Below are positions 1 to 64,000 of a DNA stretch of 64,000 nt, one piece after another (position 1 is the first letter of the stretch; every line of letters starts with the position of its first letter). This stretch comes from an uncultured Planctomycetota bacterium (GTDB lineage: Bacteria > Planctomycetota > Phycisphaerae > SM23-33): the NCBI GenBank assembly GCA_903892515.1, contig CAITIS010000088.1, positions 1 through 64,000 on the forward strand, in the 5' to 3' direction. The translations under genes and the position numbers were made by a program. The notes under the pieces are model-generated. The model saw only the letters and a program-made list of their open reading frames with translations. It was not told the DNA's origin and did not search any database.

Positions 1-1370
1 CCACGACTGCCGGATGAGCCGACCTTCGATACGATCGCGCTGACATCGGCGTCGAGCACGTTGATGGCCGCCGACGCCACCGGGTTGTCGTAGTCGTCCA
101 CCAGGTCGGGCAGTTCCACCGAGACCAGTTCCATCGCCAGCGGCGCCGGCGTCTCGGCATCCTTCATCTTCGTCGCCGTCAGCAGCAATGTGTCGTCCTT
201 CACCAGGCGATACTCTGCGTCCAGCGCCGCCTTCAGGGCGATTGCTCCTCGGGCGCGGTTCTTGTCGGCATGGCCGGTGTGATGCACCACCAGGACCGTG
301 CAGCCCCATCGCCGCCGCAACGCGTCGCAGGCCGACACGAACTTGGACATGTCCTGGGTGGAGTTCTCATCGCCACCGCCAAAGCAGCGGGCCAGCGTGT
401 CCAGCACCAGCAAGGCCGGACGCTCGGCGTCGGCCTCGACGGCCGCGACCAGTTCGGCAAGCTGGCCGACATCGGGAATCGCCACCGCCGGCGCGATGTG
501 CAGCGGCGCGCCGGTGAGGCTCGCGCCGTTGTGCTCCTGCCAGGCCGCGATACGCCGGCCAAGGCCATTGCGGCCCTCGCCCGCCACGTACACGACCGGG
601 GCGGCCGTGACATCATGTCCGCGCCACGGCGTTCCAGTCGCTACGCGACATGCCCAATCGATGGCCAGGAAGCTCTTGCCGCAGCCCGGGTCGCCGAAAA
701 TGAGACTCAGCGTGTCGCGTTCGAGCATGCCACGAAGCAGCCAGTCGGGCCGGCGCATCTCGATCCGGTCGGCACGGATGAGCTTGAGCGTGTGAAGGGG
801 CGGCGGGCTGACAGCCGTCTGCGGCGAGTCGTTGTCAGGCCGCACAATGTCTGATTGGCCCGTCGCCAGACCATCGCCATCGCCGCGAGCGATGTGCAGC
901 GGCCGTGGCGGCGGGATGACGACACTTGGACGGATGGGCTTCTCGGCCCAGCGCTCCACGGCCACGAGCCAGGCGGGCAGGACCAGGCGGTCGAATGCCT
1001 CCAAGTCCTGCACGTCGTCCCAGGACTGCGTGACATAGGCAAGTGCATGATGACGGCCGCGCAGCCGAGCGGCCGGAACTTCATGCCCCGGCCGGTAGCC
1101 CATGTGGTAGGTCTTGCGGCCCGCGCACAATGGCCCATAGTTGGGCTGGTAGATGCTGTACCGCTCGCGGGTCCGCAGCCGAAGCTGGCGAGCGGCCTGT
1201 TCCTCGCCCACCGGGTCGAGCGTGGCCTCGTCGGGTTCGGTCCACTCGCGCACAACACGCCGGGCCTCCTCAACGAAGCCCTGGCGGTACGCCCGTTCTT
1301 TATCGCGAGATGCATTCGGCCAGCCCGGGCCGTCATCATATATCTGGACTACTTGAGCTGACGCAACCAT
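1..1370 (-). CDS. RepA-like AAA family ATPase (AAA_25 type), partial
   Basis: A reading frame of at least 456 codons runs off the left edge, so the C-terminus is missing. It starts at an ATG preceded by a strong GGAGGAAAA ribosome site. Residues 226-233 read GDPGCGKS (Walker A), followed about 90 residues on by a Walker B-like LLVLDTL and then LVVHHTG, the order seen in RecA-fold RepA/AAA_25 helicase-like proteins of plasmids and integrated elements. The 200 residues before the P-loop are unlike anything I recognise. By family the protein would be a replicative helicase or primase-associated ATPase acting on DNA. It is the last visible gene of a minus-strand run with a small helix-turn-helix protein upstream, which fits a mobile-element replication module. 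The motifs are seen; the role is inferred. Confidence 0.82.
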   Translation of the reverse strand, partial: MVASAQVVQIYDDGPGWPNASRDKERAYRQGFVEEARRVVREWTEPDEATLDPVGEEQAARQLRLRTRERYSIYQPNYGPLCAGRKTYHMGYRPGHEVPAARLRGRHHALAYVTQSWDDVQDLEAFDRLVLPAWLVAVERWAEKPIRPSVVIPPPRPLHIARGDGDGLATGQSDIVRPDNDSPQTAVSPPPLHTLKLIRADRIEMRRPDWLLRGMLERDTLSLIFGDPGCGKSFLAIDWACRVATGTPWRGHDVTAAPVVYVAGEGRNGLGRRIAAWQEHNGASLTGAPLHIAPAVAIPDVGQLAELVAAVEADAERPALLVLDTLARCFGGGDENSTQDMSKFVSACDALRRRWGCTVLVVHHTGHADKNRARGAIALKAALDAEYRLVKDDTLLLTATKMKDAETPAPLAMELVSVELPDLVDDYDNPVASAAINVLDADVSAIVSKVGSSGSR

Positions 1371-1384
1371 GGCTTTTCCTCCTT

Positions 1385-1561
1385 TCAGTTATTGTGGAAA
1401 TCCTGGTGCTCGCGTTTCCAGGCCGCCACCAGCAGCGCCGTCAGCGCATCGACGCGGCGGTCCCACCTCTGCCGCTGCTCTGGAGTTTCCTCGTCGGCGA
1501 AGCGAACCGTGAACTCGTAGTCGCCGACCTTCTCGACAACCTCATCATCCGTGCCAACCAT
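1385..1561 (-). CDS. Small acidic hypothetical protein (58 aa)
   Basis: A short protein rich in Asp and Glu, with no recognised domain. I place the start at the ATG with GGAGG seven bases upstream; an in-frame ATG 24 bases earlier has no ribosome site and would add eight residues. The stop codon lies immediately before the ribosome site of the RepA-like gene, so the two are likely translated from one message. Small proteins in this position of integrated elements are often regulators, but nothing in the sequence shows a function. Confidence 0.5.
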   Translation of the reverse strand: MVGTDDEVVEKVGDYEFTVRFADEETPEQRQRWDRRVDALTALLVAAWKREHQDFHNN

Positions 1562-1618
1562 GTGCATGCCTCCGCAAAGATACATTTGTTAGGTAACCCC
1601 GACTCCATGCCCACCGCA

Positions 1619-2314
1619 CTATGGGATCGCCTTCCGCGCTGCTTCCGAGGCCGCCTCGGCCTTCTTCAAAGTGGTTTCGGCGTCGGCGAGTTGCCGCCTG
1701 GCTTCCTTGAGCCTGTCCTGGAGCAACGATTCATCCCGCTGGCTGGTGAGCGTGATCGGCACATGCGCCAGACGCTCCTCGATGTTGCGGACGATGCCTC
1801 GCCAGCGATTGCGCTCTTCGAAAGCGTTCATGCGGGCCATGTCCACCTGCCGGAAGCTCTCCTCGGCGTTACGCCGCTCGATCATCTGGAGAACCTCATC
1901 CGGCGCCTCGTTCGCCGGCAACAGCCCCTCGTCGTGCATCCGCAGAAGCTGACGGGAGCTTTCCTCAACTGCGTAAGCGGCCTTCTGTGCGACCTCGGCC
2001 TCGTAGGCGGCCTCTTGAATCTCGCTCTCCAACTTGGCGATCTCCGCGTTGGCCCGCGCCTGGACCTTCTCGAAGCGGCTGTTTGCCCCGGCCGCATCTT
2101 TTCGCAGACGCGGAAGCTGCTCGACATGGGCAACCTGTTCGCGGCCCCGGCTGACTTTCTCCAGCAAGTCATCGCCTTCAGCGCCGCTCAAGCCAGCGTC
2201 AGCCGCCAGCGCCAGCAGTTCCTCCGCCGGGCGCTGCCGCCACGCGGCGGCAATGAACTTCTCCCGAGCAGCCATACGAGTCTGCGTCTGAAGCGCTTCC
2301 AATTCAGCCAACAT
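1619..2314 (-). CDS. Coiled-coil hypothetical protein (231 aa)
   Basis: The protein is dominated by Ala, Glu, Arg, Lys and Leu in heptad-like spacing, most clearly at residues 60-125 and 170-228, so it is probably a long helical coiled coil. There is no signal peptide or membrane segment. A GGAGGAAGGA ribosome site precedes the ATG, and the start overlaps the end of the upstream HEXXH gene by 11 bases, which indicates translational coupling. No family is recognised. It could be a scaffold, a phage-like structural protein or a DNA-binding accessory factor; context only says it belongs to the same element module. Confidence 0.6.
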   Translation of the reverse strand: MLAELEALQTQTRMAAREKFIAAAWRQRPAEELLALAADAGLSGAEGDDLLEKVSRGREQVAHVEQLPRLRKDAAGANSRFEKVQARANAEIAKLESEIQEAAYEAEVAQKAAYAVEESSRQLLRMHDEGLLPANEAPDEVLQMIERRNAEESFRQVDMARMNAFEERNRWRGIVRNIEERLAHVPITLTSQRDESLLQDRLKEARRQLADAETTLKKAEAASEAARKAIP

Positions 2315-2861
2315 GTTCAGTTCCTTCCTCCGGCTGTGCCGGTAATGTGATCACGCCACGGCTGAACAATGCCGTGGCAACCTCAACAATATCTTGCTGG
2401 TATTCCTGGACGAATGCCTCGGCCGACGAGAAGACCCACTCGTGCCGCTCGGCCCAAATCTGGGGCTCGGCTTCATAGTCCAGAATGCACCACTGGGCAA
2501 CGGCCATTCGGTCGGACATGATCCTGCCCTGCGCCGCCTTCACGCGCTGGGCGGTTTGGGGTTCGGCAATCTCGGCTGGCATCGCCGCAACCTTCTGCGG
2601 CGGGGCGTACTGAAGAGCCAGCACGTCGCCGAAGATGCCGGCGGCCGCCACCATCGCTTCCTTGAACGAGGCCGGAACGCCGTCGCCGACAGTAGCCACG
2701 CCGCTGCCATCGGCGAACACCATCGCCTTGGCGGATTTCTTCAGCAGCACCTGGGCTGAGACAAGGTGGGCCGCTTCGTGCATGCATCCATACCACATCC
2801 TCATCCGACGATCCGACTCGCCATCGACGCCAGCCTTGGCCTCAATGCGTTCAGTTGGCAT
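2304..2861 (-). CDS. Stand-alone HEXXH protein resembling the FtsH (M41) protease core
   Basis: Residues 28-32 read HEAAH, in a context (MHEAAHLVSAQ) close to the HEAGHAVVA zinc site of M41 peptidases, and the following 45 residues keep the family pattern of a Gly-rich turn and an Ala/Gly helix. The protein is only 185 aa and has no AAA ATPase and no membrane segment, so it is a bare protease-like domain. The third zinc ligand cannot be assigned by eye. The start has a GAGGAAGGAG ribosome site and overlaps the helix-turn-helix gene by 11 bases. It may cleave a repressor or may be a non-catalytic relative; both are inference. Confidence 0.5.
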   Translation of the reverse strand: MPTERIEAKAGVDGESDRRMRMWYGCMHEAAHLVSAQVLLKKSAKAMVFADGSGVATVGDGVPASFKEAMVAAAGIFGDVLALQYAPPQKVAAMPAEIAEPQTAQRVKAAQGRIMSDRMAVAQWCILDYEAEPQIWAERHEWVFSSAEAFVQEYQQDIVEVATALFSRGVITLPAQPEEGTEHVG

Positions 2862-3066
2862 TCAGACGCTCCTTCCTCGTGTTGGCCGCGTCGTCCAGGT
2901 CGCGCCCCAGCAAAACCCATGACGCCCGGCGCAGGTCAGCCTCGGTCCAGATGTACGCGCCGCCCGGTCCCTTGGCCGGCGGCTGGATGCGACCTTCCCA
3001 CACGGCCCGCGTCAGTGTGCCGGGCCGCAACCCGAGCCTCGCGGCGGCCTGCTTCGTCCCGATCAT
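2851..3066 (-). CDS. Small helix-turn-helix protein (excisionase/AlpA-like)
   Basis: This 71-aa protein begins with a typical helix-turn-helix of the excisionase/MerR type: TKQAAARLGLRPGTLTRAVWEGRI, with a following Pro-Gly-Ala-Tyr wing and a Trp-Thr-Glu-Ala-Asp-Leu helix. Proteins of this size and layout bind DNA as excisionases or as AlpA-like activators of integrated elements. An AAAGGAG ribosome site lies nine bases before the ATG. It heads a minus-strand set of tightly overlapping genes ending in the RepA-like ATPase, which supports a mobile-element origin. No integrase is visible in the window. Confidence 0.68.
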   Translation of the reverse strand: MIGTKQAAARLGLRPGTLTRAVWEGRIQPPAKGPGGAYIWTEADLRRASWVLLGRDLDDAANTRKERLNAN

Positions 3067-3248
3067 GTGTCCACGCTCCTTTCATCAGCAGCGCGTGATT
3101 CCTGCACGCGCCTCTGACATAACTGAAAGCGGACGGGCGGATGGGGGCGGATTTCGGGGGAGATCGGATGTGCTCGCGACGGAAAACCTGAAGGATCAGG
3201 CGTTTGGAGAGATGAAGAAATCCGGCGGATTTCTGAGGGGCGTCCGGT

Positions 3249-4892
3249 TTAGTCCGCTTCGTCAGCCTCGGGCGGGTCTATCTCTTCCGGCAACGCGATG
3301 CTGCGGCCAAAGCTTCGGCCGGCCTGCGGCGTGTTTTTCTGTTGGCCGAGGTGCTTTCGGGCCTGTCGAACGTAGCGCTGCCACGTCTCGAACGCGGGAA
3401 TTGGCGAGCCTTCGTTGTGACCCTTCGCCCAGTCATAGCATTCGCGGTCGGTGGCTTGGTCGGGTACGTTGGGCACGGCGGAAAGATACTGCCCGTAGGC
3501 ATACTTGACTCGCTCAGGCAACAGGTCGATCCACTCTCTCTTGCCACTGCTGAGCGCCTCCTGGGCGGAGGCCATCTTTTCAGCCAGGGATTCCATCTTG
3601 GAGGTTCGGTCGGCACTGGCTGGGACGGGAGGCAGAATTGCACCAGTGACTGCAGATGCCGGCTTGCCCGCATACGCCTGCATGGCCTCAAACATCCCGC
3701 AAAGCGCCCGCGACAGGGCTTCCCCGCCCGCCGTGCCCATGTCGCCGATTCCGGCGCTGACGGCGACGACCTTCTGGTCCTGGAACTTCTGCATTCGCAC
3801 CAGAGCCCCAGCGCCACGAACAGGCTCACGCCCAGCGATGCCGTCCGGCAGAAACCGAGGTCGGCCGTCAAAGAACCCACGCCTCAGCGTGAAGTCGAAG
3901 ACCATCTGCGATTGGCCCGCGGCGATGTCTTGCCGGGCCAGGATGCCCTGATCGGTCAGCCGCCATTCCGACGGTTCCAACCGCTCGCAGTGGAAAGGAT
4001 TGGCCTGCCGCGTCTGGTCGGCCATCCACGCGCGAAATACATCCCGCCAGTCCGGCCACAATTGCGCGGCCAGCGGTTCCATCGCCTCCACCAACCCGTA
4101 CTCGCCCGTCGCCTCCAGCGTCGCCTCCACAACCAGTGGCTGACCGGCCATCTTCAGCCGAAACCGCTCTCGGCGCCGAACCATCCCGGCGGCGGTCAGC
4201 AGGAAAAGGCCCTGCGACTGGACTTCGGTCAGGTCGTCGGGACGGTACGTCTGCCACACGTCAGGGATTCGGGCCAGCATCTCGGCAATCGCCGGCTCAA
4301 GCATCTCCGGCGGCGCGATGATGCGGCTGGCGATCTTGGACTCGCAGTCATCTTCCGCATATTCATGCCCGCCGGACACGTTCACATCCCGTTGCTCGTC
4401 ACGGGCTGGCAGACGGGTCAGCGCGAAATCGTCGGATGGTGAGGCCTCGATCAGAACTTCATCTTTGGCAGACGGCAAGCCAGCAGGCTCCGGTGTCTTC
4501 GGCTCGCCCCAATTCGCCGCCAGCCACGCACTCCATTCCGCGTATTGCTCATCCGTGATCTTCCGTGGGCCGGATGACAGGCGCAGCCGGCAGGCCGACA
4601 GCCACTTGTCGAGGATCAACCGGCGGTGCTCCGTCAGGCAGGCCAGCTTGCGATTCGATCCACGCCATTCGGCCAGGAGGTCGCATTCCTCGGTGGTCAG
4701 CACGGGGAAGTCGCCGCGCTGGAGAAGAGCGGAAACCCGCCGCAGCCGGTCACACCCTTCCGCCTGACCGTCAGCCTCCAGCCGCTCGATCCGCTCCGAG
4801 ATACGCTCCAGAACCTTCTGAATGTCTGCGGGTACTTCGCTCATGCGATGCTGGGCTACCTCAACTGCCAAACGCTTCATCCTGAGCACCAT
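3249..4892 (-). CDS. Hypothetical protein (547 aa) of the element module
   Basis: A long open frame with normal coding character but no domain I recognise. The N-terminal 120 residues are helical and charged, residues 130-200 are a probable linker, and the central part (about 205-390) has alternating hydrophobic strands and helices. No signal peptide or membrane segment is evident. The start is uncertain: the first ATG has no clear ribosome site, and an in-frame ATG 16 codons downstream (protein beginning MSEVPAD) is an alternative. It lies between the Hsp70/kinase gene set and the helix-turn-helix gene, all on the minus strand, and could belong to either. Confidence 0.55.
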   Translation of the reverse strand: MVLRMKRLAVEVAQHRMSEVPADIQKVLERISERIERLEADGQAEGCDRLRRVSALLQRGDFPVLTTEECDLLAEWRGSNRKLACLTEHRRLILDKWLSACRLRLSSGPRKITDEQYAEWSAWLAANWGEPKTPEPAGLPSAKDEVLIEASPSDDFALTRLPARDEQRDVNVSGGHEYAEDDCESKIASRIIAPPEMLEPAIAEMLARIPDVWQTYRPDDLTEVQSQGLFLLTAAGMVRRRERFRLKMAGQPLVVEATLEATGEYGLVEAMEPLAAQLWPDWRDVFRAWMADQTRQANPFHCERLEPSEWRLTDQGILARQDIAAGQSQMVFDFTLRRGFFDGRPRFLPDGIAGREPVRGAGALVRMQKFQDQKVVAVSAGIGDMGTAGGEALSRALCGMFEAMQAYAGKPASAVTGAILPPVPASADRTSKMESLAEKMASAQEALSSGKREWIDLLPERVKYAYGQYLSAVPNVPDQATDRECYDWAKGHNEGSPIPAFETWQRYVRQARKHLGQQKNTPQAGRSFGRSIALPEEIDPPEADEAD

Positions 4893-5009
4893 GCTCAGGA
4901 GCAGAACGCCTGATGGACTAATCTAGCGGCCGATGCCGATGGCGACAAGGCGCAGCCGTCCACCGTCGCGCCCGAACTGCTGGATGTCGTGCGCCGACCT
5001 GTGTGACAG

Positions 5010-5789
5010 CTATTGGAAGAAGAGCAGAAGCACCAGGGCAAATGCCCATGAAGCCATGGCGGCCATGAGGACAAGCAGCGCAGTTATTCGCATGGCCATG
5101 ATTGTCCTCTCGCCTAATCTGCGTCCGCTCAGGGACTGTACGACTTCCATGATCGCCTCCCCGCCATTTAGGGTTGGCAGCGGCAACAGATTCAAAGCAG
5201 CGAAGACGACGGCCAGAATGCCAAAGGCAGCACGATATTCGCCTTGCCCCAGGTCACGGAAGTATGCCGCCAGCGCGTCCACGCCATGACTGCGAGGTGA
5301 TACCGTCCCGCCGATAAAGGTTGGGTAGAAGTCTCGCATCGCGTGCAGGCAATCGCTGCCAAGGAACAAGTAGCCCATGATCAGCAGCGTGAACGGGCCA
5401 CTGACGGTAATCAGCAACCGCTTCCAGAGGTGGAGTTGCTCATAGCTGCGACCATCATTGAAATCCAGTTCGTCGAACTTCATCGAGCCAGAGAAGGGCC
5501 AGTAACCAATTTCGACCGGGATGCCGCGAACGCTAAAGTGGCACCACGGCTTGCCGGCGAATATGGACACGCGCTCGATAGCCGCACCACAACAGGCCCC
5601 AGCAACAGCCCTTGCGCCGACGGAAACTGCCGTCAGCGGCACGAAGAATAGCACTGCAAGAACCAACTCCAGTCGGTGGTGGCCCCAAATGGCTATTGCC
5701 ATGCAAATCAAGATAGGCAGCGCATGGCGTTTCATCAGCCGCCAGCACGTGCTCTGTCGGCTGCTGCCAACATCGGCCGGGGCAGCCAC
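5010..5789 (-). CDS. M50 (site-2 protease)-like membrane protein lacking the HEXXH motif
   Basis: The 259-aa protein has hydrophobic segments near residues 22-60, 132-153, 188-206 and 233-258. Residues 199-213 (LNLLPLPTLNGGEAI) match the second active-site region of M50 proteases, where LDGG is usual, and residues 70-104 keep the G-pattern that follows HEXGH in RseP-type enzymes. However, the HEXXH position reads VGARAVAG (about residues 57-64), and the LDGG aspartate is Asn208. Both zinc-binding motifs are therefore lost, so this is probably a pseudo-protease that binds rather than cuts a membrane partner. It starts with GTG directly after the FHA stop codon, supported by GGAGG eight bases upstream. 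It is the last gene of the kinase-Hsp70 set. Confidence 0.65.
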   Translation of the reverse strand: MAAPADVGSSRQSTCWRLMKRHALPILICMAIAIWGHHRLELVLAVLFFVPLTAVSVGARAVAGACCGAAIERVSIFAGKPWCHFSVRGIPVEIGYWPFSGSMKFDELDFNDGRSYEQLHLWKRLLITVSGPFTLLIMGYLFLGSDCLHAMRDFYPTFIGGTVSPRSHGVDALAAYFRDLGQGEYRAAFGILAVVFAALNLLPLPTLNGGEAIMEVVQSLSGRRLGERTIMAMRITALLVLMAAMASWAFALVLLLFFQ

Positions 5790-6314
5790 CTAGACATCCT
5801 CCAGGCGTTCGTCGACCTTAACGAAGAACACGTACGTGCTGACCTGTGAAGCTCCCAGCGAAACCACATCCCCATGCGCAAGAACGTGCCCGCTGTCGCC
5901 TTCGAGACGCTGTCCGTTCACGAAGGTTCCGCACGTGCTCCCCATGTCCAGGAGCACGAAGGTTGGGATGGATTCTCTCCACCGGCGGAGCACTTTGGCA
6001 TGCAGCCGCGAGGTCTCGCGGGGCCCGAAATAGACGGTATCGGCCACGGCATAGTCGGCAATGCCATCCGAAGGCTTCTCAACAGGGGTGGCTGCGCGTC
6101 CGATGACTACCTCCTCAACCGTCAATGGTATGATGCCCGTGGTCGCAGGCCCCGTGCCCAGCAGGTAAGCGCCGGGTCTCAGCTGCTGCATCGCTGCCAT
6201 GATGTGCGCCAACCGGTCGGATCGGTCGGTATTCATAATGGCCGCCAGTTCATTTAGCCGTGATAGGCTAATGAGCTGGTCAATCTTCAGGATGATTGGG
6301 TCAACTTTCGCCAT
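5790..6314 (-). CDS. FHA-domain protein
   Basis: The C-terminal 105 residues form a forkhead-associated domain: the conserved Gly-Arg of strand 3, SRLHAKV with the phosphothreonine-contacting Ser and His, then DMGSTCGTFVNG and HGDVVSLG. The usual Asn of the STNGTF motif is Cys here. FHA domains bind phosphothreonine peptides, and a Ser/Thr kinase lies in the same gene run, so this protein probably reads its phosphorylation marks. The N-terminal 65 residues are helical and unassigned. The start follows the TPR gene by four bases; the stop abuts the GTG of the M50-like gene. Confidence 0.85.
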   Translation of the reverse strand: MAKVDPIILKIDQLISLSRLNELAAIMNTDRSDRLAHIMAAMQQLRPGAYLLGTGPATTGIIPLTVEEVVIGRAATPVEKPSDGIADYAVADTVYFGPRETSRLHAKVLRRWRESIPTFVLLDMGSTCGTFVNGQRLEGDSGHVLAHGDVVSLGASQVSTYVFFVKVDERLEDV

Positions 6315-6318
6315 CGGC

Positions 6319-6765
6319 TCATTTCCCGATCCAACCGCGCCACCTCAGCACGGCGAATGCCGCAAGCAACAACACGCCGGATGTTATGGCGGAGGCCATG
6401 ATCGCCACGGCGACGCGCAGCCGGAACGGGTATCTGCGATCCTCCACCATGACGGATAAGGCGTCCTCAAATGCCTGGTTGCCCGGTGCAAGCGCGAGGG
6501 CGTCCCGCCAACAGGCTTCGGCAGCGGCGTACATCCCCTGTTGGGCATAGACTTTCGCCTTCAGATCGAGCGCCGATGGCCCCAGGGGGCTGTCGGATGG
6601 CAATGCCATCAACATGGCGACAGCCTCGGCGTACCTCCCGCGCCTTGCAAGGCGGTTGGCCCGCAGCAGGATCTCTCGGTCCTTTGCGGGATCATCTCGC
6701 CGCCCAGTGCCGTGCCCGGCCGCAAGCCGCACCATCGTGTCATATTGTCGCTGAGATACGGTCAT
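6319..6765 (-). CDS. TPR-like protein with a C-terminal membrane anchor
   Basis: Residues 25-100 contain two helix pairs of tetratricopeptide type (RANRLARRGRYAEAVAML, then AKVYAQQGMYAAAEACWRDALALAPGN). Residues about 115-140 form one hydrophobic helix followed by a short basic tail, so it is probably tail-anchored in the inner membrane with the repeats in the cytoplasm. I prefer the ATG at the start of MTVSQRQ over a GTG three codons earlier. It follows the Hsp70 gene by 12 bases. TPR proteins are common adaptors for Hsp70, but binding to this chaperone is inferred from position only. Confidence 0.7.
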   Translation of the reverse strand: MTVSQRQYDTMVRLAAGHGTGRRDDPAKDREILLRANRLARRGRYAEAVAMLMALPSDSPLGPSALDLKAKVYAQQGMYAAAEACWRDALALAPGNQAFEDALSVMVEDRRYPFRLRVAVAIMASAITSGVLLLAAFAVLRWRGWIGK

Positions 6766-6777
6766 GCACTCCACGCC

Positions 6778-9297
6778 TTACTGCGCGATAATTGTGCCGC
6801 CGAAGCCGCCCCTCGCCTCCGCAGCCTCGCGTTCGTCAGGCGGAAGCAATGCGATCAACTGGCGCACCGCCGCCTTCAGGGCCTCAAAGTCGTTACTGTT
6901 GATCGCCCGCTGCGCCTGCGCGAACAGCTTCTCGGCCGCTGCCTGATCCCGCATGTGGCCGCGTCGCTCCTGCAGATACTCAAGGTAGCCGACCCAGAAG
7001 CTCGGTTGACGCACGATCACGCGAGCGCCCAAGTCGCGCAAATCCTCTGTCCTGGTCCGCAAGAGTTCGATGCGTTCTTCGCTAATCGCGCGTTCAACGT
7101 CAGCAGCTAGAACGGACAGACGCTCCTTCTCGTCCGGCTCACCGTGCCCCTCAACCACTTCGCGCGTGGATTCCAGTTGTCGGTGCGCCTCCTGGACCAA
7201 GCCGGGCCATTGCAAAGCAGCCTCAACATCATCGTTCAGGATCTTTAGGGCTCGGAGTTTCCTGTCGGCTTCGCCAAGCGCCTCAGGATCGGCCTGGGCG
7301 GCAGCCACCCGCCGCTGCACTGTGTCTACCGTATGCTCAAGCTCAATCTGGTGAAGCGCCGCATCTGCCCTCGGGTCCGCATGCTTCTCGGCCTTCCGTC
7401 GCAGCTCAGCCAGTCGCTCCAATTCCGATTCCAGTTCCACCTTTAACTCTGTGGGAGACCGAGTTACAACTCTGTTTTCGAAGACCTCTTGAAACTCCTC
7501 ATCCAGAATGGGAATAAAGGCTTTCGCCTTCGTCGTTCTGGAAGTGTCAACATCGATTGTGATTTCGATTTCACTGCCAAATGGGACGTCACGCCTAACC
7601 CGCGGATCAGTCGGAAGGATTATGAGCGAGCCGATCAGAGCATTGCGATCAGACTTGGCTCCGCTAGTACCCTCAATTACAGGAATGCAGATCATATTGT
7701 CTGGCCCGGCGGGAATGTTCTTTCGGAGCGCGTAGGCATTGTGGCACACCTTCATGGTCCGTGCCGGCAAGGGGTCTCCCTTCATGAACAGCCAGACCGG
7801 CTTGTTGCCATGCGTATCGATCCCCATATTGTGCGTGAGCGGGGGACTTGTGATGACCATGCCAACCGTGTAGGCGAAGCGATCCGGCGAGCAGGCCAGT
7901 TTCGTCCCCCGGGCATCGGTCAGCATGATCTGAAACTCACACTTCCGACCCTTCTCAGCGTGTACTTCGGTCATGAACGTGCCGGTCGACGAGACGCGAA
8001 TGGCACCGCTGCGCCATTGGCTACGCTGCTCAACGATCTCCACAGTCAAACCTGCCGTGCCTGTCCCCGGCGGTGGCGTGATCCGGCCACCAACCATCGG
8101 GTCGAGTTCGCTCCCTACAGGCTCGTATTCCAACTGGATCTTGTACGTTCCTGCGGCCACCGGCCCTTGCTGGGCGTCAAGCCGCTGGGCGCCTGCGAAC
8201 ACGGCGGCCCCGCGGGCCACGACAGTGATCGGGTCGACACTGAAGTCCAGTCGTGTTTCAAGTTCGCCAGCCACCCGTTCCTGGAGCCACGGGAACAGGC
8301 TGGACCCACCGACCAGTATCGTCTTCTCAATGTCCCGCCCCGACAGGCCCTTTTCCTGGAGCGCCTTCTTGCACAGGTTGATGGACTGAGATACCCAAGG
8401 TTCAATCACCCGTTGGAGGTCAGCTGGCATGAGCTCACAGGCGAAGTCGATAGCGTTCCCTTGGTCATCTTCACATAATCCTTCGATCCAGATTTCCGCG
8501 GGCTGCCTGGTCCGCGATACCTGGATTTTTGCTTCTTCCGCGTGATACTTCAGTTTGGCCAAGGCCGACTTCCATCGCCGCTCTTGGGTATTGCGGTTGT
8601 CCGGAAATGATGCGAGACGATGGGCAGCTTTCAACTTGGGAACGAGCAACTTGTCGACAATATCCCAGTCAATATTCTTCCCGCCCAGGTAGTTGTCCCC
8701 GGCATGGTTGACGACCTCGATGACCCCATCACGAAGCTGGATCACGGCGGCATCGAACGTGCCGCCCCCAAAGTCATATACCAGCCAGAACACCTTGTCG
8801 GCGGCCGACTGGAAGCCGTATGCTAACGCGGCTGCGACAGGCTCCTGGAGCAAGGGGCTCATGGAAAAGCCGGCAAGTTCCGCCGCTCGCCGCGTCGCTT
8901 CGCATTGCGGCAACTCAAAAGCGGCTGGAACGGTAATCACCGCAGCACTCAGCTCTTCGCCCTTGCTCATGTGGACATCGGTCTTCAGCGACTTGAGTAC
9001 CTCTGCCGACAGTTCCTCAGGCAACATCTTCCGTCCGGTGCGATGAAACGGCTTCTGCCATTGTTGCCCCATTCGCAGCTTGAACTCGACGGCCGCGTTC
9101 TCATCGTCATCGATATGGCGTGCCCGCGCCTCGCGGCCCACGAACATCTTACCCCGCTTGTCGAACCACAGGGCCGACGGTGTGATCGATGCTCCTTCCT
9201 TGTTGGCAATAACCTCGGTGGTCGTGCCTACCAGCAGTGCCACGGTGCTGTTTGTCGTCCCCAGGTCGATTCCATAGTCGATTGTGGTTCGCGCCAT
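6778..9297 (-). CDS. Divergent Hsp70 (DnaK family) chaperone
   Basis: The ATPase domain is complete: GIDLGTTNS (residues 9-17), VYDFGGGTFDAA (173-184) and LVGGSS (328-333), as in DnaK. The rest is not canonical. About 110 residues of extra, apparently beta-rich sequence (roughly 385-490) follow the ATPase domain before a weak substrate-binding domain, and the last 200 residues are a long charged helical region. At 839 aa it is some 200 residues longer than DnaK. It has no DnaK-type C-terminal tail. The start follows an AGAGGA site; an upstream in-frame codon is less likely. Adjacent GrpE-like, TPR and kinase genes suggest a dedicated chaperone machine rather than the housekeeping DnaK. Confidence 0.92.
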   Translation of the reverse strand: MARTTIDYGIDLGTTNSTVALLVGTTTEVIANKEGASITPSALWFDKRGKMFVGREARARHIDDDENAAVEFKLRMGQQWQKPFHRTGRKMLPEELSAEVLKSLKTDVHMSKGEELSAAVITVPAAFELPQCEATRRAAELAGFSMSPLLQEPVAAALAYGFQSAADKVFWLVYDFGGGTFDAAVIQLRDGVIEVVNHAGDNYLGGKNIDWDIVDKLLVPKLKAAHRLASFPDNRNTQERRWKSALAKLKYHAEEAKIQVSRTRQPAEIWIEGLCEDDQGNAIDFACELMPADLQRVIEPWVSQSINLCKKALQEKGLSGRDIEKTILVGGSSLFPWLQERVAGELETRLDFSVDPITVVARGAAVFAGAQRLDAQQGPVAAGTYKIQLEYEPVGSELDPMVGGRITPPPGTGTAGLTVEIVEQRSQWRSGAIRVSSTGTFMTEVHAEKGRKCEFQIMLTDARGTKLACSPDRFAYTVGMVITSPPLTHNMGIDTHGNKPVWLFMKGDPLPARTMKVCHNAYALRKNIPAGPDNMICIPVIEGTSGAKSDRNALIGSLIILPTDPRVRRDVPFGSEIEITIDVDTSRTTKAKAFIPILDEEFQEVFENRVVTRSPTELKVELESELERLAELRRKAEKHADPRADAALHQIELEHTVDTVQRRVAAAQADPEALGEADRKLRALKILNDDVEAALQWPGLVQEAHRQLESTREVVEGHGEPDEKERLSVLAADVERAISEERIELLRTRTEDLRDLGARVIVRQPSFWVGYLEYLQERRGHMRDQAAAEKLFAQAQRAINSNDFEALKAAVRQLIALLPPDEREAAEARGGFGGTIIAQ

Positions 9298-9311
9298 ATT
9301 TGTTCGTCCTC

Positions 9312-10004
9312 TCACTCGGTTGGATGTGCCTGTTGGCCGGCGTCGGCGGCCGGCGCGCCTGTATCGCGATCCGCTGGTTCCGCAGCACCGCTATCGGTGG
9401 CTTCGCCGCTTCCGGGCAAGTCGGCGGGTCTGGGATCGTCACGCTCGTCGATCGGCCGAGCCACGATCACGTCGGCCCGCTGAATAAGAATGTCCTTGTA
9501 GAAGACCGACGGCTTGATGGTCTCGTGAATCACTTCCGTGCCTACGCCTTCCATCGGCTGGAACGTTATCGGGTTTACCGCCATGCCCGGCACATACCGC
9601 TGGCCAGTGAGGTCCTGAATCTCGATTCCGCCAGATGCAAGGGCGTCCCAAGCTGCCTGGACGTGCCGTGGAAGATGCCGGAACTCGCTGGGCAACTCGA
9701 CGCCGGCCTGGTTCTCCAGTTTCGCTCGTGCCCGCCAGATTGCGGTAGCCACGGCAGCTACGACCTTGAGCAGATGCTTGGAGTCGGCATCGAGTCCTCT
9801 TGCAGCCATGGGTTCTCTGCCAGCCGGCGCTATGCCCAACATCGCATCTTCGGACACCATTACGATGTCCGGCGACTCGTCGATTCTGAACGGCCCTGGA
9901 TGCGTCATCTGTCGCGCATCATCCACGGCACGCCGCAGGATGACCTTGATCCTGCCCGCCTTGCGGCGACTTTTGGGTCCGTTACCATTCTCGTCAGCGT
10001 TCAT
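9312..10004 (-). CDS. GrpE-like nucleotide exchange factor
   Basis: Residues about 105-195 resemble the C-terminal half of GrpE: a helix leading to a beta domain with GGIEIQDLTGQRYVPGM, then a conserved ETIKPSVFYKDILIQRADVIVA stretch that parallels the GrpE ending on a strand near VVVA. The N-terminal long coiled coil of true GrpE is short or replaced, and a Pro/Ala/Asp-rich tail of about 40 residues follows. By family it would release ADP from Hsp70. It is encoded directly upstream of the divergent Hsp70 gene (15 bases from the likely start), which fits a dedicated partner. An AAGGA ribosome site precedes the ATG. Assignment is by pattern, not by a strict motif. Confidence 0.65.
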   Translation of the reverse strand: MNADENGNGPKSRRKAGRIKVILRRAVDDARQMTHPGPFRIDESPDIVMVSEDAMLGIAPAGREPMAARGLDADSKHLLKVVAAVATAIWRARAKLENQAGVELPSEFRHLPRHVQAAWDALASGGIEIQDLTGQRYVPGMAVNPITFQPMEGVGTEVIHETIKPSVFYKDILIQRADVIVARPIDERDDPRPADLPGSGEATDSGAAEPADRDTGAPAADAGQQAHPTE

Positions 10005-10021
10005 GGCACTGTTCCTTATCG

Positions 10022-12334
10022 TTATCGTTCGCCGCTGTTGTAGCGACGCACCCTGTCATTTACCGAATCGATTTCGCGGCTGTACTCTGCGTACTTGCCC
10101 TCGCGCTCGAGGAGAAGTGCATTATGCTGTTTGACGAGCGCGTTGTGATTTTCGAGAGCTTGCTGATAGAGAGACTGATTCACATCAAGGCCCAGTCGAG
10201 CCTGGCGCTCGTAGCCCTCGATCTCCTGTTTGTAGCGATTGATGCGACTTGATAGCGATTCCAGATTCGAGTCCATCCGCTCGATCTCGGGCTCCATGCT
10301 CTTGGCTCGCGCCTTGCCTGCGTCGATCTGAGTCGATAGCACGGAGAGCGAGTACCTCGGCGGGTCCGTCCGTGGTGGCGAATAGCCATTCGACGGAGGT
10401 GTCCGAGGGCTGTCAGAGGGATACTTGTACGGGCTTGAATAGTCGTCGCCGCGAGGAGACCCCGTCGCTGCATGCCCCCACCTGTCATCCATGATGCCGA
10501 AGACTATTGAGTGCCCAACCGCCGCGAGGACAACAGCCGCTCCAATAACCTGAACGGCCGCTTTCCCTCGCAACAACGAGCGCCCCCGCGAGTATTTCGA
10601 TGCGGTCTTTGGGGTTGATGAGGAAGCGTTGCTCTTCGCAAAAGCGTCAGCATATAGCGGGTTGTGGAAGCTGAACACCGCAAGTGGCCCCATTACGCCT
10701 GTCATCGCAACAGCAGGACCTCGTGCGGCATGGGTGTCTTTCAGGACATGCACCTTCACAAGACAGGCCAACACGCCGAATGCGACAGCCGAGAGCACTA
10801 TGCCAATCAGCAGAAATGGGACGTACTCGATGCGATTTATGTTAACGCCGATGACGAATGAAGCAATCACGGACAGTCCGACAGAAAGCAGGACAAGAAC
10901 TGCCCTTTGCCAGGTAAGTTCCCGCTGATGTCCGCGGCACTCATTGCACAGCGGAAACGCGAAGGAGCGCGTGTGCTTTATGCGCCTGTTGTACCCGGCG
11001 TTCTCTTCCCAGGAGTAACTTACCGACTGCTCGGCATCTGCCGGCCCGAGGCAGCATGCGCAGACACGCGGGACGCTGATCCGTTCCCCAGAAACGCCGA
11101 CCTCATAGACCTTGTTGCCAACGACTTGGATCTTCAGGCTCTCGTATTCACGCTCTTGTTGCAGGTTCTTCTCGACCTGAGCAATGTCCGCTCGAAGCCG
11201 ATCCCGCAAGCCGTCGTGGAGGGCGATGCTTACCGCCTGCTTCAGTAACCCGACGCATCGCTCCCAGCCCCCGGTGCTATTCCCATAGTCAATGGTGCAA
11301 TCACGAATCGCCTGTGCGACGGCGTCGCACGCGGTTCCTCGAAGATGGTGTTTGTTGTCGAGCAGGGCGCAGATGCTGGCCAAGAGGGGGCCCGTGTCGA
11401 TCATCAACTGCTGCGCAATCGTATCGGCGTGTACAGCGTCGGCCTTGCACTTTCCGGGCACAGGTTCGCACATCTGCTTGATTTGTTCGACCAGCGGAGC
11501 CGCTTCGCGATCAAGTATGGCAGCAGCCAGGCTTTCGTCAAAACCAGCAATGTGCGCACGGGCCAGATGCTTCCGCGCGCCGTCGACGTCGCCCCGTTTG
11601 GCCGAACTGATCGCCAGCCTGATACTGATGGTTAGCAGCACCACCGGCAAGGTGCGGCGCAGTCGAGAAGCGACATCCACCTTGAACCGCGGATCATTCC
11701 AGTCACGGCGCAACTCCTCTATTCGTCCGACTACTCGGTCCCAGGCAGCTTCGTCTTTCGCTACAGCAGCCCAGTGATCAAGAGCCACTTGCCAGTGCTT
11801 GTCACGCCGAGCGGCAGACTTCTCGTCGGGGCGTTCCTCGCCCCGAAGCTCACGTTCCATGTCGAGCACGACGGCGTGGTGAAGAACGGCCAGGTTGTGG
11901 GTTGCAACATCCTTATGCTGCCCGTCTCTTGCGAGCTGCGACCACAGGGCATGAGCACCTCGAAGGTCGGCCTGCCGCATAAGTGTAAGCCCGCGATCAT
12001 CATCAGAGCACTGGTGATCAAGTGGCCAGAACCAGAACACTTCGTGGACTAGCCGCGATTCTGGATCGTGAAGTCGCTGATTTGCCTTTCGGATGGCGTC
12101 AGAATCGGGGGCCGGCTCGAGCGGAAGGATGACGGCTTGGCGAGGGGCCGCATCATCGCCGAGTTTCTCCAGCATCTTCATCTTCCTCTGTCGCCTGGAC
12201 AGATCTCCGCTGGAGACATCTATAGGCAGCCCGAGGATACGGAACGCATTGAGGCGATACAGATCGGGCGTCGCGAGTTCGAGCATCGCTCCGCATTCAC
12301 TGTCCGCGCCCAATGATGTACCCGACTCAGCCAC
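10022..12334 (-). CDS. Membrane protein with possible degenerate J-like N-terminus, zinc ribbon and coiled coil
   Basis: This 770-aa protein has several parts. Residues 24-110 (YRLNAFRILGLP, then RRQRK, then KANQRLHDPESRL) resemble a J-domain layout of helices but lack the His-Pro-Asp motif. Residues 110-400 are helical and repeat-like. Cys425/Cys428 and Cys463/Cys466 can form a zinc site. Hydrophobic segments lie near 476-497, 504-526 and 590-612, then a Ser/Pro/Tyr-rich linker and a coiled coil from about 665 to the end. It starts at a GTG with AAGGAG nine bases upstream. Lying between the kinase and the GrpE/Hsp70 genes, it may recruit the chaperone to the membrane; that is inference. Confidence 0.6.
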   Translation of the reverse strand: MAESGTSLGADSECGAMLELATPDLYRLNAFRILGLPIDVSSGDLSRRQRKMKMLEKLGDDAAPRQAVILPLEPAPDSDAIRKANQRLHDPESRLVHEVFWFWPLDHQCSDDDRGLTLMRQADLRGAHALWSQLARDGQHKDVATHNLAVLHHAVVLDMERELRGEERPDEKSAARRDKHWQVALDHWAAVAKDEAAWDRVVGRIEELRRDWNDPRFKVDVASRLRRTLPVVLLTISIRLAISSAKRGDVDGARKHLARAHIAGFDESLAAAILDREAAPLVEQIKQMCEPVPGKCKADAVHADTIAQQLMIDTGPLLASICALLDNKHHLRGTACDAVAQAIRDCTIDYGNSTGGWERCVGLLKQAVSIALHDGLRDRLRADIAQVEKNLQQEREYESLKIQVVGNKVYEVGVSGERISVPRVCACCLGPADAEQSVSYSWEENAGYNRRIKHTRSFAFPLCNECRGHQRELTWQRAVLVLLSVGLSVIASFVIGVNINRIEYVPFLLIGIVLSAVAFGVLACLVKVHVLKDTHAARGPAVAMTGVMGPLAVFSFHNPLYADAFAKSNASSSTPKTASKYSRGRSLLRGKAAVQVIGAAVVLAAVGHSIVFGIMDDRWGHAATGSPRGDDYSSPYKYPSDSPRTPPSNGYSPPRTDPPRYSLSVLSTQIDAGKARAKSMEPEIERMDSNLESLSSRINRYKQEIEGYERQARLGLDVNQSLYQQALENHNALVKQHNALLLEREGKYAEYSREIDSVNDRVRRYNSGER

Positions 12335-12352
12335 GCAATTCTGCTCCTTCGA

Positions 12353-13453
12353 TCACATGCAAATTCCTCGCCGCCACAATGCCAACTGAGACTGGTAGCG
12401 ATCCCGCAGTTCAGGTGTCTTGTTGATTGCCTCCTCCAGCAGATCGGCCGCACTCATGAGGCTGCCGGGGGCTTTGGACATTTCAATAGCGCGCCGCACC
12501 ATGTCATGGGCGGCACTCGCATCCGTGGGCGAACGCATCCCCATGGCGCTCTTGCCGTCTCCGGGCTGAGCACTGCTTGTTGGGGACGAGCTGATGTCAG
12601 GCCGCCCCGGACGCCAGCGATTCAGGTCTTCCAACATCGCCGACGCGTCAGCGTATCTTTCGCTCGGATTCCTGGTAAGGCAGCGAGAAAGGATGGAATC
12701 GAGCGATGAGTCCACGGCCATGTTGTACACGCTCGCGGGTCGTAGCGGTCGCACAAACCGCTTGGCTTCGGCGATGTCCCGTTCATCGAGCTCCGGGTAC
12801 GGAAGCGTGTCGGTGAGCAGCAAGTACAGGGTGGTGCCAAGTGCCCAGACATCCGCCGCCGGCGAGTCCTGGTTCTCGAAGGATTCCGGGGGCTTGAAGC
12901 TCAGCGTGCCCTTGGCGCTGACCAACAACGTGAGTGGATTCACCCTCTTGGCCAGGCCGAAGTCACCCACGCGAACACGCAGCCCGGCCCCGTCGTAACC
13001 GACGAGAATGTTCTGGGGCTTAATGTCGCGATGGACGACCGGCGGTTCTTCGGCATGCGCCACCGCGATGCCCGCGCACACCTGCTTCATGACATCGACG
13101 GCCTGTTGAACAGGCATGAGGTTATCGCGATAGGACCGCCAAAATCGGTCAAGGCTGCCACCGGCCACGTACTCCATCGTGAAGAACCCGAACTCCCCGA
13201 GCGGTAACTCCAGCGTGTTCGCGTCAAAGACTCGGACGATGTTCGGATGCCCGATTCTGGACAGCAACAGGGCCTCGCCGAGCATCTGCTCAATCTCTTC
13301 CACGGTCATGCCGGGCGTCTTCAGAACCTTCATGGCTTGACGACCCAGGAAACGATGCTGGACACGATAGACCTCGGCGAAAGCGCCCTCGCCGAGGTAT
13401 CGCTCTACCGAGTACGTCTCCCGGATTCTCTGTCCTTCCTTCAGCAGTGCCAT
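12353..13453 (-). CDS. Eukaryote-like Ser/Thr protein kinase
   Basis: All catalytic motifs are present: Gly-loop GEGAFAEV (residues 21-28), Lys42 in MKVLK, HRDIKPQN (141-148), DFG (164-166) and a KPPE variant of the APE motif near 187-190. The kinase domain ends near residue 285. A Ser/Pro-rich linker and about 50 residues resembling a tetratricopeptide unit follow. No membrane segment or extracellular sensor is seen, so it is probably cytoplasmic. The ATG at the start of MALLKEG is preferred over a GTG three codons earlier. It is the first gene of the minus-strand chaperone set that also contains an FHA reader, so the module may be phosphorylation-controlled. Confidence 0.93.
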   Translation of the reverse strand: MALLKEGQRIRETYSVERYLGEGAFAEVYRVQHRFLGRQAMKVLKTPGMTVEEIEQMLGEALLLSRIGHPNIVRVFDANTLELPLGEFGFFTMEYVAGGSLDRFWRSYRDNLMPVQQAVDVMKQVCAGIAVAHAEEPPVVHRDIKPQNILVGYDGAGLRVRVGDFGLAKRVNPLTLLVSAKGTLSFKPPESFENQDSPAADVWALGTTLYLLLTDTLPYPELDERDIAEAKRFVRPLRPASVYNMAVDSSLDSILSRCLTRNPSERYADASAMLEDLNRWRPGRPDISSSPTSSAQPGDGKSAMGMRSPTDASAAHDMVRRAIEMSKAPGSLMSAADLLEEAINKTPELRDRYQSQLALWRRGICM

Positions 13454-13676
13454 GAACGCCACCCGTGTTGGCTGCCCTCGGCGTCAGCCGCTGGTGCAGC
13501 CGTCCAGCCGCTATCGTTTGGCCGAACGTAAGTCAGCCGGCTGCCAAAGTCAAGAAGCAGGTTTGGCATCTGTTAGCATCTGCCGCTCGGCGGGGCGGCA
13601 TTGGGAAAACGCGTATCGCCGACGAATGGTCTCGGATAGGGGCCCCGGAACTGCGTTCTGCTGCCCCGGTCTAAGT

Positions 13677-13704
13677 GATCCATCCGTGCGAAACCGGATA
13701 GATC
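13677..13704. promoter_or_regulatory. Inverted repeat, possible operator
   Basis: Ten-base arms GATCCATCCG and CGGATAGATC match at nine positions around an eight-base loop. The repeat lies 224 bases upstream of the kinase start, the first gene of the chaperone set. A regulator-binding role is only a possibility. Confidence 0.25.
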
Positions 13705-13924
13705 ATACCGCAGTGTTCGTCCGGCCGCCAGATGCCGCTGTATTCGCTAGGCGAGACGAACCGTCTCCGGCCGCGCCGAAAAGTGACAACAGCCTTCGCG
13801 GCAGCAACGAGTTGCTCTCTCACGCCGTGTCGGCTACACCGTCCCTGCCCCAAGTGAACCGCAGTATGATGTCGTCGGTTGGTCGTGAACTACCAACGTC
13901 GCCTTTCGCCCCGACTTTGCTGCC

Positions 13925-13962
13925 AGAAAGCCTTCCCTTGAAAAGTGGGAGGCTTTCTTCTT
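13925..13962 (+). terminator. Terminator-like hairpin with T-rich tail
   Basis: AGAAAGCC-TTCCC pairs with GGGAGGCTTTCT (one bulged base) around a nine-base loop, and the second arm runs into a T-rich CTTTCTTCTT. This is the shape of a factor-independent terminator on the plus strand. No plus-strand gene is visible upstream, so it may end an unrecognised transcript or insulate the Nudix gene. Confidence 0.5.
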
Positions 13963-13990
13963 GCGCAAACGCCGATTAGGATCTGCGCTC

Positions 13991-14527
13991 ATGGCAGAGC
14001 GAGTTAAACGTGCCGGGGAGGCTGCTGGATTGCCAGCCTGTGAGCAAAGGTGGACTGGCCAAGGCCGGGCGCCTTTTCAAGTGCTTGTCCTGCCGTATCG
14101 CGTCGCGGGCGTGAGAGTCCAATACGCCATCTTCAAGCGGGCCGATGCCGGCTACTGGCAGTTCATCGCTGGCGGGGGAGAAGGCAGCGAACTGCCCATC
14201 GAGGCCGCTCGTCGGGAGGCCTGGGAGGAGGCCGCGATCCCGATGACGGCATCGCTGCACCCATTGGAGTCGCGCAATACAGTTCCGGTGATGGAGCTGG
14301 CGGGATTCCTGCGCTGGGGGCCGGACGTGCTGGTTGTACCGGAATACACTTTTGCGGTGCATGCGAGCGATGCGGAGCTGCGAATCGGGCCGGAGCACAC
14401 GGAATTCCGCTGGGTCGATTACGACACCGGCCGCGAGATGCTGCACTGGGACAGCAACCGCAACGCGCTGCACGAGCTGAATCACCGCATAATCAACGGG
14501 ATGGTTCCCGGCCAAGAGCAGCCGTAG
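13991..14527 (+). CDS. Nudix hydrolase
   Basis: The Nudix box is easily read: G-x5-E-x7-REAWEE-x-A-I, in the stretch starting GGGEGSELPIEAARREAWEE, with Ala in place of the last conserved Gly. The box coordinates magnesium for cleavage of nucleoside-diphosphate-linked compounds. The protein of 178 aa has the size and layout of NudB-like (dihydroneopterin triphosphate) or dATP pyrophosphohydrolases, but the substrate cannot be told. The ATG start has AGGA nine bases upstream; a TTG ten codons earlier also has a GGGAGG site, but this lies within the terminator-like hairpin. No operon partner is adjacent. Confidence 0.85.
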   Translation: MAERVKRAGEAAGLPACEQRWTGQGRAPFQVLVLPYRVAGVRVQYAIFKRADAGYWQFIAGGGEGSELPIEAARREAWEEAAIPMTASLHPLESRNTVPVMELAGFLRWGPDVLVVPEYTFAVHASDAELRIGPEHTEFRWVDYDTGREMLHWDSNRNALHELNHRIINGMVPGQEQP

Positions 14528-14528
14528 G

Positions 14529-14581
14529 GTGTGCAGGTTCTTCGCCGCGCTGTTGTTGTTTGCGGCGAAGGTTCTGCACAC
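14529..14581. repeat. Large palindromic hairpin, copy 1
   Basis: GTGTGCAG...TTCGCCGC pairs with GCGGCGAA...CTGCACAC over 20-base arms with a four-base mismatch patch and a 13-base loop. It begins two bases after the Nudix stop codon and could act as a terminator, though no T tract follows. A related palindrome is found 21 bases downstream. Confidence 0.7.
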
Positions 14582-14602
14582 GCGTGAGGCCTCGCACGTC
14601 CC

Positions 14603-14645
14603 GTGTGCAGAACCTTCGCGATGAAGCCGCGAAGTACCTGCACAC
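14603..14645. repeat. Palindromic hairpin, copy 2
   Basis: GTGTGCAGAACCTTCGCG pairs with CGCGAAGTACCTGCACAC over 18-base arms with a few mismatches around a seven-base loop. It shares the GTGTGCAG/CTGCACAC ends with copy 1, so the two look like members of one repeat family. Confidence 0.65.
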
Positions 14646-14736
14646 CCTACAACTCGCTGCACACCCCGCGCGACTACAGTTCTGACGTCCCACGCGGCCC
14701 ACGAAATGATGAGGAGCCGATCTGGCTGGCGACCAG

Positions 14737-15039
14737 TCACCCGAGGCCGGTTCGCTCTCCACGTATCCCGAAACCTAGTTTGTTGGCGTTCAGCAGGAGT
14801 GCAGCTACTGCAACTGCTGCCGCAAGCATGACCCAGTGCTCCGCCCACTCGATCCGTTTGTATTCCTCCTGCGTGCCGTATCTCAGCACATGGTTAACAT
14901 GGACCGCTATCGTGCGGTTGGCGCTCGTGTCCGGTTCCGGCGGCAGGGCATAGGAGTACTTCACATGCCAGTAGGTCGTCCAAGTTAAGGCCGCGAAGAG
15001 GTTCAGGATGAACACGCATACGACGATCTTGTTGAGCAT
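14737..15039 (-). CDS. Small membrane protein, unknown (100 aa)
   Basis: Two hydrophobic helices (residues about 3-24 and 68-86) flank a polar segment of some 40 residues with Tyr, His and charged residues, so the middle part probably faces the periplasm. No family is recognised. The ATG at the start of MLNKIVV is preferred over a TTG three codons upstream; an AGGG lies nine bases before it. The downstream neighbour on the same strand is the intergenic repeat region, and the upstream HlyD-like gene ends 52 bases away, so it may be co-transcribed with that gene. Confidence 0.5.
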   Translation of the reverse strand: MLNKIVVCVFILNLFAALTWTTYWHVKYSYALPPEPDTSANRTIAVHVNHVLRYGTQEEYKRIEWAEHWVMLAAAVAVAALLLNANKLGFGIRGERTGLG

Positions 15040-15091
15040 TATCCGCAACCCTATTAGACGCGTCGGAGGCTCTGTTGCTGGGTTCCCGTTG

Positions 15092-16243
15092 TTACCCCTG
15101 CATCGCGGTGATGTCCACGAGTTGGCCGGGGACCAAGTTCATGCCATGAGGCACGGCGATCAGGATGGGCCGGCCCCATTCCGGGCGGGTGGGGTCGAGC
15201 CGCTGGTGGGCCGGTATTTCCTGGACCGCAGGCCCAAGTTGCAGGACCGTCGCGGGAACGGGCTGGCCGGCGGGCGGGCGAGTCTGCAGGAGCATCGTCG
15301 CGCCGACCTTGGGCTGAGTAGGCTGCCGGTCGCGAATATACGCCACGATGGTCGGCGTGCAATCGGCCGTGATGGAGAGAATCTCATCGCCGGCCTGGAC
15401 GACCTGGCCGGGACGGTGCAGGATCGCACATATCTTTCCCGACGCCGGCGCCTTTATCGCACCGCAGGCGATTTGCAGTTCCAGTTCGTGCGCCCGCGCT
15501 TCGGCAGCCGACCGGGCCTTGCGGATCGGATCCAGGAATGCCTCCAACTCCGACGGCTGGGTCGAGGGAAAATCACTCTGGCGCGTCTCGGCCGATTTCA
15601 GGTCGAGCTGGGCCTGGGCCATTTCTCGCTTGGCGCCTTCAATGATCTGGTTGCTTTGGTCGCAGCGCAGCTGGAGATCCTCGACCTCAAACGTGGTGGC
15701 CGCACCGGCCTGGCGGAGCTTTTCCGTGCTATGCAGGAACATCTCGGCCCGCGCCAGCCGGACCTGCTCAGATTCGATCTGGGTTTGCAGCGAGAGGATC
15801 TTCAGCCGGTACGTTTCCAAGTCCACGCCCAGCCGTCGCCACTCGGTGAGCCAGTTGTACTCGCGATCGGTTTCTTCCTGGCGGATCTTGGCGGCGACGG
15901 ATTCGAGTTCTTTCTCCTGCCGCGATACCTCTTCCCGCAGCGCCGTCAAGCCGGCCAGACGCGGCTCGTCATCGAGCTGGGCGATGCACTGGCCCTGCTG
16001 GACCTGGTCGAAAAGCTGCGGCGAACCGCTGCTCAAGGCCGTGAGGATGCCTGCACACGGCGCTCGCACGGGTATGCTGGTGACCTGCACCTCGCCGACG
16101 AGTTGAGGCAGCTGCGGATTGTGTTGCCATAGCCAACCAGTACCCAGCACGGCCCCAACGAGAATTATCGCCGGCAGCAACTGGTGTCGAATCTGTCGAA
16201 GATGAACTCGTAAAGGCGTTCGAATGCGCTTCGGTTGAGTCAT
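15092..16243 (-). CDS. HlyD-family periplasmic adaptor (membrane fusion) protein
   Basis: One membrane helix (about residues 22-40) is followed by a lipoyl-like half (SIPVRAPCAGILTAL), two long coiled-coil helices (about 100-255), the second lipoyl half (CGAIKAPASGKICAILHRPGQVV) and a beta-barrel end. This is the standard order of HlyD/EmrA adaptors, which link an inner-membrane transporter to the outer membrane. No transporter or outer-membrane factor is encoded beside it, so it appears orphaned here. A CCGGAG site precedes the ATG. The length (383 aa) is normal for the family. Confidence 0.85.
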   Translation of the reverse strand: MTQPKRIRTPLRVHLRQIRHQLLPAIILVGAVLGTGWLWQHNPQLPQLVGEVQVTSIPVRAPCAGILTALSSGSPQLFDQVQQGQCIAQLDDEPRLAGLTALREEVSRQEKELESVAAKIRQEETDREYNWLTEWRRLGVDLETYRLKILSLQTQIESEQVRLARAEMFLHSTEKLRQAGAATTFEVEDLQLRCDQSNQIIEGAKREMAQAQLDLKSAETRQSDFPSTQPSELEAFLDPIRKARSAAEARAHELELQIACGAIKAPASGKICAILHRPGQVVQAGDEILSITADCTPTIVAYIRDRQPTQPKVGATMLLQTRPPAGQPVPATVLQLGPAVQEIPAHQRLDPTRPEWGRPILIAVPHGMNLVPGQLVDITAMQG

Positions 16244-16712
16244 AAATACTCCGGATCCTGCAAACCCGACTCCTCTTTACGCATGCACAGATGATAAGGA
16301 TCAGAAACGCCGGACAAGCTGTCGTGTCCGCTGCCTTGGCTGACAAATTGCGGGCGAATACTGTGACGCCGCCGCAGCAGCGGCCAAGCTCGTCCGCGCG
16401 TCGCAAAACAGCAGCACTGCCGCGGTATCCGCGGCTTTGTGAACAGCCGTTTGCTGGCAACGACCGCCAGCAATACTCACAATTATACTGGGCTTTGTCG
16501 GTTTTTTAAGCGAATTCCCGGCCGCCCATGCACTTGTGGAGTCCCTGAACGGCTGCATGAATTGCTTCTAAGCAGAAGGGCATTGCAGGATTCAGTTTTT
16601 ACATTCGGCATCTTCTCGCGGAAGGTCGTCGGGTAATATGCTGAGATTGCTGGCTGCGGCGGACGCCCGGTCCTTTGGCCAGCGTACTCAAGACCGGGCA
16701 GGAGCAGATGAT
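16244..16712. other. Intergenic region, no gene seen
   Basis: About 470 bases between the divergent HlyD-like and DUF3616 genes. It holds an eight-base inverted repeat TTGCTGGC/GCCAGCAA at 16451-16473, followed by an AT-richer stretch with TATACT at 16484-16489 but no matching -35 box. I see no supported coding frame. Confidence 0.4.
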
Positions 16713-17978
16713 ATGAACGCCCTCGTGATAGCCTGGGCCTTGGTGGCGCTGGGAAGCGGAGTCAGCCCGGCCAGCGCCACGAGCCAGCCTGCCAGCATGC
16801 CAGCTCCGGAAGCGGCCAGCGGCATCCTTTTCACGGGCATGAGCGACGCCTCGGACGGCGTGGCTTTGGACGAACACCGATTCCTGGCCGTCGATGATGA
16901 GACAAATGAGTTGCGCATCTACGACGTGGGCGGCGGAGCCCCGCTGAGCACGGTCGATCTGTCCAGCTTTCTGCAGCTTTCGCCCAGGCATCCCGAGGGC
17001 GATTTTGAGGGCGTCACCCGCGTCGGCGACCGCCTGTACATCACCGGTTCACACGGGCGCAACCAGGACGGCAAGCCCCGGCCGAACCGGTGCTGCCTTT
17101 TCGCGGCCACACTCTCGGTCAGCCCGACGAACGCGGACGTCCGCGGGGCGGGCAGGCCATTCCGTGGTTTGCTGGAGGCGATGCTGACCGCGCCGTCTTT
17201 GCAGGAATTGAAGCCGACCCTGGAGCCGTCCATCCGTTTGGCCCATGGCCAGGACGAGACCGAACTGGCGCCCAAGATGAAGGGCCTGAATATTGAGGGC
17301 TTGTGCGCCGCCCCGGACGGCAAGACCCTGTATCTGGGCTTGCGCAACCCGCCCTGGGGGCCGGAGGGGGGCCAGCGCGCGCGGGCGATCGTCCTACCCA
17401 TGCTGAACCCTGAAGAGACCCTCCTGCAAGGCCGGGGCCCGCAATTCGGCACGCCATTGCTGTGGGATCTGGAGGGCCTGGGGATCCGCAGCATGGAATA
17501 CTCGCCATTCCACAAGAGCTATTTCATCATCGCCGGGCCGCACGACGATGGGCACAGATTCCGCCTCTTCCGCTGGACGGGCGAGCCGACCGCGCAGCCC
17601 ACACTGGTCAGCCGCCTGGAGGACCGCCCGCTGCGCACCCACCCCGAAGGGGTCATTCCGTTCGAGCACTCTTCCCGGTTGCTGCTGATCTGCGACGACG
17701 GAACCCGTCCGGTCCACGTGGACAGTCCTGCCGAGTGCGCCGAAGGCGAGAGCCCATCGCCGGATGGCACGTGCCCCAACAAGCACTTGCGCGACATTTC
17801 GAAACGCTCTTTCCGCGGTTTTTGGCTCGACCCGGGCCAGCCTGAGCCCGCCTCGCGCCCGCGACAAGAGCCGCCGCGTGGAGTGCCGTTTGGGGCCAAC
17901 TGGCCGGATGGCGCCTCATCCCAGAACTTGCACACCGTAGTTGACGGTATCGCCTTTGACGCGTTCGTTGACCATTGA
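16713..17978 (+). CDS. Secreted DUF3616 beta-propeller-like protein
   Basis: The first 22 residues form a signal peptide ending in ASA. The body follows the DUF3616 pattern: SDASDGVALDEHRFLAVDDETN early on, then HPEGDFEGV, then ITGSHGRNQDGK, then LNIEGLCAAPDGKTLYLGLRNP, which is the spacing of repeated blades with an acidic Asp/Glu-Gly motif. Members are secreted and mostly uncharacterised; some are thought to be phosphodiesterase-like. AGGAG lies eight bases before the ATG; an open extension upstream lacks a ribosome site. It is a single gene, and the candidate promoter of the next gene set overlaps its last codons. Confidence 0.8.
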   Translation: MNALVIAWALVALGSGVSPASATSQPASMPAPEAASGILFTGMSDASDGVALDEHRFLAVDDETNELRIYDVGGGAPLSTVDLSSFLQLSPRHPEGDFEGVTRVGDRLYITGSHGRNQDGKPRPNRCCLFAATLSVSPTNADVRGAGRPFRGLLEAMLTAPSLQELKPTLEPSIRLAHGQDETELAPKMKGLNIEGLCAAPDGKTLYLGLRNPPWGPEGGQRARAIVLPMLNPEETLLQGRGPQFGTPLLWDLEGLGIRSMEYSPFHKSYFIIAGPHDDGHRFRLFRWTGEPTAQPTLVSRLEDRPLRTHPEGVIPFEHSSRLLLICDDGTRPVHVDSPAECAEGESPSPDGTCPNKHLRDISKRSFRGFWLDPGQPEPASRPRQEPPRGVPFGANWPDGASSQNLHTVVDGIAFDAFVDH

Positions 17979-17996
17979 TGGTTTCTCTGTTAGAAT
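17968..17996 (+). promoter_or_regulatory. Candidate sigma-70-type promoter of the TS/radical SAM gene set
   Basis: TTGACC and TAGAAT are separated by exactly 17 bases, close to the TTGACA-17-TATAAT consensus. The -35 box overlaps the end of the DUF3616 gene. Transcription would start near 18003, giving a leader of about 175 bases before the first gene. Confidence 0.55.
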
Positions 17997-18136
17997 CACG
18001 TTAAGTTGTGGCGGCCACAGTCTGGCCAGGCGGCAGGTTTTCGCGCCGGCTGGCGGCACTAGGATCGCGGGCTGGTGCGCGTCCGCCGCTACGAAACGCA
18101 TATTTGCTTCCCCGTAGATGAGTCGCGTACTTTACA

Positions 18137-18157
18137 GGGATGCCCTCGCGGCATCCC
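18137..18157 (+). promoter_or_regulatory. Leader hairpin upstream of the TS-like gene
   Basis: GGGATGCC and GGCATCCC are perfect eight-base arms around a five-base CTCGC loop, 20 bases before the start codon of the TS-like gene. In the transcript it would be a very stable stem close to the ribosome site, so it could limit translation or act as a protein- or RNA-binding element. Confidence 0.4.
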
Positions 18158-18176
18158 CGCACTTGGATTGGCAACA

Positions 18177-18818
18177 ATGGTTGAGTTTCAGGCCGTCGAT
18201 CTTGGCGGGGCGTGGGTGCGAGTGCTGCGCGCCGTCTGCCGCACCGGCGAGGATGTCGGCGGCGAAGCTCGTGAATTGCGTAATGTCTGCCTGGCCTTTC
18301 AGGAACCCCTCTGCAAAGACGGCCCCCTGGCCACTTGGTCGCAACGGCAACCGGTGGAGGAGATGCGAAAGGTTTTCTTCACCGACCAGCCGAACACGTT
18401 CGGCCACAGTTATTCCCACAAGATTCGCGGCCCCCGGGGCCTGTCCGACCTCAGCGACGTGACGGAATTATTAGCGGCCGATCCGCTGTCCAAGCGGGCC
18501 GCAGTCGTGCTGGTGGGTAATGGCGACGGGAGGGTGCCGTGCATAAACACGGTGCATTTCCTGCGCCGCCAGGCCGGCATTTCGGTCAGCTACTTCGCCC
18601 GCGGACAAGATATCTTCCGCAAGTTCTACGCCGATTCCGTCTGCCTGCACGAGATGGGTCGCCGGGTGGCAAGCCCGCTGGGGCTGGAAGTTTGCCAGGT
18701 GGCCGGGATGATAAGCTCGGCCCACGTGTACTTGGCCGACTTGGCGGAAGCCGAGGCGATGCTGGCTGAAGTTGAGCGTTGTGGCGACGCCGGCGTGCTG
18801 GATCGGAGTGGCGCGTGA
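18177..18818 (+). CDS. Thymidylate-synthase-fold protein, probable cytidylate hydroxymethylase
   Basis: From residue 121 the sequence aligns without gaps to E. coli thymidylate synthase from Pro145 to Tyr209 by eye: Cys122 is the nucleophile (Cys146), Arg142 the phosphate ligand (Arg166), Asp145 equals Asp169, and His183/Tyr185 equal His207/Tyr209. The position of Asn177, which selects uracil, is Asp153. That same change is known in dCMP hydroxymethylase (phage T4 gp42) and in CMP hydroxymethylases of nucleoside-antibiotic pathways, and it favours cytosine. At 213 aa the protein is shorter than TS; the C-terminal part is reduced. Its stop overlaps the GTG of the radical SAM gene. Fold and residues are seen; substrate is inferred. 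Confidence 0.78.
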   Translation: MVEFQAVDLGGAWVRVLRAVCRTGEDVGGEARELRNVCLAFQEPLCKDGPLATWSQRQPVEEMRKVFFTDQPNTFGHSYSHKIRGPRGLSDLSDVTELLAADPLSKRAAVVLVGNGDGRVPCINTVHFLRRQAGISVSYFARGQDIFRKFYADSVCLHEMGRRVASPLGLEVCQVAGMISSAHVYLADLAEAEAMLAEVERCGDAGVLDRSGA

Positions 18819-20203
18819 AGTTCTTTCTAATAGTATCACGCTGTCTGAACCCCAAGCAGACCTACCGGGAGTATCCCCTGGGGGCCGGCATGATCGCCAC
18901 GTCGATGCGCCGGCTGGGCCACGAGGTGGTGCTGCACGATCAAACGGCCGAAGGAACCGACGACGACCAGGTCGTGGACCTCGTGCGCGACTCCGCTTGC
19001 GATGTAGCCGGCTTCTCGGTGATTACGCCAAGCTATCCCGTGGCACAGCGGCAGATCCGGCGGTTAAGAATCCGGTTGCCTGAGCTGCCGATCGTCGTGG
19101 GGGGGATACACGCCAACCTCTTTCCGCAAGACTTGCTGGGCGACGGCGCAGATGCAGTCGTGCTGGGCCAGGGCCAAGAGGCGATGGGGCTGCTGATGGA
19201 TCGGCTGGGGAATCGGCGGACCTGGAGCGACGTGCCGGGGCTGGTTTTCCGGGACGATCACGGAGGGGTGGTGCAGACGCCCCCGCGTGCGCCGGATGCG
19301 CCAGTGAATCACGCCCAGGACCACGACCCCGACGTGGTTGACCGGGACGTGTACAACCTTTCCCGGTATACGCACCATTCGATGCTCGCGTCGCTGGGCT
19401 GCCCGTTTCGCTGCATGTTCTGCTGCAATTTCTCCAGCGTGCTGCTGCAAGGCGGCCTGCGCGTCCGCGCGGTTGACCGGGTGATCCAGGAGATACAACA
19501 CCTGCATGAGCGGTACGGCGCCAGCGAGGTGTTCTTCGCCGACGACGTCTTCCTGCTGACCCGCCAGAGCATCCTGGCCTTTTGTCAAAGGCTGCGAAAC
19601 CTGGAACTGCCGCTGCAATGGGTGGCGCAGATGCGCGTGGATGTCATGGATGCCGAAGTGGCCGAGGCGATGGTTTCAGCCGGGTGCCACCGGGTGTACT
19701 TCGGCGTGGAGTCCGGCTCTGATGCGATACTCCAGCGCGCGGGCAAGGGCTTGGATCGCCAGGCGATTCGGCGCGGCATCGCCGCTGCCAAGGCCGCCGG
19801 CATGCGCGTCAAGACGGGTTGGATTGTTGGCCTGCCAGGGAGCATCGCCGAGCAGTACGAAACGGTTTCATTCATTCGCGAGCTGCGGCCCCACGAGGTG
19901 TCGATCCATCAGCTGATTCCCTTCCCCGGCACCGAGTACTACCGGAATCCAGCCGCACACGGCGTACGGATTCGCGACCCGAAGGACTTCGCGAGCTTCT
20001 GCTTCGGCGGGCTGAGCGACAACATCTCCTTCGATTATCTCCCGGCAGGCGACCTGCTGGAATTGTTGAGGTACACCCAGGAGTCGCTGGAGTCGGAAGG
20101 ATATGTGAGCAGCGACCGGGCCAAGGGCACGGAACAGTACCTGTATTCGACGCCGCAAAACGCGGTGTCCATGAAGGTGTTTGGCGGCAACGGGCAGCGT
20201 TAA
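18815..20203 (+). CDS. B12-binding-fold radical SAM protein
   Basis: The N-terminal 140 residues have the Rossmann-like pattern of cobalamin-binding domains, but the DXHXXG motif is not obvious (HDQTAEG near residue 41). The radical SAM cysteines are Cys196, Cys200 and Cys203 in CPFRCMFC, followed by a GVESGSD-type strand and the usual barrel. Such enzymes perform radical methylations, ring changes or sulfur insertion on nucleotides, lipids or natural products. The GTG start overlaps the TS-like stop (GTGA) and has GGAG six bases upstream. Coupled translation with a nucleotide-modifying gene suggests a shared pathway. Length is 462 aa. Confidence 0.88.
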   Translation: MKFFLIVSRCLNPKQTYREYPLGAGMIATSMRRLGHEVVLHDQTAEGTDDDQVVDLVRDSACDVAGFSVITPSYPVAQRQIRRLRIRLPELPIVVGGIHANLFPQDLLGDGADAVVLGQGQEAMGLLMDRLGNRRTWSDVPGLVFRDDHGGVVQTPPRAPDAPVNHAQDHDPDVVDRDVYNLSRYTHHSMLASLGCPFRCMFCCNFSSVLLQGGLRVRAVDRVIQEIQHLHERYGASEVFFADDVFLLTRQSILAFCQRLRNLELPLQWVAQMRVDVMDAEVAEAMVSAGCHRVYFGVESGSDAILQRAGKGLDRQAIRRGIAAAKAAGMRVKTGWIVGLPGSIAEQYETVSFIRELRPHEVSIHQLIPFPGTEYYRNPAAHGVRIRDPKDFASFCFGGLSDNISFDYLPAGDLLELLRYTQESLESEGYVSSDRAKGTEQYLYSTPQNAVSMKVFGGNGQR

Positions 20204-20297
20204 ACGATCCGCATGCGAATGGTTTTGCGACAATACGGCGCTTAGTCCGCCGTTGTTATAAGAAGGGATTCTTGTGACCCAGCAGGAGACAGTGCGA

Positions 20298-21977
20298 ATG
20301 TGGAAAGTGCCGGAGATCATGGCGACCATCGGGCCGACGCTGGAGAAGCCCGAAGACCTTTGCCGCGCCATCGAGGCCGGCGCTCGCTGGTTCCGCCTGC
20401 CGTGCGGGTATCGGCAGCGTCCGCACTTAGAGAACGCCCGAGCGATTCGCGCCGCCGCTGAGCAGACGGGCCAGCCCGTCCAGTTGCTGATGGACCTGCC
20501 GTCGTCGCGGCCCCGCACGGGGAAGATGGCCGAACTCCGGCTGGATATCGGCGACCGGGTCGTGTTTTGGGATCCGGAATCCGATCCGACGCCACCTGCG
20601 GAGGCGAAACCATCGCCGGTGCCGCTGCCGGGGCTATCGAGCCTGCTGGAGAAGCTGGGGCAGGGGCAACGGATGTGGTTCTGCGACGGCCGGCTGGAGT
20701 TCCGGGTGGACGAACTGTCCGGCCGGCACGTGCTGGCGCACCTCGATCGCGGGAGCGTCACGCTGAAGTCGTCCAATGCGATCTGCCTTCCCGACAGTTC
20801 CAGTCCGTACGTGATCGTCACCGCCGAGGACCGTGCCCTGCTGAACTCGTTTGCCCGGGCCGGGCTGATCCCAGACTGGATCGCTCTGTCGCTGATCTGC
20901 TCGCCCCAGGACATGTCCGACGGCCGGCGGGAAGTGCGTGAACAGCTCGGCGCGGATGTCCGAATGATGGCCAAGATCGAGACGGCCGAGGCGTTGCAAG
21001 AGACCGAAGCGATCATCGCCCAGAGCGATGGCGTCATGGTCGCACGCGGCGATCTGGGGCCGGCCGTTGAGTTCGTCAGGCTGCCGGAGGCACAGGAGCA
21101 GATTGTGGCGGCGGCCCGGCGGTTGGGCAAGGTGTCGGTGGTGGCCACGCAGGTGCTGGAGACCTTCGCCGAGACGGGGATTCCGCAGCGTGCAGAGCTG
21201 TCGGACCTGTCGCTGGCTGCGCGGCAGCGTCCTGACGCGGTGATGCTGGGCAAGGAAACCGTGTACAGCCCCCGGCCGATCGAATCCATTCGACTGGCGC
21301 GGGACGTGCTGAGCTACGAAACCTGTCGGTTGGAAGTCGCCGCGGTGCGGCTGCCGCCGGCGCTGTCGGCGGCCATTGGGACGCCGCGCGTGGTGGGCAT
21401 CGAAGGGCCCAACGGCTCGGGCAAGTCGCTGCTGTGCCAGAAACTGAGCCAGCGCCTACGGGCCACGAGCCTGCGCGGCGTGCCACTGGAGTGGGAAGCG
21501 CCCGAAATGAAGCTGCGGATGATCCGCGACGCAGATTGGCTGGCGTCGGCCATGTACTTTCTGTCGGGCGTGATGGAGTCATCGCGCCAACTGCGCAAAG
21601 ATGGTGGCAAGCTGGCCATCATGGATCGTTCGGTGTGGTCCACGCTGGCGGTGCAGTATGCTCACGATCCCCAACGACTGGCCCCGCTGATGAGCCTGCT
21701 GTCTGTGGCCGGAGATCGAATCAAGGCGCCGGACCTGACCATAGTGCTGGAGGCCAGCCCTGCCACTTGCCGCGGACGGATAGCTGGTAAGCCAGCGCTG
21801 GAGCAACAGTACGATTCGGCCGAACCTGCCGCCGAAGATTTCCAGAGCCGCCAACGCGATTTCTACCGCTGGCTGGCCCAGCAGTGGCCCGGGGTGGTCT
21901 TCCTTGATACCGAAGGCTGCGACGGCCAGGCCGTGTGCGACAAGGCCGAGAGCCTGATCCGAGGTTGGATGCAGTAA
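20298..21977 (+). CDS. Pyruvate-kinase-like domain fused to a thymidylate-kinase-like domain
   Basis: Residues 1-345 follow pyruvate kinase: ATIGPTLEKPEDL at the start, MMAKIETAEAL with Lys226, VMVARGDLG (247-254), VVATQVLETF and PQRAELSD. The early RxNxSHG substrate motif is replaced by RLPCGYR, and the C-terminal allosteric domain is absent. Residues 359-559 form a P-loop kinase: GIEGPNGSGKS (367-377) and MDRSVWSTLAVQY, as in dTMP kinases. I know of no standard enzyme with this fusion. A plausible role is phosphorylation of a modified nucleotide, with the barrel serving a phosphoenolpyruvate- or sugar-phosphate-linked step. The ATG has AGGAG nine bases upstream; a GTG eight codons earlier is possible. 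The stop overlaps the next ATG. Confidence 0.82.
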   Translation: MWKVPEIMATIGPTLEKPEDLCRAIEAGARWFRLPCGYRQRPHLENARAIRAAAEQTGQPVQLLMDLPSSRPRTGKMAELRLDIGDRVVFWDPESDPTPPAEAKPSPVPLPGLSSLLEKLGQGQRMWFCDGRLEFRVDELSGRHVLAHLDRGSVTLKSSNAICLPDSSSPYVIVTAEDRALLNSFARAGLIPDWIALSLICSPQDMSDGRREVREQLGADVRMMAKIETAEALQETEAIIAQSDGVMVARGDLGPAVEFVRLPEAQEQIVAAARRLGKVSVVATQVLETFAETGIPQRAELSDLSLAARQRPDAVMLGKETVYSPRPIESIRLARDVLSYETCRLEVAAVRLPPALSAAIGTPRVVGIEGPNGSGKSLLCQKLSQRLRATSLRGVPLEWEAPEMKLRMIRDADWLASAMYFLSGVMESSRQLRKDGGKLAIMDRSVWSTLAVQYAHDPQRLAPLMSLLSVAGDRIKAPDLTIVLEASPATCRGRIAGKPALEQQYDSAEPAAEDFQSRQRDFYRWLAQQWPGVVFLDTEGCDGQAVCDKAESLIRGWMQ

Positions 21978-23188
21978 TGCTGATGCTGTTGACGGGCAAC
22001 CTGAAGAAGTACTCTTCGTTTGAAGGGCTGCTGAAGCAGCTGGAGATCCGGCTGGAGAAGCCGGCGTTTCAGCTGCTGGAGCTTCAGGCTACCGATTTCC
22101 TTACCGTGCTGGAGCACAAGGCGGCTCGGGCGGCCGCGGAGTTCGGCTCCCCATGCCTGGTCGATGACAGCGGGCTGGTGCTGGACGCGTATCCTGGTTT
22201 TCCCGGCCCGATGACGGCTGATGTCTGCCGCATGCTCGGGGCCGAGGGCTTGCGCCGGCTGCTGGAGGGCACAAGCCCGCACGGACGCATGGTCTGTCAC
22301 ATTGGCTGCATGATTGAGGGGAAGTTGTGGCATTGGCAGGGCGAGATCCCCGGAACACTGGACCCGCGTCGCCCGGTCAGCCCTGATGGTCCCGGCCCGC
22401 TGTCCAGTTGGTTCCTGCCGGATGATGCCGGCGCTTCGGGCGTGCTCGGGCATCGGCACAGAGCGCTGGAGGCGCTGGCGAAGGACATCGCCGTGCTTCG
22501 CGCGGCCCTGGCGGGCAAGCAGGCCGGAGCCAGTTGCGATGGTCCTCCGTGCGTCTTCTGCCAGGAATTCAACGGCAGTGGCAACTCCGTCTTCGACGAG
22601 CTGTCGGAGGGTGAGATTCCCTCGCGGATTATCCATCAAACGCCCCATTTCACGGTGTTTCCGCCGCTGGGGCAGTTCATCGAGGGCGGGCTGCTGCTGG
22701 CCACCCGCGAACACATCTTCTCCATGTCCGAGCTGAACGAGCAGCAGTACGACGATCTGGAACGATTGATGGCCGAGACCGCCGACTTGCTGGAGAAACG
22801 GTACGGCTGCTGTCCGCTGTTCTTTGAGCATGCGCCACTGACCGCCGAGGAAAAGGGCACGTGCTGCGTGAATCACGCGCATCTGAACGTGTTTCCGGCC
22901 AACGTGGACGTGCACGAGCAGCTGCGGAAGTTCCCGCATGAGCAGATCGGCCAGATGCGTGAGATGGCCGACATGCCGGGACGGCACCGCGGATATCTGT
23001 TTCTACAAGATAATCAGCGGCGGCGATTCGTGTATCATGTGGGTATCGTGCCGTCGCAGTACGTGCGCCGGATAGTAACGGCGCAACTGGGAATGCCCGA
23101 GCGGTGGCACTGGCGGCAATACCTGGGGATCGACGAGCTGAAGCGGACGATGCAAGCCCTGCAAGGCTGGAGGTCTTCGGATGCCTGA
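21977..23188 (+). CDS. ITPase (HAM1)-like domain fused to a HIT domain
   Basis: The first 170 residues carry HAM1 signatures: LLTGNLKKYSSF with TGN at 6-8, LEHKAARAA, and LVDDSGLVLDAYPGFPGP (DDSG at 63-66). Such enzymes hydrolyse non-canonical nucleoside triphosphates to monophosphates. Residues 190-400 are a HIT hydrolase/transferase domain starting at CVFC (192-195), with the active-site triad written HAHLN (300-304): the nucleophilic middle His is kept, and the third His is Asn. The fusion suggests coupled handling of a nucleotide made by this gene set. The start ATG overlaps the previous stop by one base; the end overlaps the methyltransferase start by eight bases. Confidence 0.85.
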   Translation: MLMLLTGNLKKYSSFEGLLKQLEIRLEKPAFQLLELQATDFLTVLEHKAARAAAEFGSPCLVDDSGLVLDAYPGFPGPMTADVCRMLGAEGLRRLLEGTSPHGRMVCHIGCMIEGKLWHWQGEIPGTLDPRRPVSPDGPGPLSSWFLPDDAGASGVLGHRHRALEALAKDIAVLRAALAGKQAGASCDGPPCVFCQEFNGSGNSVFDELSEGEIPSRIIHQTPHFTVFPPLGQFIEGGLLLATREHIFSMSELNEQQYDDLERLMAETADLLEKRYGCCPLFFEHAPLTAEEKGTCCVNHAHLNVFPANVDVHEQLRKFPHEQIGQMREMADMPGRHRGYLFLQDNQRRRFVYHVGIVPSQYVRRIVTAQLGMPERWHWRQYLGIDELKRTMQALQGWRSSDA

Positions 23189-23870
23189 CACCTCGCGAAA
23201 GGTCTACGGCCTGGCGCCTAGCGCGACCGATGATTACCAGTCCTTGCGACTGGATGTCATCCGCCGGCGTTGGGACACCAAGGCCCAGCGGTGGGACACG
23301 GACCTGGCCGACGAGAGCTGTCACCTGAACGAGGATGGAGCGTACGCGCGGTTCCTGGAAACGGCCCGGGGCATCGTGGATCAGCGGGCGGACTTTTGCT
23401 GCCGCCACCTGCTGGTGGACGTAGGTTGCGGCACCGGTCTGGTGCTGGCGAGCCTGCTGGGATATTTTGCAGAGGGACTGGGCTTGGATATCAGCGCGCG
23501 GATGCTGGCGGTGGCCAGGCAGCGTGGGCTCCCGCGGGCACGTTTTGCGGAAGGCAACTGCTTTGAGCTCGGCCAGTGCGTCCAGCAGGCCGGGGCGATC
23601 GTTTCGCGCGGAATCCTGCTGTCGCACTACGGAACGCGCTGGGCCGGCGTGCTGCTGGGGCAGGTTCATGCGGTTGTGGGAGAGGGCGGGTTTGCCCTGC
23701 TGGACTTCCTGAACGCATCCTGCCGCGAACAGTTTGCCGAGCGCCCTGAGAATAAGACATACTTCACAGCCGAGGAGATGGCGGCACTGACCATGGAGGC
23801 GGGCTTTGCCCACTTCCATATTCTGGGTGAGCCCTGGCATCGTGTGCGCATGCTGTTGTTGGAGCGATGA
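23181..23870 (+). CDS. Class I SAM-dependent methyltransferase
   Basis: Residues 78-90 (LVDVGCGTGLVLA) are motif I of Rossmann-fold methyltransferases, and GLGLDISARMLAVARQ is motif II with the acidic residue that holds the ribose. The remainder fits the Methyltransf_11/25 pattern. It is 229 aa with no membrane segment. GGAGG lies seven bases before the ATG, and the gene overlaps the ITPase-HIT gene. The substrate is not visible; position suggests a small molecule or nucleotide made by the preceding enzymes. Confidence 0.85.
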   Translation: MPDTSRKVYGLAPSATDDYQSLRLDVIRRRWDTKAQRWDTDLADESCHLNEDGAYARFLETARGIVDQRADFCCRHLLVDVGCGTGLVLASLLGYFAEGLGLDISARMLAVARQRGLPRARFAEGNCFELGQCVQQAGAIVSRGILLSHYGTRWAGVLLGQVHAVVGEGGFALLDFLNASCREQFAERPENKTYFTAEEMAALTMEAGFAHFHILGEPWHRVRMLLLER

Positions 23871-23873
23871 GAC

Positions 23874-24686
23874 ATGGGCCACAGCGCGCGATATGAACTG
23901 AAGTACGTGATCGAAGAAGCCCGGGCTGTGGCCGTGGCCGACTTCGTGAGCAGCTACATGCGGCCGTCGGACTTCAACGGCGATGGCCCGGTCCGCGGGC
24001 ACCCGGTTGTCAGCCTGTACATGGACTCGCCGGACTGTTTTTTCTACCACCAGGCGTACACGGGGCATAAGAACCGGATGAAGCTGCGTATCCGGTTCTA
24101 CGATGACGACTGGTCGCGCCCGGCCTTTCTGGAGATCAAGCGGCGGGCCAGCGACGTGATCTGCAAGGATCGGGCGATGATCACGCGCGAAGGCGTGCGG
24201 CAGATTCTGTCGGAGGGTTGGCCGGCGCAACCCTTCTGGCCGCAGGACGCATGGCTGATCCACGGCAAAAAGCGGCAGGACGTCAGCGATGACTTCTGGC
24301 GTTTCGCCAACCTCAAGCGGGCTCGCGGAATGATCTATGTTTCCTACATCCGCGAGATATGGGAAGCGCCGGATGACGATGAATTGCGCGTGACTTTCGA
24401 CAGGTACGTTCGCGGCAGCACGTACGACGGCAGCGGGCGGCTGAGCCTGCCACGGTACGGCTGGCGGCCATACATGCCGCCGTACATGGCGCCATTTCGC
24501 GACGACAACGTCGTGCTGGAACTGAAATTCGACGACAAGGCCCCGAAGTGGATGTTCGATTTGGTGAGGATCTTCAATTTGCAGCGGATACCGGTGTGCA
24601 AGTATACCGCGTGCATATACGCCGCCGGGCTGCAGTGGGGCAAGCCGGTACGCAGGGAAAACGAAGAGGAGTTGATGCTGATATGA
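23874..24686 (+). CDS. VTC-domain protein (polyphosphate polymerase-like)
   Basis: The tunnel-fold motifs of VTC proteins are present: RYELKYVI near the start, VSLYMDSPD, MKLRIRFYDDD, FLEIKRR, then VVLELKF near the end. In yeast Vtc4 these strands line the active tunnel that transfers phosphate from ATP to polyphosphate; basic and acidic residues on them are kept here. At 270 aa it is the bare domain. It follows the methyltransferase by three bases, and its stop overlaps the start of a DUF4956 membrane gene, a pairing often seen in bacteria. Polyphosphate synthesis is a family-based guess; other nucleotide-using reactions are possible. Confidence 0.9.
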   Translation: MGHSARYELKYVIEEARAVAVADFVSSYMRPSDFNGDGPVRGHPVVSLYMDSPDCFFYHQAYTGHKNRMKLRIRFYDDDWSRPAFLEIKRRASDVICKDRAMITREGVRQILSEGWPAQPFWPQDAWLIHGKKRQDVSDDFWRFANLKRARGMIYVSYIREIWEAPDDDELRVTFDRYVRGSTYDGSGRLSLPRYGWRPYMPPYMAPFRDDNVVLELKFDDKAPKWMFDLVRIFNLQRIPVCKYTACIYAAGLQWGKPVRRENEEELMLI

Positions 24687-25387
24687 ATACCTGGCAAGCT
24701 TGGCAGGACATTTTGCTTAACGGCAACGCTGGCGTGACGTCGGTAGGCGCGGGCAATGTAGTGCTTATGATGCTGCTGTCGTTCGTGCTGGGAATGGTGA
24801 TCGCCTACGTGTACATGTGGACGCACGAGGGAATTTCGTATTCCCGCACGTTTGCCGCCTCGCTGGTGGCGCTGCCGCTGCTGGTGGCCATGATGATGAT
24901 GCTGATGGTCGGCAGCTTCGTGATGGCCTTGGGGCTGTTCGCGGTCTTCGGCGTCATCCGCTTCCGAAATGTGCTGAAGGACACCCGTGACACGCTCTTT
25001 ATCCTGTGGGCCATCTTGGAAGGCCTGGCGGTGGGCAACTGGCACTATTCCACCGCGGTGCTGGCGCTACTGGGGGCCTCGGCGGTGTTCGTGTTCATTC
25101 GCATGGCCTCCTTCGGCACGCGGAATCGGTACGACGCGGTGCTGACGGTGCGGATAACCGGCGATACGGCCGTCAGCGGTGCGGCGCTGCGGAAGTTGCT
25201 GGTCCGGCACGCCGCAAGGCGGACCTTGGCCAGCGAACGACGGACCGCCGGCCAGGGGCTGGATGTGACCTACCGCCTGCTGCTGCGCGACCCGCTGCGC
25301 AGCGAGGAACTTCGCGCGGAGCTTGCAGGCGTGGAAGGTTTCCAGAACGTTTCGTTGTACATGCACGATGATGAAGCGGAGATCTGA
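24683..25387 (+). CDS. DUF4956 membrane protein
   Basis: Hydrophobic helices lie at about residues 22-45, 54-90 and 112-140, followed by a cytoplasmic alpha/beta domain of some 95 residues. The sequence between helices, FGVIRFRNVLKDTRDT, is the conserved core of DUF4956. These proteins are found beside VTC-domain proteins and are thought to be their membrane partners. The start overlaps the VTC stop (ATGA), and a GAGGAG lies 11 bases upstream. It appears to be the last gene of the 18-25 kb train. Function is not known for any member. Confidence 0.85.
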   Translation: MNTWQAWQDILLNGNAGVTSVGAGNVVLMMLLSFVLGMVIAYVYMWTHEGISYSRTFAASLVALPLLVAMMMMLMVGSFVMALGLFAVFGVIRFRNVLKDTRDTLFILWAILEGLAVGNWHYSTAVLALLGASAVFVFIRMASFGTRNRYDAVLTVRITGDTAVSGAALRKLLVRHAARRTLASERRTAGQGLDVTYRLLLRDPLRSEELRAELAGVEGFQNVSLYMHDDEAEI

Positions 25388-25441
25388 CGGAGCGGCGTTA
25401 CGTTCGGCGGCCTCGCTGCTAGCCGCAAGGCGCAGACGCAA

Positions 25442-26527
25442 ATGACCAAATTGTCCTTCCTCGCATTGTTCGTGCTTTCGGCCATCAGCATGGCTGGATG
25501 CGGCACACCGGCGGCGCCGAGACCGGCGGTCTCGGTTAACGAAAAAATCGGCCTATACGTCACGCCGCCAGGCATGAACACCCCGCACTTTCCGGTTGGC
25601 TACGCCCAGGCCGTCAAGACGCTCAAAGGTTACGCTCGCACGGTGTGGGTGCTGGAGAGCTGGCGTGACATTGAAGTCGCCGACGGCCAGTACGACTGGG
25701 CCAGTCTCGACCAGCGAATCGATGAGGCCGTGACGAACGGGTTTGATGTGGGCATCCGGGCCCAGATCGTTCTATGCGGCAACAACGCCAAGAAAGAATT
25801 CGTGGCCATCTCGCGCGTCCCGACGTTTGTCGGCGACATGTCCTCTGCCGGTTTTGCGGCAAAGGCCCAACGCTTCTACGGCGCCTTGGCGCAGCGGTAC
25901 AAGGGCAAGGCCCGCTACATCGCCGTCGGCAACAGCGTCAACAAGTACTTCGACCGGAATCCCACGGAGTGGGAGGGGTTCAAGAAGGCGTATCCCGGCA
26001 TCGTCAGGACCATTCACGCCGCGGACCCAAAGGTAATCGTTCTGTCCGACCTTGTCTGCGGCGGCGAGTATTACCAGGACAAGGACAAGCTGCAAAAGTA
26101 CCTGGACTTCTTCGGCCAATCGGAGGACGACGGTTTCGGGTTCATCTTGTACTTCATCACGAAGGTCTTCTACGGCGGCTTCGCGAACTTCAATCAGGCC
26201 CGTCTGAGCGAGGTCCTAGACGAGTTGCACGCAAGATGCGGCAGCAAGAATATCTACCTGATCGAGACCTCGTGCTTTTCCAGGAACCCGAATACTGGTA
26301 AGGACATGTCGGCCGTTCAGGCACAGTACGTGGACATGCTGATCCGCATGGCCGTGGCGAAGGACTACATCATCGGCCTGTCCTGGTGGCAGCTGTACGA
26401 CGCCAGGGACGCTCCGGGCGTGCCGTGGGACGTCAAGGCCAGCTTCGGGCTGTTTGACTCCGCCGGCAAGCCCAAGCCCGCCTGGGCCACGTGGCAGCAA
26501 CTCTGCACCCTGCGGAAATCACCGTAG
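25442..26527 (+). CDS. Glycoside-hydrolase-like lipoprotein with altered acid/base site
   Basis: A lipoprotein signal peptide ends at Cys20 (SMAGC). The body looks like a TIM-barrel glycosidase of clan GH-A: VWVLESWRDIEVADGQYDW early, then a strand YIAVGNSVNKYF, where the expected Asn-Glu acid/base pair reads Asn164-Ser165, and later IYLIETSCFS with the nucleophile candidate Glu275. A full-strength glycosidase would need the missing Glu, so it may be a binding protein or a transglycosylase variant. It sits 54 bases after the DUF4956 gene on the same strand and may belong to that set. It ends five bases from a convergent oxidoreductase. Confidence 0.65.
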   Translation: MTKLSFLALFVLSAISMAGCGTPAAPRPAVSVNEKIGLYVTPPGMNTPHFPVGYAQAVKTLKGYARTVWVLESWRDIEVADGQYDWASLDQRIDEAVTNGFDVGIRAQIVLCGNNAKKEFVAISRVPTFVGDMSSAGFAAKAQRFYGALAQRYKGKARYIAVGNSVNKYFDRNPTEWEGFKKAYPGIVRTIHAADPKVIVLSDLVCGGEYYQDKDKLQKYLDFFGQSEDDGFGFILYFITKVFYGGFANFNQARLSEVLDELHARCGSKNIYLIETSCFSRNPNTGKDMSAVQAQYVDMLIRMAVAKDYIIGLSWWQLYDARDAPGVPWDVKASFGLFDSAGKPKPAWATWQQLCTLRKSP

Positions 26528-26532
26528 CGTCG

Positions 26533-27546
26533 CTACGCCCTGATCTCGACCCGTCGGCCCTTCTTGGCGCTATCGATGGCGGCAAAGACCATGGCCAGGC
26601 TCTTGATATTGTCGTGGCACTCGGTCTGCGGTTTTGCCCCGGTACGCAGGTACTCGAGCATCTCACGCAGGCTGCCGTGCATGCCGGCGAATTGCAGACT
26701 TGGCGGCGGCACGGGCACGTCGGCGAGCGGGCGGTGGAAGCCTTCGCTGCCGGCGACGACCTGGCCGCGGGGCGGCTGGTCCTTCTCCATCAGCATCGTG
26801 CCGCGCTCGCCGATGATTCGCCAATCGCCGTTCCAGCTTGTGTGACAGCCTTCGGCGCACCAGCTGCCGCGGAAGGTGAAGACGACTCCGCCGGTCATTT
26901 CAAAGATGCAACTGGCGGCTGCGGCGCCGGCGTACCACGAGCCGGCAGGATTGAATTCCTTGGCGTACACGGCCAGGGGGTCTGAGCCGCTGAGATACCG
27001 GGCCAGGTCGAACTGGTGAATGGCCATGTCCAGGATCAGCGGGCTGGGCATGGCGTCGCGGAAGCCGCCGAAGTGGGCGCCGATGTAGAAGTCGCAGTTC
27101 ATCGCGGCCACCTGGCCGATGGCGCCGCCGGCAATGATCTGGCGCGTGAGGGCGTGGTTGGCGTCCCAGCGGCGGGATTGGCTGACCATGTACAACTTGC
27201 CGCTCTTGTCGGCTGTGGCCACCATTCGTCGAGCCTGCGACATGCTGTCGGCCATTGGCTTTTCGCCGATGACCGGATAGCCGGCTCTGAGGGCCTTGCA
27301 GGTCACGTTGCAGTGAGCGGCGGGGATCGTCAGGTCCAGCACGAAATCGGGCTTGGTTCTTCGCAGGGTGGACGACAGGTTGGCAGAGGCGTGGCAGCCC
27401 AGAGCGTACTTGTCAATCTGGCTGCGGGCGTTGTCCAAGTTCAGGTCCACCACGCCGGCGACGGTCACGCCCTCGGCCAACAGCGGCGGGAACCAGGCAT
27501 TGGAGATGCTTCCGGCCCCGACAACCACAACTCGTTCGTTTGCCAT
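26533..27546 (-). CDS. Gfo/Idh/MocA family oxidoreductase
   Basis: An N-terminal Rossmann fold (VVVVGAGSISNAWFPPLL) and the EKP motif (VIGEKPMADS, Lys near residue 98) identify an NAD(P)-dependent sugar or inositol dehydrogenase. The C-terminal half has the family beta-sheet with a DMAIHQFD segment where substrate-binding His and Asp are expected. GGAGG five bases upstream supports the ATG of MANERV; four codons further upstream is another in-frame start. Planctomycetes carry many such genes. The substrate cannot be told. A palindromic repeat lies directly upstream. Confidence 0.9.
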   Translation of the reverse strand: MANERVVVVGAGSISNAWFPPLLAEGVTVAGVVDLNLDNARSQIDKYALGCHASANLSSTLRRTKPDFVLDLTIPAAHCNVTCKALRAGYPVIGEKPMADSMSQARRMVATADKSGKLYMVSQSRRWDANHALTRQIIAGGAIGQVAAMNCDFYIGAHFGGFRDAMPSPLILDMAIHQFDLARYLSGSDPLAVYAKEFNPAGSWYAGAAAASCIFEMTGGVVFTFRGSWCAEGCHTSWNGDWRIIGERGTMLMEKDQPPRGQVVAGSEGFHRPLADVPVPPPSLQFAGMHGSLREMLEYLRTGAKPQTECHDNIKSLAMVFAAIDSAKKGRRVEIRA

Positions 27547-27564
27547 AGCGACCTCCACAAGCTA

Positions 27565-27620
27565 CACAGCCGAGGGCGGCTGTGCTACGAAATGCACGGC
27601 CAAGGGCGGCTGTGCTACGC
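27565..27620. repeat. Dispersed palindrome, two neighbouring copies
   Basis: CACAGCCGAGGGCGGCTGTG followed by CTACG, then a second decayed copy GGCCAAGGGCGGCTGTGCTACG. The core is a hairpin with GCCG/CGGC-type arms. The same element is found at 30929, 42618, 49440, 57039 and 59711. Confidence 0.7.
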
Positions 27621-27630
27621 CGACAGCCAT

Positions 27631-28101
27631 CTACTGTGCGAACATGTCTTCCTTCTGCCCTGACGCCGTCTGGTCGAGAGGCACTTGCAGCGGCTTGGGC
27701 AGGTAGGTGTTCAACTGCCGGCAGATCTTCTTCAGGCTGGCGCTGTCGCCGGGGCTGCCATGCAGGCGGTTTTGCATCACGCCCAGCGAAATGTCGGCCG
27801 ATACGCTTGGCCCCGAGCCGAACGACAGCGTGGAGTCCGCCGTGAAGAAGCCGCTGTTTACAACGGCCTGCTTGAGGGCGGCCATTTCCTTGTCCGACAG
27901 CTTCTTATCCAGCAGCTTCTTGCCGCCGCTGCCTACCATGCCCGAGCCGGACGTGGCCGTCAGCGTGCCATCGGGATCGACGTGATAGGCGATGCTCTGC
28001 GTGTCCACCGCGACGGTCACATCCACCGTCAATGGCCCGGAAGCACAACCCGCGCACAGCGACAACGCCGCCAGCAACGCCAGATTCGCGAGGTATCTCA
28101 T
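27631..28101 (-). CDS. Hypothetical lipoprotein (156 aa)
   Basis: A signal peptide with lipobox LCAGC (Cys19) predicts an outer- or inner-membrane lipoprotein. The mature part has two halves: beta-rich sequence with many Ser, Thr and Gly (residues 22-60), then a helical part ending in a Gln-rich tail. No family is recognised. It stands alone between the Gfo/Idh/MocA gene and the divergent cyclophilin gene. Confidence 0.7.
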   Translation of the reverse strand: MRYLANLALLAALSLCAGCASGPLTVDVTVAVDTQSIAYHVDPDGTLTATSGSGMVGSGGKKLLDKKLSDKEMAALKQAVVNSGFFTADSTLSFGSGPSVSADISLGVMQNRLHGSPGDSASLKKICRQLNTYLPKPLQVPLDQTASGQKEDMFAQ

Positions 28102-28254
28102 GGCCTCTAGGGTACAGCCGAGCCAGTCGCTATTCCAGAGTCGGCGCGATTTAGCTGGCGAAAGCGGCTTTCAACAGCCGATCCTTGCTTTTCACGGCCA
28201 GTGCGGCAAACTATGTGTCTTCGTGGCCTAGAATTCCGTCGGAAAGGCAGGACC

Positions 28255-28893
28255 ATGACAAAACTGTGTCTCTTTTTAGGAATCATCACCATGGCGTGTT
28301 CAGGTTGCTCTAACAAGGACAGTGCGGAACCGGCTCCCCGGAAGGTCGGCACATCCAGTCAGGCGTCGTCGGCCAGTGCCCCAGCCGGAAACCCGGTGGT
28401 CATCATCAAGACCAACCTGGGCACGATCAAGGCCGAATTGTGGGCCGACAAGGCCCCGCAGAGCGTGCAGAATTTCCTGCGCTATACCAATGACGGCCTG
28501 TACGCCGGCACGATCTTTCATCGCGTGATCCCGGGCTTCATGATCCAGGGCGGCGGCTTTACGCCCGAGATGCAACAGAAGAAGACCAACGCGCCCATCC
28601 GCAACGAGGCCCGCACCGACGTCAAGAACAAGCGCGGCACGCTGGCCATGGCCCGCACCAACGTGGTCGACAGCGCCACCAGCCAGTTCTTCATTAACGT
28701 GGCCGACAATGCCTTCCTGGATCACCAGGACGATTCCGTGCGCGGCTTTGGCTATGCCGTCTTCGGCAAGGTTCTTGAAGGCATGGACGTGGTCGACAGG
28801 ATCGTCAACGTGCCCACCGAGACCGTCAGCGGCGGCATGGAAAACGTGCCCGTCAAAGCCGTGGTCATCGAGTCGGTGACGGTACAGAAGTAG
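28255..28893 (+). CDS. Cyclophilin-type peptidyl-prolyl isomerase lipoprotein
   Basis: A lipoprotein signal peptide ends at Cys18 (CSGC); after a Ser/Ala/Pro linker, residues 45-210 are a complete bacterial cyclophilin: [27 protein letters not shown] and [17 protein letters not shown]. The catalytic Arg in FHRVIPGF and the Gln/Phe in SQFFIN are kept, so the enzyme should speed proline isomerisation in the periplasm. The ATG is chosen because it begins the signal peptide. It converges with the MFS gene across a long inverted repeat. Confidence 0.93.
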
Positions 28894-28935
28894 GGAAGCC
28901 GGAAGCTGCAATCCGGAATCCGGAACAGCGATACG

Positions 28936-28997
28936 AGCAGGGATGCATGGGATTCACGGGATAAATGTTAATCCCTTGAATCTCCTGCATCCCTGCT
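28936..28997. terminator. Long inverted repeat between convergent genes
   Basis: AGCAGGGATGCA, GGGATTCA and GGGAT pair with ATCCC, TTGAATC and TGCATCCCTGCT across a loop AAATGTTA: arms of about 27 bases with few mismatches. It lies between the cyclophilin and MFS genes and could serve as a two-way terminator, though without a T tract. Confidence 0.55.
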
Positions 28998-30301
28998 CAG
29001 TTTCTTTTGATGAGTCCCAGCCGCTCATATACTGGCTGGGCGGCCTGGCGGAAGCGGCCCAGTCGGGCCAGGAAGACCAGCCCGCACACAATACACAGGC
29101 AGCCGGAGACGAAGTACGCCGACGGGATGCTGTATCTGGCCGCGAAGTGGCCGATCCACAGGCTGCCGAAGGGGGCAGTGCCGACGAAGCTCAGCGTGTA
29201 GAAGCTCATCACCCTGCCGCGTTTGTCGTCGTCGATCATCGATTGCAGCAGCGTGTTGGTGGATGCCATTTGCGTCATGACGCCAAAGCCCAGCAGCACC
29301 AGCAGCCCCAGCGCCAGCGGGACGTAGCGGCAATACGCTAATCCGATCAGCGAGAATCCCAGCAGAATCGGCGCCAAGCCGATCACGCGGTCTAGGCCCA
29401 GGACCGAACGGCGCCTAGCCAAGTACACCGCCCCCAGCAGCGCGCCGAACCCAACCGATGACACCAGCCAGCCGTAAGTCTTCGCCCCGCCGTGAAGGGT
29501 GTGGTCGGCGAAGGCGGACATGAGCGACTGGTACTGGTGGCCGACCAATCCGATGGCCGCCAGCAGCAGGAGCATGTCGCGAATGGGTTCAAACCCGAAG
29601 GCGTAGTTGTAGCCTTCACGCAGGGCGTCCCAGACGTGGCGCGGCGGCATCTTCCGCTTGGCTGCGGGGTTGAACCGCATCATCAGCAGCGCGGCCAGCA
29701 CGGCCAGGTAGCTGATGGCGTTGATGAGAAAGCAATTGGCCTCGCCCACGTAATAGATCAGCACGCCGGCGATGACGGGTCCGATCAGCCGGGCGCCGTT
29801 GAAGATGAAAGAGTTCAGGGCGATGGCGTTGGGCAGGTCTTCGCGACGCTCCAGCATCTCCACGACGAAGGACTGGCGGATCGGGATGTCAAAGCCATTG
29901 ACCAGCCCCAGGAAGGCGGCCAATACCAGCACGTGCCAGAACTGCACCCAGCCCGTGAACACCAGCAGGGCCAGTACGCCGGCCTGCACGAGCGAGAGGC
30001 TCTGCGTCCAGAGCAGCAGGCGATGCTTCCGCCAGCGGTCGGCCACCACGCCGGCAAAGGGGGCCACGGCGAAGGACAGGATCTGGCTGGAAAAGCCCAG
30101 CACGCCCAGCCACAGGGGATTTTTCGTCAGCTGCCACACCAGCCACTGCAGCGCCAGGTTCTGCATCCACGTGCCGACGAGGCTGATGCCCTGGCCGCCG
30201 AAGAAGAGGCGGTAGTTTCGGTTCCCCAATGCGCGGATAGCCGACGTCCTGCCGACGATGGGGGGCGGGGCGGAATCCCTTGGCGGCGACTGCTCGGGCA
30301 T
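28997..30301 (-). CDS. MFS exporter (MFS_3/enterobactin-exporter type)
   Basis: A 434-aa protein with about twelve hydrophobic helices. The loop between helices 2 and 3 reads GVVADRWRKHR, the MFS signature, and the N-terminal NRNYRLFFGGQGISLVGTWMQNLALQW is typical of the MFS_3 group that includes enterobactin exporters and related drug efflux proteins. The ATG of MPEQSPP has GGAG five bases upstream; further upstream frame lacks a site. It is not in an operon with biosynthetic genes, so the substrate is unknown. Confidence 0.9.
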   Translation of the reverse strand: MPEQSPPRDSAPPPIVGRTSAIRALGNRNYRLFFGGQGISLVGTWMQNLALQWLVWQLTKNPLWLGVLGFSSQILSFAVAPFAGVVADRWRKHRLLLWTQSLSLVQAGVLALLVFTGWVQFWHVLVLAAFLGLVNGFDIPIRQSFVVEMLERREDLPNAIALNSFIFNGARLIGPVIAGVLIYYVGEANCFLINAISYLAVLAALLMMRFNPAAKRKMPPRHVWDALREGYNYAFGFEPIRDMLLLLAAIGLVGHQYQSLMSAFADHTLHGGAKTYGWLVSSVGFGALLGAVYLARRRSVLGLDRVIGLAPILLGFSLIGLAYCRYVPLALGLLVLLGFGVMTQMASTNTLLQSMIDDDKRGRVMSFYTLSFVGTAPFGSLWIGHFAARYSIPSAYFVSGCLCIVCGLVFLARLGRFRQAAQPVYERLGLIKRN

Positions 30302-30379
30302 GTGTACTCCAAAGCCGCAATTGTAGCGAGTCGGGGCCACGCTACTCAAGAAAGGTCCCGCGCGTCATTCGCCGCAGCC

Positions 30380-30820
30380 CTATTGCGTGAGGTACTCCAG
30401 GCGGTCCTGCACGGCATCGAGATTGACGCGTTTGTTCTGGAAGTCGCCGGTGTCAATCGTGCCGTCGGCGCCGCTGGCGGTGGCCTTCACGTCGCTCAAA
30501 CCGGTTCCGGAAGAGATCACGCCCTTGATCGACCTGTAGTGAGAGGGTTGCTGCAAGTGCTCGCCGGCCGTTGGCGGGGTGTTCTCGCTGCCGGGGGCGA
30601 CGAGCTTCAGGCCAAAGCCATGCGGCAGGAGAAAAGCGTCCCCTTTCAGACGCGCGGCCCTGGGCGGCGCCGCGTCCTTGTTCTCGTCCTTGCTTGCCTT
30701 GTACTTCTTGTAGACGTACTTGGCGGCCTGGCCGGCGACAAACCCTTCGACGGTGCAGCCCGACAGGCACACCGCCAGGAGCGTCACGAACGCCAGGATT
30801 GAAATGCGAACCTGATGCAT
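30380..30820 (-). CDS. Hypothetical lipoprotein (146 aa)
   Basis: A signal peptide with lipobox LSGC (Cys about residue 22) is followed by GFVAGQAAKYVYKKYK and a charged linker, then a domain of about 80 residues with no recognised family. The ATG of MHQVRIS begins the signal peptide; the frame extends 14 codons further without a ribosome site. It lies 79 bases from the MFS start on the same strand and could be transcribed with it. Confidence 0.7.
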   Translation of the reverse strand: MHQVRISILAFVTLLAVCLSGCTVEGFVAGQAAKYVYKKYKASKDENKDAAPPRAARLKGDAFLLPHGFGLKLVAPGSENTPPTAGEHLQQPSHYRSIKGVISSGTGLSDVKATASGADGTIDTGDFQNKRVNLDAVQDRLEYLTQ

Positions 30821-30928
30821 GGCAATACTCGGGGCATTGTAGGTATCAACGTTGAGTCGCAAATCCCGCCCGCATGCAGCAATGCAGCATACCCTGCTTC
30901 ACGGTGCGTGCCAGTTTGCTTCTGGCCA

Positions 30929-30948
30929 CACAGCCGAGGACGGCTGTG
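30929..30948. repeat. Dispersed palindrome (variant copy)
   Basis: CACAGCCGAGGACGGCTGTG, one base different from the copies at 27565 and 42618. It lies between the lipoprotein gene and the end of the LolA-like gene. Confidence 0.6.
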
Positions 30949-30969
30949 GTGCGGGCTTGGGCTGGGCAT

Positions 30970-31824
30970 TTACGGCCGCGGGGTGGCGCCCTCATATGGC
31001 TGGACGCGATACTCCCAATCCTTGGGCGGCTGGGGCAGGTCGAAAGTATCTTTGGGCAGCGTCGGCGGCATCTTGATGTCCTTGAACGTCACCGTTGTGA
31101 TGTTCTCGTTGAGGTCCTTCGTCGCGATCTTGATCGGCAGGCCCGTGTCCTTAGCCACCCACAGCTCGGCCCATTCGAGCTTGACCTGGTCCTTCTTGTC
31201 TGGGCGGGCGACGAGTTTGAGGTAATTCGTGTTGGCCGGATCGTCAGCCTGCGCGGGCCGGGTGCTTACATTGAAGAACCGCAGCACGTTGTCAGCCTTC
31301 TGGCCGAAGGGCACCAGGAAGGGGCCCTGGCCAAGCTGCAGGGCGTTGATCTTTTCGCCCGGTGGGGCCACCTGCTGCTTGATCATCTGCTTGATCTCTT
31401 CCTTGCGGATGGTCAGCCACGAGCCGTCGAAGACAAAGTCCTCCACGCACTGCGCCGCCGGCGTCTTGCCTTCGCCCTGCTTCTTCGTGTCAAAGTGAAT
31501 GCGGAAACGCCCCGGAGCTTCAGCCGTTTCGCCTTGCCAATAGACCTTGCCGTTGTGCTCCTCCGTGTCGCCAAGCTGAAGCATGTTCACATGATAGTAC
31601 AGGTCGGCGATGAGGTTGGGGAACTTCCGCCCGGCCTCGTCCAACCGGTTCAGGATGGCCATGACCACCGGGTCGGCAGCGGGTGCGGAAGATGGCGCAG
31701 CGGGAGCGGGCTGCGATGCCGCTAGCGGCTTTGCAGCCGGAGATGAAGCGGGAGCTGATTCTTGAGCCAGAGCCGCACCCGTCCCAACGACGCAAAACAT
31801 CATCGCGAACATCCATCGCTTCAT
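30970..31824 (-). CDS. Secreted LolA-like protein
   Basis: A signal peptide ends in ALA near residue 20, followed by an Ala/Pro/Ser linker. The mature domain (about 55-275) has the beta-sheet pattern of LolA/LppX-like lipid-binding proteins: a helix with LADLYYHVNMLQ, then strands KVYWQGETAEAPGRFRIHF, a FVFDGSWLTIR strand and a final KLEWAELWVAKDTGLPIKI hairpin. Such folds carry lipids or lipoproteins through the periplasm. AAAGGA lies six bases before the ATG. It ends a group of minus-strand genes with the VTT and ABC genes. Confidence 0.65.
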   Translation of the reverse strand: MKRWMFAMMFCVVGTGAALAQESAPASSPAAKPLAASQPAPAAPSSAPAADPVVMAILNRLDEAGRKFPNLIADLYYHVNMLQLGDTEEHNGKVYWQGETAEAPGRFRIHFDTKKQGEGKTPAAQCVEDFVFDGSWLTIRKEEIKQMIKQQVAPPGEKINALQLGQGPFLVPFGQKADNVLRFFNVSTRPAQADDPANTNYLKLVARPDKKDQVKLEWAELWVAKDTGLPIKIATKDLNENITTVTFKDIKMPPTLPKDTFDLPQPPKDWEYRVQPYEGATPRP

Positions 31825-31835
31825 TGCGAGTCCTT

Positions 31836-32642
31836 TCACGCCGGGCGGCGTTGCTTGAGCTTGCTCATGAGGTATTGTACTACCTTAACCAAGCCCATGA
31901 GAACCGCGATTCCCAGCAGCGCCACCACGGAGATCCAGCCCTTCTTGCCCAGTTCGAAGGTGATGGCGGCGATGATCGCATAGCGAATCCACCGGCCCAG
32001 GAAGTTGGCCGCCACAAACCGGCCAAGCGGGTACTGATGCATGGCCGCGAGCATGCGGGCCACGTCCACCGGCACTGGCAGTATGTTAAAGAACACCAGT
32101 AACTGGAACGGCTGACGCCCGAACCAACGCTCGGCCTTCTGCGAGAATCGGCTATTGCGGAGCTTGGCCACACCGCGGTGTCGCAGCAGCAGCGTGAAGA
32201 TGTGAAAGTCCGTCACGTTGGCCACGGTCGAGGCCGCCGCTCCGATGGTCGCCACCAGCAGCGTCGTAACCCACAGGCTCGGGCTGATGGCCACATTTCG
32301 CATCGCCAGGGCGGCGATGATCCAACCCGTGTTCAAGGGCAGGAACGTCATCGACGCCGACATGTACAGTGCGTAGATAAGCAATTTGAGGGCCTGCTGG
32401 GACGGATTGTTGTACTGGCCGAACTGGATAATGATGATGTCCTGCAACATCCTGAACTGGCCGTGCAGCAGCAGAGTAATATCGCCGGCAACCGCGTCCT
32501 TAAGCGAAGCTGGCTGCCCCCGCCACAACAGGAGAATCGCCGCCGCCAAGCCTGCCATGTACAGGCCATACATGAGGAACCACCGGCGCAGTTTGAGCTG
32601 GTCGGGCGGTGGGGCGTTAAGCGTGTTCAAAGATCCGCCCAT
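31836..32642 (-). CDS. VTT (DedA/SNARE-associated-like) membrane protein
   Basis: Six or so hydrophobic helices span the 268 residues. The segment FFNILPVPVDVARMLAAMHQ, followed by a Gly-Arg-X-X-Arg-Tyr turn (LGRWIRY), resembles the conserved core of VTT/DedA membrane proteins, some of which move lipids between leaflets. It overlaps the end of the ABC ATPase gene by 26 bases and precedes a LolA-like gene, so an envelope lipid role for the group is reasonable, though inferred. Confidence 0.65.
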   Translation of the reverse strand: MGGSLNTLNAPPPDQLKLRRWFLMYGLYMAGLAAAILLLWRGQPASLKDAVAGDITLLLHGQFRMLQDIIIIQFGQYNNPSQQALKLLIYALYMSASMTFLPLNTGWIIAALAMRNVAISPSLWVTTLLVATIGAAASTVANVTDFHIFTLLLRHRGVAKLRNSRFSQKAERWFGRQPFQLLVFFNILPVPVDVARMLAAMHQYPLGRFVAANFLGRWIRYAIIAAITFELGKKGWISVVALLGIAVLMGLVKVVQYLMSKLKQRRPA

Positions 32643-33297
32643 CTCTCATATGCACCACGCGCGATGCGGCGCGAGCCGCTTCGTCGGAGTGCGTAATCAT
32701 CACGATCGTCTGGCCACGTTCTTGGTTGGTGCGACTCAGCAGGCCCAGCAGTTCCGTGGCGTTCGCGGAGTCCAGGCTGCCGGTGGGTTCATCCGCCAGC
32801 AGGATGGCCGGGTTGTGGGCGATGCCGCGTGCCACCGCCAGCCGTTGCTGCTGGCCGATGGATAGTTGGCCGGGCTTGCGAAACGCCACGCCGGCCACGT
32901 CCATGGATTGCAGCAACTCCTGCACGCCTTCGGAACCGAGCCCGCGAATGGCCAGCGATAGCTTCACGTTGTCGTACCCGCTCAGCACGCTGATGAGGTT
33001 GAAACGCTGGAAGATAAAGCCGATCTGGCGGCGGCGGATCTCCGCCTGGTGCGACTCGCCCAGTTGCGAAACGTCCGCGCCGTCGATGCACACCGAGCCT
33101 TCGTCGGTGCGGGCCATCAGACCCATCACGTGCAGCAGCGTGCTCTTGCCGCAGCCAGAGGGACCCATGATGGCCAGGAACTCGCCGCGATGCACGTGCA
33201 GGTCCAGCCCGCGCAGCACATGCACGCGCGCCGGCCCGCTGCCAAAGGACTTGTGCAGGCCGCGGGCTTCCAGGATGTAATCGTTGCTTCGCGTCAT
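32617..33297 (-). CDS. MacB/LolD-type ABC transporter ATPase
   Basis: All ABC motifs are present: Walker A GPSGCGKST, Q-loop FIFQRFNLI, signature LSIGQQQR (with Ile in place of the usual Gly), Walker B ILLADEPTGSLD and the switch His in MITHSDEA. The insert before the signature is of LolD/MacB size. The ATG overlaps the permease stop (ATGA). At 226 aa it is a free ATPase working with the permease upstream to move lipoproteins, peptides or drugs. Confidence 0.93.
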   Translation of the reverse strand: MTRSNDYILEARGLHKSFGSGPARVHVLRGLDLHVHRGEFLAIMGPSGCGKSTLLHVMGLMARTDEGSVCIDGADVSQLGESHQAEIRRRQIGFIFQRFNLISVLSGYDNVKLSLAIRGLGSEGVQELLQSMDVAGVAFRKPGQLSIGQQQRLAVARGIAHNPAILLADEPTGSLDSANATELLGLLSRTNQERGQTIVMITHSDEAARAASRVVHMRDGRIFEHA

Positions 33298-34643
33298 TCC
33301 AGGTTGATGGCCTCGATCACGTCCACGCGCATGGCGCACCACGCCGGGTACAGGGCCGAAACGGTGCCGCCGACAATGGCAGCCGCCGCGCCGATGACCA
33401 GCCAGTGCGGCGTGATCGTCACGGTCAGTAGCGGCTTGACACGCTCGATAAGCCAGCCGGCGCCGAAACTCATGCCGATGCCCGCCGCCGCCCCGATGCA
33501 CGTGAGCAGCAGCGACTCCGCCACCACGCCGCGCAAGATGTACCCCCGCGAGGCGCCCATCGATTTCAAGATCGCGATCTCGCGCGTCCGCTGAATCACC
33601 ATCGTGTACAGCGTCACCAGGATGAACAGGAACGCGACAATCAGCGTGATGAGGTTGACCAGGTCCACGTACGTGTACATCACGCCAAATTGCTGCTGGA
33701 GCATGCCGCGGTACTCGCTGGTGCCGACGGCCGTCAGACGCTTGGTGGCACGGACCGCCTGCATGGCCTGGCCCATCTCGACGCCGGGCGTGAGCTTGGC
33801 AAAAAGCAGCGTGTACCGGCCGAGCCGGCCATTGAAGAGCACCTCAGCCGAATCCAGGGCGATGAAGCCCCGCGCCAAGCCGCCCTCGTGCACGATGCCA
33901 GTCACCGTGAAGTCGTGCCCGGCGGCATGAATGTTCGAGCCCACCTTGGCCTTGATGACCCTGGCCAGCCGGCTGTCGATGACCATCTCCAGGCCGCCGT
34001 GCTTGGCCAGTTCATCGGACAGGTCGATCACTTCGTCGCTCTGCTTGGCCAGCCGCTGCGTGACCCACTGGGCGAAGCTGTTCTGGGGGTCAAAAACCCG
34101 CCCGGCGTCAAAGCCATTCTTGCCCAGCAGAATCGGCAAGTCCTCAGGCCGGACGCCCACGACGTTGTGGCGGTCCTTGCCGATGGCGACCTGATAAATG
34201 AACACCGGCACGACTCGCTCAAAGAGCGGCTTGGCCGGGGCGCTAGCTGTTCGTAGCATGGGCGTCTCGCCCATGTGTTCCACGGGCGTCTCGCCCGTGA
34301 CGGTCCGATTCGCGTCCAAAGCCGCGTCGCCCGCAGAGGCAACGCCTTGTTGTGAGGCCGCCGTGGCAGGAGGCTTTTCCGCCGCGGTCAGCGCGAGAAT
34401 CCGGCTGATATCAGCATCGCCCATCCCGCCGCCAGAAACCGTGGTGATGTTCTCGCCCCACGTGGCGGGGTACACGATCATGTCGGCATCGACGGCCTGC
34501 CAGCGGTCGGCAATCTCCTCTAAGCTGCCGCGGCTTAAGCCCGAAAGCGTGACCAGCATGCACACGGCAATAGCCACCCCCAGCATCGCCAGGGCGCTGC
34601 GGAGCTTGTGATGCAGGATGTTAGCCAGTGGGAGCGGAAGCAT
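33294..34643 (-). CDS. FtsX/MacB-type ABC permease with repeat-derived insert
   Basis: One N-terminal membrane helix (NILHHKLRSALAMLGVAIAVCML), a large periplasmic part and three C-terminal helices ending near residue 440 are the FtsX/MacB layout. The periplasmic part contains an unusual low-complexity stretch (about residues 100-145, including GETPVEHMGETPMLR) that is encoded by two palindromes at 34257-34299. The reading frame stays open, so the insert is tolerated. It pairs with the ATPase downstream by an ATGA overlap. Confidence 0.9.
   Translation of the reverse strand: MLPLPLANILHHKLRSALAMLGVAIAVCMLVTLSGLSRGSLEEIADRWQAVDADMIVYPATWGENITTVSGGGMGDADISRILALTAAEKPPATAASQQGVASAGDAALDANRTVTGETPVEHMGETPMLRTASAPAKPLFERVVPVFIYQVAIGKDRHNVVGVRPEDLPILLGKNGFDAGRVFDPQNSFAQWVTQRLAKQSDEVIDLSDELAKHGGLEMVIDSRLARVIKAKVGSNIHAAGHDFTVTGIVHEGGLARGFIALDSAEVLFNGRLGRYTLLFAKLTPGVEMGQAMQAVRATKRLTAVGTSEYRGMLQQQFGVMYTYVDLVNLITLIVAFLFILVTLYTMVIQRTREIAILKSMGASRGYILRGVVAESLLLTCIGAAAGIGMSFGAGWLIERVKPLLTVTITPHWLVIGAAAAIVGGTVSALYPAWCAMRVDVIEAINLE
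34257..34299. repeat. Twin palindromes inside the ABC permease gene
   Basis: CATGGGCGTCTCGCCCATG (34257-34275) and CACGGGCGTCTCGCCCGTG (34281-34299), two 19-base palindromes with the same GGGCGTCTCGCCC core, five bases apart. They encode the in-frame low-complexity peptide of the permease. Confidence 0.75.
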
Positions 34644-34679
34644 GTTTGACTATGGTTCGCGGTTCAACACTGCGGGAGG

Positions 34680-35006
34680 TCACGCCAGGATGCGGCAGAC
34701 CTGTTTTTTCAATTCGGCCAGTTCGCCGGTCACAACCTTCCATACCAATTCTTTATCGATCCCAAAATACTGATGAACCAGAATGTTGCGCATGCCCACG
34801 ATTTTGGCCCAGGGCGCCTCGGGATGCTTGGCCACAAATTCGTCGCTCAGTCCGCGTGCCGCCTCGCCGATGATCTGGATATGGTGGACGATCCAGGTTT
34901 GAATCAGTTCATCGGTCGTAAAGGCTTCCTGACCCCGCGCAGCGTACTTTTCGATCCGTTCGATGCTTTCGAGAATATCCAAGAGGCGTTCCCGATCATT
35001 TCTCAT
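34680..35006 (-). CDS. hepT: HepT-type HEPN toxin
   Basis: A 108-aa all-helical HEPN protein with the exact toxin motif R-x4-H-x-Y: Arg73, His78 and Tyr80 in [10 protein letters not shown]. In characterised pairs HepT is an RNase or a target of AMPylation and is neutralised by MntA. The start overlaps the antitoxin stop (ATGA), as usual for this family. The ORF can be extended upstream, but that frame overlaps the antitoxin gene and is not needed. Confidence 0.92.
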
Positions 35007-35290
35007 AGTGGAACAGCCTCTCGGAGCACGCGCTCCCTGATTCGCTCTCTTAGCCCGCTTCTGGTCACGACATCCACCGGCCGACCCAGCAACTTCTGAA
35101 GTTCGACAAGCAGTCCGCCCAAATCGAGCAGGCTGCGTCCCGGTTCCATGTCCACCAGGAAGTCCACATCGCTGTCGGGGCGAGCTTCGCCGCGGGCCAC
35201 GGAGCCGAAAACGCACAGGTTAAGAGCCCCATGTCTGGCGGCAACACGCATAATCGCGTCGCGCTGACCCTGTAACTCTTCGATGCCCAT
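35003..35290 (-). CDS. mntA: MntA-type minimal nucleotidyltransferase antitoxin
   Basis: The motif G-S-x10-D-x-D is exact: Gly29-Ser30, Asp41 and Asp43 in [17 protein letters not shown]. MntA proteins silence HepT by attaching AMP to the Tyr near its HEPN motif. The 95-aa protein lies upstream of and overlaps the toxin gene. GAGAGGA seven bases before the ATG gives a strong start. The pair is complete and probably active. Confidence 0.92.
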
Positions 35291-35347
35291 TTCAGCGTCC
35301 TCTCAAGCCATCATAAGGCGTTGCCGAATCATTGGCAACGTCTGCCG

Positions 35348-37216
35348 TTATCGGTTCTTCCCCGGCCAGTCCAGGACGGCGCCGGTGTCGGCGCTGGTGG
35401 CCTGGGCGGCGTATCGGCCTAGGGCGCCGTAGTTGATCTGCGGCGGGCGCGGCTTGTAGGTCTTGCGCCGCTTGGCGAATTCCGCGGCTGAGACCTTCGC
35501 ATTCAGCTTGCCGGCGGGGATGTCGATCTCGATGATGTCGCCGTTCTTCAGCAGGCCGATCTCGCCGCCGGCGCTGGCTTCGGGCGAGATGTGCCCGATG
35601 CAAGCCCCGGCCGTGCCGCCGCTGAACCGGCCGTCCGTAATCAACGCGCAGTTCTCGCCCAGGCCCATGCCCTTGATGTAGCTGGTGGGGGCGAGCATTT
35701 CCTGCATGCCCGGGCCGCCGCGTGGGCCTTCGTTGCGAATGACCACGACGTCGCCGCTCTTGACCTTGCCGCCCAGAATGCCGGCGCAGGCGTCTTCCTG
35801 GCTTTCAAAAATGATGGCCGGGCCAGTGTGGCGGAGCATCTTGGCGCTCACGCCGGCGGTCTTGACGGCCGCACCTTTGCTGGCGATGTTGCCGTACATG
35901 ACCACCAATCCGCCCTGTTTGCTGAAGGCCCGGGCCAGTGGCCGGATGACGTCCTGTGCGTCCAGCTTGCCCGCAGGGCGGGCCGGCAGGGCCTGGGGCT
36001 TCTCGCCGCGGTACATGGCCTTGACCTGGGCAACGCTCCGCCCAGTGGCCACGCTGCCGTCGCGGTACATCTTCTTAGCTGCCGGCAAACACTTCTTGCT
36101 CCGCAGCGAATACTTTTCCAGGTTCTTCATCACGGATTCGCCGGTGACGGTCATGCACTCGGCGTTGATCAGTTCGTGCTTGTCCCACCAAAGCTGGCCG
36201 AGAATCGTGTGGATGCCGCCGACGCGGTGCACGTCCTGCACGTGGTAGATCTTGCCCTCGGGCGTCGAAGAAGGCGCCACCCGGCTGATGTTGGGCGTGC
36301 ACTTGCAGACTTTCTCGATGTCCTTGAGGGTGAACTTCACGCCCGCTTCGTTGGCGATCGCCAGCAGGTGCAGCACGGTGTTGGTCGAGCCGCCCATGGC
36401 CATGTCCAGCGCCATGGCGTTCTCGAAGGCGGCGCGGTTCATGATGTTCCGCGGCAGCAGGGGATAGCTGGCCTTGCCGCCGGTCTTGTCCCAGGCCTTG
36501 ACCATCTCGACGATCCGCTTGGCGGCTGTCTTGTACAGGTCCATTCGCGCCGGCGACGTGGCCAGGCACGTGCCGTTGCCCGGCAAGGCCATGCCGATGG
36601 CCTCGCACAGGCAGTTCATGCTGTTGGCGGTGAACATGCCGCTGCACGAGCCGCAGCCCGGGCAGGTATTGTTCTCGTACTCCAGCACCTGCTTGTCGGT
36701 CATCTTGCCCATCTTGTGCTGGGCGACCGCGTAAAACTGGTCGATCAGGTCCACGTCCTTGCCGGCGACGCACCCGGCCTCCATCGGCCCGCCGGAGGTG
36801 AAGATCGTCGGAATATTCAGCCGCAGCGAGGCCATGAGCATGCCCGGAATGATCTTGTCGCAGTTGGGAATGCAGATCATGCCGTCGAACATGTGCGCCT
36901 GGCACATGGCTTCGACGCAGTCGGCGATCATCTCGCGGCTGGCCAGCGAATACTTCATGCCGGTATGGCCCATAGCAATGCCGTCGCAAATGGCGATGGT
37001 GTTGAAGACGAAGGCGGTGCCGCCGGCCTTCTCCACCTGCTGCTTGACGAACTCGCCCACGGCGTCGAGGTGGGCATGGCCCGGCACGATGTCGGTGTAG
37101 GAATTGCAGATGGCGATGAAGGGCTTGCGGATATCGGCGTCCTTCAAGCCAGTGGCTTTGAGCAGACTACGATGGGGGCCTCGCTCCGGCCCGGCTTTGA
37201 CGGCATCACTTCGCAT
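35348..37216 (-). CDS. ilvD: Dihydroxy-acid dehydratase
   Basis: The sequence shows the IlvD/Edd signatures: a CIPNCDKIIPGML segment and CPGCGSCSGMFTANSMN, which hold cysteines of the iron-sulfur cluster, and a C-terminal TDGRFSGGT stretch. The enzyme removes water from 2,3-dihydroxy-acids in valine, leucine and isoleucine synthesis. At 622 aa it is of slightly greater than usual length, with about 30 extra residues at the C-terminus (including a run after RRKTYKPR). AGGAG lies six bases before the ATG. It stands alone, without other branched-chain genes nearby. Confidence 0.96.
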   Translation of the reverse strand: MRSDAVKAGPERGPHRSLLKATGLKDADIRKPFIAICNSYTDIVPGHAHLDAVGEFVKQQVEKAGGTAFVFNTIAICDGIAMGHTGMKYSLASREMIADCVEAMCQAHMFDGMICIPNCDKIIPGMLMASLRLNIPTIFTSGGPMEAGCVAGKDVDLIDQFYAVAQHKMGKMTDKQVLEYENNTCPGCGSCSGMFTANSMNCLCEAIGMALPGNGTCLATSPARMDLYKTAAKRIVEMVKAWDKTGGKASYPLLPRNIMNRAAFENAMALDMAMGGSTNTVLHLLAIANEAGVKFTLKDIEKVCKCTPNISRVAPSSTPEGKIYHVQDVHRVGGIHTILGQLWWDKHELINAECMTVTGESVMKNLEKYSLRSKKCLPAAKKMYRDGSVATGRSVAQVKAMYRGEKPQALPARPAGKLDAQDVIRPLARAFSKQGGLVVMYGNIASKGAAVKTAGVSAKMLRHTGPAIIFESQEDACAGILGGKVKSGDVVVIRNEGPRGGPGMQEMLAPTSYIKGMGLGENCALITDGRFSGGTAGACIGHISPEASAGGEIGLLKNGDIIEIDIPAGKLNAKVSAAEFAKRRKTYKPRPPQINYGALGRYAAQATSADTGAVLDWPGKNR

Positions 37217-37743
37217 GGCGTTCTCCTATGACAAACGAAGCCAGCAGCATATTCCGACGAGCCGGGCCATGCAAAGGTTTTGCGGAACGAAGGAAGAGCA
37301 GCTGGTGTGTCTGACTGCGCTTTGTGACAGGCCAGAAGCGACCTCGACGTCAAGGGTTTGTGAATGCGACGCAGAGACGCAGAGAAACAGAGGCAGCCAA
37401 CAGATGAAGGGGCCCGATGAGGGCGCCCACACAACGCAATGTCCTTCTCTGGAACTCTGGCCCTCTGCGTCGAATGCCGTTTGCCTTTGAATCATGGGCC
37501 ATGAAGAATAGTCACACACGCGGCTGGTGAGGATCTGCGCCGCCGCCTGGCGCTGAGTAGACCGCCGCTGCCGTGGCTCTTGTCCAATGCTACGGCCAGC
37601 GGGACAGGTCGTCCGCATGGCTGCTGGACGCCGCAGCCATGGCGCCCAAGGCAGTTCACGCTGATTCCGCTCGGATTCTCATGGCGTGGATCCTGAAGCT
37701 GGCGGTTTGTCTTAAACCCTCTGCGGCCAGTGCCGTTGCGGCG
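37217..37743. other. Intergenic region, no gene seen
   Basis: About 530 bases between ilvD and the phosphotransferase gene. Scattered CAGAG-rich words (ACGCAGAGACGCAGAGAAACAGAG) near 37370 match the complement CTCTGCGTCG near 37463, so a loose inverted repeat is possible. Open frames here lack ribosome sites and coding bias. Confidence 0.4.
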
Positions 37744-38778
37744 TCAGTCCAGCGGGATCGACTGCAGTTCGGGCAGGTGGCCGAGCACCCAGGATATTTT
37801 TCGCTGAATCATCTGCAGGAAAGGGAAGCCCTGCATCCGGCCAAAGCTGCCGGTGGCGGCGATGGGCAGCACCGATTCGGCGATAGCGGCCTCGCACATC
37901 AGGTAGGGCAGCACCATCAGCTCGCTGCGACTGACGACGTTGACGGAATCGTACCCGCGCATGAACCGCTTCAGCCGCGTCATGTCGATGCCGTCAGGCC
38001 ATTGGGTCGGGTCGTCCGAGCCGCCGATGATCGAGAACTGCAGCGCCCCGTTGGCCAGGTCGATGACTCGCTGGTACATGCGGGCCGAGTCGTAATCGAT
38101 GACGGCCGCCACCAGCCGGTCGCGGAAGAGCATGTTGCCCGGGTGCCAGTCGCCATGCACGATCTGGATGGGCCACTCCTTCAGGCCTTCCTTTTCCGTC
38201 TCGGCTGCACAGCGGAGGTAGGCGCCTTCCAGGAACGTAACGGTTTCCTTGAGCACGTCCAGCGAGGGCCGGGACTCCTGCGGCAGCGAGGTAACGGTGT
38301 TATGGATTGCCTCGGCCACGGCCGATGCGTCGTGATAGCTGCCGGTGGGCGGGTTGTACGTGTTGCAGAAGTCCAACACGAGCTTGTGATACAGCCCCAG
38401 GATTCGCCCGGCGTCGAAGGTGGAATCGAGCGTGCCGTCGTACATGCCCGCATCGATGAACTCGAAAAGCTCGTAAATGTGGTTGTTGATCGACAGCATG
38501 GTGTTGCCGTCGATCGTGCGGATCAGGTGCGGCAAGGGGAAGTTCTGAGCGGCCAGGTGATGCTGCAACTCGTGGCAGAAAGCGACCTTGTGCGGATCGT
38601 CCTTACCGCGGGCGCGGCGTTTGAACAGGTACTTGGCATTCTGGGAGGAGATCAGGACCTTGGGGCTCTTGCGCGAGCCGCGCGGATACGGGCGCACGGA
38701 TTCAATCGTGCCGAGGTCGTAATGGCTCAGGCAGATAGTGAGTTCTGAGCCGTTAAATGTCTCGCGATCTTGATTCAT
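37744..38778 (-). CDS. Aminoglycoside-phosphotransferase-fold kinase
   Basis: The catalytic core is typical of APH/choline-kinase-like enzymes: IVHGDWHPGNMLF with the catalytic Asp and Asn, then AAVIDYDSARMY with the metal-binding Asp. The N-terminal lobe contains a candidate ATP Lys in KYLFKRRA. Such proteins phosphorylate small molecules (homoserine, choline, aminoglycosides, sugars); the substrate is not evident. The ATG of MNQDRETF is chosen; a longer form from 38841 is possible since neither has a clear ribosome site. A divergent metallophosphoesterase starts 122 bases away. Confidence 0.82.
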   Translation of the reverse strand: MNQDRETFNGSELTICLSHYDLGTIESVRPYPRGSRKSPKVLISSQNAKYLFKRRARGKDDPHKVAFCHELQHHLAAQNFPLPHLIRTIDGNTMLSINNHIYELFEFIDAGMYDGTLDSTFDAGRILGLYHKLVLDFCNTYNPPTGSYHDASAVAEAIHNTVTSLPQESRPSLDVLKETVTFLEGAYLRCAAETEKEGLKEWPIQIVHGDWHPGNMLFRDRLVAAVIDYDSARMYQRVIDLANGALQFSIIGGSDDPTQWPDGIDMTRLKRFMRGYDSVNVVSRSELMVLPYLMCEAAIAESVLPIAATGSFGRMQGFPFLQMIQRKISWVLGHLPELQSIPLD

Positions 38779-38900
38779 TCGGAACCCATATACTACGCCT
38801 TTGCGGGCTGCCAACGCAAACTTCTCGCGCGCGAAGGTCATTTATCTATCGACCAGTCCGACCGTATAATCTTCAGAATGCGTGAGCACGGGTCGTTTTT

Positions 38901-39779
38901 ATGAAGATCATCGTTACCGCCGACTTGCATTACGATTCGATTAAGAGCCGCCAGCCGACGGCGGATTTGGCGCGGGAAATCTGCCGCATCGGCGGCGACG
39001 TGCTGGTGCTGGTCGGCGATACCGCCAGCGCCGCCCATGATCCCCTGCGCGACTGCCTGAAGCTGTTCGCAGGCTTTACGGGAAAAAAGTTCTTCGTCCC
39101 GGGCAATCACAGCCTGTGGTGCTTAAGCGGCGAAGACTCGCTGCAACGCTACGAGAGCATTGTGCCCCAACTAGCCGCTGAATGTGACTTTACGATGCTG
39201 GACCATGCCCCGACGGTGCTGGAAGGCGTGGGCTTTGTCGGCTCGGTCGGCTGGTACGACTATTCCTACCGCAACGAGGAGTTGGATATCCCCCTGGAGT
39301 TCTACCGGGCCAAGGTCGCCCCCGGGGCGGCACGTCGGCTGCCGGAGCACAAAGATTTGGCCGACCGCATGGCCGAGCGGGTCACGCCTGAGCATCTCGA
39401 CATCGCCACACGCTGGATGGACGGCGTGCGGATGAACATGCCATTGTCGGACGAGCAGTTCCTGGAGTACCTTTTAGAGCGGCTGGCGCGGCAGTTGAAG
39501 GCGATGGACGCATCCGCGGCCGTGCGGCAGGTGCTGGCATTTGTGCACCACTTGCCGTTCCGCGAACTGGTGCCGCAGCAACGTCCGCCTCCGCTGGCGT
39601 TCGCGGCCGCGTACATGGGCTCGGACAAGATTGGTCACGCCCTGTTGGAGTGCAAGAAACTCTCGCACGTCTTCTGCGGACACTCGCACTGGCCGGGGCG
39701 GCTGAACGTCAAGGGCGTGGAAGTCATTAACGTCGGCAGCACCTATTTCGAGAAGCGGCTGGAAGTGTTGGAGTTGTAG
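38901..39779 (+). CDS. Calcineurin-like metallophosphoesterase
   Basis: The five metal-binding blocks are in order: VTADLHYDS, LVLVGDTAS, FVPGNHSLW, VHHLPF and HVFCGHSHWPG. This is a complete two-metal phosphoesterase active site with the usual GD, GNH and GHSH motifs. The protein is 292 aa and cytoplasmic. Substrates in the family range from cyclic nucleotides to protein phosphate, and I cannot choose. It may share a two-way promoter region with the kinase gene upstream. Confidence 0.92.
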   Translation: MKIIVTADLHYDSIKSRQPTADLAREICRIGGDVLVLVGDTASAAHDPLRDCLKLFAGFTGKKFFVPGNHSLWCLSGEDSLQRYESIVPQLAAECDFTMLDHAPTVLEGVGFVGSVGWYDYSYRNEELDIPLEFYRAKVAPGAARRLPEHKDLADRMAERVTPEHLDIATRWMDGVRMNMPLSDEQFLEYLLERLARQLKAMDASAAVRQVLAFVHHLPFRELVPQQRPPPLAFAAAYMGSDKIGHALLECKKLSHVFCGHSHWPGRLNVKGVEVINVGSTYFEKRLEVLEL

Positions 39780-39868
39780 TGGAGGGGCAATCGGCAGTAG
39801 GCAAGAGGCAACGGGAAACGGACGGCAGTTTGCACAGGCACGATCGCGATGAAAGGTATTACCTCAAA

Positions 39869-41296
39869 ATGAACGGTGTTGGTTCACGTATAAGGACGGG
39901 AAGGCCCGCACGGCTTGTGGTCGCGGCAATCCTTATGATGCTGGCGGTATCTTTGGGCGTCGGCCCGACCCAGGCCAGCGACCCCGCGCGGCGCGTCACG
40001 CCGGTTGTAGAGGCGTATCGCAAGGCCTCACCGGCGGTGGTGAACATCTCGGCTGAGCGGGTCGTCCGGCGCGGATCGCAAATGTTCGGGCCCGACGAGG
40101 AAGATCCCTTCCAGGAATTCATGCCCGACTTGTTTGGCCGGCCCCAATCGGCCGTGAGCTTGGGCAGCGGGTTCATTATCCATCCCGACGGCTACATCGT
40201 GACCAACGCTCACGTGGTCGGCCGGGGCGAAAAGATCACCGTCAGCCTGGCCGACAAGTCCACGTACGCCGCGTCGGTCGTGGCTGCCAATACCGATCAC
40301 GACCTGGCCGTGCTCCACTTGGAGAACGTCAAGGGCCGCAAATTCGAGGCCGTGGCTATTGGTCGCAGCGATGACGTGATGATCGGCGAGACGGTTTTGG
40401 CCATCGGCAACCCGCTGGGCTACCAGAACACCTGCACTACGGGCGTGGTCTCAGCCATCGACCGCAAGCTGGTGGCCGGCGGCACGGAGTACAAGGGCGT
40501 CATCCAGGTCGATGCCCCGATCAACCCGGGCAATTCAGGCGGGCCGCTGCTGAACATCCTGGGCGAGGTCATCGGCATCAACACCGCTATTCGGTCCGAC
40601 GCGCAGGGCATCGGCTTTGCCATGCCCATTGACGCCCTCATGGCCGATTTCCCCCGGCTGCTGGATTATGAACGCCTCAACCGCGTGGTCGTCGGGCTGA
40701 GCGTCCAGCAGCAGCACAACGGAGAGCGCGAGGAGCTTATCATCCTGGCCGTGACAGTCGAGTCACCGGCCGCGGCCGCTGGCTTGCAGAAAGATGACCG
40801 CATCCTGGCGGTTGACGAGACCCCGCTGCGGCAGATCAGCGACTTTCAGATCGCCATGCTGGGAATCAAGCCCGGCAAGGTCGTGCACGTGAAGGTCAAG
40901 CGCGGGAAGGACGAGATCGTTGCCAGCGTGACGATTCGCGAGCGTCCCAAGGCCGACGGGCCGGCACTGGCTCTGAAGCTGCTTGGGCTGGAACTGGAGC
41001 CGCTGACGCCTGATTTGTCCAAGCGGCTGGGCCTGCCCATCGCCGAGGGCATGGTGGTGACGGGCCTGGCCAAGGGCGGCCTGGGCGAGCGGGTCGGCCT
41101 GCATCGCGGCGACATCCTCTTCCAACTCGGCAAGTGGTACATGAAGAACTGGGACGGCATCATCTCGGTGCTGGAGGACGCCCAGCCAGGGGAGATTCTC
41201 CGCATCGGCGTCCTGCGCGGCAACGTGCGGGCGTGGGCGACCATCCAGTTGCCGGCGGTGCAAAGCCCCGCGTCGAATTCTAAAGGGTCTATATGA
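39869..41296 (+). CDS. HtrA/DegP-type periplasmic serine protease
   Basis: A signal peptide (residues 1-36, ending TQAS) precedes a trypsin-like domain with the full triad: His115 in TNAHVV, Asp145 in DHDLAVL and Ser223 in NPGNSGGP. Two PDZ domains follow (about 285-375 and 380-470). Such proteases degrade or refold damaged periplasmic proteins. The ATG of MNGVGSR begins the signal peptide; an open extension of 30 codons upstream has no coding character. Its stop overlaps the start of the glycerate kinase gene. Confidence 0.93.
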   Translation: MNGVGSRIRTGRPARLVVAAILMMLAVSLGVGPTQASDPARRVTPVVEAYRKASPAVVNISAERVVRRGSQMFGPDEEDPFQEFMPDLFGRPQSAVSLGSGFIIHPDGYIVTNAHVVGRGEKITVSLADKSTYAASVVAANTDHDLAVLHLENVKGRKFEAVAIGRSDDVMIGETVLAIGNPLGYQNTCTTGVVSAIDRKLVAGGTEYKGVIQVDAPINPGNSGGPLLNILGEVIGINTAIRSDAQGIGFAMPIDALMADFPRLLDYERLNRVVVGLSVQQQHNGEREELIILAVTVESPAAAAGLQKDDRILAVDETPLRQISDFQIAMLGIKPGKVVHVKVKRGKDEIVASVTIRERPKADGPALALKLLGLELEPLTPDLSKRLGLPIAEGMVVTGLAKGGLGERVGLHRGDILFQLGKWYMKNWDGIISVLEDAQPGEILRIGVLRGNVRAWATIQLPAVQSPASNSKGSI

Positions 41297-42423
41297 AGAT
41301 CGTGATCGCGCCGGATTCGTTCAAGGAATCGCTCTCTGCCGCTGACGTCTGCCAGGCGCTGGCCGAGGGCGTGCGGCGGGTGATTCCACAGGCGGAGATT
41401 GACACCTGCCCCATGGCCGATGGCGGCGAAGGAACCGTCGAGGCCATGATCGCCAGCACGCTGGGCCGGCTGATCGAGGTCGATACCTTCGGGCCGCTGG
41501 GCGAACCGCGTCGGGCGAGCTTTGGCCTGCTGGGCGACGGAAAGACGGCCGTCATCGAGATGGCGTCGGCCGCCGGGCTGCCGCTGGTGCCGCCCGACCG
41601 GCGAAACCCGCTGCTGACGACTACCTTTGGCGTGGGCAAGCTGATCGGGGCCGCTCTGGCTGCGGGGGCAACGGAACTGATCATCGGCATCGGCGGCTCA
41701 GCCACGACCGACGGCGGCACTGGTTGCGCCCAGGCCTTGGGCGTCGTCTTCATCGACTCTTCCGGCAAGCCGTGTATGTGCGGGTTGGCCGGTGGGGGCC
41801 TTGGCTCGATCGCGCGGATCGACATGGCCGGGCGGGATGAGCGGCTGGCAGCGGCACGGATCCGCGTGGCCTGCGACGTGACGAATCCGCTGACGGGCGA
41901 GCAGGGGGCTGCCGCCGTCTTCGGACCGCAGAAAGGCGCTACGCCCGAGATGGTCAAGGTGCTGGACGCCGGCCTGGCGAACCTGGCCGCGTGCATACGG
42001 CGCGATCTTGGACTGGACGTGGAGAATCTTCCCGGCGCCGGAGCTGCCGGCGGGTTAGGGGCTGGGCTGGTGGCCTTTGCCGGCGCGGAACTTCAGCGCG
42101 GCGTGGAAATCGTCGCCGACGCCCTTCAGCTTGCACGGCGGCTATCCGGAGCTGCGGTTGTGCTCACCGGCGAGGGCAAGCTCGATGGCCAATCGTCCCG
42201 TGGCAAGACCGCTTTCGGCGTGGCCATGATCGCCCAGCGGCTGGGCGTTCCGTCGATCTGCATCCCCGGCCAAGCGGCCAGCGACGCCCCGCGCGAAGCC
42301 TTCGCTCACGTCCTGCCGCTGATGGCCAATGGCGTGACGCTCGCCCAGGCGATGACGCAGACGCGGGAATTGCTGGCGGACCGGGCCGAGCAAGCCATGC
42401 GGAAGTTCCTGAATAGCAGCTAA
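41293..42423 (+). CDS. glxK: Glycerate 2-kinase (GarK/GlxK type)
   Basis: The start KIVIAPDSFKESLSA and the CPMADGGEGTVEA motif are diagnostic of the type I glycerate kinase family; GGSATTDGGTG and the C-terminal LTGEGKLDGQS-like stretch also fit. It phosphorylates glycerate to 2-phosphoglycerate. At 376 aa it is of normal length. The start overlaps the protease stop (ATGA), so the two genes are co-translated although their functions are unrelated. Confidence 0.93.
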   Translation: MKIVIAPDSFKESLSAADVCQALAEGVRRVIPQAEIDTCPMADGGEGTVEAMIASTLGRLIEVDTFGPLGEPRRASFGLLGDGKTAVIEMASAAGLPLVPPDRRNPLLTTTFGVGKLIGAALAAGATELIIGIGGSATTDGGTGCAQALGVVFIDSSGKPCMCGLAGGGLGSIARIDMAGRDERLAAARIRVACDVTNPLTGEQGAAAVFGPQKGATPEMVKVLDAGLANLAACIRRDLGLDVENLPGAGAAGGLGAGLVAFAGAELQRGVEIVADALQLARRLSGAAVVLTGEGKLDGQSSRGKTAFGVAMIAQRLGVPSICIPGQAASDAPREAFAHVLPLMANGVTLAQAMTQTRELLADRAEQAMRKFLNSS

Positions 42424-42768
42424 CCGCAGAGGTCGCAGAGGAAAGAATTAGCGGAGGATACAACTTCGCACAGAAGACGCCAAAGGGGGTGCCATAGGTT
42501 GAGCCGCGCCGTTTTGCGGCTCTACCTATGCGACGATCGAGCATAGGCAGCCCCGGCTTCGCCAGAAGCCGCGAAGCCGTGCCAGCCTATGGCACCCATC
42601 GTGCCCGCCGCCAGTCCCACAGCCGAGGGCGGCTGTGCTACGCGGCCTGAACTTCCGCCCTCTGCCCTCCGCCCTATGCCCTACGCCCTCATTATTGTAG
42701 AATGCCCCGCGTAACCGGAAGGTGGGCCAAGTAACGTGCGCGGGTCTCACCGTTTTCAGAGGACCATC
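42424..42768. repeat. Repeat-rich intergenic region
   Basis: Between glxK and lysA lie, in order: a hairpin ATAGGTTGAGCCGC/GCGGCTCTACCTAT (42494-42529), a weaker CATAGGCAG/CAGCCTATG pair (42542-42592), the dispersed palindrome (42618-42642) and a string of heptamers of CCTNYGC type (about 42654-42690). No gene is present. Confidence 0.6.
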
Positions 42769-44043
42769 ATGGATCGTTTTGAGTACCGAAATGGCGAGTT
42801 GCACTGCGAGGACGTGCCGGTCCGGGCGATTGCCGACGCCGTCGGCACGCCGGTCTACATATACTCCGCCAACACGCTGCGCGACCACTACCGTCGGCTG
42901 GTCGGCGCATTTGCCGAGCTGAGCCCGCTGATCTGCTTTTCCGTCAAGTCGCTGGCCAATCTGCACGTGCTGAAGCTGCTGGCGGCCGAGGGCTCAGGCT
43001 TTGACGTCGTGAGCGGCGGCGAGTTGTTTCGCGTGAAGTCGGCCGGTGGCGATGTGCGCAAGGTCGTCTATGCCGGCGTGGGCAAGACCGACGCCGAGAT
43101 CAACGCCGGCCTGGCCGCCGAGATCGCATACTTCAACGTAGAGTCCGAAGCCGAGTTTGAGAATCTCTCCCGCCTGGCCGGCGCCGCGGGCAAGGTGGCT
43201 CACGGCGCGCTGCGGGTCAATCCCGACGTCGATCCCAAGACGCACCGGTACACGACCACGGGCAAGAAGGAAACCAAGTTCGGCGTCGACATCGAGCGGG
43301 CTGAACGGTTCTTCTTCGCCTATGGCAAGGACCCCAACGTCCGGCTCGACGCCATTCATCTGCACATCGGCTCGCCGATCTACTCGGCCCAGCCGTACGT
43401 GGAGGCGATCAACAAGACGCTCGCCCTGATCGACCGCCTGCGCAAGGGCGGCTACGCGGTCAATTGCATAGACATCGGCGGCGGTTTTGCCGCTGACTAC
43501 GGCCAGACTGGTTCGCCCACCGCCGCCGACTACGCTGCCGAGATCGTGCCGTTGCTGCGCGGCAAGGGCCTGCGGATCATCCTGGAACCCGGCCGGACGA
43601 TCGGCTGCAACGCGGGCATTTTGCTGACGAAGGTGCTGTATCTCAAGGAAGGCGGCGAGCGGAAGTTCTGCATCACCGACGGGGCGATGACGGACTTGAT
43701 CCGCCCGGCCCTGTACGACGCGTTCCACTTCATCTGGCCGGCCAAGTCGGCCATCGTGCCGCAGCGCTCGGCGGAGTTCGTGGCCGACGGGGCGATGAAA
43801 ATGGACATCGTGGGCGGCGTGTGCGAAAGCTCGGACTTCCTGGCCAAGGAGCGAATGCTGCCGCCGGTGCAGCGCGGCGACCTGCTGGCGGTGTTCTCGG
43901 CCGGGGCGTACGGCTTTGTCATGTCCAGCCAGTACAACGCCCGGCCGCGCGTGGCCGAGGTGCTGGTCGAGGGCTCGAAGTGGCGACCCATCCGCCGGCG
44001 CGAGACCTACGACGACCTGATCGCCGCGGAGCAAGGCCTGTAA
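42769..44043 (+). CDS. lysA: Diaminopimelate decarboxylase
   Basis: A PLP-dependent group IV decarboxylase: Lys60 in CFSVKSLAN is the cofactor lysine; HLHIGS, IDIGGGF and EPGRTI bind PLP phosphate; GGVCESSDF holds the subunit-crossing Cys. It makes L-lysine from meso-diaminopimelate. Length (424 aa) is usual. AGAGGA lies five bases before the ATG; the frame upstream does not look coding. The stop overlaps the start of a thioesterase gene, so lysA heads a small operon. Confidence 0.95.
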   Translation: MDRFEYRNGELHCEDVPVRAIADAVGTPVYIYSANTLRDHYRRLVGAFAELSPLICFSVKSLANLHVLKLLAAEGSGFDVVSGGELFRVKSAGGDVRKVVYAGVGKTDAEINAGLAAEIAYFNVESEAEFENLSRLAGAAGKVAHGALRVNPDVDPKTHRYTTTGKKETKFGVDIERAERFFFAYGKDPNVRLDAIHLHIGSPIYSAQPYVEAINKTLALIDRLRKGGYAVNCIDIGGGFAADYGQTGSPTAADYAAEIVPLLRGKGLRIILEPGRTIGCNAGILLTKVLYLKEGGERKFCITDGAMTDLIRPALYDAFHFIWPAKSAIVPQRSAEFVADGAMKMDIVGGVCESSDFLAKERMLPPVQRGDLLAVFSAGAYGFVMSSQYNARPRVAEVLVEGSKWRPIRRRETYDDLIAAEQGL

Positions 44044-44459
44044 TGTCCCTCGACAGCATCGACATCGAATTTCGCGTCCGCTACGCCGAGACCGACCGCA
44101 TGGGCGTGGTGCATCATAGCCGGTACTTCGTGTACTTCGAAATGGGCCGGACGGAGTTGCTGCGCAAGCACGGCATCGCTTACCGCGACCTGGAAGACGC
44201 AGGCGTGTTTTTCGTCGTGGCCAAGCTCTCGGCCAAGTTTTTAGCCCCGGCCAGATACGATGACGTGCTGGTGCTGAGCACGCACACCGAACGCATCACC
44301 ACGGCCCGCATCGATCACAGCTACGTGCTGCGCCGCAAAGATGACCTGGCCGTGTTGACGCAGGCCGAGTCCACGCTGGCGTGCGTGAACGGCCAGGGCC
44401 AGATCATTGCCATCCCCGATTCCGTCCGCAACCCGATCGCCGGCCCGCAAGGGGTATAG
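44043..44459 (+). CDS. YbgC-like acyl-CoA thioesterase
   Basis: A single hotdog domain of 138 aa with the YbgC pattern RYAETDRMGVVHHSRYFVYFE, where the Asp is the catalytic residue, and LLRKHGI after it. These enzymes hydrolyse short-chain acyl-CoA or acyl-ACP and often accompany envelope genes. The ATG overlaps the lysA stop by one base (TAATG). The next gene begins ten bases later. Confidence 0.9.
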   Translation: MSLDSIDIEFRVRYAETDRMGVVHHSRYFVYFEMGRTELLRKHGIAYRDLEDAGVFFVVAKLSAKFLAPARYDDVLVLSTHTERITTARIDHSYVLRRKDDLAVLTQAESTLACVNGQGQIIAIPDSVRNPIAGPQGV

Positions 44460-44469
44460 AAGGACACTC

Positions 44470-44760
44470 ATGCCAGCCGACGCCGTCAGCCAGTATCTTG
44501 AAGCTACCATGATGATCTGCTTTGGTGTCTCCTGGCCTATGGCAATCCTCAAAACGTGGCGGACGAAGAAGGTGTCCGGCAAGAGCCTGCCCTTTTTGCT
44601 GCTGATCTTTTTTGGGTACGTGGCCGGCATCGCCGCCAAGCTGGTGCAGGCCGGTTTTCATCATACCCGTCCAGGATGGGTGACGGCGCTGTACGCCGCC
44701 AACGCAATCCTGGTGGCCGTGGACGTGACGCTGTATCTGAAGTATCGCAAGGCGGAGTAA
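44470..44760 (+). CDS. SemiSWEET-like PQ-loop membrane protein
   Basis: Three hydrophobic helices in 96 aa, with a conserved bend WPMAILKTWRTKKVSGKSLPF in the first repeat in place of the PQ motif (Pro-Met here). This is the size and layout of bacterial SemiSWEETs, which dimerise to carry sugars through the membrane. AAGGA lies five bases before the ATG. It follows lysA and the thioesterase, with no obvious functional link. Confidence 0.75.
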   Translation: MPADAVSQYLEATMMICFGVSWPMAILKTWRTKKVSGKSLPFLLLIFFGYVAGIAAKLVQAGFHHTRPGWVTALYAANAILVAVDVTLYLKYRKAE

Positions 44761-44789
44761 GCCGATACTCGGTCGAGCGAGGCGTGCGG

Positions 44790-45167
44790 TTAGTGCGCGA
44801 CTTGGCGGAAGAACTCCGCGATCTCGCTCTTACTCGTTATGCCCGTGGCTACCGACATGGTCAATTCGTAGAGGCTGCCCTTGGTCGCGTCGATCTCGAT
44901 GCCATTGAGGTCGAGAAACACCAAGGCCGCCATCACGCCAGCCCGCTTGTTTCCATCGAGGAATGGGTGGTTCTGTACGACGTGAAACATGTACGCCGCC
45001 GCCATCTCGAATGTGTCCGAGTGAAGGGACTGCCCCTCGAAGCTCGCCTGGGCCTGTGCGACGGCCGATTCCAACAACCCCATATCACGGACTCCGAACT
45101 CGCCGCCGTAGAGTTCAAGCTGATTGGCGTGCAGCGTCAGGATGTCCGGAACGATCAGGAATTCCAT
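44790..45167 (-). CDS. doc: Doc-type Fic-domain toxin
   Basis: The Fic motif HPFLDGNKR (residues 67-75) is intact, and the size (125 aa) matches Doc. Doc inhibits translation by phosphorylating elongation factor Tu; canonical Fic enzymes add AMP. The start is seven bases after the antitoxin stop. No inhibitory helix is visible in the protein, in line with a separate antitoxin. Confidence 0.92.
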   Translation of the reverse strand: MEFLIVPDILTLHANQLELYGGEFGVRDMGLLESAVAQAQASFEGQSLHSDTFEMAAAYMFHVVQNHPFLDGNKRAGVMAALVFLDLNGIEIDATKGSLYELTMSVATGITSKSEIAEFFRQVAH

Positions 45168-45174
45168 CGCCGGC

Positions 45175-45402
45175 TCACCTGGCCAGCCGCTTGAGATCCT
45201 GGCCGTACCGACGGTTCATCTTCTCCAGAGAGGCCTGCAGTTTCTTCTCGCGGGCCGGCTCGCGGATCGGCGAGACCAGCAGTCGCTCGCCATCTGTGGT
45301 CAGTTCCAGCGGCGTGTCGGGACTCGCCCTCAGCAGTTCCAGGATCGCCCGGTCAATCACCAGGGCGTAACTGTTGCCGTGCTTTATCAGTGTCTTGACC
45401 AT
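45175..45402 (-). CDS. AbrB/MazE-like antitoxin
   Basis: The N-terminal half (KTLIKHGNSYALVIDRAILELL) is a swapped-hairpin AbrB/MazE DNA-binding fold, and the charged C-terminal half (residues 50-75) is likely the toxin-neutralising tail. It is encoded directly upstream of the Doc gene, and pairs of AbrB antitoxin with Doc toxin are known. GAGGAG seven bases before the ATG gives a strong start. By family it also represses its own promoter. Confidence 0.87.
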   Translation of the reverse strand: MVKTLIKHGNSYALVIDRAILELLRASPDTPLELTTDGERLLVSPIREPAREKKLQASLEKMNRRYGQDLKRLAR

Positions 45403-45489
45403 TGCCTTGCTCCTCTACAACACAGTATATCCGATGTGTTTCCGTATCGCAAGGCGGGGCAGGCCGGCTGGTCACCACCGCTGGCTCGT

Positions 45490-46302
45490 TCAGCCGGTCT
45501 TTTCCAGCAACTGGCGTGCGAATTGAAGATTGCGGCGGGCCGATTCCAGCGGGGTCTCGCCGGTGGGGGTTTCCAGGATAACCCAGCCATCGTAGCGGAT
45601 AGCGGCCATCGCGTTCATCACGGCCGGCAGGTCCACGTTGCCCTCGCCGAGGTTCACGCGGAAATCGGGCATTTGCCCCTCGACCACGCGGACGTCTTTC
45701 AGATGGATCTGACAGACGCGCTCCTTGCCCAGTTCGCGAAGGTTTATCGACGGGTCGAGCCTCCGCGGCACGGTGTTGGCCGAGTCGACGTAGATCTTCA
45801 CCGACTTGTGCGCCGACAGGGCGTCCAAGAGATAGAGTTGCTGGTTGACGTTCATGAGCGACTCGATGCCGAGCACCACGCCGGCCTCTTCAGCTTCTTC
45901 GGCCAAATCGATCAGCCGCTCCGGCAGGCGCGTGATGTGCTCTTCCACCTCGATGCTGCTCTTGCCGAAGAACGGGACCAGCACAACGCCCATGCCAGTC
46001 TTGGCACAGCATTGTATAGCATCACTGACGATCCCTCTGGCGGCCTGGACGGCCGATTCGTCACCCAGGAAAGACTCGCTTTGGCAAAGAACGCCAAGGG
46101 CCAGGCTGGTGGCAGTGACGTGATGCTGCGAGGCCAGCTGGGCAATGCGATCATGGCCGGCGGGCGTAAAGAGAAACTTCGCCTCATCCGGCGTCGAGCA
46201 GGTTATCTCCAGGCCCTCACAGCCGATCTGATGCGCCCAGTCGAAGGATCGCTCCATGTCGCTGCGGTCGAGCGAGGTTTGCATGATGCCCAATCGAATC
46301 AT
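45490..46302 (-). CDS. Sugar-phosphate isomerase/epimerase family TIM-barrel protein
   Basis: The xylose-isomerase-like barrel motifs are present: GIESLMNVNQQLY with the metal Glu, then IYVDSANT, CQIHLKDV with the metal His-Asp region, GEGNVDLP and WVILETPTG with the last Glu. Members act on sugars, inositols or their phosphates. A cupin gene lies directly upstream on the same strand (16 bases to the likely start), and small cupins often work on similar sugars. The start at MIRLGIM has AGGAA five bases upstream. Confidence 0.87.
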   Translation of the reverse strand: MIRLGIMQTSLDRSDMERSFDWAHQIGCEGLEITCSTPDEAKFLFTPAGHDRIAQLASQHHVTATSLALGVLCQSESFLGDESAVQAARGIVSDAIQCCAKTGMGVVLVPFFGKSSIEVEEHITRLPERLIDLAEEAEEAGVVLGIESLMNVNQQLYLLDALSAHKSVKIYVDSANTVPRRLDPSINLRELGKERVCQIHLKDVRVVEGQMPDFRVNLGEGNVDLPAVMNAMAAIRYDGWVILETPTGETPLESARRNLQFARQLLEKTG

Positions 46303-46318
46303 AGAGGTTCCTGCCATT

Positions 46319-46618
46319 TCAGGCGTTAGAGATGGCCAAGCAGATCAGGCGTTGTTCGGAGGTATTCACGAGGCTGTGGTGCCCTTCGGTGTCAGTTGTC
46401 GCAAAGCTACCCAGACTGAGTTCCTGGCTGAGCTTGCCGGTCTTGATGACGCCTTGTCCGGCGATCACATAGTAGGCGCAGCGTCCGGCCATCGACAGTT
46501 CCTGGCTCGGCTCCATGCAGATCAGGTCGCAGATTACGCCGGCGAGTTTCTGCAGCTGCACGCGCTGTGGCCGAGCAGAACTGAAGCGCACCTTCGAAAT
46601 TGCATTGAGGGTTTCCAT
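46319..46618 (-). CDS. Small cupin-like protein
   Basis: The 99-aa sequence has the strand pattern of a cupin: EPSQELSMAGRCAYYVIAGQGVIKTG followed by SLGSFATTDTEGHHSLVN. The metal His-X-His of motif 1 is absent, but HH in motif 2 is kept. AAGGAA lies seven bases before the ATG. It is probably co-expressed with the downstream sugar isomerase; a role as a binding or isomerase subunit is a guess. Confidence 0.65.
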   Translation of the reverse strand: METLNAISKVRFSSARPQRVQLQKLAGVICDLICMEPSQELSMAGRCAYYVIAGQGVIKTGKLSQELSLGSFATTDTEGHHSLVNTSEQRLICLAISNA

Positions 46619-46798
46619 GCTGATTCCTTCCGGCGGGCGTCTACTGCGGGCATGGCGCCGGGACGTTTGGCCCGACCACGTGGCACGGGTCGGATGCGTC
46701 TATCTCTCCATATCGGCTATCAGAGGCGATGGCAATAGCCCTTCAAGACCATCTTTTTCTGTATGCTTGGCCAAGCCAAGGGTAGAATCGGTGGCAAC

Positions 46799-47410
46799 AT
46801 GGACGTGCTTTGCAGCAAATGCGGCAAGAGTTTTCCGGTGGACGAGCGTCGGGCAGGGCCCGAGGCGACGTGCCCACAGTGCCACGCCACGGTGCGGGTT
46901 CCCACCCTTTCGAGCGATGCTTCTGCGTTTCCCGCCGGCGAGGAGTCTGAGGAATTTCTTATAAAGGCCCGGCTGGCCTTGAAGAAGAAGATGCTCGTAG
47001 TCTGCCCCGGCTGCTCGTTGCGGATGATCGTTCGCCAGAAGATGAGCGGCAAGCTCATTCAGTGCCCGGCCTGTTCGCACCAGGTGACCGTGCCAGTGGG
47101 CTTCATGCCCGCCGAGGGAGAGGCTTCCGAATTCGTGCCCGCCGAGGCTGTGCAGGCGCCGGCGGGGCGGTCGACGTTCCAGATGCCGGCGATTGCGATC
47201 TATGAGGATTCCAGCCCGGTTCGCTGGCTGGCGGCCGCCGTGGCAGCCATTGTCGTCTGCACGGCCGCCGGCTTTGCCACGGGATACTTTCTGATGGGCT
47301 CGCGCGTGCCTGCCGCACCCGCCCAACCGGCCGCCGTCGCGCCGTCGGCCGGTTCAGCCGCCCCAAGCCACGCCGCCCCGGCCGCGCCGGAAAACCGCCT
47401 GATTCGATAG
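46799..47410 (+). CDS. Double zinc-ribbon protein with one membrane helix
   Basis: Residues 5-31 (CSKCGK, then CPQC) and about 68-96 (CPGC, then CPAC) form two zinc ribbons of the MJ0042/planctomycete-type, followed by a helix at 145-167 and an Ala/Pro-rich tail of about 35 residues. Such proteins are frequent in Planctomycetota and are of unknown role; the ribbons would face the cytoplasm. The ATG is placed at MDVLCSKC. Confidence 0.78.
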   Translation: MDVLCSKCGKSFPVDERRAGPEATCPQCHATVRVPTLSSDASAFPAGEESEEFLIKARLALKKKMLVVCPGCSLRMIVRQKMSGKLIQCPACSHQVTVPVGFMPAEGEASEFVPAEAVQAPAGRSTFQMPAIAIYEDSSPVRWLAAAVAAIVVCTAAGFATGYFLMGSRVPAAPAQPAAVAPSAGSAAPSHAAPAAPENRLIR

Positions 47411-47507
47411 TCAGCACGGTCGCCTTCATCAGTGAGAATACCCGGTTATCAGGCAACGGCTGCACGTTCCCTTTGGCAAGCCTTGGCCATTCGACTACAC
47501 TACCGCC

Positions 47508-48479
47508 ATGAAACCACGCCGATTCATCAATCAGTTGACGGCCGGAGAGATGCTCGACCAGGTCTTTCTCGTTCGCGATAAGGATTTACGGACTGCCTCC
47601 AACGGCGCGCTGTATATCACGTGTACGCTGTGCGACAAGACTGGCCACGTGCCCGCGCGGATGTGGCAGGTCTCCGAGAGCATGCACAACTCAATCCCGG
47701 TCGAGGGGTTCTTGCAGGTCAAGGGCCGGACCGAGAACTACAAGGGCACGCTGCAGCTCATCATCGACGCCTGCCGGCCCATGTCGGCCGAGAAGCTCGA
47801 CATGGCGGACTTCCTGCCGGCCACCGAGCAGGACGTCGAGGTCATGTGGGCTGAATTGATGGCCATTCTCGACCGCATCAAGGACGCCAACATCCGGCTG
47901 CTGATCAAGAGGTTTCTGACGGACAAGCCCTTCGTGGAGAAGTTGAAGCGGGCACCGGCCGCGATGCAGTTGCACCATCCCTTCATCGGCGGGTTGCTGG
48001 AGCACACGCTCAACGTGGCGCGCGCGGCCATGGCTGTGCTGCCGTTCTATCCCAAGCTCAACGCCGACCTGGTGCTGGCCGGCGTGTTTCTGCACGATAT
48101 CGGCAAGACCGAAGAACTGAGCTACGCCTCGAGTTTCAACTATACCGACCGCGGATACCTGGTCGGGCACATCACGATGGCGGCGCTGTGGGTGGAGCAG
48201 AAGGCCCAGGAAGTCTCGGCTGAGACGGGCGAGCCTTTCCCGCCGGCCCTGAAGAACATGCTTCAGCACATCATCCTGTCACACCACGGCCAGATGGAAT
48301 TCGGCTCGCCCAAGCTACCGGCCATGCCCGAGGCGTTCCTAGTCCACTACCTGGACAACATTGATGCCAAGCTGTACATGACCCTGGCGGCCGTCGAGAA
48401 CGACCCGGACCCCGAGGCGGCGTTCACGTCGTATCAGCGCGACATGCAGACGCGGATCTATAAGAAGTCGCGGGAGTAG
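47508..48479 (+). CDS. YhaM-like 3'-5' exoribonuclease (OB fold + HD domain)
   Basis: The N-terminal 100 residues are an OB-fold nucleic-acid binding domain (LYITCTLCDKTGHVPARMW), and the HD domain shows LEHTLNVA, FLHDIGKTEE and SHHGQMEFG, the metal-binding His and Asp of the family. YhaM trims RNA and single-stranded DNA from the 3' end. Length (323 aa) matches YhaM. It lies alone, 97 bases after the zinc-ribbon gene. Confidence 0.9.
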   Translation: MKPRRFINQLTAGEMLDQVFLVRDKDLRTASNGALYITCTLCDKTGHVPARMWQVSESMHNSIPVEGFLQVKGRTENYKGTLQLIIDACRPMSAEKLDMADFLPATEQDVEVMWAELMAILDRIKDANIRLLIKRFLTDKPFVEKLKRAPAAMQLHHPFIGGLLEHTLNVARAAMAVLPFYPKLNADLVLAGVFLHDIGKTEELSYASSFNYTDRGYLVGHITMAALWVEQKAQEVSAETGEPFPPALKNMLQHIILSHHGQMEFGSPKLPAMPEAFLVHYLDNIDAKLYMTLAAVENDPDPEAAFTSYQRDMQTRIYKKSRE

Positions 48480-48529
48480 GCGTCGCCAGGCGACGCTTAG
48501 CGCCGGGCCAATAGGCCGTCAGGCCCGCG

Positions 48530-49222
48530 CTACGCCTTGCAGAAGACCATGGCGCAGTGCGGCACGGGACGCAGGCCCATCTGCGGCACCATCTTGTCAA
48601 AGGGCACCTGGTGTATGAGGTCAAAGCCCTTGGACGCCAGGTGCGATATCCAGGAAGCTATCGGGCGGTAGTAGTGCTTTTCCCGCGGGGATTCAAAGTT
48701 CTGAATGCGATCCCAGCGCTCCACGTGCCGCCATTCTTTCGGATTTGAAGGGGTATCTTCAAACAGGATCAGCACGCCGCCCTTGCTCACGACGCGCGTG
48801 ATCTCGGCAATGATCTTGTCCTGCATCTCGTAGGAGACATGGTGGAGCACGAAGAACAGCGACGCCCCGCCGATCGACTCTGGGCCAAACGGAAGATGCT
48901 CTCCGCCCGTTTGAAAGAACTCGTACCGGCCTTTGGCATCCCTCTTCAGACGGTCGCGGACTTGCAGGATGGGCTTCCACATCGGGTCCACGCCGACGCA
49001 TTTCAGGCCGGGCAGGTGGCTGGTGCGCAGCAGCAAGTGCTCGATCATGTGGCCCGAGCCCGAGCCCACGTCGGCGTACGTCTGGCCGGCTTTCATGTGT
49101 GCGCCCAGGTCGCCTTTATCGAACAGGTCGCGGGCGCGGCGGCGAAGAAGGCTATCCATGAACGGGATATGAAAAACGGAACGCCACAACCGTACGCGGA
49201 GGGGTACTCGTTTACTTGTCAA
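48530..49222 (-). CDS. Class I SAM-dependent methyltransferase
   Basis: Motif I is DVGSGSGHMIEHLL, followed by CVGVDPMW (motif II) and FVLHHVSYEMQDKII, giving a complete Methyltransf_11 fold. The N-terminal 40 residues include RRRARDLFDKGD, and the C-terminus has a FCKA end. The frame opens at a TTG without a ribosome site; the ATG at residue 22 is an alternative start. The acceptor is unknown. Confidence 0.8.
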   Translation of the reverse strand: MTSKRVPLRVRLWRSVFHIPFMDSLLRRRARDLFDKGDLGAHMKAGQTYADVGSGSGHMIEHLLLRTSHLPGLKCVGVDPMWKPILQVRDRLKRDAKGRYEFFQTGGEHLPFGPESIGGASLFFVLHHVSYEMQDKIIAEITRVVSKGGVLILFEDTPSNPKEWRHVERWDRIQNFESPREKHYYRPIASWISHLASKGFDLIHQVPFDKMVPQMGLRPVPHCAMVFCKA

Positions 49223-49439
49223 CGTGTTGTCTCATCTTGCCCAAAGCTCACCGACCGACTTCCCAGACAGGTGCCGAGAACCGCTGCCGGCCGTGTCTCG
49301 ATGATCGTACCGCATTCTGCCGGGAAAGCGACGGCAAAAGCGCCATGCTCGCGCGGAATGGTGCATGCCCAGTTCGGGCGAAGCCCCGTGGGCTGGCCGA
49401 ATGTGGTAGAACCGGCTTCACGACCCGCTTGACCCGTGG

Positions 49440-49522
49440 CACAGCCGCCCTCGGCTGTGGGTTTTGTGGCCCAATCGCAACGTCTTATCACGCGGCTCAC
49501 GCCCGAGGGCGGGCGTGCCACG
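49440..49522. repeat. Two dispersed palindromes (inverted and variant copy)
   Basis: CACAGCCGCCCTCGGCTGTG (49440-49459) is the complement orientation of the common palindrome; CACGCCCGAGGGCGGGCGTGCCACG (49498-49522) is a variant with G-for-A changes on both arms that keep pairing. They lie in the gap between the methyltransferase and YlbF genes, where no gene is seen (49223-49537). Confidence 0.65.
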
Positions 49523-49537
49523 ATTGTGAAACCGCTT

Positions 49538-49879
49538 CTAGTCCCGCTCGGTGCCGGTCAGGTGCTTGCGGATGACGTCGTTGACCTGCCGCATCAGATC
49601 CACGTAATCGACCTGCTTGGCCGTGAACTTCTTGAAGGCGTCGAAGGCCAGCAGCTTCTGCTGAAGCTCCTGGAGCTTGTGCTTGTCAGCCACCTCGATG
49701 GGCTTGCCGGCGTGCTCCAGTTCACCGAGTTTATGGGCGTGAGATTGGTAGTCCTTGAGCGCCGCCAGAATCTCCGGCTGGGCGTTCATGGCCTTTCTGG
49801 CTTCACGCAGCGCCAACGCCTGCGCGGACTCGCTGATTGCCTTGCCCAACTGTTCCGCGAATTCCAAGGCCGATGCCAT
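49538..49879 (-). CDS. YlbF/YmcA-family helical protein
   Basis: A 113-aa helical protein with the YlbF pattern: AEQLGKAISESAQALALREARKAM, then LKDYQSHAHKLGELE, then QQKLLAFDAFKKFTAKQVDY. In Bacillus the family helps RNase Y mature transcripts. Here no RNase Y gene is near, so the role is open. The ATG has AGGAGA seven bases upstream. Confidence 0.8.
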   Translation of the reverse strand: MASALEFAEQLGKAISESAQALALREARKAMNAQPEILAALKDYQSHAHKLGELEHAGKPIEVADKHKLQELQQKLLAFDAFKKFTAKQVDYVDLMRQVNDVIRKHLTGTERD

Positions 49880-49955
49880 TTCGATTTCTCCTGCTTATTG
49901 GACAGCCTGCCACGTCGTCATAGCGACTTGGCGTGCTGGCCTTGCCGGGCAGAGG

Positions 49956-50999
49956 CTAGAACGCCCGTGCCGCCTGTTTTTCGGTCTCATACGACAGGCC
50001 GATAGCCCGCCGCCACGCGTCCAGCATCTTCATGTTCCCCAGCGTGTCCTCCCACGTCATGGCCGGGCTGGGGGCCTGCCGCCGGTCGAGATTATCCGCT
50101 ACGGTATCGGCCTCGACGCCATACAGCCACTCGCTCGTCTCGATGACGATTTCTTCGGGCTTCTCCTGGCCATTGCGGTGAACCAGGATCACGCTTTGGC
50201 CGCCTTCCCGTGCGGGCGCCCACGGCACGGGCACGACAATGTGGCCTTCGCTGCCGAAGATCCGCAGCGTCTGGCCGACGTGCACGCTCACCGACGTGGT
50301 CAGTTCGGCCACGATATCGCCGGGGAACTTGGCCAGGGCCACAGTCCATTCGTCCACGCCGGTGGAGCCCAGGTGCCCAACGGCCTTGACTTCCAGCGGC
50401 TCGGCGAAATCCTTGCCCATGGCCACGCCCGCCACCAGCCGCGCTCCAGACGTGCAATAGCAGCCCACATCCAAAATGCCGCCGCCGCCCAGCGCGCTAG
50501 CGAAGAGCCGGCTCTCGGGAGAAAACCTAGCGTGGTATCCGAAGCTGGCCTGGATCAGTCGGACTTCGCCGATGGCCTTGCTCTTCAGCAACTCAACCAG
50601 CTTGTGCGTCTGGGCGCCGCAGCGATACATGAAGGCTTCCATGAGGAAGACGTCATGCTCCCGGGCCGCCTCGACGATGGCCATCGTGTGGGCCTGGTTG
50701 AGGGCAATGGGCTTTTCGCACAGGATGTGCTTGCCGGCCTGGGCGGCGCGGATGGCCCATTCAACGTGCTGCGGGTGGGGCGTGGCGATGTAAACGGCCT
50801 GCACGTCTTTGTCCGCCAGCAACTCCTGGTAGCTGCCATAACCGCGTGGAATGTTTAACTCGGCGGCGAATTGCCTGGCCTTGTCAATGTTCCGGCTGGC
50901 AACGGCCAAGACCGTCCCGGTCCGGCTGTGGGCCACGCCGGCGGTGAACGACCGGGCGATGTTCCCGGCGCCGATGATGCCCCAGTTCAAACGTGCCAT
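49956..50999 (-). CDS. Gfo/Idh/MocA family oxidoreductase
   Basis: A Rossmann fold (WGIIGAGNIARSF) and the CEKPIALN motif (Lys near 98) identify a sugar-type NAD(P) oxidoreductase. The AFMYRC segment and DVGCYCTSGARL in the second half are typical of the trans-1,2-dihydrobenzene-1,2-diol dehydrogenase-like subgroup. Length (347 aa) is normal. It is monocistronic and divergent from the RNase R gene. Confidence 0.91.
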   Translation of the reverse strand: MARLNWGIIGAGNIARSFTAGVAHSRTGTVLAVASRNIDKARQFAAELNIPRGYGSYQELLADKDVQAVYIATPHPQHVEWAIRAAQAGKHILCEKPIALNQAHTMAIVEAAREHDVFLMEAFMYRCGAQTHKLVELLKSKAIGEVRLIQASFGYHARFSPESRLFASALGGGGILDVGCYCTSGARLVAGVAMGKDFAEPLEVKAVGHLGSTGVDEWTVALAKFPGDIVAELTTSVSVHVGQTLRIFGSEGHIVVPVPWAPAREGGQSVILVHRNGQEKPEEIVIETSEWLYGVEADTVADNLDRRQAPSPAMTWEDTLGNMKMLDAWRRAIGLSYETEKQAARAF

Positions 51000-51104
51000 C
51001 GACAGACTCCTCTGGCGATTTCCATATCATTCCCATTTGCCCGACGATAATAATACAGGCCCACCGTGGGAACGATTCGTACGGAACTGCCAAGGAGCGG
51101 TATT

Positions 51105-53309
51105 ATGCCGCAACGCTATTCGGACGCCATTATTAAATACCTCTCCTCGCGCGACTACATGCCGCTCAAGCCGCGGCAATTGGCCCGGCAAATGGGCGTG
51201 GGGGACGAGGACTACAGTTCGTTCCGCCAGGCCATCAAGATGCTGCGTGACAGCGCGCGGATCGTGCTGGGGGCCAAGGACTCCCTCATGCTGCCGGAGA
51301 TATCCGACACGATGGTGGGAGTGTACCGGGCCAATCCGCGCGGCTTTGGGTTCATCCTGCCCGAGACGCCCAACGCCCACGGCGACCTGTACGTGCCCGA
51401 AGGCGAAACGGGCGGGGCCATGAGCGGAGACACCGTCCGGGCCAAGGTCTTTCGCCGCGGCGGCAAGGCCGGCGAGACCATCTTCCACGGGCGGATCATC
51501 GAGATCATTCGCCGCGGCTCCAACCGGATCGTCGGCACGCTGCAGCGCGCCGAAGGGAGCTGGTTCCTGCTGCCCGACGGCAAGTCCTTCAGTGCCCCGG
51601 TGCTCGTCCCGGACGTCGGGCCCGGCGCCCTGGTGGGCCAGAAGGTCGTGGTGGAACTGACGCAGTACCCCGAGCCGGGTCAACTGGCGCGCGGCGTTGT
51701 GGTCGAGAACCTGGGCGCTTCCGGCGCCATCGCAGCTGAGACCGAGTCGATCATCCGCGCCCAGGGGCTGCCCACGTCCTTCGACCCCGAGGTGCTCGAA
51801 GAGGCCCGGCTCGCCAACGCCGGCTTCAATCCGCAGCAGCTTACGCCGGGGCGCGAAGACCTGACCGGCAAGACGATCGTCACCATCGACCCGCCGGACG
51901 CGCGCGACTTCGACGACGCCATCAGCCTGGAGATGCAGGACGGCCAGTTCGTGCTGGGCATACACATCGCCGACGTGTCGCATTTCATCGCCGCCGGCGG
52001 GGCGCTGGATAACGAGGCCCGCCTGCGCGGCAACAGCGTGTACTTCCCGCGCCGCGTCATTCCCATGCTGCCGGAGGTGCTCTCCAACGGCGTCTGCTCG
52101 CTGCAGGAGAATCAGCGGCGGTTCTGCAAGAGTGCCTTCATTCGCTACGACTCCGACGGCAACGTGACCGGCACGCGATTGGCCGAAACGGTGATCTGCT
52201 CGGCCAAGCGGCTTACGTACATCGAGGCCCAGGGCATCATCGACGGTAAGGCCGGCGGATATGAGCGCGAGGTAGTCGAGCTGCTGCGGCGGATGAACGA
52301 CCTGGCCCAGCGCATCGAGCGGCGGCGGCGTTCGCAGGGTATGATCCACCTCGATCTGCCGGAAGTGAAGCCCGTCTTCAACGAGGAAGGCAAGGTCATC
52401 GACGCCGAGCCGGATGATGAGTCGTACACGCATACGATCATCGAGATGTTCATGGTCGAGGCCAACGAGGCCGTGGCGCGCACGCTGGATAAGCGGAATA
52501 TCGCGTTCCTGCGCCGCATCCATCCCGCCCCCGACCAGGCCGCCAGCGTGCAGCTCGCGTCCTTTATTAAAGTCTGCGGGCACAAGCTGCCCAAGAACTT
52601 CGAGCGCCGCGAGATTCAGCAGTTGCTCGAGTCCGTCAAAGGCCAGGCCGGCAGCCACGCGGTGAACCTGGCGGTGCTCAAGAGCTTCCGCACGGCTGAG
52701 TATTCGCCCATCCGCGTCGGCCACTTCGCCCTGGCCAGCGACCAGTACTGCCACTTCACCTCGCCCATCCGGCGCTACGCCGACCTGACGGTGCATCGGC
52801 TGGTGGAAGAAGTCGTGCGCGAGCTGCCGTCGGCCGGTGTGGACATGAGCGCGCTGGTCAAGCTGGGCGACAGCCTGTCGATGTCCGAGCGCCGGGCCGA
52901 GGCGGCCGAGCGGGAACTCATCACCGTGCTGGTGCTGCAATTGCTCGAAACCAAGGTGGGCGACGTGTTCGACGGCGTGGTCACCGGCGTGGCGAACTTC
53001 GGGCTCTTCGCCGAACTGCCGCGCTACGGCATCGAGGGCCTGGTCCGCATGGAGGACCTGGGCGATGACTGGTGGGAGGTCTTCCCCAAGAGCGGCGAGA
53101 TTCGCGGCGAGCGCTCCGGGCGGAAGTTCAGGATCGGCGACCCGCTGGCCGTGCAGGTGGCGTCGGTGAACGTGCCGGGCAGGCAACTCAATCTCGTGCT
53201 CACCGGGCAGCCCAGCCGCCGCAAGGCCGACAAGAAGGGCCAGAAGCAGAGCCAGGGCAAGGCTGGCAAGCCCAGCAGGGGCCCGCGCAGCCGGCGACGG
53301 GCGCGATAG
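51105..53309 (+). CDS. rnr: RNase R (RNase II family exoribonuclease)
   Basis: Cold-shock-like domains precede the RNB catalytic domain, whose acidic site is Asp262, Asp265, Asp268 and Asp270/271 in IDPPDARDFDD. Next come HIADVSHFI and HFTSPIRRYADL, and the protein ends in an S1 domain (DVFDGVVTGVANFGLF) with a Lys/Arg-rich tail, as in RNase R. It degrades structured RNA from the 3' end. The N-terminal winged helix is also present (about 1-60). AAGGAG seven bases before the ATG; upstream frame is non-coding. Confidence 0.96.
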   Translation: MPQRYSDAIIKYLSSRDYMPLKPRQLARQMGVGDEDYSSFRQAIKMLRDSARIVLGAKDSLMLPEISDTMVGVYRANPRGFGFILPETPNAHGDLYVPEGETGGAMSGDTVRAKVFRRGGKAGETIFHGRIIEIIRRGSNRIVGTLQRAEGSWFLLPDGKSFSAPVLVPDVGPGALVGQKVVVELTQYPEPGQLARGVVVENLGASGAIAAETESIIRAQGLPTSFDPEVLEEARLANAGFNPQQLTPGREDLTGKTIVTIDPPDARDFDDAISLEMQDGQFVLGIHIADVSHFIAAGGALDNEARLRGNSVYFPRRVIPMLPEVLSNGVCSLQENQRRFCKSAFIRYDSDGNVTGTRLAETVICSAKRLTYIEAQGIIDGKAGGYEREVVELLRRMNDLAQRIERRRRSQGMIHLDLPEVKPVFNEEGKVIDAEPDDESYTHTIIEMFMVEANEAVARTLDKRNIAFLRRIHPAPDQAASVQLASFIKVCGHKLPKNFERREIQQLLESVKGQAGSHAVNLAVLKSFRTAEYSPIRVGHFALASDQYCHFTSPIRRYADLTVHRLVEEVVRELPSAGVDMSALVKLGDSLSMSERRAEAAERELITVLVLQLLETKVGDVFDGVVTGVANFGLFAELPRYGIEGLVRMEDLGDDWWEVFPKSGEIRGERSGRKFRIGDPLAVQVASVNVPGRQLNLVLTGQPSRRKADKKGQKQSQGKAGKPSRGPRSRRRAR

Positions 53310-53448
53310 CCCCGCCGGTGCCAACGTGACGAATGCGACCGCCTGAATATGATGCCAGTGGGCGACGGAATCGTCCGCCCCGGCCATGTCTGTGACTAAG
53401 CTTTGGCATAGGGCCGCACTGCTGCGGGCCGGTTCCAAGGAGTTACAC

Positions 53449-54615
53449 ATGCACCGACCTCTCACCGTCATGTTGACGGTCGTGCTTATTGTTGCGGCCT
53501 CGACGTGGCGATCATCCACCGCCGGCACCGACGCCAGCGGCGCTGCCAGCAATCCCGCCTCCCGTGCAGCCAGTGCGCCATCAAGCGTGCTGGCCATGCT
53601 GGAGAAGGCCCGCACCATGCAGTTCATGCAGGAGGTGACGTTCAGCATGCAGGGCCAAAGCATCCACACACGCTCGAAGGTGATGATGAAATCCTCGGGC
53701 GCGACCGGCAAGCCCGGCAGCATGCACTCGGCAGGGAAGATCCGCGTAGAGACGTGGAAGATTACCCAGCCCGAGAAGAGCAGCGTCGAGGCCACAGCGG
53801 CCAGGCGGGCCGAGCCGGCTAAGTCGCCAGGTCTCGTGCCGGACTCCATCACCATCGTGGACATGCCCTCCGGCAAGGTGCTGATGCTCATGCCACTCAG
53901 CAAGCAGGCGTACGAGATCGCCATCGGCCAGACGGCCAAGCAGGAGTCGGCGCAGGAGACGCTAGGGCAGATCAAGGACGCACTGGCCGGTGAGACCACG
54001 GCTCTGGGCGAGAAGAACGTCCTGGGCCGTCGCCTTGAAGGCCTGCGGGCCGCGCACGGGGATGTGAGCGTGGAGGTCTGGTACGATCCGCACACCTTCG
54101 CCCCCGTCGAGATGGACCTGGCCGGTGCGTCGGGTTTGAAAACGCACATCACCGACATCCGGCTGAACCAGGACATCTCCGACCTGAACTTCCGCATGGT
54201 TGTGCCCAAGGACTTCCAACTCACCAAGCAGGAGATGGACGCGTCCAACCTCTCTGAGAAGGATTTGCAGCAGGGCATGAAAGCGGCGGCTGAGGTGAAC
54301 GGGGGAACCTTTCCAGCCGATGCCGGCGCGACGCCGGAGTTCGTGGACAAGCTGCTGGACAAGTCACTGTCGTCCGAGAACGGCGAGCAATTGACCAAGA
54401 CGCTGTTTCGCATGATCTCATTCCTGAACGCCTCCCAGGAGTACAAGTTCGTGGGCTCCGGCGTGAAGCTCGGCGAGGCCAGGAGCGAAGTCGTTCGCTG
54501 GCGCATGCCCAGTTCGAGCACGTGGCGCGTGATGTACGGCGACCTGAGCATCAAGGATGTGTCCGCTGAAAAGCAGCCGACGAGCCTCCGCTCGCCGGGG
54601 TTCGTGGCGCCGTAG
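53449..54615 (+). CDS. Secreted hypothetical protein, LolA-like fold possible
   Basis: A signal peptide (about residues 1-22) is followed by an Ala/Ser-rich linker and a large domain with repeated Met-rich strands (QFMQEVTFSMQGQ, SGKVLMLMPLSKQAYEI). VEVWYDPHTFAPVEMDL and IRLNQDISDLNFRMVVPKDFQL resemble the closing strands of LolA-type lipid-binding domains, here with about 100 extra C-terminal residues. AAGGAG lies six bases before the ATG. Function is unknown; it is one of two LolA-like proteins in the window. Confidence 0.6.
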   Translation: MHRPLTVMLTVVLIVAASTWRSSTAGTDASGAASNPASRAASAPSSVLAMLEKARTMQFMQEVTFSMQGQSIHTRSKVMMKSSGATGKPGSMHSAGKIRVETWKITQPEKSSVEATAARRAEPAKSPGLVPDSITIVDMPSGKVLMLMPLSKQAYEIAIGQTAKQESAQETLGQIKDALAGETTALGEKNVLGRRLEGLRAAHGDVSVEVWYDPHTFAPVEMDLAGASGLKTHITDIRLNQDISDLNFRMVVPKDFQLTKQEMDASNLSEKDLQQGMKAAAEVNGGTFPADAGATPEFVDKLLDKSLSSENGEQLTKTLFRMISFLNASQEYKFVGSGVKLGEARSEVVRWRMPSSSTWRVMYGDLSIKDVSAEKQPTSLRSPGFVAP

Positions 54616-54627
54616 CAGGCGGCGAAC

Positions 54628-55437
54628 TTACTGCGGGATGGCCGGCAGCCCCCAGGGACCGGCCAGCGGGGCATACGTTTCGCGCGGCAACTGCACGAGC
54701 AGGGGCTTGGCCTGCGGGTCCAGCCAGCCCAGCAGCGCGAGCATGTCATCGCGGCTCATGGCGGTGCAGCCGGCGGTGGGTTTGTCGGCCCCGCGCCAGA
54801 TGTGCAGGAAGATGCACGACCCCGCGCCGACGGCAACGGGCGAGGTATTGTGTCCAACCAGCACGCCCCATTCGTACAGGCCGTCGCTGCGGCGCATCGT
54901 CTCGGCGCTGTCCCAATCCTTGTCGTTCACTTGGCTAAGCTTGACGATCCGGTTGTAGTACCTCGACTTCACGTCATCGACGCCCACCACATCGTCCGTC
55001 AAGGCCAGGTAGGGCAGCTTGACTTGGCCGGCGTCTGGCCGCGCGGCGTAGCCAAAGGCCTGCGGCAGTTCAAATGCTCCCGCAGGGGCCTTGCCGTCGC
55101 CTTCACGCTTCACCGGCCCGGGCAGCGACGATTGGCCATGCAAGCCCCGGCCCCAGGCCAAGCCCGTCCGGCCAATGGTGACGGCCATCGCTCTGCCGAC
55201 GGGCGTCCAGTTTCGGTCCACGCCCGCGCGGGCAAACCGCTGCAGCCGGGCAGTGGTGGCGTCCCAGCCATCCGAGATCACGAGCACAAGCTGCGTCGAG
55301 TCGAGCAGCGGCGATGCGTTCCCAGCCGCCGGCGAAGAAGCAGGGAGCCGTTGCTCAGCGCAGCCAGTCACCACCGCCGCCAGCCACAGGCTCGCCAGTA
55401 GGAACATGCCGCTATTTCGCAAAAGCGTTTTCATCAT
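54628..55437 (-). CDS. L,D-transpeptidase (YkuD-fold) lipoprotein
   Basis: A lipoprotein signal peptide ends at Cys27 region (VTGCAEQ). The catalytic signature H-x-x-x-x-x-x-x-S/T-x-G-C is seen in FLHIWRGADKPTAGCTAMS, with GLYEWGVLVGHN before it. These enzymes make or change 3-3 peptidoglycan cross-links. The presence of this and diaminopimelate synthesis (lysA) supports a cell wall with meso-diaminopimelate. It converges with the LolA-like gene, 12 bases between them. Confidence 0.85.
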   Translation of the reverse strand: MMKTLLRNSGMFLLASLWLAAVVTGCAEQRLPASSPAAGNASPLLDSTQLVLVISDGWDATTARLQRFARAGVDRNWTPVGRAMAVTIGRTGLAWGRGLHGQSSLPGPVKREGDGKAPAGAFELPQAFGYAARPDAGQVKLPYLALTDDVVGVDDVKSRYYNRIVKLSQVNDKDWDSAETMRRSDGLYEWGVLVGHNTSPVAVGAGSCIFLHIWRGADKPTAGCTAMSRDDMLALLGWLDPQAKPLLVQLPRETYAPLAGPWGLPAIPQ

Positions 55438-55570
55438 CACACGTGCTTCCCAGCTTCAACCACCGAAGCAGATTAAGCGTGCCTGGCTACAGGTGGCACA
55501 GCCTTTCAGGCTGTGCTGCACCGGCTAGAAAGCCTGGGCCACCCGCAGCCGGGGCCGGTGAAACCCGCCG

Positions 55571-56932
55571 TCAGCCGAGATTCGCATCGGCGATCTTGCG
55601 GACTTCCTGGGCCATGGCCTGGGCTTCCTTGAGCGTCTTGGCCTCAGCCGAGATGCGCATGATCGGCTCGGTGTTGCTGGCCCGGATCTGCAGCCAGCCC
55701 TGGGGCAGGTCGATCCGCAGGCCGTCTCGATCGTCGAAGCTGGCGCCTGCCCGGCCCTTGTACGCCGCTGCCACGGCTGCGATTGCTCGCTGGGCCGCCC
55801 CCAGCGGGCAGGGGAACTTGTCCTTGAGCAACTCGTACCGCGGGATGCCCGCCACCAACTGGCTGACCGTCTTGCCGCTGCGGGCCAGGTGATTCAGCAG
55901 CAGCCCCATGCCCACGAAGCTGTCGCGGACAATGACCACGCGCGGGTCCATGGCGCCGCCGTTGCCCTCGCCGCCGAAGATGCACTTGTGCTCAACCATG
56001 GCTGAGGCGACGTTGGCCTCGCCGGTGGGCGACCGGAAAACCTTCACGCCCGCCTGCTCGGCCACATCGTCGATCATCCGGCTGGTGCACAGGTTCGTCG
56101 CCAGGTTGCCCCTGCGCTGGCCCAGGATGAATTGTGCAGTCAACGCCAGCGTGTACTCTTCGCCGATGAACGTACCGTTTTCATCGACCACCACCAGCCG
56201 GTCGGCGTCGGGGTCCTGGGCAAAGCCGATGTCGGCGCCGTGCTGTCTGACGGCATCGCACAGGCCGGTGAGGTTCTTGGCGATGGGCTCGGGCTCGTGC
56301 GTGAAATCGCCGTCGAGCTTGTTGTTGATGTGGACCAGTTCGCACCCCAGGCGGTCCAGGAGCATCTTGCCGGCCTCGACGCCGGCGCCATTGATGCTGT
56401 CCAGCACGACCTTGTAGTGCCGGGCCCGAATGGCCTCGACATCGAGGATGTCGCACACGGCCTGGATGTGGATGCGGTGCGTGTCATGGTTAATCGTCAC
56501 GTTGCCCTTGCGCGCGGCTGTGGAGAACTTCTTGTTTTCCCAGGCGCTGTTGAGTTGGGCGGCCTTGTCCTTGTCCACCGACAGGGCCAGGCCTTGTGGC
56601 GTGAGGAACTTGATGCCGTTATACGGCAGCGGATTGTGGCTGGCGGTGATGACGATGCCGCCATCGGCCTTGAGCCGCCCGACCATCAGCGCCACCCCGG
56701 GCGTCGAGACGATGCCCAGGTCCACGGCGTTGACGCCGCCGGCGTTCAGACCGGCCATGACCGCGTCGCGGATCATTTCGCCGCTGCTGCGGGTGTCCCG
56801 GCCAATGATCACCGTCTTGCCCTCGCCCAGCATGGTTGCAAACGCCCGGCCAAATTCACGCGCGACCTCGGACGTCAGCGTCTCCCCGACAATGCCACGA
56901 ACGCCGCTCACGCTCACGATCAATCTGCTCAT
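55571..56932 (-). CDS. Phosphoglucosamine/phosphomannomutase family enzyme
   Basis: The alpha-D-phosphohexomutase motifs are complete: SGVRGIVGETLT at the start, VITASHNPLPYNGIKF with the phosphoserine, the metal loop DPDADRLVV, GGEGNGG for sugar binding and RASNTEPIMRI for phosphate. GlmM (glucosamine-6-phosphate to 1-phosphate) is the most likely role, with phosphomannomutase a possibility. Length (453 aa) matches GlmM. A long repeat region lies upstream. Confidence 0.9.
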   Translation of the reverse strand: MSRLIVSVSGVRGIVGETLTSEVAREFGRAFATMLGEGKTVIIGRDTRSSGEMIRDAVMAGLNAGGVNAVDLGIVSTPGVALMVGRLKADGGIVITASHNPLPYNGIKFLTPQGLALSVDKDKAAQLNSAWENKKFSTAARKGNVTINHDTHRIHIQAVCDILDVEAIRARHYKVVLDSINGAGVEAGKMLLDRLGCELVHINNKLDGDFTHEPEPIAKNLTGLCDAVRQHGADIGFAQDPDADRLVVVDENGTFIGEEYTLALTAQFILGQRRGNLATNLCTSRMIDDVAEQAGVKVFRSPTGEANVASAMVEHKCIFGGEGNGGAMDPRVVIVRDSFVGMGLLLNHLARSGKTVSQLVAGIPRYELLKDKFPCPLGAAQRAIAAVAAAYKGRAGASFDDRDGLRIDLPQGWLQIRASNTEPIMRISAEAKTLKEAQAMAQEVRKIADANLG

Positions 56933-57130
56933 GGTCTATCCTTTTCCAAAGAAGGCACGAATGTAGCGAAAAGGCAGGGCGTAGGGAAGAGATCGTAGGT
57001 CATAGGGCGTGGGGCGTAGGGCATGGGGCCATACGGCGCGTAGCACAGCCGCCCTCGGCTGTGAGGCCGGCGGCGCGGTCTCGCTGGTGGGTCGCATGCT
57101 TTCACCGTTGTGGGACGCGGGCCGCCATGC

Positions 57131-57170
57131 TTCTGTACTCCTCTCCCTCTGGGAGAGGGTAGGGTGAGGG
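57131..57170. repeat. 40-bp direct repeat, copy 1
   Basis: TTCTGTAC, one variable base, then CCTCTCCCTCTGGGAGAGGG and TAGGGTGAGGG. The middle is an inverted repeat CTCTCCC/GGGAGAG. Identical to copy 2 except for one base. Confidence 0.85.
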
Positions 57171-57250
57171 TGTTTGGGCCCCGTGGCATGGTCAGCCCGC
57201 CGTTGGGCTGGCCATGGTGTCGGCCATGTCGTCGCGGGGCAAGGCGGCAC

Positions 57251-57360
57251 GAACCGGAACGATCCGGCACGACTGGGCATCAAGCGGAACCAAACGGAAC
57301 CAAACGGAACGAAACGGAACGAAACGGAACGATTTGGAACCATTGGGAACGATTTGGAAC
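57251..57360. repeat. Decamer tandem array
   Basis: Eleven 10-bp units in perfect register: GAACCGGAAC, GATCCGGCAC, GACTGGGCAT, CAAGCGGAAC, CAAACGGAAC (two), GAAACGGAAC (two), GATTTGGAAC, CATTGGGAAC, GATTTGGAAC. The last eight end in GGAAC. There is no open frame with a repeated peptide that has a ribosome site. Confidence 0.85.
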
Positions 57361-57741
57361 TGGAGTGAAGTGCGGCATCATGCTGTCCGCCACGCCCTTG
57401 TGGATTCCGCGATGCTCACTCGCCACCACGCCGCCCGCAAGCACACCCCATGCGCACAACCGCGCCGCTGCGGGTCTCGATCTTAATTTGTAAAGGCCGC
57501 TCTGGCTGCGCCCCGCGCGGTGGGGCTTTTCGCCGGCGCGCGGAGTCGGCCCAGGTGCTTCTCCATATATGGACGGATGCGCGGGGCTGGTGCGCACCGG
57601 GGCGCTCAGGCCTGCGTTAAATGCATAGCAGGCCAAGGCGCAACGGCGACGGTCCCCGCCACGCCGGTCGCGCGAGCTATTGCGCACAAGTCCGCCGGCA
57701 TCGTGGCCGCTGGACGCCGCGACCACGGCACCCGGCCGCGA

Positions 57742-57781
57742 TTCTGTACCCCTCTCCCTCTGGGAGAGGGTAGGGTGAGGG
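57742..57781. repeat. 40-bp direct repeat, copy 2
   Basis: Second copy of the TTCTGTAC...TAGGGTGAGGG element, 611 bases downstream of the first, with one base different. It lies 80 bases from the stop of the methylase gene. Confidence 0.85.
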
Positions 57782-57860
57782 CTGCTTAGCAAGTTGCATG
57801 AAGACGGTGGGACTCGCAACGTCGCTCGGCCCACCCTACGGAACTCGGCCCACCTGCGCC

Positions 57861-59372
57861 CTACGCCAGCTTGGCGGCGATGTTGTTATCCAGGATATCC
57901 TGCACCGTCAGCGGGATGATGATGCGTTTCTCGCGCCGGAAGAACCCGTCGATCTCGCGCAGGGCGTCCTGGCTGTACCCAAAGGCGATGAAGAAGCCCT
58001 TCTTCCGTTCGGCCCGCATCATGGCCGCCTCGAAGGCGTCGATCTCCGGCCGCCCGGCCTTGTCCTTCTGCTTGACCTGGATCGGATACCACTCGTCCAT
58101 GAAGCCCAGTTGCCCCTCCGCCCCCGTGGGCATGGCCGAGACCGGGTAAATCCGCCCGTCGATGCCCATGTCGCCTACCTGAGCCTTGTTCACCGTCCCG
58201 CCCAGGGCGATGACCGCCCAGTTCTCGAACTCAAAGGGCGGAATGGCCCGCAGCTTCTCCTCGCTCCAGGGCAGGTCGCGAATGACAAAGCCGCGCCCGA
58301 TCCGCCACAGTTCCTCGTTCTCCTTGACGTGGCAGACGTCGCGCAGCCGCTTGCCCATCACCCGACAGGCCGTCGGCGAAATGTCGATGCCGATCCATTG
58401 CCGGCCAAGATTCTCCGCCGCCACCAAGGCCGTGCCACACCCGCAAAACGCGTCCAGCACAATATCGTTGGGGTCGCTGCTGGCTTGGATAATGCGGTCG
58501 AGCAGCGCGAGCGGTTTTTGCGTTGGGTAACCAAGACGTTCTTGAGCCTGGGAATTCACGGGGGGAATGTCGTACCACATTGTTGAAACCGGCAAACCGG
58601 ACATCTCTTTCAGGTATCTCTTCAACCTCGGGCGTTTGCTGGTATCAGGGGTGCCGTCTTTGCGTGTTGGATAATAGATGCGCCCTTCGTCGTGGAGTTT
58701 CTGCATCGTCTCGCGCTGGTATCGCCAGCCCTTGTCGGGGCAGGGGAACCCCATCCACTCGTACATCATGTTTGGGCGTGGGTTTGGGCTTGTCATGTTG
58801 TCCAGCGTGTACGCACCGCGTCCGTCGCCGTCATCGTGTGTGTACTTGTCGGCCACATAGCCTTCCTCATGCTGCCAGTACTGCGGGTTCCAGGTGAACC
58901 CATCTCCGGCATAGAAGAAGATCGTATCGTGGACGTGCGACCACCTTTGGCTGTCGCCATGACTGGTAGTTCGTTTCCAGATGACTTCATTCTGAAACCG
59001 ATCCTCTCCGAATATCTGGTCGAGCATGACTTTGACGTAGTGTGAGGCGTGCCAATCGCAGTGGTAGTAGAAGGAGCCGGTTTTTTTGAGGATTCGGGCC
59101 ATTTCGACGCAGCGTGGGCGCATGAAGTCGATGTAGGCGGCGGTGGATTCGTGGCGGTCGACGAAGGCCCGCTTTTCCTGGGTTTCGCCCCAGAAGACCT
59201 CGTAGTTCCGGTTGGAGTTAAAGGGCGGGTCGATGTAGATCAGGTCCACGCAGGCATCGGGCAGCTTGCGCAGCTGGTCGAGGTTGTCGCCGCAGTAGAT
59301 GACGCGGGTATCGACGAGCTTGGACGGCTTGCCGGCGGCCACGCGGGCGGGCTTGTTAGCCTTGCTGGTCAT
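57861..59372 (-). CDS. DNA methyltransferase fused to a Mrr-like nuclease domain
   Basis: The methylase half has the DPPF catalytic motif (Asp48-Phe51) before the SAM motif DAFCGCGTAL (317-326), which is the beta-class order of adenine-N6/cytosine-N4 methylases such as type III Mod. Residues about 388-503 are a PD-(D/E)XK nuclease of Mrr type: FENWAV, GDMGIDGRIYP (Asp405) and WYPIQVKQK (Gln432, Lys434). The single protein could both protect and cut DNA at one site. No specificity subunit or separate restriction gene is near. AAAGGGG precedes the ATG. Confidence 0.85.
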   Translation of the reverse strand: MTSKANKPARVAAGKPSKLVDTRVIYCGDNLDQLRKLPDACVDLIYIDPPFNSNRNYEVFWGETQEKRAFVDRHESTAAYIDFMRPRCVEMARILKKTGSFYYHCDWHASHYVKVMLDQIFGEDRFQNEVIWKRTTSHGDSQRWSHVHDTIFFYAGDGFTWNPQYWQHEEGYVADKYTHDDGDGRGAYTLDNMTSPNPRPNMMYEWMGFPCPDKGWRYQRETMQKLHDEGRIYYPTRKDGTPDTSKRPRLKRYLKEMSGLPVSTMWYDIPPVNSQAQERLGYPTQKPLALLDRIIQASSDPNDIVLDAFCGCGTALVAAENLGRQWIGIDISPTACRVMGKRLRDVCHVKENEELWRIGRGFVIRDLPWSEEKLRAIPPFEFENWAVIALGGTVNKAQVGDMGIDGRIYPVSAMPTGAEGQLGFMDEWYPIQVKQKDKAGRPEIDAFEAAMMRAERKKGFFIAFGYSQDALREIDGFFRREKRIIIPLTVQDILDNNIAAKLA

Positions 59373-59841
59373 AAAACCCCTTTCAGGATGCGCCGATTAT
59401 TCCCGCTGGCAAGGCCACAGTAAAGGGGCAAGTGCAAGCGGCATGGTGGGTGCCATGGTCTGGCCGGGTGCCACGGTCAGGCCGGGTGCCATGGTCAGGC
59501 TGCCGTTCAAGCCTGGCCATGCTAAGACGTTCTCCAGACTGCCGGGATCATTACGGATACATGGTTGGGCCGTGGTCACACCCTCGGCCGCGAGACCATG
59601 TCGCTGGCCGATCTTCAGTCGCCCGCAAGGGGCTCTGTCAGAACGTCCTGTCTTCCCCGCCCTTGCTTCGCTGCGGGGCGGGGCTACTTTCAGACGCCCT
59701 ACGGGCTGCCCACAGCCGAGGGCGGCTGTGCTACGCGCCCTGTTCCCTACGCCCTCTGCCCTCTGCCCTACGCCCTACGCCCTACGCCCTACGACCTATG
59801 ACCTACGACCTACGACCTACGACCTACGACCTATGCCCTGC
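59373..59841. repeat. Repeat-rich intergenic region (470 bp)
   Basis: No gene is seen. It holds three 18-bp tandem units of TGCCATGGTCAGGCCGGG type (59451-59504), the dispersed palindrome (59711-59735) and a heptamer string (59746-59836) that reaches to within six bases of the stop codon of the histidine kinase gene. Confidence 0.7.
59746..59836. repeat. Heptamer tandem array
   Basis: Thirteen 7-bp units without interruption: CCTACGC, CCTCTGC (two), CCTACGC (three), CCTACGA, CCTATGA, CCTACGA (four) and CCTATGC. Related strings are found at 42654 and, in the complement, at 56979. Confidence 0.85.
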
Positions 59842-61455
59842 CTACCTTCGCAGCGTATCACCCGAAGCTGTGCTCACCGGCGTGGCGGGCAGGCGGATGG
59901 TGAAGGTCGTGCCTTTGCCGACTTCGGATTGCACGTCGATCTTGCCGCGCTGCTCCTCGACCACTTTTCCTGTCACGGCCAGGCCCAGGCCCGAACCCTT
60001 CTGGCCCTTGGTCGAATGGAACGGCTCCCATATTTTCTTCAGCTCGGCCGGTTCGATGCCCACGCCGTTGTCGCTGACCTTGATAATGACCTGCCGGTTC
60101 ATGGTGTCGAATGAACTCGACAGCGTGATCTTGCCGGTCTTGGGCGCCACCGCGTCCAGCGCGTTGGTCAGCAGGTTCAGCACGGCCTGGTTCAAGCCCG
60201 AGGCGTCGGCCGGGATCGGCGGCAGGTCCGCAAAATCCGTCACCAGCGCCACGTGCTTTTCGTCGATCTGGGCCGTGATCGTCTCGACGCACTCGTTGAG
60301 GATGTAATTGATGTTGACCGTCTCCATCAGCGGCTTGCGCGCGGTGGAATAGGCCAGCATGTTCAGGATGACGTTGTTTACGCGGTCGAGGTTTCGGCGG
60401 ACGATGGGCCAAGCCTTGTTCGCCTTGACCAGGTCGCTCTGCCGCAGAGCCATCTCGACGACTTCCGTGCCGCCGCCCAAGGCCTGGAGGATGTTCTTGA
60501 TGTGATGGCTGAGCAGGGCCACCGTCTCGCCCACGGCCGCCAGTCGCTCGGACTTCACCGCCGACTCGTACAGCCGCACGTTCTCCAGCGCCAACCCGGT
60601 CTGGCAGCCAATGGCCGTCAGCAGCCGCAATTGCTCGGTGGAATAAGTCTGCTCGGCCACGCTGGAATCGACGTGAATGACGCCCAGCACTTTTTCCCGA
60701 CCCTTGATCGGCGCGATCAGGGCTGAGCGAATGCCGAAAGCGTGCACGCTCTTGCCGCGGCTGAAGCGCTTATCGCGCATCGCATTGCTGGACAGCACGC
60801 CGACCTGGTTGCGGATGACCTCGTTGATGATCGTCCGGCTGATGGGAATCTGGTCGGGGTCGCTCTCGGTCTTGACGCGCGAGGCCTTGGGAATAATCTG
60901 GTCGTCCTCGCCGATGAGCAGGATGTACGCCCGATCGGCCGGCACCACGTCGCAGATTTTGTCCAGCGTCCGCTGCATGAGCTGATCGACGTTGAAGACG
61001 GAGGCGCTTTCCGTCATGAGGTTGTACAGGATGCGGAGGTTGCCGATGGCCTCGGCCCCGGCTTCGGGCGTGGGAATGACGACCGATTCATCGTTGGCCG
61101 GCACCTGGGCCATGATGGCAGCGTCGAGGAACTTGCCCTCGTCCATGGTGGGGGCGGCTTGTTTGCCGCCGCTGCCGCCAAAGACCAGCAGGGTCGTGCC
61201 GCAGCGGATCTGGTCGCCTAAGTGCAACCGCGCGGACTTGTTCACGCGCACGCCGTTGAGGAACGTGCCGTTGACCGAGCCGGCGTCTTCGATCATCCAC
61301 ACCCGGTCGCGCTCGACCAGGCGGGCGTGGCGGCGCGACACCGTACCATCGCTCAGGGGGAAGCTCTCGCTTTGTCGGCCGATAACGGCATCGCCGTCGC
61401 CAACCTGAAACACCCGGCCCTTGTCAGGGCCTTGAATGACTTCGACCAAGACCAT
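59842..61455 (-). CDS. FHA-GAF sensor histidine kinase (soluble)
   Basis: An N-terminal FHA domain (residues 1-95: VIGRQ, VSRRHARL, GSVNGTFLNG) is followed by a GAF domain (about 145-300) and a HisKA/HATPase pair: the phospho-acceptor box LLSHHIKNI with His317, then NLLTNALDAV, DNGVGI and GSGLGLAV. No membrane segment is present, so it is a cytoplasmic sensor. The FHA domain suggests input from a Ser/Thr kinase. The ATG of MVLVEVIQGP starts the FHA fold; an extension of 30 codons upstream has no coding look. No response regulator is next to it. Confidence 0.93.
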   Translation of the reverse strand: MVLVEVIQGPDKGRVFQVGDGDAVIGRQSESFPLSDGTVSRRHARLVERDRVWMIEDAGSVNGTFLNGVRVNKSARLHLGDQIRCGTTLLVFGGSGGKQAAPTMDEGKFLDAAIMAQVPANDESVVIPTPEAGAEAIGNLRILYNLMTESASVFNVDQLMQRTLDKICDVVPADRAYILLIGEDDQIIPKASRVKTESDPDQIPISRTIINEVIRNQVGVLSSNAMRDKRFSRGKSVHAFGIRSALIAPIKGREKVLGVIHVDSSVAEQTYSTEQLRLLTAIGCQTGLALENVRLYESAVKSERLAAVGETVALLSHHIKNILQALGGGTEVVEMALRQSDLVKANKAWPIVRRNLDRVNNVILNMLAYSTARKPLMETVNINYILNECVETITAQIDEKHVALVTDFADLPPIPADASGLNQAVLNLLTNALDAVAPKTGKITLSSSFDTMNRQVIIKVSDNGVGIEPAELKKIWEPFHSTKGQKGSGLGLAVTGKVVEEQRGKIDVQSEVGKGTTFTIRLPATPVSTASGDTLRR

Positions 61456-61697
61456 AATTCGCTCGCAACAAGCCCCAGAATACGAGGCACCCCGTTCGGA
61501 CCCAAGCCGGCCGGGAGAGAGGCACAGCCTGAAATGTATCGACAAACTACAGTACCGTCAACAGCGGCCAGTGGTTCGACGCCGCTGGAGATATCCGCTC
61601 GTTGTCGCCTGCCCGCTAGCTTGACGCCGCCGAGTTTGTTACTCTTTGGCCCGCACACAGTGGTTGGCCTTGGTGGCCGTGTGGCGAAAGGAAAAAC

Positions 61698-62774
61698 ATG
61701 TTCAGTCAACGCGTTGCTGATCTGCTGGCGGGCAAGACGCCCGACCGGCTGCCGTGGGTGCCCGAACTCAACGAGGGGTTCTGTCACAAGGTCCTGGGCC
61801 TGGGCGATAAAAAGCATCTGCCGTACATCGAGTCGGCCGACCGCGTCGCCAAGCTGATCGGCGCCGACCAACTCCATCGCGTTCTCTCCGTGCGAACCGA
61901 GCACAACCGCGTCACCCGCGAGCAGGATCCCATCACCAAGCGGGTCACGTATCGCACGCCCAAGGGCGAGCTGCACCACTGGCAGGAGCCATCGCCCGAG
62001 AGCGGCACGACGTTTACGCGCGAGCACCTGGTCAAGGGCCCGCAGGACTTCGCCGCGTATCAGGCCTTGGTGGAAGATGAGCACTATGTCCCGCAGTACG
62101 AGCACGCCGCCGCGGAGATCGCCGTCACCGGCATGCCGACCATCGACGTGCCGGCCACGCCGCTGATGCACATTCTGATGTGGGTCATGGACGTCCAGCC
62201 GACGCTCATGGCGATGATCGACTTTGAAGACCAGATGGCAGAACTCATGGCTGCCGTCCACCGGAAGAACCTGGAGTATTATCGCCTGGCCGCCAAAGGC
62301 CCGGGCCTGATGCTCCGGCCGATGGAGGACACGTCGTCCATGCTCACCGGCCCGAGCATGTACGCCAAGCACTGCGTGGGGATGCTCAACGACTACGCCC
62401 GCATCGCGCATGAGGCCGGCAAGCTGTTCGTGCCGCACATGTGCGGCCACCTGGACGGCATGTTGGACGTGCTCAAGGAAGTCGACCTGGACGGCATCGA
62501 GGCCGTGACCACGCCGCCGCTGGGCGATGCCAACCTGCCGCGAATTCGCGAAAAACTCGGCGATATCTGGATTCTGGGCGGCATCGACCCGTCGCGCTAC
62601 GCGGCGACCAGCAAGGACGAAATGATCGCGCACGCCAAGCTCACGCTGGAGCAGATGCGCGGCGATCGCAAGTTCATGCTCGGCAGCGAGGAAATCCCGC
62701 TGGCAGCCAGGATGGAGAACGTTCAGGCCGTAGCCGACCTCATCAAGGGCACAGCCAACGGGTTCTACGCGTAG
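61698..62774 (+). CDS. Uroporphyrinogen decarboxylase-family protein
   Basis: The TIM-barrel URO-D fold is recognised by RVADLLAGKTPDRLPWVPEL, HMCGHLDGMLD and a final ILGGIDPSRY. The usual URO-D heme-precursor residues are not all visible, and the sequence is closer to the methyltransferase-like (MtaA/CmuA-type) members that handle corrinoid-bound methyl groups; the Cys in HMCGH may be a zinc ligand. Length 358 aa. AAAGGA lies six bases before the ATG. It converges with the partial BNR gene across a long inverted repeat. Confidence 0.85.
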   Translation: MFSQRVADLLAGKTPDRLPWVPELNEGFCHKVLGLGDKKHLPYIESADRVAKLIGADQLHRVLSVRTEHNRVTREQDPITKRVTYRTPKGELHHWQEPSPESGTTFTREHLVKGPQDFAAYQALVEDEHYVPQYEHAAAEIAVTGMPTIDVPATPLMHILMWVMDVQPTLMAMIDFEDQMAELMAAVHRKNLEYYRLAAKGPGLMLRPMEDTSSMLTGPSMYAKHCVGMLNDYARIAHEAGKLFVPHMCGHLDGMLDVLKEVDLDGIEAVTTPPLGDANLPRIREKLGDIWILGGIDPSRYAATSKDEMIAHAKLTLEQMRGDRKFMLGSEEIPLAARMENVQAVADLIKGTANGFYA

Positions 62775-62778
62775 GGCA

Positions 62779-62885
62779 GATACTCGATATCAGATATTGG
62801 ATATTGGATATCAGGAACTGCCGACCCGGCGAGCCCGGCGCCGCTGTTCCTGATATCTAATATCTGATATCTAGTATCCGGTATC
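62779..62885. terminator. Long inverted repeat between convergent genes
   Basis: Forty-base arms (62779-62818 and 62846-62885), GATAC...GATATCAGGAAC and GTTCCTGATATC...GTATC, pair with about eight mismatches across a 27-base GC-rich loop. Each arm is itself built of repeated GATATC/GATATT words. It lies exactly between two convergent stop codons and may terminate both transcripts. Confidence 0.55.
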
Positions 62886-64000
62886 TCACTCGTTCACCGG
62901 CTCCGCCGGGCCTTTCCAGACGCCGCCGCCGAAGGTGCTCACGAAGATCGTCTTGGGATCCTTCGGGTCCACCGTCACGTGCTGGACGTTGAGGAACGGG
63001 AATTTCTTGTACGGCACGAAGCTGCCGCCGCCGTCCTTGCTGAACCACAGGCTGTGCGTGCCGCCGTAATAGATGATGTCGGGATTGTCCGGGTGGAGTT
63101 GTACGGTCATGCCGTGCGTGTAGCTGGGCGGACAGAACTTGGCCAGGTCGGCGTCCGTCAGGATGTGCTTCCACGTCGTGCCGCCGTCGGTGGTCTTGTA
63201 CAAGCCGCCCTGGGAGCCGCCGCCGGCCGCCGTGGCGGCGGAGATGTAGATCACGTTCTCGTCCCGCGGGTCAATCGCAAAGTACGTCGGCCAGAGCAGC
63301 TTGGCACTGGCCGTGATGTCCGTCCAGTTCTCGCCGCCGTCGGTGGATTTCCACAGCCCGCCGGGCACCTTGAAGGTGTTCTGCCCTTCGCGCATGGCCG
63401 TAATCAGGCAATACAGGTTGCCGCTCTTGGGATCGATGCGCACCTTGTAGCAGTGCATGTTGCCGGCGTTGCCCAGGCCAGTAGACTTTTTCTCCCACGT
63501 CTTGCCGCCATCAACGCTCTTGTACACTCCGCCCTCATAGAACGAGACGTACATGGTCAGCTTGTCGGGCGTGCTTTTGGGGTCTATGACGATGCTGGTG
63601 CAGGGCAGTTGCGGCAGCCTGTCGCTCAGTACGCGCCAGCTCGCGCCGTGGTCGTCGCTGACGCACACGCCGCCCTTGGCGTTGGGCCTTGCGTCGGTTT
63701 GCGTCCAGTGCGGGATGTCGTGCCGCGCCGAGCAGGCCGCATAAATCCGGCCTTTCACGCTGGGATCAAAGGCGATCTCGTAGAAGGTGTTGCCCCACGG
63801 ACTTCCCTTGGCCGACCAGATCCAGCTGACGCCCTTGTCCAGCGTGCGGGCAAAGCCGATGTCCGTGTAGCAAATGTACTGCCGGTTCTCGTCGCTGGGG
63901 TCAAAGACGTAATTCCACACGCTGGTGACTTCCAGCCCGGTGGACTGGATCCGCAAGCCGCTCTCGCCGGGCGTTTGGCCCAGGGGCTTGTCCATGATCT
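62886..64000 (-). CDS. BNR/sortilin-like beta-propeller protein, partial
   Basis: Repeated Asp-box motifs (S-x-D-x-G-x-x-W) occur along the protein: KSVDGGKTW, KSTDGGENW, KTTDGGTTW and FSKDGGGSF, with YVSFYEGGVYKS-type strands between them. This is the VPS10/sortilin-like ten-bladed propeller of secreted glycosidase-like or photosystem-stability-factor-like proteins. The frame stays open to the right edge, so the N-terminus is missing and the visible Met near 63995 is not a reliable start. Such proteins are common in planctomycete secretomes. Confidence 0.85.
   Translation of the reverse strand, partial: IMDKPLGQTPGESGLRIQSTGLEVTSVWNYVFDPSDENRQYICYTDIGFARTLDKGVSWIWSAKGSPWGNTFYEIAFDPSVKGRIYAACSARHDIPHWTQTDARPNAKGGVCVSDDHGASWRVLSDRLPQLPCTSIVIDPKSTPDKLTMYVSFYEGGVYKSVDGGKTWEKKSTGLGNAGNMHCYKVRIDPKSGNLYCLITAMREGQNTFKVPGGLWKSTDGGENWTDITASAKLLWPTYFAIDPRDENVIYISAATAAGGGSQGGLYKTTDGGTTWKHILTDADLAKFCPPSYTHGMTVQLHPDNPDIIYYGGTHSLWFSKDGGGSFVPYKKFPFLNVQHVTVDPKDPKTIFVSTFGGGVWKGPAEPVNE

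Follow-up and report, generated by a model that had tools for sequence, protein, structure and literature searches.

The window, that is, the whole stretch of 64,000 nucleotides analysed here, covers the first 64 kb of contig C88, from a draft genome of 4.89 Mb. Seven co-directional genes lie on its minus strand from position 13462 to 5010, with intergenic gaps of 18, 17, −4, 3, 4 and 0 bases. The Pfam domains found among the seven proteins are a protein kinase, an Hsp70 nucleotide-binding domain (NBD), TPR, FHA and M50, and no significant Pfam match was obtained for the 770-aa and 230-aa proteins. ORF coordinates and gap sizes agree with a preliminary description made from the sequence, which had noticed seven minus-strand genes with short gaps, and the observation of this set is confirmed. 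Its naming of a Ser/Thr kinase, a divergent Hsp70, a tail-anchored TPR protein, an FHA reader and an M50-like pseudo-protease also holds.

The PknB-like Ser/Thr kinase (12353–13462, minus strand; 366–369 aa, ATG start at 13453) carries PF00069 (E 4e-44). The catalytic Lys, HRD (HRDIKPQN) and DFG were all found by motif scan, as expected for a PknB-like enzyme, and PknB provides the nearest solved structures. The FHA phospho-threonine reader (5790–6314, minus strand; PF00498, E 3e-11) has an N-terminal helical extension and its key residues (G-R, S..H, N) in place, with homologues in the related loci L011 and L050. By motif, competence of both kinase and FHA protein is supported. The TPR protein (6319–6774, minus strand; PF07719, E 1e-7) ends with one C-terminal transmembrane helix (residues 119–145 in the TM scan), and we infer that it would act as a membrane anchor. 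Homologues of it occur in L011, L050, L051, L075 and L079, and also in L076 and L077 when the L079 protein is used as query. The M50-family membrane protein (5010–5789, minus strand; PF02163, E 5e-13) lacks HExxH in the motif scan, and LNG replaces the LDG aspartate. As the metal ligands of M50 site-2 proteases are missing, it is classified as a pseudo-protease. Its gene has no counterpart in any relative locus and is found only in the window.

The 770-aa membrane protein (10022–12334, minus strand) was characterized by a J profile, HHalign and a TM scan. It contains a J-like domain (residues ~25–105), a helical repeat domain, a ribbon with Cys pairs (~425–470), three hydrophobic stretches (473–616), a proline-rich linker and a coiled coil. 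The top PDB matches of the family profile (A6, 18 loci aligned) are DnaJ J-domains (E 9e-4 and up), and comparison with the DnaJ domains of the same genome gave an HHalign probability of 73 (P 3e-5; cross-control about 0). The HPD motif is present in none of the 18 J-like proteins; hence, the protein is named J-like and not a J protein, and it may fail to stimulate the ATPase of Hsp70. The AF2 model of the N-terminal half (pLDDT 69) consists of a small N-terminal helical domain, helical repeats and the strand-rich Cys-pair ribbon. Foldseek with this half returned no match at E≤0.001 and weak matches to helical repeats, including P58IPK. The whole protein as query retrieved only weak fragments in relatives because of fast divergence outside the J-like part. 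The preliminary description had seen a large membrane protein, in accordance with the hydrophobic stretches, but had overlooked its identity as a J-like co-chaperone.

The 230-aa protein (9312–10004, minus strand; conserved core at residues ~75–185) is a GrpE-like nucleotide-exchange-factor homologue, conserved across 18 aligned loci. It does not match PF01025, for which the sole match of the genome is on contig C136. The earlier assignment as GrpE-like thus finds no backing in Pfam but is supported by profile–profile comparison: the family profile matches the beta domain of canonical GrpE with an HHalign probability of 91.5 (P 8.5e-7; cross-controls about 0). Against single PDB sequences the profile matches weakly (E 0.18), and its pentatricopeptide PDB matches were rejected as repeat artefacts. 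The AF2 model had a pLDDT of 45, too low for use.

The Hsp70 (6778–9315, minus strand; 845 aa, or 839 aa from an internal ATG at 9297) contains the PF00012 NBD (E 4e-74) with the phosphate motifs of an actin-like NBD intact (GIDLGTTNS and DFGGGTFD). The NBD (residues 1–376) is followed by an inserted beta-type domain (~377–488), a weak match to the beta part of the substrate-binding domain (SBD-beta, ~489–595) and a long helical C-terminus. For positions 113–219 of the C-terminal profile, DnaK SBD-beta ranks first as a weak match (E 0.014). In the NBD tree, the 25 Hsp70s of the system are separated from 12 other Hsp70s, including DnaK and HscC, with support of 100/100, which places the members from several phyla in a common descent. 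The nearest kin of the window protein are found in one Lentisphaerota MAG and one Phycisphaerae MAG.

With the 770-aa protein identified as a J-like co-chaperone, the core of the locus is a complete J/GrpE/Hsp70 triad. Elsewhere in the host genome, Hsp70 genes are located on contigs C21, C98 and C112, GrpE on C136, and J proteins on C117, C136, C98 and C112. Since canonical DnaK, DnaJ and GrpE and further Hsp70 genes are encoded separately, the seven-gene module is an extra set.

Relatives were sought with a profile built on the C-terminal part of the Hsp70, and long matches were counted. The lineage was found in 4 of 392 Planctomycetota (own genome included), 7 of 288 genomes of the Lentisphaerota group, 3 of 398 Pseudomonadota (the phylum of a Komagataeibacter genome) and 1 of 5,426 E. 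coli, as well as in 14 plasmid records (plus plasmid L126) and five IMG/VR contigs. Planctomycete A1 matches of ≤45 bits were short, lay in frames of 519–935 aa and were left out of the member count. Komagataeibacter L013 and L014 proved to be other Hsp70-like proteins whose C-terminal part has no match. Scans of viral contigs with the window and rhizobial Hsp70s found none, and the phage searches gave either matches over the NBD only, from ordinary Hsp70s, or none.

In ~25 loci from several phyla that are not truncated by the end of a contig, the J-like, GrpE-like and Hsp70 genes stand together. The sole exception is L073, where an orphan Hsp70 is surrounded by housekeeping-like genes. Variants of individual genes were also observed. 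In L077 (545–3832), two tandem J-like genes precede the GrpE-like and Hsp70 genes. In Sinorhizobium medicae T10 (L056, 8969–13371), an ISNCY transposase splits the Hsp70 gene, and in Aeromonas (L054) the Hsp70 is annotated as two ORFs. In a Nitrosopumilus MAG (L012, 9998–12941), the Hsp70 gene is frameshifted and the J-like gene truncated, and both lie between IS4/5-type transposase genes; either they were transferred to an archaeon or the contig was binned wrongly.

The partners of the triad follow the lineage. The order kinase–J–GrpE–Hsp70 is kept in L010, L050 and L051, and the order Hsp70–TPR–FHA in L011, and in L050 with one inserted gene. This conservation shows the linkage to be more than chance. 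The kinase, J-like, GrpE-like, Hsp70 and TPR-TM proteins are common to the window, L050 and L051, and FHA occurs in the window, L050 and L011. L052 has the J-like, GrpE-like, Hsp70 and kinase genes, and the same four are the only ones in L010, whose kinase is 78% identical to that of the window. In Proteobacterial versions and in L074 of the Lentisphaerota group, a small GrpE-like protein, Hsp70, an AAA+ protein and the J-like protein are found, mostly with a peptidoglycan-binding membrane protein. Haliscomenobacter and L078 combine the J-like, GrpE-like (with a TM in L015) and Hsp70 genes with a kinase–AAA fusion. In E. coli HeN100 (L058, 19630–26413), the set comprises a small protein, Hsp70, an ATPase, a 229-aa protein and a 580-aa J-like protein. 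In most lineages, membrane proteins and a further ATPase with a signalling or remodelling role accompany the triad. In the fusion of L015 (13699–15513), HNE replaces HRD in the Ser/Thr kinase part. The gene inserted in L050 (11146–12144, between the Hsp70 and TPR genes) encodes a 332-aa protein with several Cys pairs and no Pfam match.

The preliminary description had proposed one linked, membrane-associated and accessory set, which would fall if the genes were found apart in relatives or formed a fixed housekeeping locus. Linkage and membrane association are upheld by the gene order in relatives and by the hydrophobic stretches of the 770-aa protein and the transmembrane helix of the TPR protein. 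Both refuting conditions largely fail, as the core remains linked across phyla and the genome encodes DnaK, GrpE, DnaJ and Hsp70 separately, and the accessory character stands. The seven genes are not a fixed set: none of the relatives has M50, and TPR and FHA are missing from L010. The earlier interpretation is partly supported: it overlooked that a triad core has received the kinase, FHA, TPR and M50 genes as lineage-specific additions. The phospho-regulation that it read from the gene content is putative, as is defence by the planctomycete form.

Mobility is evident at the locus and in its relatives. At 1–4892 the module adjoins a replication gene and three unnamed genes, in agreement with the mobile-element-like module reported earlier. 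The replication gene (3–1370, minus strand, cut by the contig end) encodes an AAA_25/RepA-like replicative helicase (PF13481, E 3e-44; PHROG 906 polymerase/primase, 183 bits) and by these matches is assigned to mobile-element replication. A 547-aa protein (3249–4892, minus strand) without significant match in Pfam or PHROGs has a patchy distribution (7 of 294 genomes, with two copies in one). It was considered as a machine member and dropped, having no match in the module-bearing relatives G166 and G285, and probably belongs to the adjoining mobile element and not to the chaperone machine. Within the same mobile-element module (2304–2861), a 185-aa protein with an HEAAH motif is a possible metalloprotease. 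In L018 and L054, the module is a Tn7-type cargo beside TnsA/TnsD/TnsE. Integrases are located near L071 and L084 and transposases near L050 and L072, and L052 has integrases at 2.6 and 19 kb and a primase-like gene at 15.7 kb.

Phages and plasmids use the DnaK/DnaJ/GrpE of their host. The module could similarly serve its carrier, with the element's own chaperones aiding its replication, transfer or takeover. The replication genes nearby (the AAA_25 ATPase of the window, the primase-like gene of L052 and the primase gene of L082) and the transposition genes of L018 and L054 point that way. However, the carriers are unrelated (a Tn7-like element, plasmids, chromosomal islands and prophage-like contigs), the Hsp70 C-terminal part has no match in 50,697 phage records, and membrane and peptidoglycan components would be odd for replication, so that we regard this service role as improbable.

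Known defence genes lie within ~8 kb of the module in seven sister loci, all of AAA-type, rhizobial or Bacteroidota versions. For instance, BREX is beside the module in L015, Zorya in L019 and a DrmC-like gene in L053. L055 has Gabija (GajA 912 bits, GajB 799 bits) and a type IIG system, L058 the RADAR protein RdrB (1521 bits), and L081 HmaA (2139 bits) with a PtuA-like ATPase. L082 is a viral contig on which a DNA primase is also encoded; there, a 721-aa QatC-like protein (6231–8396; 192 bits) lies ~1.2 kb from the module. When loci with viral-contig neighbours were left out, defence genes were present at 6 of 7 focal sites and clearly so in 2 of 6 control stretches of the same plasmids, a small and not significant difference (Fisher P 0.086). 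The check for nearby defence islands had been suggested with the preliminary description; it gave these matches in sister versions, and around the kinase–FHA loci (window, L010, L011, L050, L051 and L052, with few neighbours covered) none of the genes was recognised as a known defence gene.

An accessory module for envelope proteostasis or stress would also fit part of these data. A membrane-anchored Hsp70 would then act on dedicated clients, e.g., damaged inner-membrane proteins, adjusted by the kinase and FHA protein, and would be island-borne because islands carry stress genes as well. A membrane component is present in most lineages, in several of them with peptidoglycan-binding domains; TerB is a neighbour in L015; the orphan Hsp70 of L073 is among housekeeping-like genes; and no recognisable effector, nuclease or toxin was seen in the module. 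On the contrary, the lineage is very rare in every sampled phylum, is carried on Tn7-type elements and beside many unrelated defence systems, and the genome of the window has its own DnaK/DnaJ/GrpE. We consider the stress function rather unlikely, yet worth keeping in mind.

No named system with this content had been known to the preliminary description, and none was found in PADLOC or in the literature searched, which was open access only and limits the statement accordingly. No PADLOC 2.0.0 model matched the Hsp70, GrpE-like, FHA, TPR and M50 proteins; the J-like protein gave weak coiled-coil matches to LmuB only and the kinase matched a generic kinase part only. The closest description is the second theme of the GAP1-N2 conflict systems, a predicted conflict system that combines HSP70, GrpE and a DnaJ-fused FNIII protein (Kaur et al. 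2020, eLife, PMC7159879). The likeness concerns gene content. The module lacks FNIII, its HPD-less J-like domain is on a membrane protein, its GrpE is minimal and its partners are kinase/TPR/FHA or AAA+. The shared trio could mean that it is a version of this GTPase-centred system which lost the GTPase, but no GAP1-N2, GTPase, tubulin, MoxR or vWA domain was detected in the seven proteins (Pfam, E≤1), and the HSP70 theme was reported from actinobacteria and firmicutes (PMC7159879). Such an origin is very improbable.

Also close are the CoCoNuT type IV restriction systems, whose Hsp70-like CnuD occurs in defence islands, sometimes with the kinase module TerY-P (PMC11090510). CnuD accompanies McrB/McrC homologues or is fused to them, and its ATP motifs are degenerate (PMC11090510), whereas those of the module Hsp70 are intact and no McrB-like domain was found by Pfam in the seven proteins. 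Canonical DnaK/DnaJ/GrpE, HscA/HscB and HscC have the same three functional parts, with NBD and GrpE beta domain still recognisable, but the module differs by its separate Hsp70 clade, the extra domain before SBD-beta, the missing HPD and the minimal GrpE. The L018 version has an AAA+ resembling the IetA AAA ATPase of ietAS (PADLOC; 91 bits); no subtilisin-like IetS was recognised, and the IetA-like AAA+ is absent from the window version. A precedent for chaperone-based phage sensing is bNACHT25, which requires DnaJ and senses phage protein synthesis (PMC12169576). It borrows the DnaJ of the host, whereas the module encodes private chaperones and no NACHT protein.

Because relatives of the core are carried by plasmids, transposons and defence islands in distantly related bacteria, the module is probably an anti-virus sensing machine. 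We regard it, at about an even chance, as a mobile, dedicated and membrane-tethered Hsp70 switch that would sense protein stress caused by infection and most likely serves to defend the cell against phages or competing mobile elements. The defence role is probable through guilt by association with the sister versions, and is weaker for the kinase–FHA version, whose own neighbours show mobility and no recognised defence system.

In such a defence machine, Hsp70 would be held at the inner membrane by the J-like protein and the TPR anchor. Client proteins arising from infection or another insult would load Hsp70, and its ATP/ADP cycle, run by the module's own GrpE-like factor, would change the complex. 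The kinase may then mark a threonine on a partner at which the FHA protein docks, and the assembly would switch on a membrane output, for which the M50-like protein and the J-like protein, the latter because of its hydrophobic stretches, are candidates.

A bolder and tentative proposal, which we would not yet favour, is a new class of immune machines, in which infection-induced proteotoxic stress is sensed by a private Hsp70 cycle, run by a J-like membrane protein that lacks HPD together with a minimal GrpE-like factor. The output modules would be interchangeable: kinase/FHA/TPR in Planctomycetota and Lentisphaerota, an AAA+ ATPase with a peptidoglycan-binding membrane protein in Proteobacteria, and a kinase–AAA fusion in Bacteroidota. 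If true, this would be a transferable chaperone-based alarm, an Hsp70 machine serving immunity and not folding, and would tie bacterial proteostasis to innate immunity. It would also offer a simple J–GrpE–Hsp70 triad that can do without the HPD motif. None of the PADLOC models tested covers the C-terminal region of the Hsp70, which could become a marker for defence-finding pipelines, and the E. coli copy makes the defence question directly testable.

Beyond the module, at 13961–23188 of the window, a NUDIX hydrolase, a thymidylate-synthase-like protein, a B12-radical-SAM enzyme and a Ham1-type protein are encoded close together. A 567-aa protein of the same region appears by eye to have a pyruvate-kinase-like part and a P-loop nucleotide-kinase-like C-terminus, and the region forms an odd nucleotide-metabolism cluster.

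Follow-up and report, generated by a model that had tools for sequence, protein, structure and literature searches.

Organization of the cluster in the window

The window, i.e., the whole stretch of 64,000 nucleotides that was analyzed, carries seven tightly packed plus-strand genes, all of which were recovered as open reading frames with family matches, as the initial annotation had described. Five of them constitute the core and two are accessory (Table 1). The families were assigned by Pfam and NCBIfam, and comprise the TS fold, B12-binding and radical SAM domains, a pyruvate-kinase (PK) barrel with thymidylate kinase (TMK), Ham1 with a HIT/DcpS-like domain, a class I methyltransferase, VTC and DUF4956.

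Table 1. Features of the cluster and its immediate surroundings in the window.
Feature	Position	Strand	Remarks
Core gene 1, short TS-fold protein, 213 aa	18177..18818	+	predicted MilA-type cytidylate C5-modifying enzyme
Core gene 2, B12-binding-domain radical SAM protein	18815..20203	+	CxxxCxxC intact, DQxxEG instead of DxHxxG
Core gene 3, PK barrel (residues ~10-350) + TMK-like domain (~371-567)	20274..21977	+	
Core gene 4, HAM1 (ITPase-like) + CwfJ/HIT-like fusion	21977..23188	+	HAHLN motif
Core gene 5, class I SAM-dependent methyltransferase	23181..23870	+	
Accessory, VTC-domain (triphosphate tunnel, polyphosphate-polymerase-like) protein	23874..24686	+	
Accessory, DUF4956 membrane protein	24683..25387	+	
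Possible accessory, DUF3616 protein directly upstream	16638..17978	+	from homologue placement in L077
Possible accessory, HlyD-like membrane-fusion protein	15092..16243	-	from homologue placement in relatives
Sigma-70-like promoter match TTGACC-17-TAGAAT	17968..17996	+	10/12, with TG

From the 5' end, the successive genes are separated by -4 (TS-fold to radical SAM), 70 (to PK-TMK), -1 (to HAM1-HIT), -8 (to the methyltransferase), +3 (to VTC) and -4 bases (to DUF4956). The gap of 94 bases previously placed after the radical SAM gene holds if translation of the PK-TMK protein begins at the in-frame ATG at 20298, but shrinks to 70 if it begins at the GTG at 20274, a start equipped with a GAAGGGA-like Shine-Dalgarno sequence. 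The one good promoter that had been proposed corresponds to a promoter-like site, located 181 bases ahead of the TS-fold start, but the claim is weakly supported, because shuffling of the region yields a mean of 1.5 sites as good, such that the match is no better than chance.

Recurrence and spread of the gene set

Eight carriers besides the window were retrieved by a scan with an alignment of the HAM1-HIT fusion, all eight having the TS-fold gene. A ninth (G1258), which also holds the other genes, emerged when the TS-fold protein later served as the query. These nine comprise five Verrucomicrobiota, three Betaproteobacteria and an Azospirillum, in which the gene set is divided between two contigs. 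With the window included, the shared block of five to eight genes thus occurs in ten genomes from three distant phyla, and in 10/10 the order is TS-fold protein, radical SAM protein, TMK, HAM1-HIT and methyltransferase. The initial annotation would have been refuted had the genes not recurred together elsewhere; they do, and with nine other genomes keeping the core order, the shared five-gene arrangement is far beyond chance. Its author knew of no described pathway with such a set, and our literature searches for the gene set returned nothing.

The distribution of the cluster is patchy. Carriers account for 5 of 320 genomes in one verrucomicrobial order, and full-strength matches were obtained in one of 349, one of 200 and one of 82 genomes of proteobacterial groups. 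No match of the cluster type was found in 34 genomes of the same family as the window's organism or in 391 others of its phylum. In one carrier (L028), the cluster lies between the conjugative-transfer genes TraI_2 and TraU, and in the three betaproteobacteria a sigma-54-type activator (79-87% identical) adjoins the core. The TS-fold protein as a lone query disclosed no relatives in viral or genome contigs, because only exact 8-residue words were sought. The neighborhoods of the HIT family in general were dropped as a guide to the system, being varied and uninformative; they include TMK-, PRTase- and cysteine-desulfurase-like genes in Rhizobium, and ThyX and MazG-like genes in Parabacteroides.

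Predicted activities of the core enzymes

The TS-fold protein falls below the cut-off of Pfam PF00303 (E 5e-4), and its best NCBIfam match is TIGR03283 (E 1e-13), which represents archaeal thymidylate synthases. MilA, the CMP 5-hydroxymethylase, is both its best PDB profile match (5.7e-14) and its best fold match (1.1e-10). A triad of residues that distinguishes MilA from thymidylate synthase was compared with those of MilA, E. coli ThyA and the T4 dCMP enzyme. At the positions of E. coli R126, S167 and N177, which correspond to MilA K133, A176 and D186, all ten TS-fold proteins carry Lys, Gly and Asp (Lys106, Gly143 and Asp153 in the window), and the catalytic Cys, phosphate Arg and ribose His and Tyr (Cys122, Arg142, His183 and Tyr185) are equally invariant. 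The Asp is of the cytosine type, in place of the Asn of E. coli ThyA; the Gly is smaller than the Ala of MilA, and the T4 dCMP enzyme has Arg and Ser at the two sugar-selecting positions. Neither the ThyA-type uracil Asn nor the Arg/Ser combination occurs in any of the ten. In MilA, K133 and A176 set the preference for CMP (PMC5175136). Together with the match to MilA, these residues support the predicted cytidylate substrate put forward earlier and, since Lys and Gly occupy the sugar-selecting positions, ribo-CMP would be likelier than dCMP. Two of the genomes (G655 and G650) encode in addition a canonical ThyA that shares 66-67% identity with the E. coli enzyme, and the TS-fold protein of the cluster is therefore not their thymidylate synthase. 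A second TS-like gene of the window's genome (C71) was set aside as a different, ThyA-like protein with Asn/Ser/Arg.

The stretch containing Glu58 and Trp80 of thymidylate synthase (MilA E68; catalytic Glu/folate) could not be aligned to this family of short proteins, and the list of fold matches also includes the phage dCMP hydroxylase AfhB and a TS-fold monooxygenase that depends on riboflavin, with dCMP and FAD (9iqu, 9iqc). Both features would suit an enzyme that hydroxylates rather than hydroxymethylates, or one that supplies a modified dNTP to DNA; this explanation is nevertheless improbable, given that Lys and Gly favor ribonucleotides and that no DNA-modification or polymerase gene was recognized in the core.

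The radical SAM protein has a B12-binding domain and an intact cluster motif, but its use of B12 is uncertain, because the cobalamin motif is altered (Table 1). OxsB is among its PDB matches, though remotely (E 7e-4).

PK and TMK form a single protein in the betaproteobacteria, Azospirillum and the window; in four of the five Verrucomicrobiota, PK is encoded by a separate gene, after that of the methyltransferase. Because L026 has no PK gene within about 12 kb past the methyltransferase, the domain may not be essential. The residues for phosphoryl transfer from PEP/Mg (R32, R73, K220, E222, D246 and T278) are kept among the nine PK sequences wherever the stretch is present, whereas the K+/ADP loop is altered in all nine (N34>P, S36>G, H37>Y and T67>L). 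This pattern suggests a domain in which phosphoryl transfer is kept and the acceptor/K+ site is changed.

HAM1 and HIT are fused in nine carriers and are encoded by two genes in Azospirillum. The HAM1 domain keeps NxxK, the acidic metal residues and HR, and has lost the GFGYDPIF motif that forms the purine pocket of RdgB, which suggests a changed base pocket. With phosphoryl-transfer and HAM1 residues thus kept, the earlier view that the fusion kinase and HAM1-HIT handle phosphates appears plausible. If they shared the same substrates, TMK, PK and HAM1 together could amount to a futile cycle.

Proposed pathway and its accessory module

We put the probability at roughly one half that the five core genes, together with the PK domain, constitute a single, horizontally disseminated route for the biosynthesis of a modified cytidine nucleotide. 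Comparison establishes the gene set and its order, the families, the conserved specificity residues, the patchy distribution and, for one carrier, the conjugation-gene setting; each of the reactions, the order of the second to fourth steps (kinases, remodelling and trimming) and the purpose of the pathway are inferred. The MilA-like enzyme would first alter C5 of CMP, most likely to give 5-hydroxymethyl-CMP, and the TMK and PK-like domains, the latter with phosphoenolpyruvate, would phosphorylate this modified nucleotide further, to its di- and triphosphate forms. The radical SAM enzyme with its B12 domain and the methyltransferase would then remodel the phosphorylated nucleotide. Finally, HAM1 would return the modified triphosphate to the monophosphate by pyrophosphohydrolysis, either to protect the cell or to allow export, and the HIT domain would cleave or transfer a nucleotidyl bond. 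An antimetabolite-type nucleotide or nucleoside is the likeliest product.

The logic of phosphorylation, a radical step and stripping would resemble that of oxetanocin A, in which the B12-domain radical SAM enzyme OxsB acts on a phosphorylated nucleotide (as predicted here) and a phosphohydrolase, OxsA, follows (PMC13331322); the base there is adenine instead of cytosine, the phosphohydrolase is of the HD type instead of HAM1, and the radical SAM proteins are only remotely similar. The Photorhabdus 4'-thiothymidine genes thmABC likewise combine a radical SAM protein, a nucleoside kinase and an NTPase, which confers self-resistance, but yield a thymidine analogue from a three-gene core that lacks TS, PK, HIT and methyltransferase (PMC12691670).

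MilA and BcmA, of mildiomycin and bacimethrin, share with the TS-fold protein the fold, the catalytic Cys, the Arg, His, Tyr and Lys, the cytosine Asp and a small residue at the ribose position. In contrast, the protein of the cluster falls ∼110 residues short of the MilA chains in solved structures, has Gly for Ala and no recognizable Glu58 region, shows ∼20% structure-based identity and has no MilB-like glycosidase nearby. Bacimethrin-assigned clusters pair TS with a thymidylate kinase in Microcystis, and with a nucleoside-phosphate kinase and a radical SAM protein in Streptomyces albus; unlike the present cluster, they list neither PK nor HAM1-HIT, and they include an ABC transporter and, in Microcystis, ThiD2 (PMC12345177). 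These parallels, the MilA-like first enzyme and the methyltransferase would fit a secreted nucleoside of the classical kind, an antivitamin or antibiotic comparable to bacimethrin or mildiomycin. We consider this quite unlikely: neither of two Streptomyces proteins, one MilB-like N-glycosidase and one hydroxymethylpyrimidine kinase encoded in a MilA-like cluster, has a homologue in the window or the fetched carrier stretches, and the extra PK and HAM1-HIT point to a nucleotide that is kept.

A modified CTP could alternatively serve immunity by poisoning phage polymerases or signaling infection, in the manner of viperin or Kongming, with HAM1 as detoxifier or sensor. The setting among conjugation genes in L028 and the sigma-54-type activator adjoining the core in the three betaproteobacteria would suit such a role, as would kinases that lead up to a triphosphate, the form of a polymerase substrate. 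Moreover, two candidate-defence models of PADLOC are hit, PDC-M51B by the TMK domain (E 9e-12) and, weakly, PDC-M51A by the radical SAM protein (1e-5), and the HAM1 domain resembles KomB, the Kongming sensor of dITP. The PDC matches are, however, weaker than those to generic radical SAM families, PADLOC assigned none of the seven window proteins to viperin or Kongming (nor, when three betaproteobacterial flank proteins were included, any to KomA or KomC), and the HAM1 fold alone is common to KomB and the cluster. No effector was recognized, and the verrucomicrobial and planctomycete versions are accompanied by membrane genes, not defence genes, so that an immune role seems unlikely. Only tentatively do we entertain a hitherto undescribed mobile pathway to a C5- and radically modified CTP that acts as an antiviral or antimicrobial chain terminator, with a dedicated PEP-driven kinase and HAM1-HIT for disposal or as sensor.

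If the biosynthetic pathway is real, it offers a concrete target for a new modified cytidine and a PK-like domain whose K+/ADP loop has apparently been retuned, and the outcome might be a hitherto unknown antimetabolite or an immune nucleotide of a new kind. MilA-type chemistry would then reach beyond antibiotic clusters into Verrucomicrobiota, the lineage of the window and conjugative elements.

The adjacent VTC and DUF4956 genes are, by their predicted families, arranged as in a polyphosphate-type module. They follow the core and PK in four of the five Verrucomicrobiota, and the core in the window, but do not accompany it in one verrucomicrobial MAG or in any of the three betaproteobacteria; conversely, three genomes from the family of the window's organism carry them without the core, beside an HlyD-like gene. 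The latter had suggested that the module is unrelated to the core, a view revised because of its position in the Verrucomicrobiota and because the window VTC is 70-72% identical to the core-adjacent VTCs of four of them (35-38% to those of its own family). The sequence evidence thus describes an accessory module that lies outside the universal core and also exists alone, for which reason a product linked to the envelope through VTC/DUF4956, as once suggested, is unsupported. VTC-DUF4956, in cases with HlyD, would instead be a membrane/phosphate accessory recruited in Verrucomicrobiota and the window's bacterium, and the module would thereby gain a biosynthetic context. HlyD-like homologues adjoin the core in three carriers (L024, L025 and L027), and a DUF3616 homologue, 33% identical, lies directly upstream of the TS-fold gene in L077.

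Organization and recurrence of the cluster

The contig holding the window (C88, 74,605 bases) belongs to a draft genome of 4.89 Mb in 159 contigs, with an estimated completeness of 91% and contamination of 0.6%. The seven tightly packed genes, which overlap or are separated by short gaps, were assigned by Pfam and NCBIfam to the following families: TS fold, B12-binding/radical SAM, pyruvate kinase (PK) barrel with thymidylate kinase (TMK), Ham1 with HIT/DcpS-like (HAM1-HIT), methyltransferase, VTC and DUF4956. Positions, packing and families agree with the initial annotation. The 94-base gap described after the radical SAM gene becomes 70 bases with a GTG start having a ribosome site, and the proposed promoter is present as a site (10/12 match), but such matches are no commoner than by chance.

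A search for the TS protein in 391 other members of the phylum was negative; in 34 other genomes of the same family the only match, with a 303-aa frame, was weak (8e-5). A HAM1-HIT alignment, scanned against 84,980 species, yielded eight full-length relatives (identity 41-47%), in Aromatoleum evansii, Azospirillum isscasi, a Rhodocyclaceae and a betaproteobacterial metagenome-assembled genome (MAG), two Pedosphaera MAGs, and a Verrucomicrobiales and a Limisphaerales MAG; several carriers are MAGs, while Aromatoleum and Azospirillum are named strains. The order TS, radical SAM, (PK-)TMK, HAM1-HIT, methyltransferase (the core) was conserved in seven of the eight; the Azospirillum set lies on two contigs, the second carrying TS and radical SAM together with an initial portion of PK. 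A TS profile search in one verrucomicrobial order recovered a further genome (G1258) with the whole set, so that the association emerges from either gene. Recurrence elsewhere, on which the original reading had been made to depend, was observed in nine further carriers within a partial sampling of genomes.

The TS-fold enzyme

All ten family members carry Lys, Gly and Asp at the positions of E. coli R126, S167 and N177, and retain E. coli C146, R166, D169, H207, Y209 and Y94. In MilA, the CMP 5-hydroxymethylase of the mildiomycin route, the three equivalents are Lys133, Ala176 and Asp186; Lys133 and Ala176 make the enzyme favour CMP over dCMP, and Asp186 is common to cytosine-using enzymes (PMC5175136). 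The roles given here to Lys, Gly and Asp rest on that published work. MilA was the top match in a PDB profile search (5.7e-14; next molecule, 4.6e-10) and the best structural match of the AlphaFold model (pLDDT 76). Canonical ThyA is additionally present in two carriers (G650 and G655). Of the hydroxymethylation of cytidylate originally proposed, a putative modification of CMP at C5 has firmer support than the identity of the group transferred, since no alignment was obtained for the folate-chemistry residues of the N-terminal half and the fold list includes phage TS-fold dCMP hydroxylases using flavin.

Phosphate enzymes and known pathways

The nine PK domains compared retain the residues for phosphoryl transfer but share one altered K+/ADP loop (N34>P, S36>G, H37>Y, T67>L); these residues have well-known functions in pyruvate kinase. 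TMK has a complete P-loop and a DR[SC] motif. Catalytic residues are retained in the HAM1 domain, but its GFGYDPIF purine motif is gone; HAHLN replaces HxHxH in the HIT domain, and ITPases, KomB and CwfJ/HIT proteins make up the fold matches. The kinase pair would raise the nucleotide to the triphosphate, on which the pyrophosphohydrolase would then act. This scheme resembles, by analogy and not homology, that of oxetanocin, in which the triphosphate is the preferred substrate of OxsB and is stripped by OxsA (PMC13331322). The nearest published systems are the MilA and BcmA pathways, together with the TS-plus-kinase clusters of S. albus and Microcystis; the literature searched contained no match to the present set. 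The cluster shares its predicted first step with known pathways and differs in the remainder.

Variation, flanking genes and gene exchange

The betaproteobacteria share the PK-TMK fusion of the window; upstream are a 306-aa, weakly amidohydrolase-like protein (amidohydrolase-deaminase-like motifs, no Pfam match) and a divergent sigma-54 activator, with a Gly-rich protein between them in two of three. TraI_2 and TraU lie on either side of the L028 cluster region. Four Verrucomicrobiota have a separate TMK, the methyltransferase being followed by PK, VTC and DUF4956, and one carrier stretch (L026, extended by L080) has the five core genes only. HlyD-like genes adjoin three clusters (L024, L025, L027), and a DUF3616 gene directly precedes TS in another (L077); both kinds occur in the window. 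VTC-DUF4956-HlyD occurs without the core in three genomes of the window's family, where it forms a conserved three-gene module lacking nucleotide genes (L018, L019, L020).

In the tree of each core gene the betaproteobacterial and verrucomicrobial sets are separate, with long, poorly placed branches for the window and Azospirillum. The window PK groups within verrucomicrobial PKs (support 95/99), and the window VTC shares 70-72% identity with verrucomicrobial VTCs versus 35-38% with those of its own family, so that the exchange of PK and VTC seems to be more recent than that of the remaining genes.

Coordinates of the cluster and of loci in other genomes
Stretch	Coordinates	Source	Content
Window	18177-25387 (+)	Planctomycetota	Seven-gene cluster
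L022	313-4915	Betaproteobacterial	960-aa sigma-54 activator, N-terminal half unrecognised; 306-aa protein
L023	1539-6288	Betaproteobacterial	As L022; Gly-rich protein of 174 aa
L028	1632-6285	Betaproteobacterial	As L023
L078	7800-10605	G1439, Rhodocyclaceae-group	Longer TS-like protein (37% identical to MilA-like Streptomyces protein), unassigned ~267-aa protein, ~310-aa protein (alpha-glutamyl/putrescinyl-thymine pyrophosphorylase, DNA hypermodification family; bacterial genome)
L079	5548-8311	G1394, Rhodocyclaceae-group	Longer TS-like protein (37%, as L078), unassigned ~267-aa protein, ~310-aa protein
L008	3343-8629	Parabacteroides plasmid	539-aa ThyX-containing protein, AAA ATPase, related HIT protein, MazG/PRA-PH-like protein, DHFR
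L010	587-10329	Rhizobium plasmid pRL1	Related HIT protein in long operon with (families judged by eye) TMK-like, PRTase, PfkB, cysteine-desulfurase-like, TrpD-like, methyltransferase, PhyH-like

Follow-up and report, generated by a model that had tools for sequence, protein, structure and literature searches.

An uncultured Planctomycetota bacterium carries, in the 64,000-nucleotide stretch of DNA analyzed here (the window), a gene for a small thymidylate synthase (TS)-fold protein, P0001, which opens a series of five same-direction genes that overlap or are separated by short gaps. This raises the question of which base and which sugar such a protein would recognize, which chemistry it would perform, and what the genes that follow it would make of its product. 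The features concerned, including one gene beyond these five, are:

18177 to 18818, plus strand: P0001, TS-fold enzyme of 213 amino acids, predicted CMP C5-hydroxymethylase.
18815 to 20203, plus strand: B12-binding radical-SAM protein of 462 amino acids, with a CxxxCxxC motif and a cobalamin-binding domain.
20274 to 21977, plus strand: pyruvate kinase-thymidylate kinase (PK-Tmk) fusion, with a divergent PK barrel (residues 14–339) and a Tmk-like P-loop domain (residues 376–535).
21977 to 23188, plus strand: Ham1/RdgB-like NTP pyrophosphatase-HIT fusion, whose ATG overlaps the previous stop (TAATG).
23181 to 23870, plus strand: SAM-dependent methyltransferase of 229 amino acids, overlapping the Ham1-HIT gene by 8 bp.
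23874 to 24686, plus strand: VTC-domain (polyphosphate polymerase-like) protein, 3 bp past the methyltransferase gene.

Homologues and the structural model support ATG 18177 as the probable start of P0001 rather than an alternative in-frame GTG at 18075, which would add 34 residues. A profile search, proposed with the initial annotation, does match P0001 to TS profiles, at scores below their curated cut-offs: 19.9 bits (E 4.6e-4) against 24.3 for Pfam Thymidylat_synt, and 51 bits against 174.55 for TIGR03283 (methanogen-type TS), its best NCBIfam profile match, of which it is thus not a member; the PHROG 160 TS profile matches it at 1.6e-13. When the PDB was searched by sequence, the CMP 5-hydroxymethylase MilA ranked first and the L. 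casei TS mutant N229D second, Asp153 of P0001 being paired with an Asp in both. The AlphaFold model (18-sequence alignment, pLDDT 79.5, pTM 0.76, with low confidence over residues 45–90 and poor confidence over 70–89) matches 396 PDB chains at a Z score of at least 8. The AfhB structures 9iqu and 9iqc come out on top (Z 20.8 and 20.3; 190 residues at 2.5 Å for Z 20.8), with MilA at Z 19.9 (193 residues, 2.2 Å) and TS at Z about 18; since gaps in Z of less than 1 are taken as ties, AfhB and MilA are tied, and Foldseek places MilA in first rank. With its TS fold, the catalytic Cys122 and the phosphate-binding Arg107 and Arg142, P0001 is a distant member of the TS superfamily (20–30% identity with the characterized enzymes) and a compact form of an already known type of enzyme. 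Its short length, about 50 residues below TS according to the initial annotation, is not unusual and is common to T4 gp42 and the AfhB-type enzymes, which do without the C-terminal tail of the E. coli enzyme.

Analysis of the active site indicates which base would be bound. The key residues of P0001 are Lys106, Arg107, Cys122, Arg142, Gly143, Asp145, Asp153, His183 and Tyr185. The initial annotation had claimed that the Cys, Arg, Asp, His and Tyr of the TS site are kept (Cys122, Arg142, Asp145, His183 and Tyr185) and that Asp153 occupies, in a gapless alignment, the position of Asn177 in E. coli TS. Both claims hold: the pairing with MilA is gap-free from Cys122 to residue 197, HxY motif included, and Asp153 corresponds to Asp186 of MilA and Asp179 of T4 gp42, while the same column is Asn in all 32 archaeal-type TS from the phylum, the host genome's own TS (contig 71) among them. 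In a set of 33 sequences, Asp is found in this column in P0001, nine CMP-type enzymes, four phage enzymes of the 5-hydroxy-dCMP synthase type, T4 gp42 and six other phage or plasmid TS-like proteins. Asp186 of MilA is common to the cytosine enzymes (PMC5175136), and a preference of P0001 for cytosine is therefore probable and, on these residues, well supported. As a separate observation, phage and plasmid proteins named thymidylate synthase (L050, L084, L085, L088, L089 and L090) have Asp at the Asn177 position, so misnamed, cytosine-acting enzymes may be among them. One of the 32 archaeal-type TS compared (L014) has Ala in the Gly143 column and Asn in the Asp153 column, without the usual HxY, and is possibly another enzyme of altered substrate.

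Two further positions, Lys106 and Gly143, which the initial annotation overlooked along with the operon beyond the radical-SAM gene, bear on the sugar. They correspond to Lys133 and Ala176 of MilA, which set CMP over dCMP, the A176S/K133R exchange reversing the preference (PMC5175136); the ribose-selecting pair of that study is Lys with Ala, the Gly variant being known from five actinobacterial homologues. Lys together with Ala or Gly occurs in 9/9 CMP-type enzymes, which form one clade and hence do not count as nine independent events and whose actinobacterial members bear this label by clade and residues rather than by assay, and in 0/23 of the other sequences besides P0001. Gly itself, as in P0001, is present in five of the nine, all five actinobacterial, and the complete combination of Lys, Ala or Gly, and Asp is confined to P0001 and these nine among the 33 compared. 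Lys106 and Gly143 thus point to a ribonucleotide, and CMP rather than dCMP is the best-supported predicted substrate of P0001.

These positions also weigh on two other origins for P0001. That it is an ordinary TS whose Asn177 was exchanged by chance during drift would agree with the weak Pfam score and the deep relationship to TS; we regard it as highly improbable, given that the genome possesses a normal TS, whose three diagnostic positions read Asn, Arg and Ser, and that in P0001 all three have changed jointly to the CMP-type set. A phage-derived dCMP hydroxymethylase or methylase, now chromosomal and feeding a modified dCTP, appears quite unlikely to us. T4 gp42 and other phage enzymes have the same Asp, sequence searches with P0001 also turn up TS-like proteins of phages, and one tree joins it to Gordonia and Brevundimonas phage enzymes (91/93). 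That join is however flagged as a long-branch risk, all 11 Asp-type sequences outside the CMP type, T4 gp42 included, carry Arg with Ser as the ribose-selecting pair where P0001 has Lys and Gly, and no phage genes were recognized among the scanned neighbours of the operon. On either side of the operon, the scanned genes resemble those of a chromosome (Hsp70, FHA, M50 peptidase, HlyD, dehydratase, glycerate kinase), and the GC content of the operon (0.63–0.66) is in line with the window. A chromosomal copy outside a phage, considered unusual in the initial annotation, is nothing exceptional, since enzymes of the CMP-hydroxymethylase type are found on chromosomes or plasmids in many actinobacteria. 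Independently of this, GC3 is about 0.65–0.80 in positions 1–16300 of the window compared with about 0.80–0.89 in 25400–64000, and the former region, with Hsp70, FHA, TPR, M50 peptidase, protein kinase and HlyD genes, is possibly one export or signalling cluster.

The phylogeny called for by the initial annotation was run and leaves P0001 on a long branch. A second tree places it on the archaeal TS side, and the AU test rejects none of the groupings with CMP-type enzymes (p 0.056, which does not support that grouping either), archaeal TS (0.10) or AfhB-type enzymes (0.21). The CMP signature of P0001 may have been inherited or have arisen by convergence.

Which chemistry P0001 would perform is a matter of folate or flavin. 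The PDB titles describe AfhB as a dCMP hydroxylase and a riboflavin-dependent monooxygenase, and the Mosigvirus enzyme of this type is described as a TS-superfamily member that synthesizes 5-hydroxy-dCMP and is homologous to the hydroxymethylase (PMC13390438). P0001 could by analogy be a flavin-dependent (d)CMP C5-hydroxylase yielding a 5-hydroxycytidine nucleotide, the main rival as far as chemistry is concerned and one that we judge unlikely. In its favour, AfhB is of similar length and stands at the top of the structural matches in the tie with MilA, its sequence homologue OLIVR5 is aligned over 82% of P0001, and Gln144 (RxQ) is common to P0001 and the AfhB type. The PDB sequence search with P0001 as query, on the other hand, did not find AfhB, and the four AfhB-type sequences read R...S-Q-N where P0001 reads K...G-Q-D, with Arg, Ser and Asn in place of Lys106, Gly143 and Asp145, so that their R-S-Q-N motif is R-G-Q-D in P0001. 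Asp145 occupies the position of Asp169 of E. coli TS, which touches the pterin ring (PMC6400193) and is Asn in 4/4 AfhB-type homologues. These four also have no Glu in the column of the folate-activating Glu, with which Glu62 of P0001 is aligned by three of three alignment methods when the catalytic Glu is that of archaeal-type TS. When the MilA-type rows alone are aligned, no Glu of P0001 falls at the catalytic position (Glu68 of MilA), in a shortened segment to which the model gives low confidence, and Asp145 of T4 gp42, proposed to favour hydroxymethylation, is Arg119 in P0001. Judged by these residues, folate chemistry is favoured for P0001, although not strongly. Of the cytidylate hydroxymethylase proposed in the initial annotation, the preference for cytosine is retained, Asp153 sharing the position of MilA Asp186 and T4 Asp179; the hydroxymethyl group is the presumed product, AfhB matching the model equally well, and methylation stands beside it as an alternative.

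The genes that follow P0001 suggest a use for such a nucleotide. The radical-SAM gene starts at GTG 18815 and overlaps the P0001 stop (18816–18818) by 4 bp; the two are separate genes and not the fusion that the initial annotation had described. The closest solved structure to the radical-SAM protein is AprD4 (2e-24), with a weak match to OxsB, a B12 enzyme whose substrate is a nucleotide. Among PADLOC models including viperin, the only one reported for this protein, which also has a B12-binding domain, is PDC-M51A. A defence system of the PDC-M51 type was set aside: the radical SAM (1.2e-5) and kinase (8.9e-12) models both match, and the kinase model detects ordinary Tmk, matching 13/14 control genomes as well. 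Following a gap of 70 bp, the PK-Tmk fusion retains the PEP/Mg residues of the PK barrel (R41, D74, K234, E236, D260 and T292), while the NFSH segment conserved in relatives, which in pyruvate kinase includes K+ ligands, has become PCGY (N43P and S45G in the numbering of the fusion). The Tmk-like domain displays the motifs GPNGSGKS and DRxxxSTxAxQ. The PK part scores 142 bits, compared with 328–389 bits for the complete PKs of relatives, and no second PK besides the fusion was found in the host genome, which is 91% complete; most relatives have a PK scoring much higher than the fusion. In the Ham1 domain DDSG and HR..A are retained and GFGYDP, a motif lining the purine pocket of Ham1/RdgB and present in 10/10 relatives compared, is lost. 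Since a normal TS (contig 71, with Asn), Tmk (contig 16) and RdgB (contig 84) are encoded elsewhere in the genome, the operon copies would be dedicated versions; from their sequences, its kinases and Ham1 look like re-specialized, divergent forms of housekeeping enzymes. Ham1 of the operon also matches the Ham1-like KomB of Kongming-like signalling, which is not claimed here, the partner proteins not having been seen. Relatives of the HIT domain have as neighbours ThyX with an ATP-binding protein in Parabacteroides (L077, 2343–6636), or cysteine desulfurase-type genes on Streptomyces, Lactococcus and Rhizobium plasmids (L078, L079, L080 and L081); from these neighbourhoods no clear function emerged. 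The VTC gene, perhaps co-transcribed with the operon, is not given a step in the proposed pathway; it and a DUF4956 gene (together 23874–25387) come within a few bases of the operon end.

From the fold, the active-site residues, the operon structure and the altered specificity motifs, all read directly in the sequence, we infer the substrate, reaction, order of steps and product that follow. P0001 would bind CMP, Asp153 reading the cytosine and Lys106 and Gly143 accommodating the 2'-hydroxyl, and would transfer a one-carbon unit from methylene-tetrahydrofolate onto C5, with 5-hydroxymethyl-CMP as the most likely product. This nucleotide would then be tailored by the B12-radical-SAM enzyme and the methyltransferase, the Tmk-like domain would convert the monophosphate to the diphosphate, and the PK-like domain of the same protein would use PEP to produce the triphosphate, which Ham1-HIT could hydrolyse or process, either for self-protection or late in the pathway. 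Support at the level of residues concerns the first step, the later ones being proposed from domain content. That P0001 is a CMP enzyme adding a one-carbon unit, within an operon building a modified cytidine triphosphate, is an assignment we hold with slightly better than even confidence.

The same first step could serve another purpose, namely an exported nucleoside antibiotic of the mildiomycin/bacimethrin or 4'-thiothymidine kind, with Ham1 as the self-resistance triphosphatase. The 4'-thiothymidine cluster needs no more than thmA-C, namely a radical SAM enzyme, a kinase for nucleosides and a nucleotide triphosphatase, with thmC conferring resistance (PMC12691670). Each of these three activities has a functional counterpart in the operon, a likeness of functional classes by description. 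The fusion of PK to Tmk points instead to a triphosphate as end product, and no MilB-like glycosidase, phosphatase or transporter was recognized in the operon; an antibiotic pathway is a possibility that we would not expect to prevail. The modified triphosphate remains the preferred reading, and the operon probably contributes to the synthesis of a hitherto undescribed modified cytidine nucleotide.

Neither an orthologue of P0001 nor an orthologous operon was found in 60 genomes of relatives, 392 of the phylum and 397 of the class (overlapping samples), where P0001 matched other kinds of TS and, falsely, a MacB-like permease (L092). Peptide-pattern scans, which detect close relatives only, yielded none for P0001 in genome contigs, nor for P0001, P0002 and P0003 in viral contigs. 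Scanning a genome collection with the CMP-type alignment identified seven actinobacterial loci, which with the plasmid loci L051 and L052 make nine. Seven of these (L051, L054, L056, L057, L058, L059 and L060) share the order CMP-hydroxymethylase-type TS, nucleoside diphosphate kinase (NDK), radical SAM protein and 3'-5' exonuclease; the other two have MilB-like and HMP-kinase-like genes, as in bacimethrin clusters. A B12-radical-SAM gene near one bacimethrin-type locus (L055) was discarded as a pathway member because it appears to be part of a neighbouring cluster. As the nine loci were chosen by the TS sequence alone, the recurrence of radical SAM protein and NDP kinase supports a shared kind of pathway. 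The radical SAM proteins of the module are not similar to that of the window, and the one scanned for a B12 domain gave no match. The ribose-contacting Tyr (Tyr185 in P0001) is Asn in six and Ala in one of the seven module TS, so their substrate may differ from that of MilA. Nothing specific on such a module was found in open-access texts, and this conserved four-gene module is apparently undescribed. The operon around P0001 likewise appears undescribed, and more informative than P0001 alone.

A more far-reaching proposal sees the operon as a factory for a new modified CTP, comprising a minimal CMP hydroxymethylase, a B12-radical-SAM enzyme, a bifunctional NMP/NDP kinase and a Ham1 of changed base specificity; the triphosphate might be an antiviral chain terminator like the ddhCTP of viperin, or a signal, and the actinobacterial module would be an independently built counterpart. 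Taken as a whole this is speculative and we consider it doubtful. A few nucleoside antibiotic pathways are known to use CMP hydroxymethylation; P0001 would be a compact enzyme of this kind in a different setting, linked to enzymes predicted to assemble a triphosphate. If true, it would provide a minimal enzyme for studying switches of base, sugar and chemistry on TS scaffolds, as well as a route to a new cytidine nucleotide, and the actinobacterial module, being of the same type, makes the question testable in culturable strains.

Compared with known systems, P0001 has in common with MilA and BcmA, the CMP 5-hydroxymethylases of mildiomycin and bacimethrin, the TS fold, the Cys, Arg, Asp145, Asp153, His and Tyr, and Lys with a small residue at the ribose-selecting positions. 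These enzymes have about 330 amino acids, whereas P0001, with 213, is without the C-terminal part and about 15–17 residues around the catalytic Glu helix, and no MilB-type glycosidase adjoins it. T4 gp42 (246 amino acids), the dCMP hydroxymethylase, has the same Asp at the Asn177 position and no E. coli-type C-terminal tail, but is a phage gene with the dCMP pair of Arg and Ser. AfhB and the 5-hydroxy-dCMP synthases (Mosigvirus RB69 ORF048c, OLIVR5) share the compact TS fold, Asp153 and RxQ, and differ by Arg/Ser/Asn instead of Lys/Gly/Asp, the missing Glu in the catalytic column and, according to PDB titles, dependence on riboflavin/FAD. Archaeal-type TS (TIGR03283) can be aligned with P0001 over its N-terminal half. 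As to the operon, the small thmABC cluster, compared by described function only, likewise brings together a radical SAM enzyme, a P-loop kinase and a nucleotide triphosphatase, yet has no TS-fold enzyme. The actinobacterial module sets a CMP-type TS, with Gly at the Gly143 position in 5/7, beside a radical SAM protein and an NDP kinase as the operon does, with NDK instead of PK, a different radical SAM protein, and Asn or Ala replacing Tyr185.
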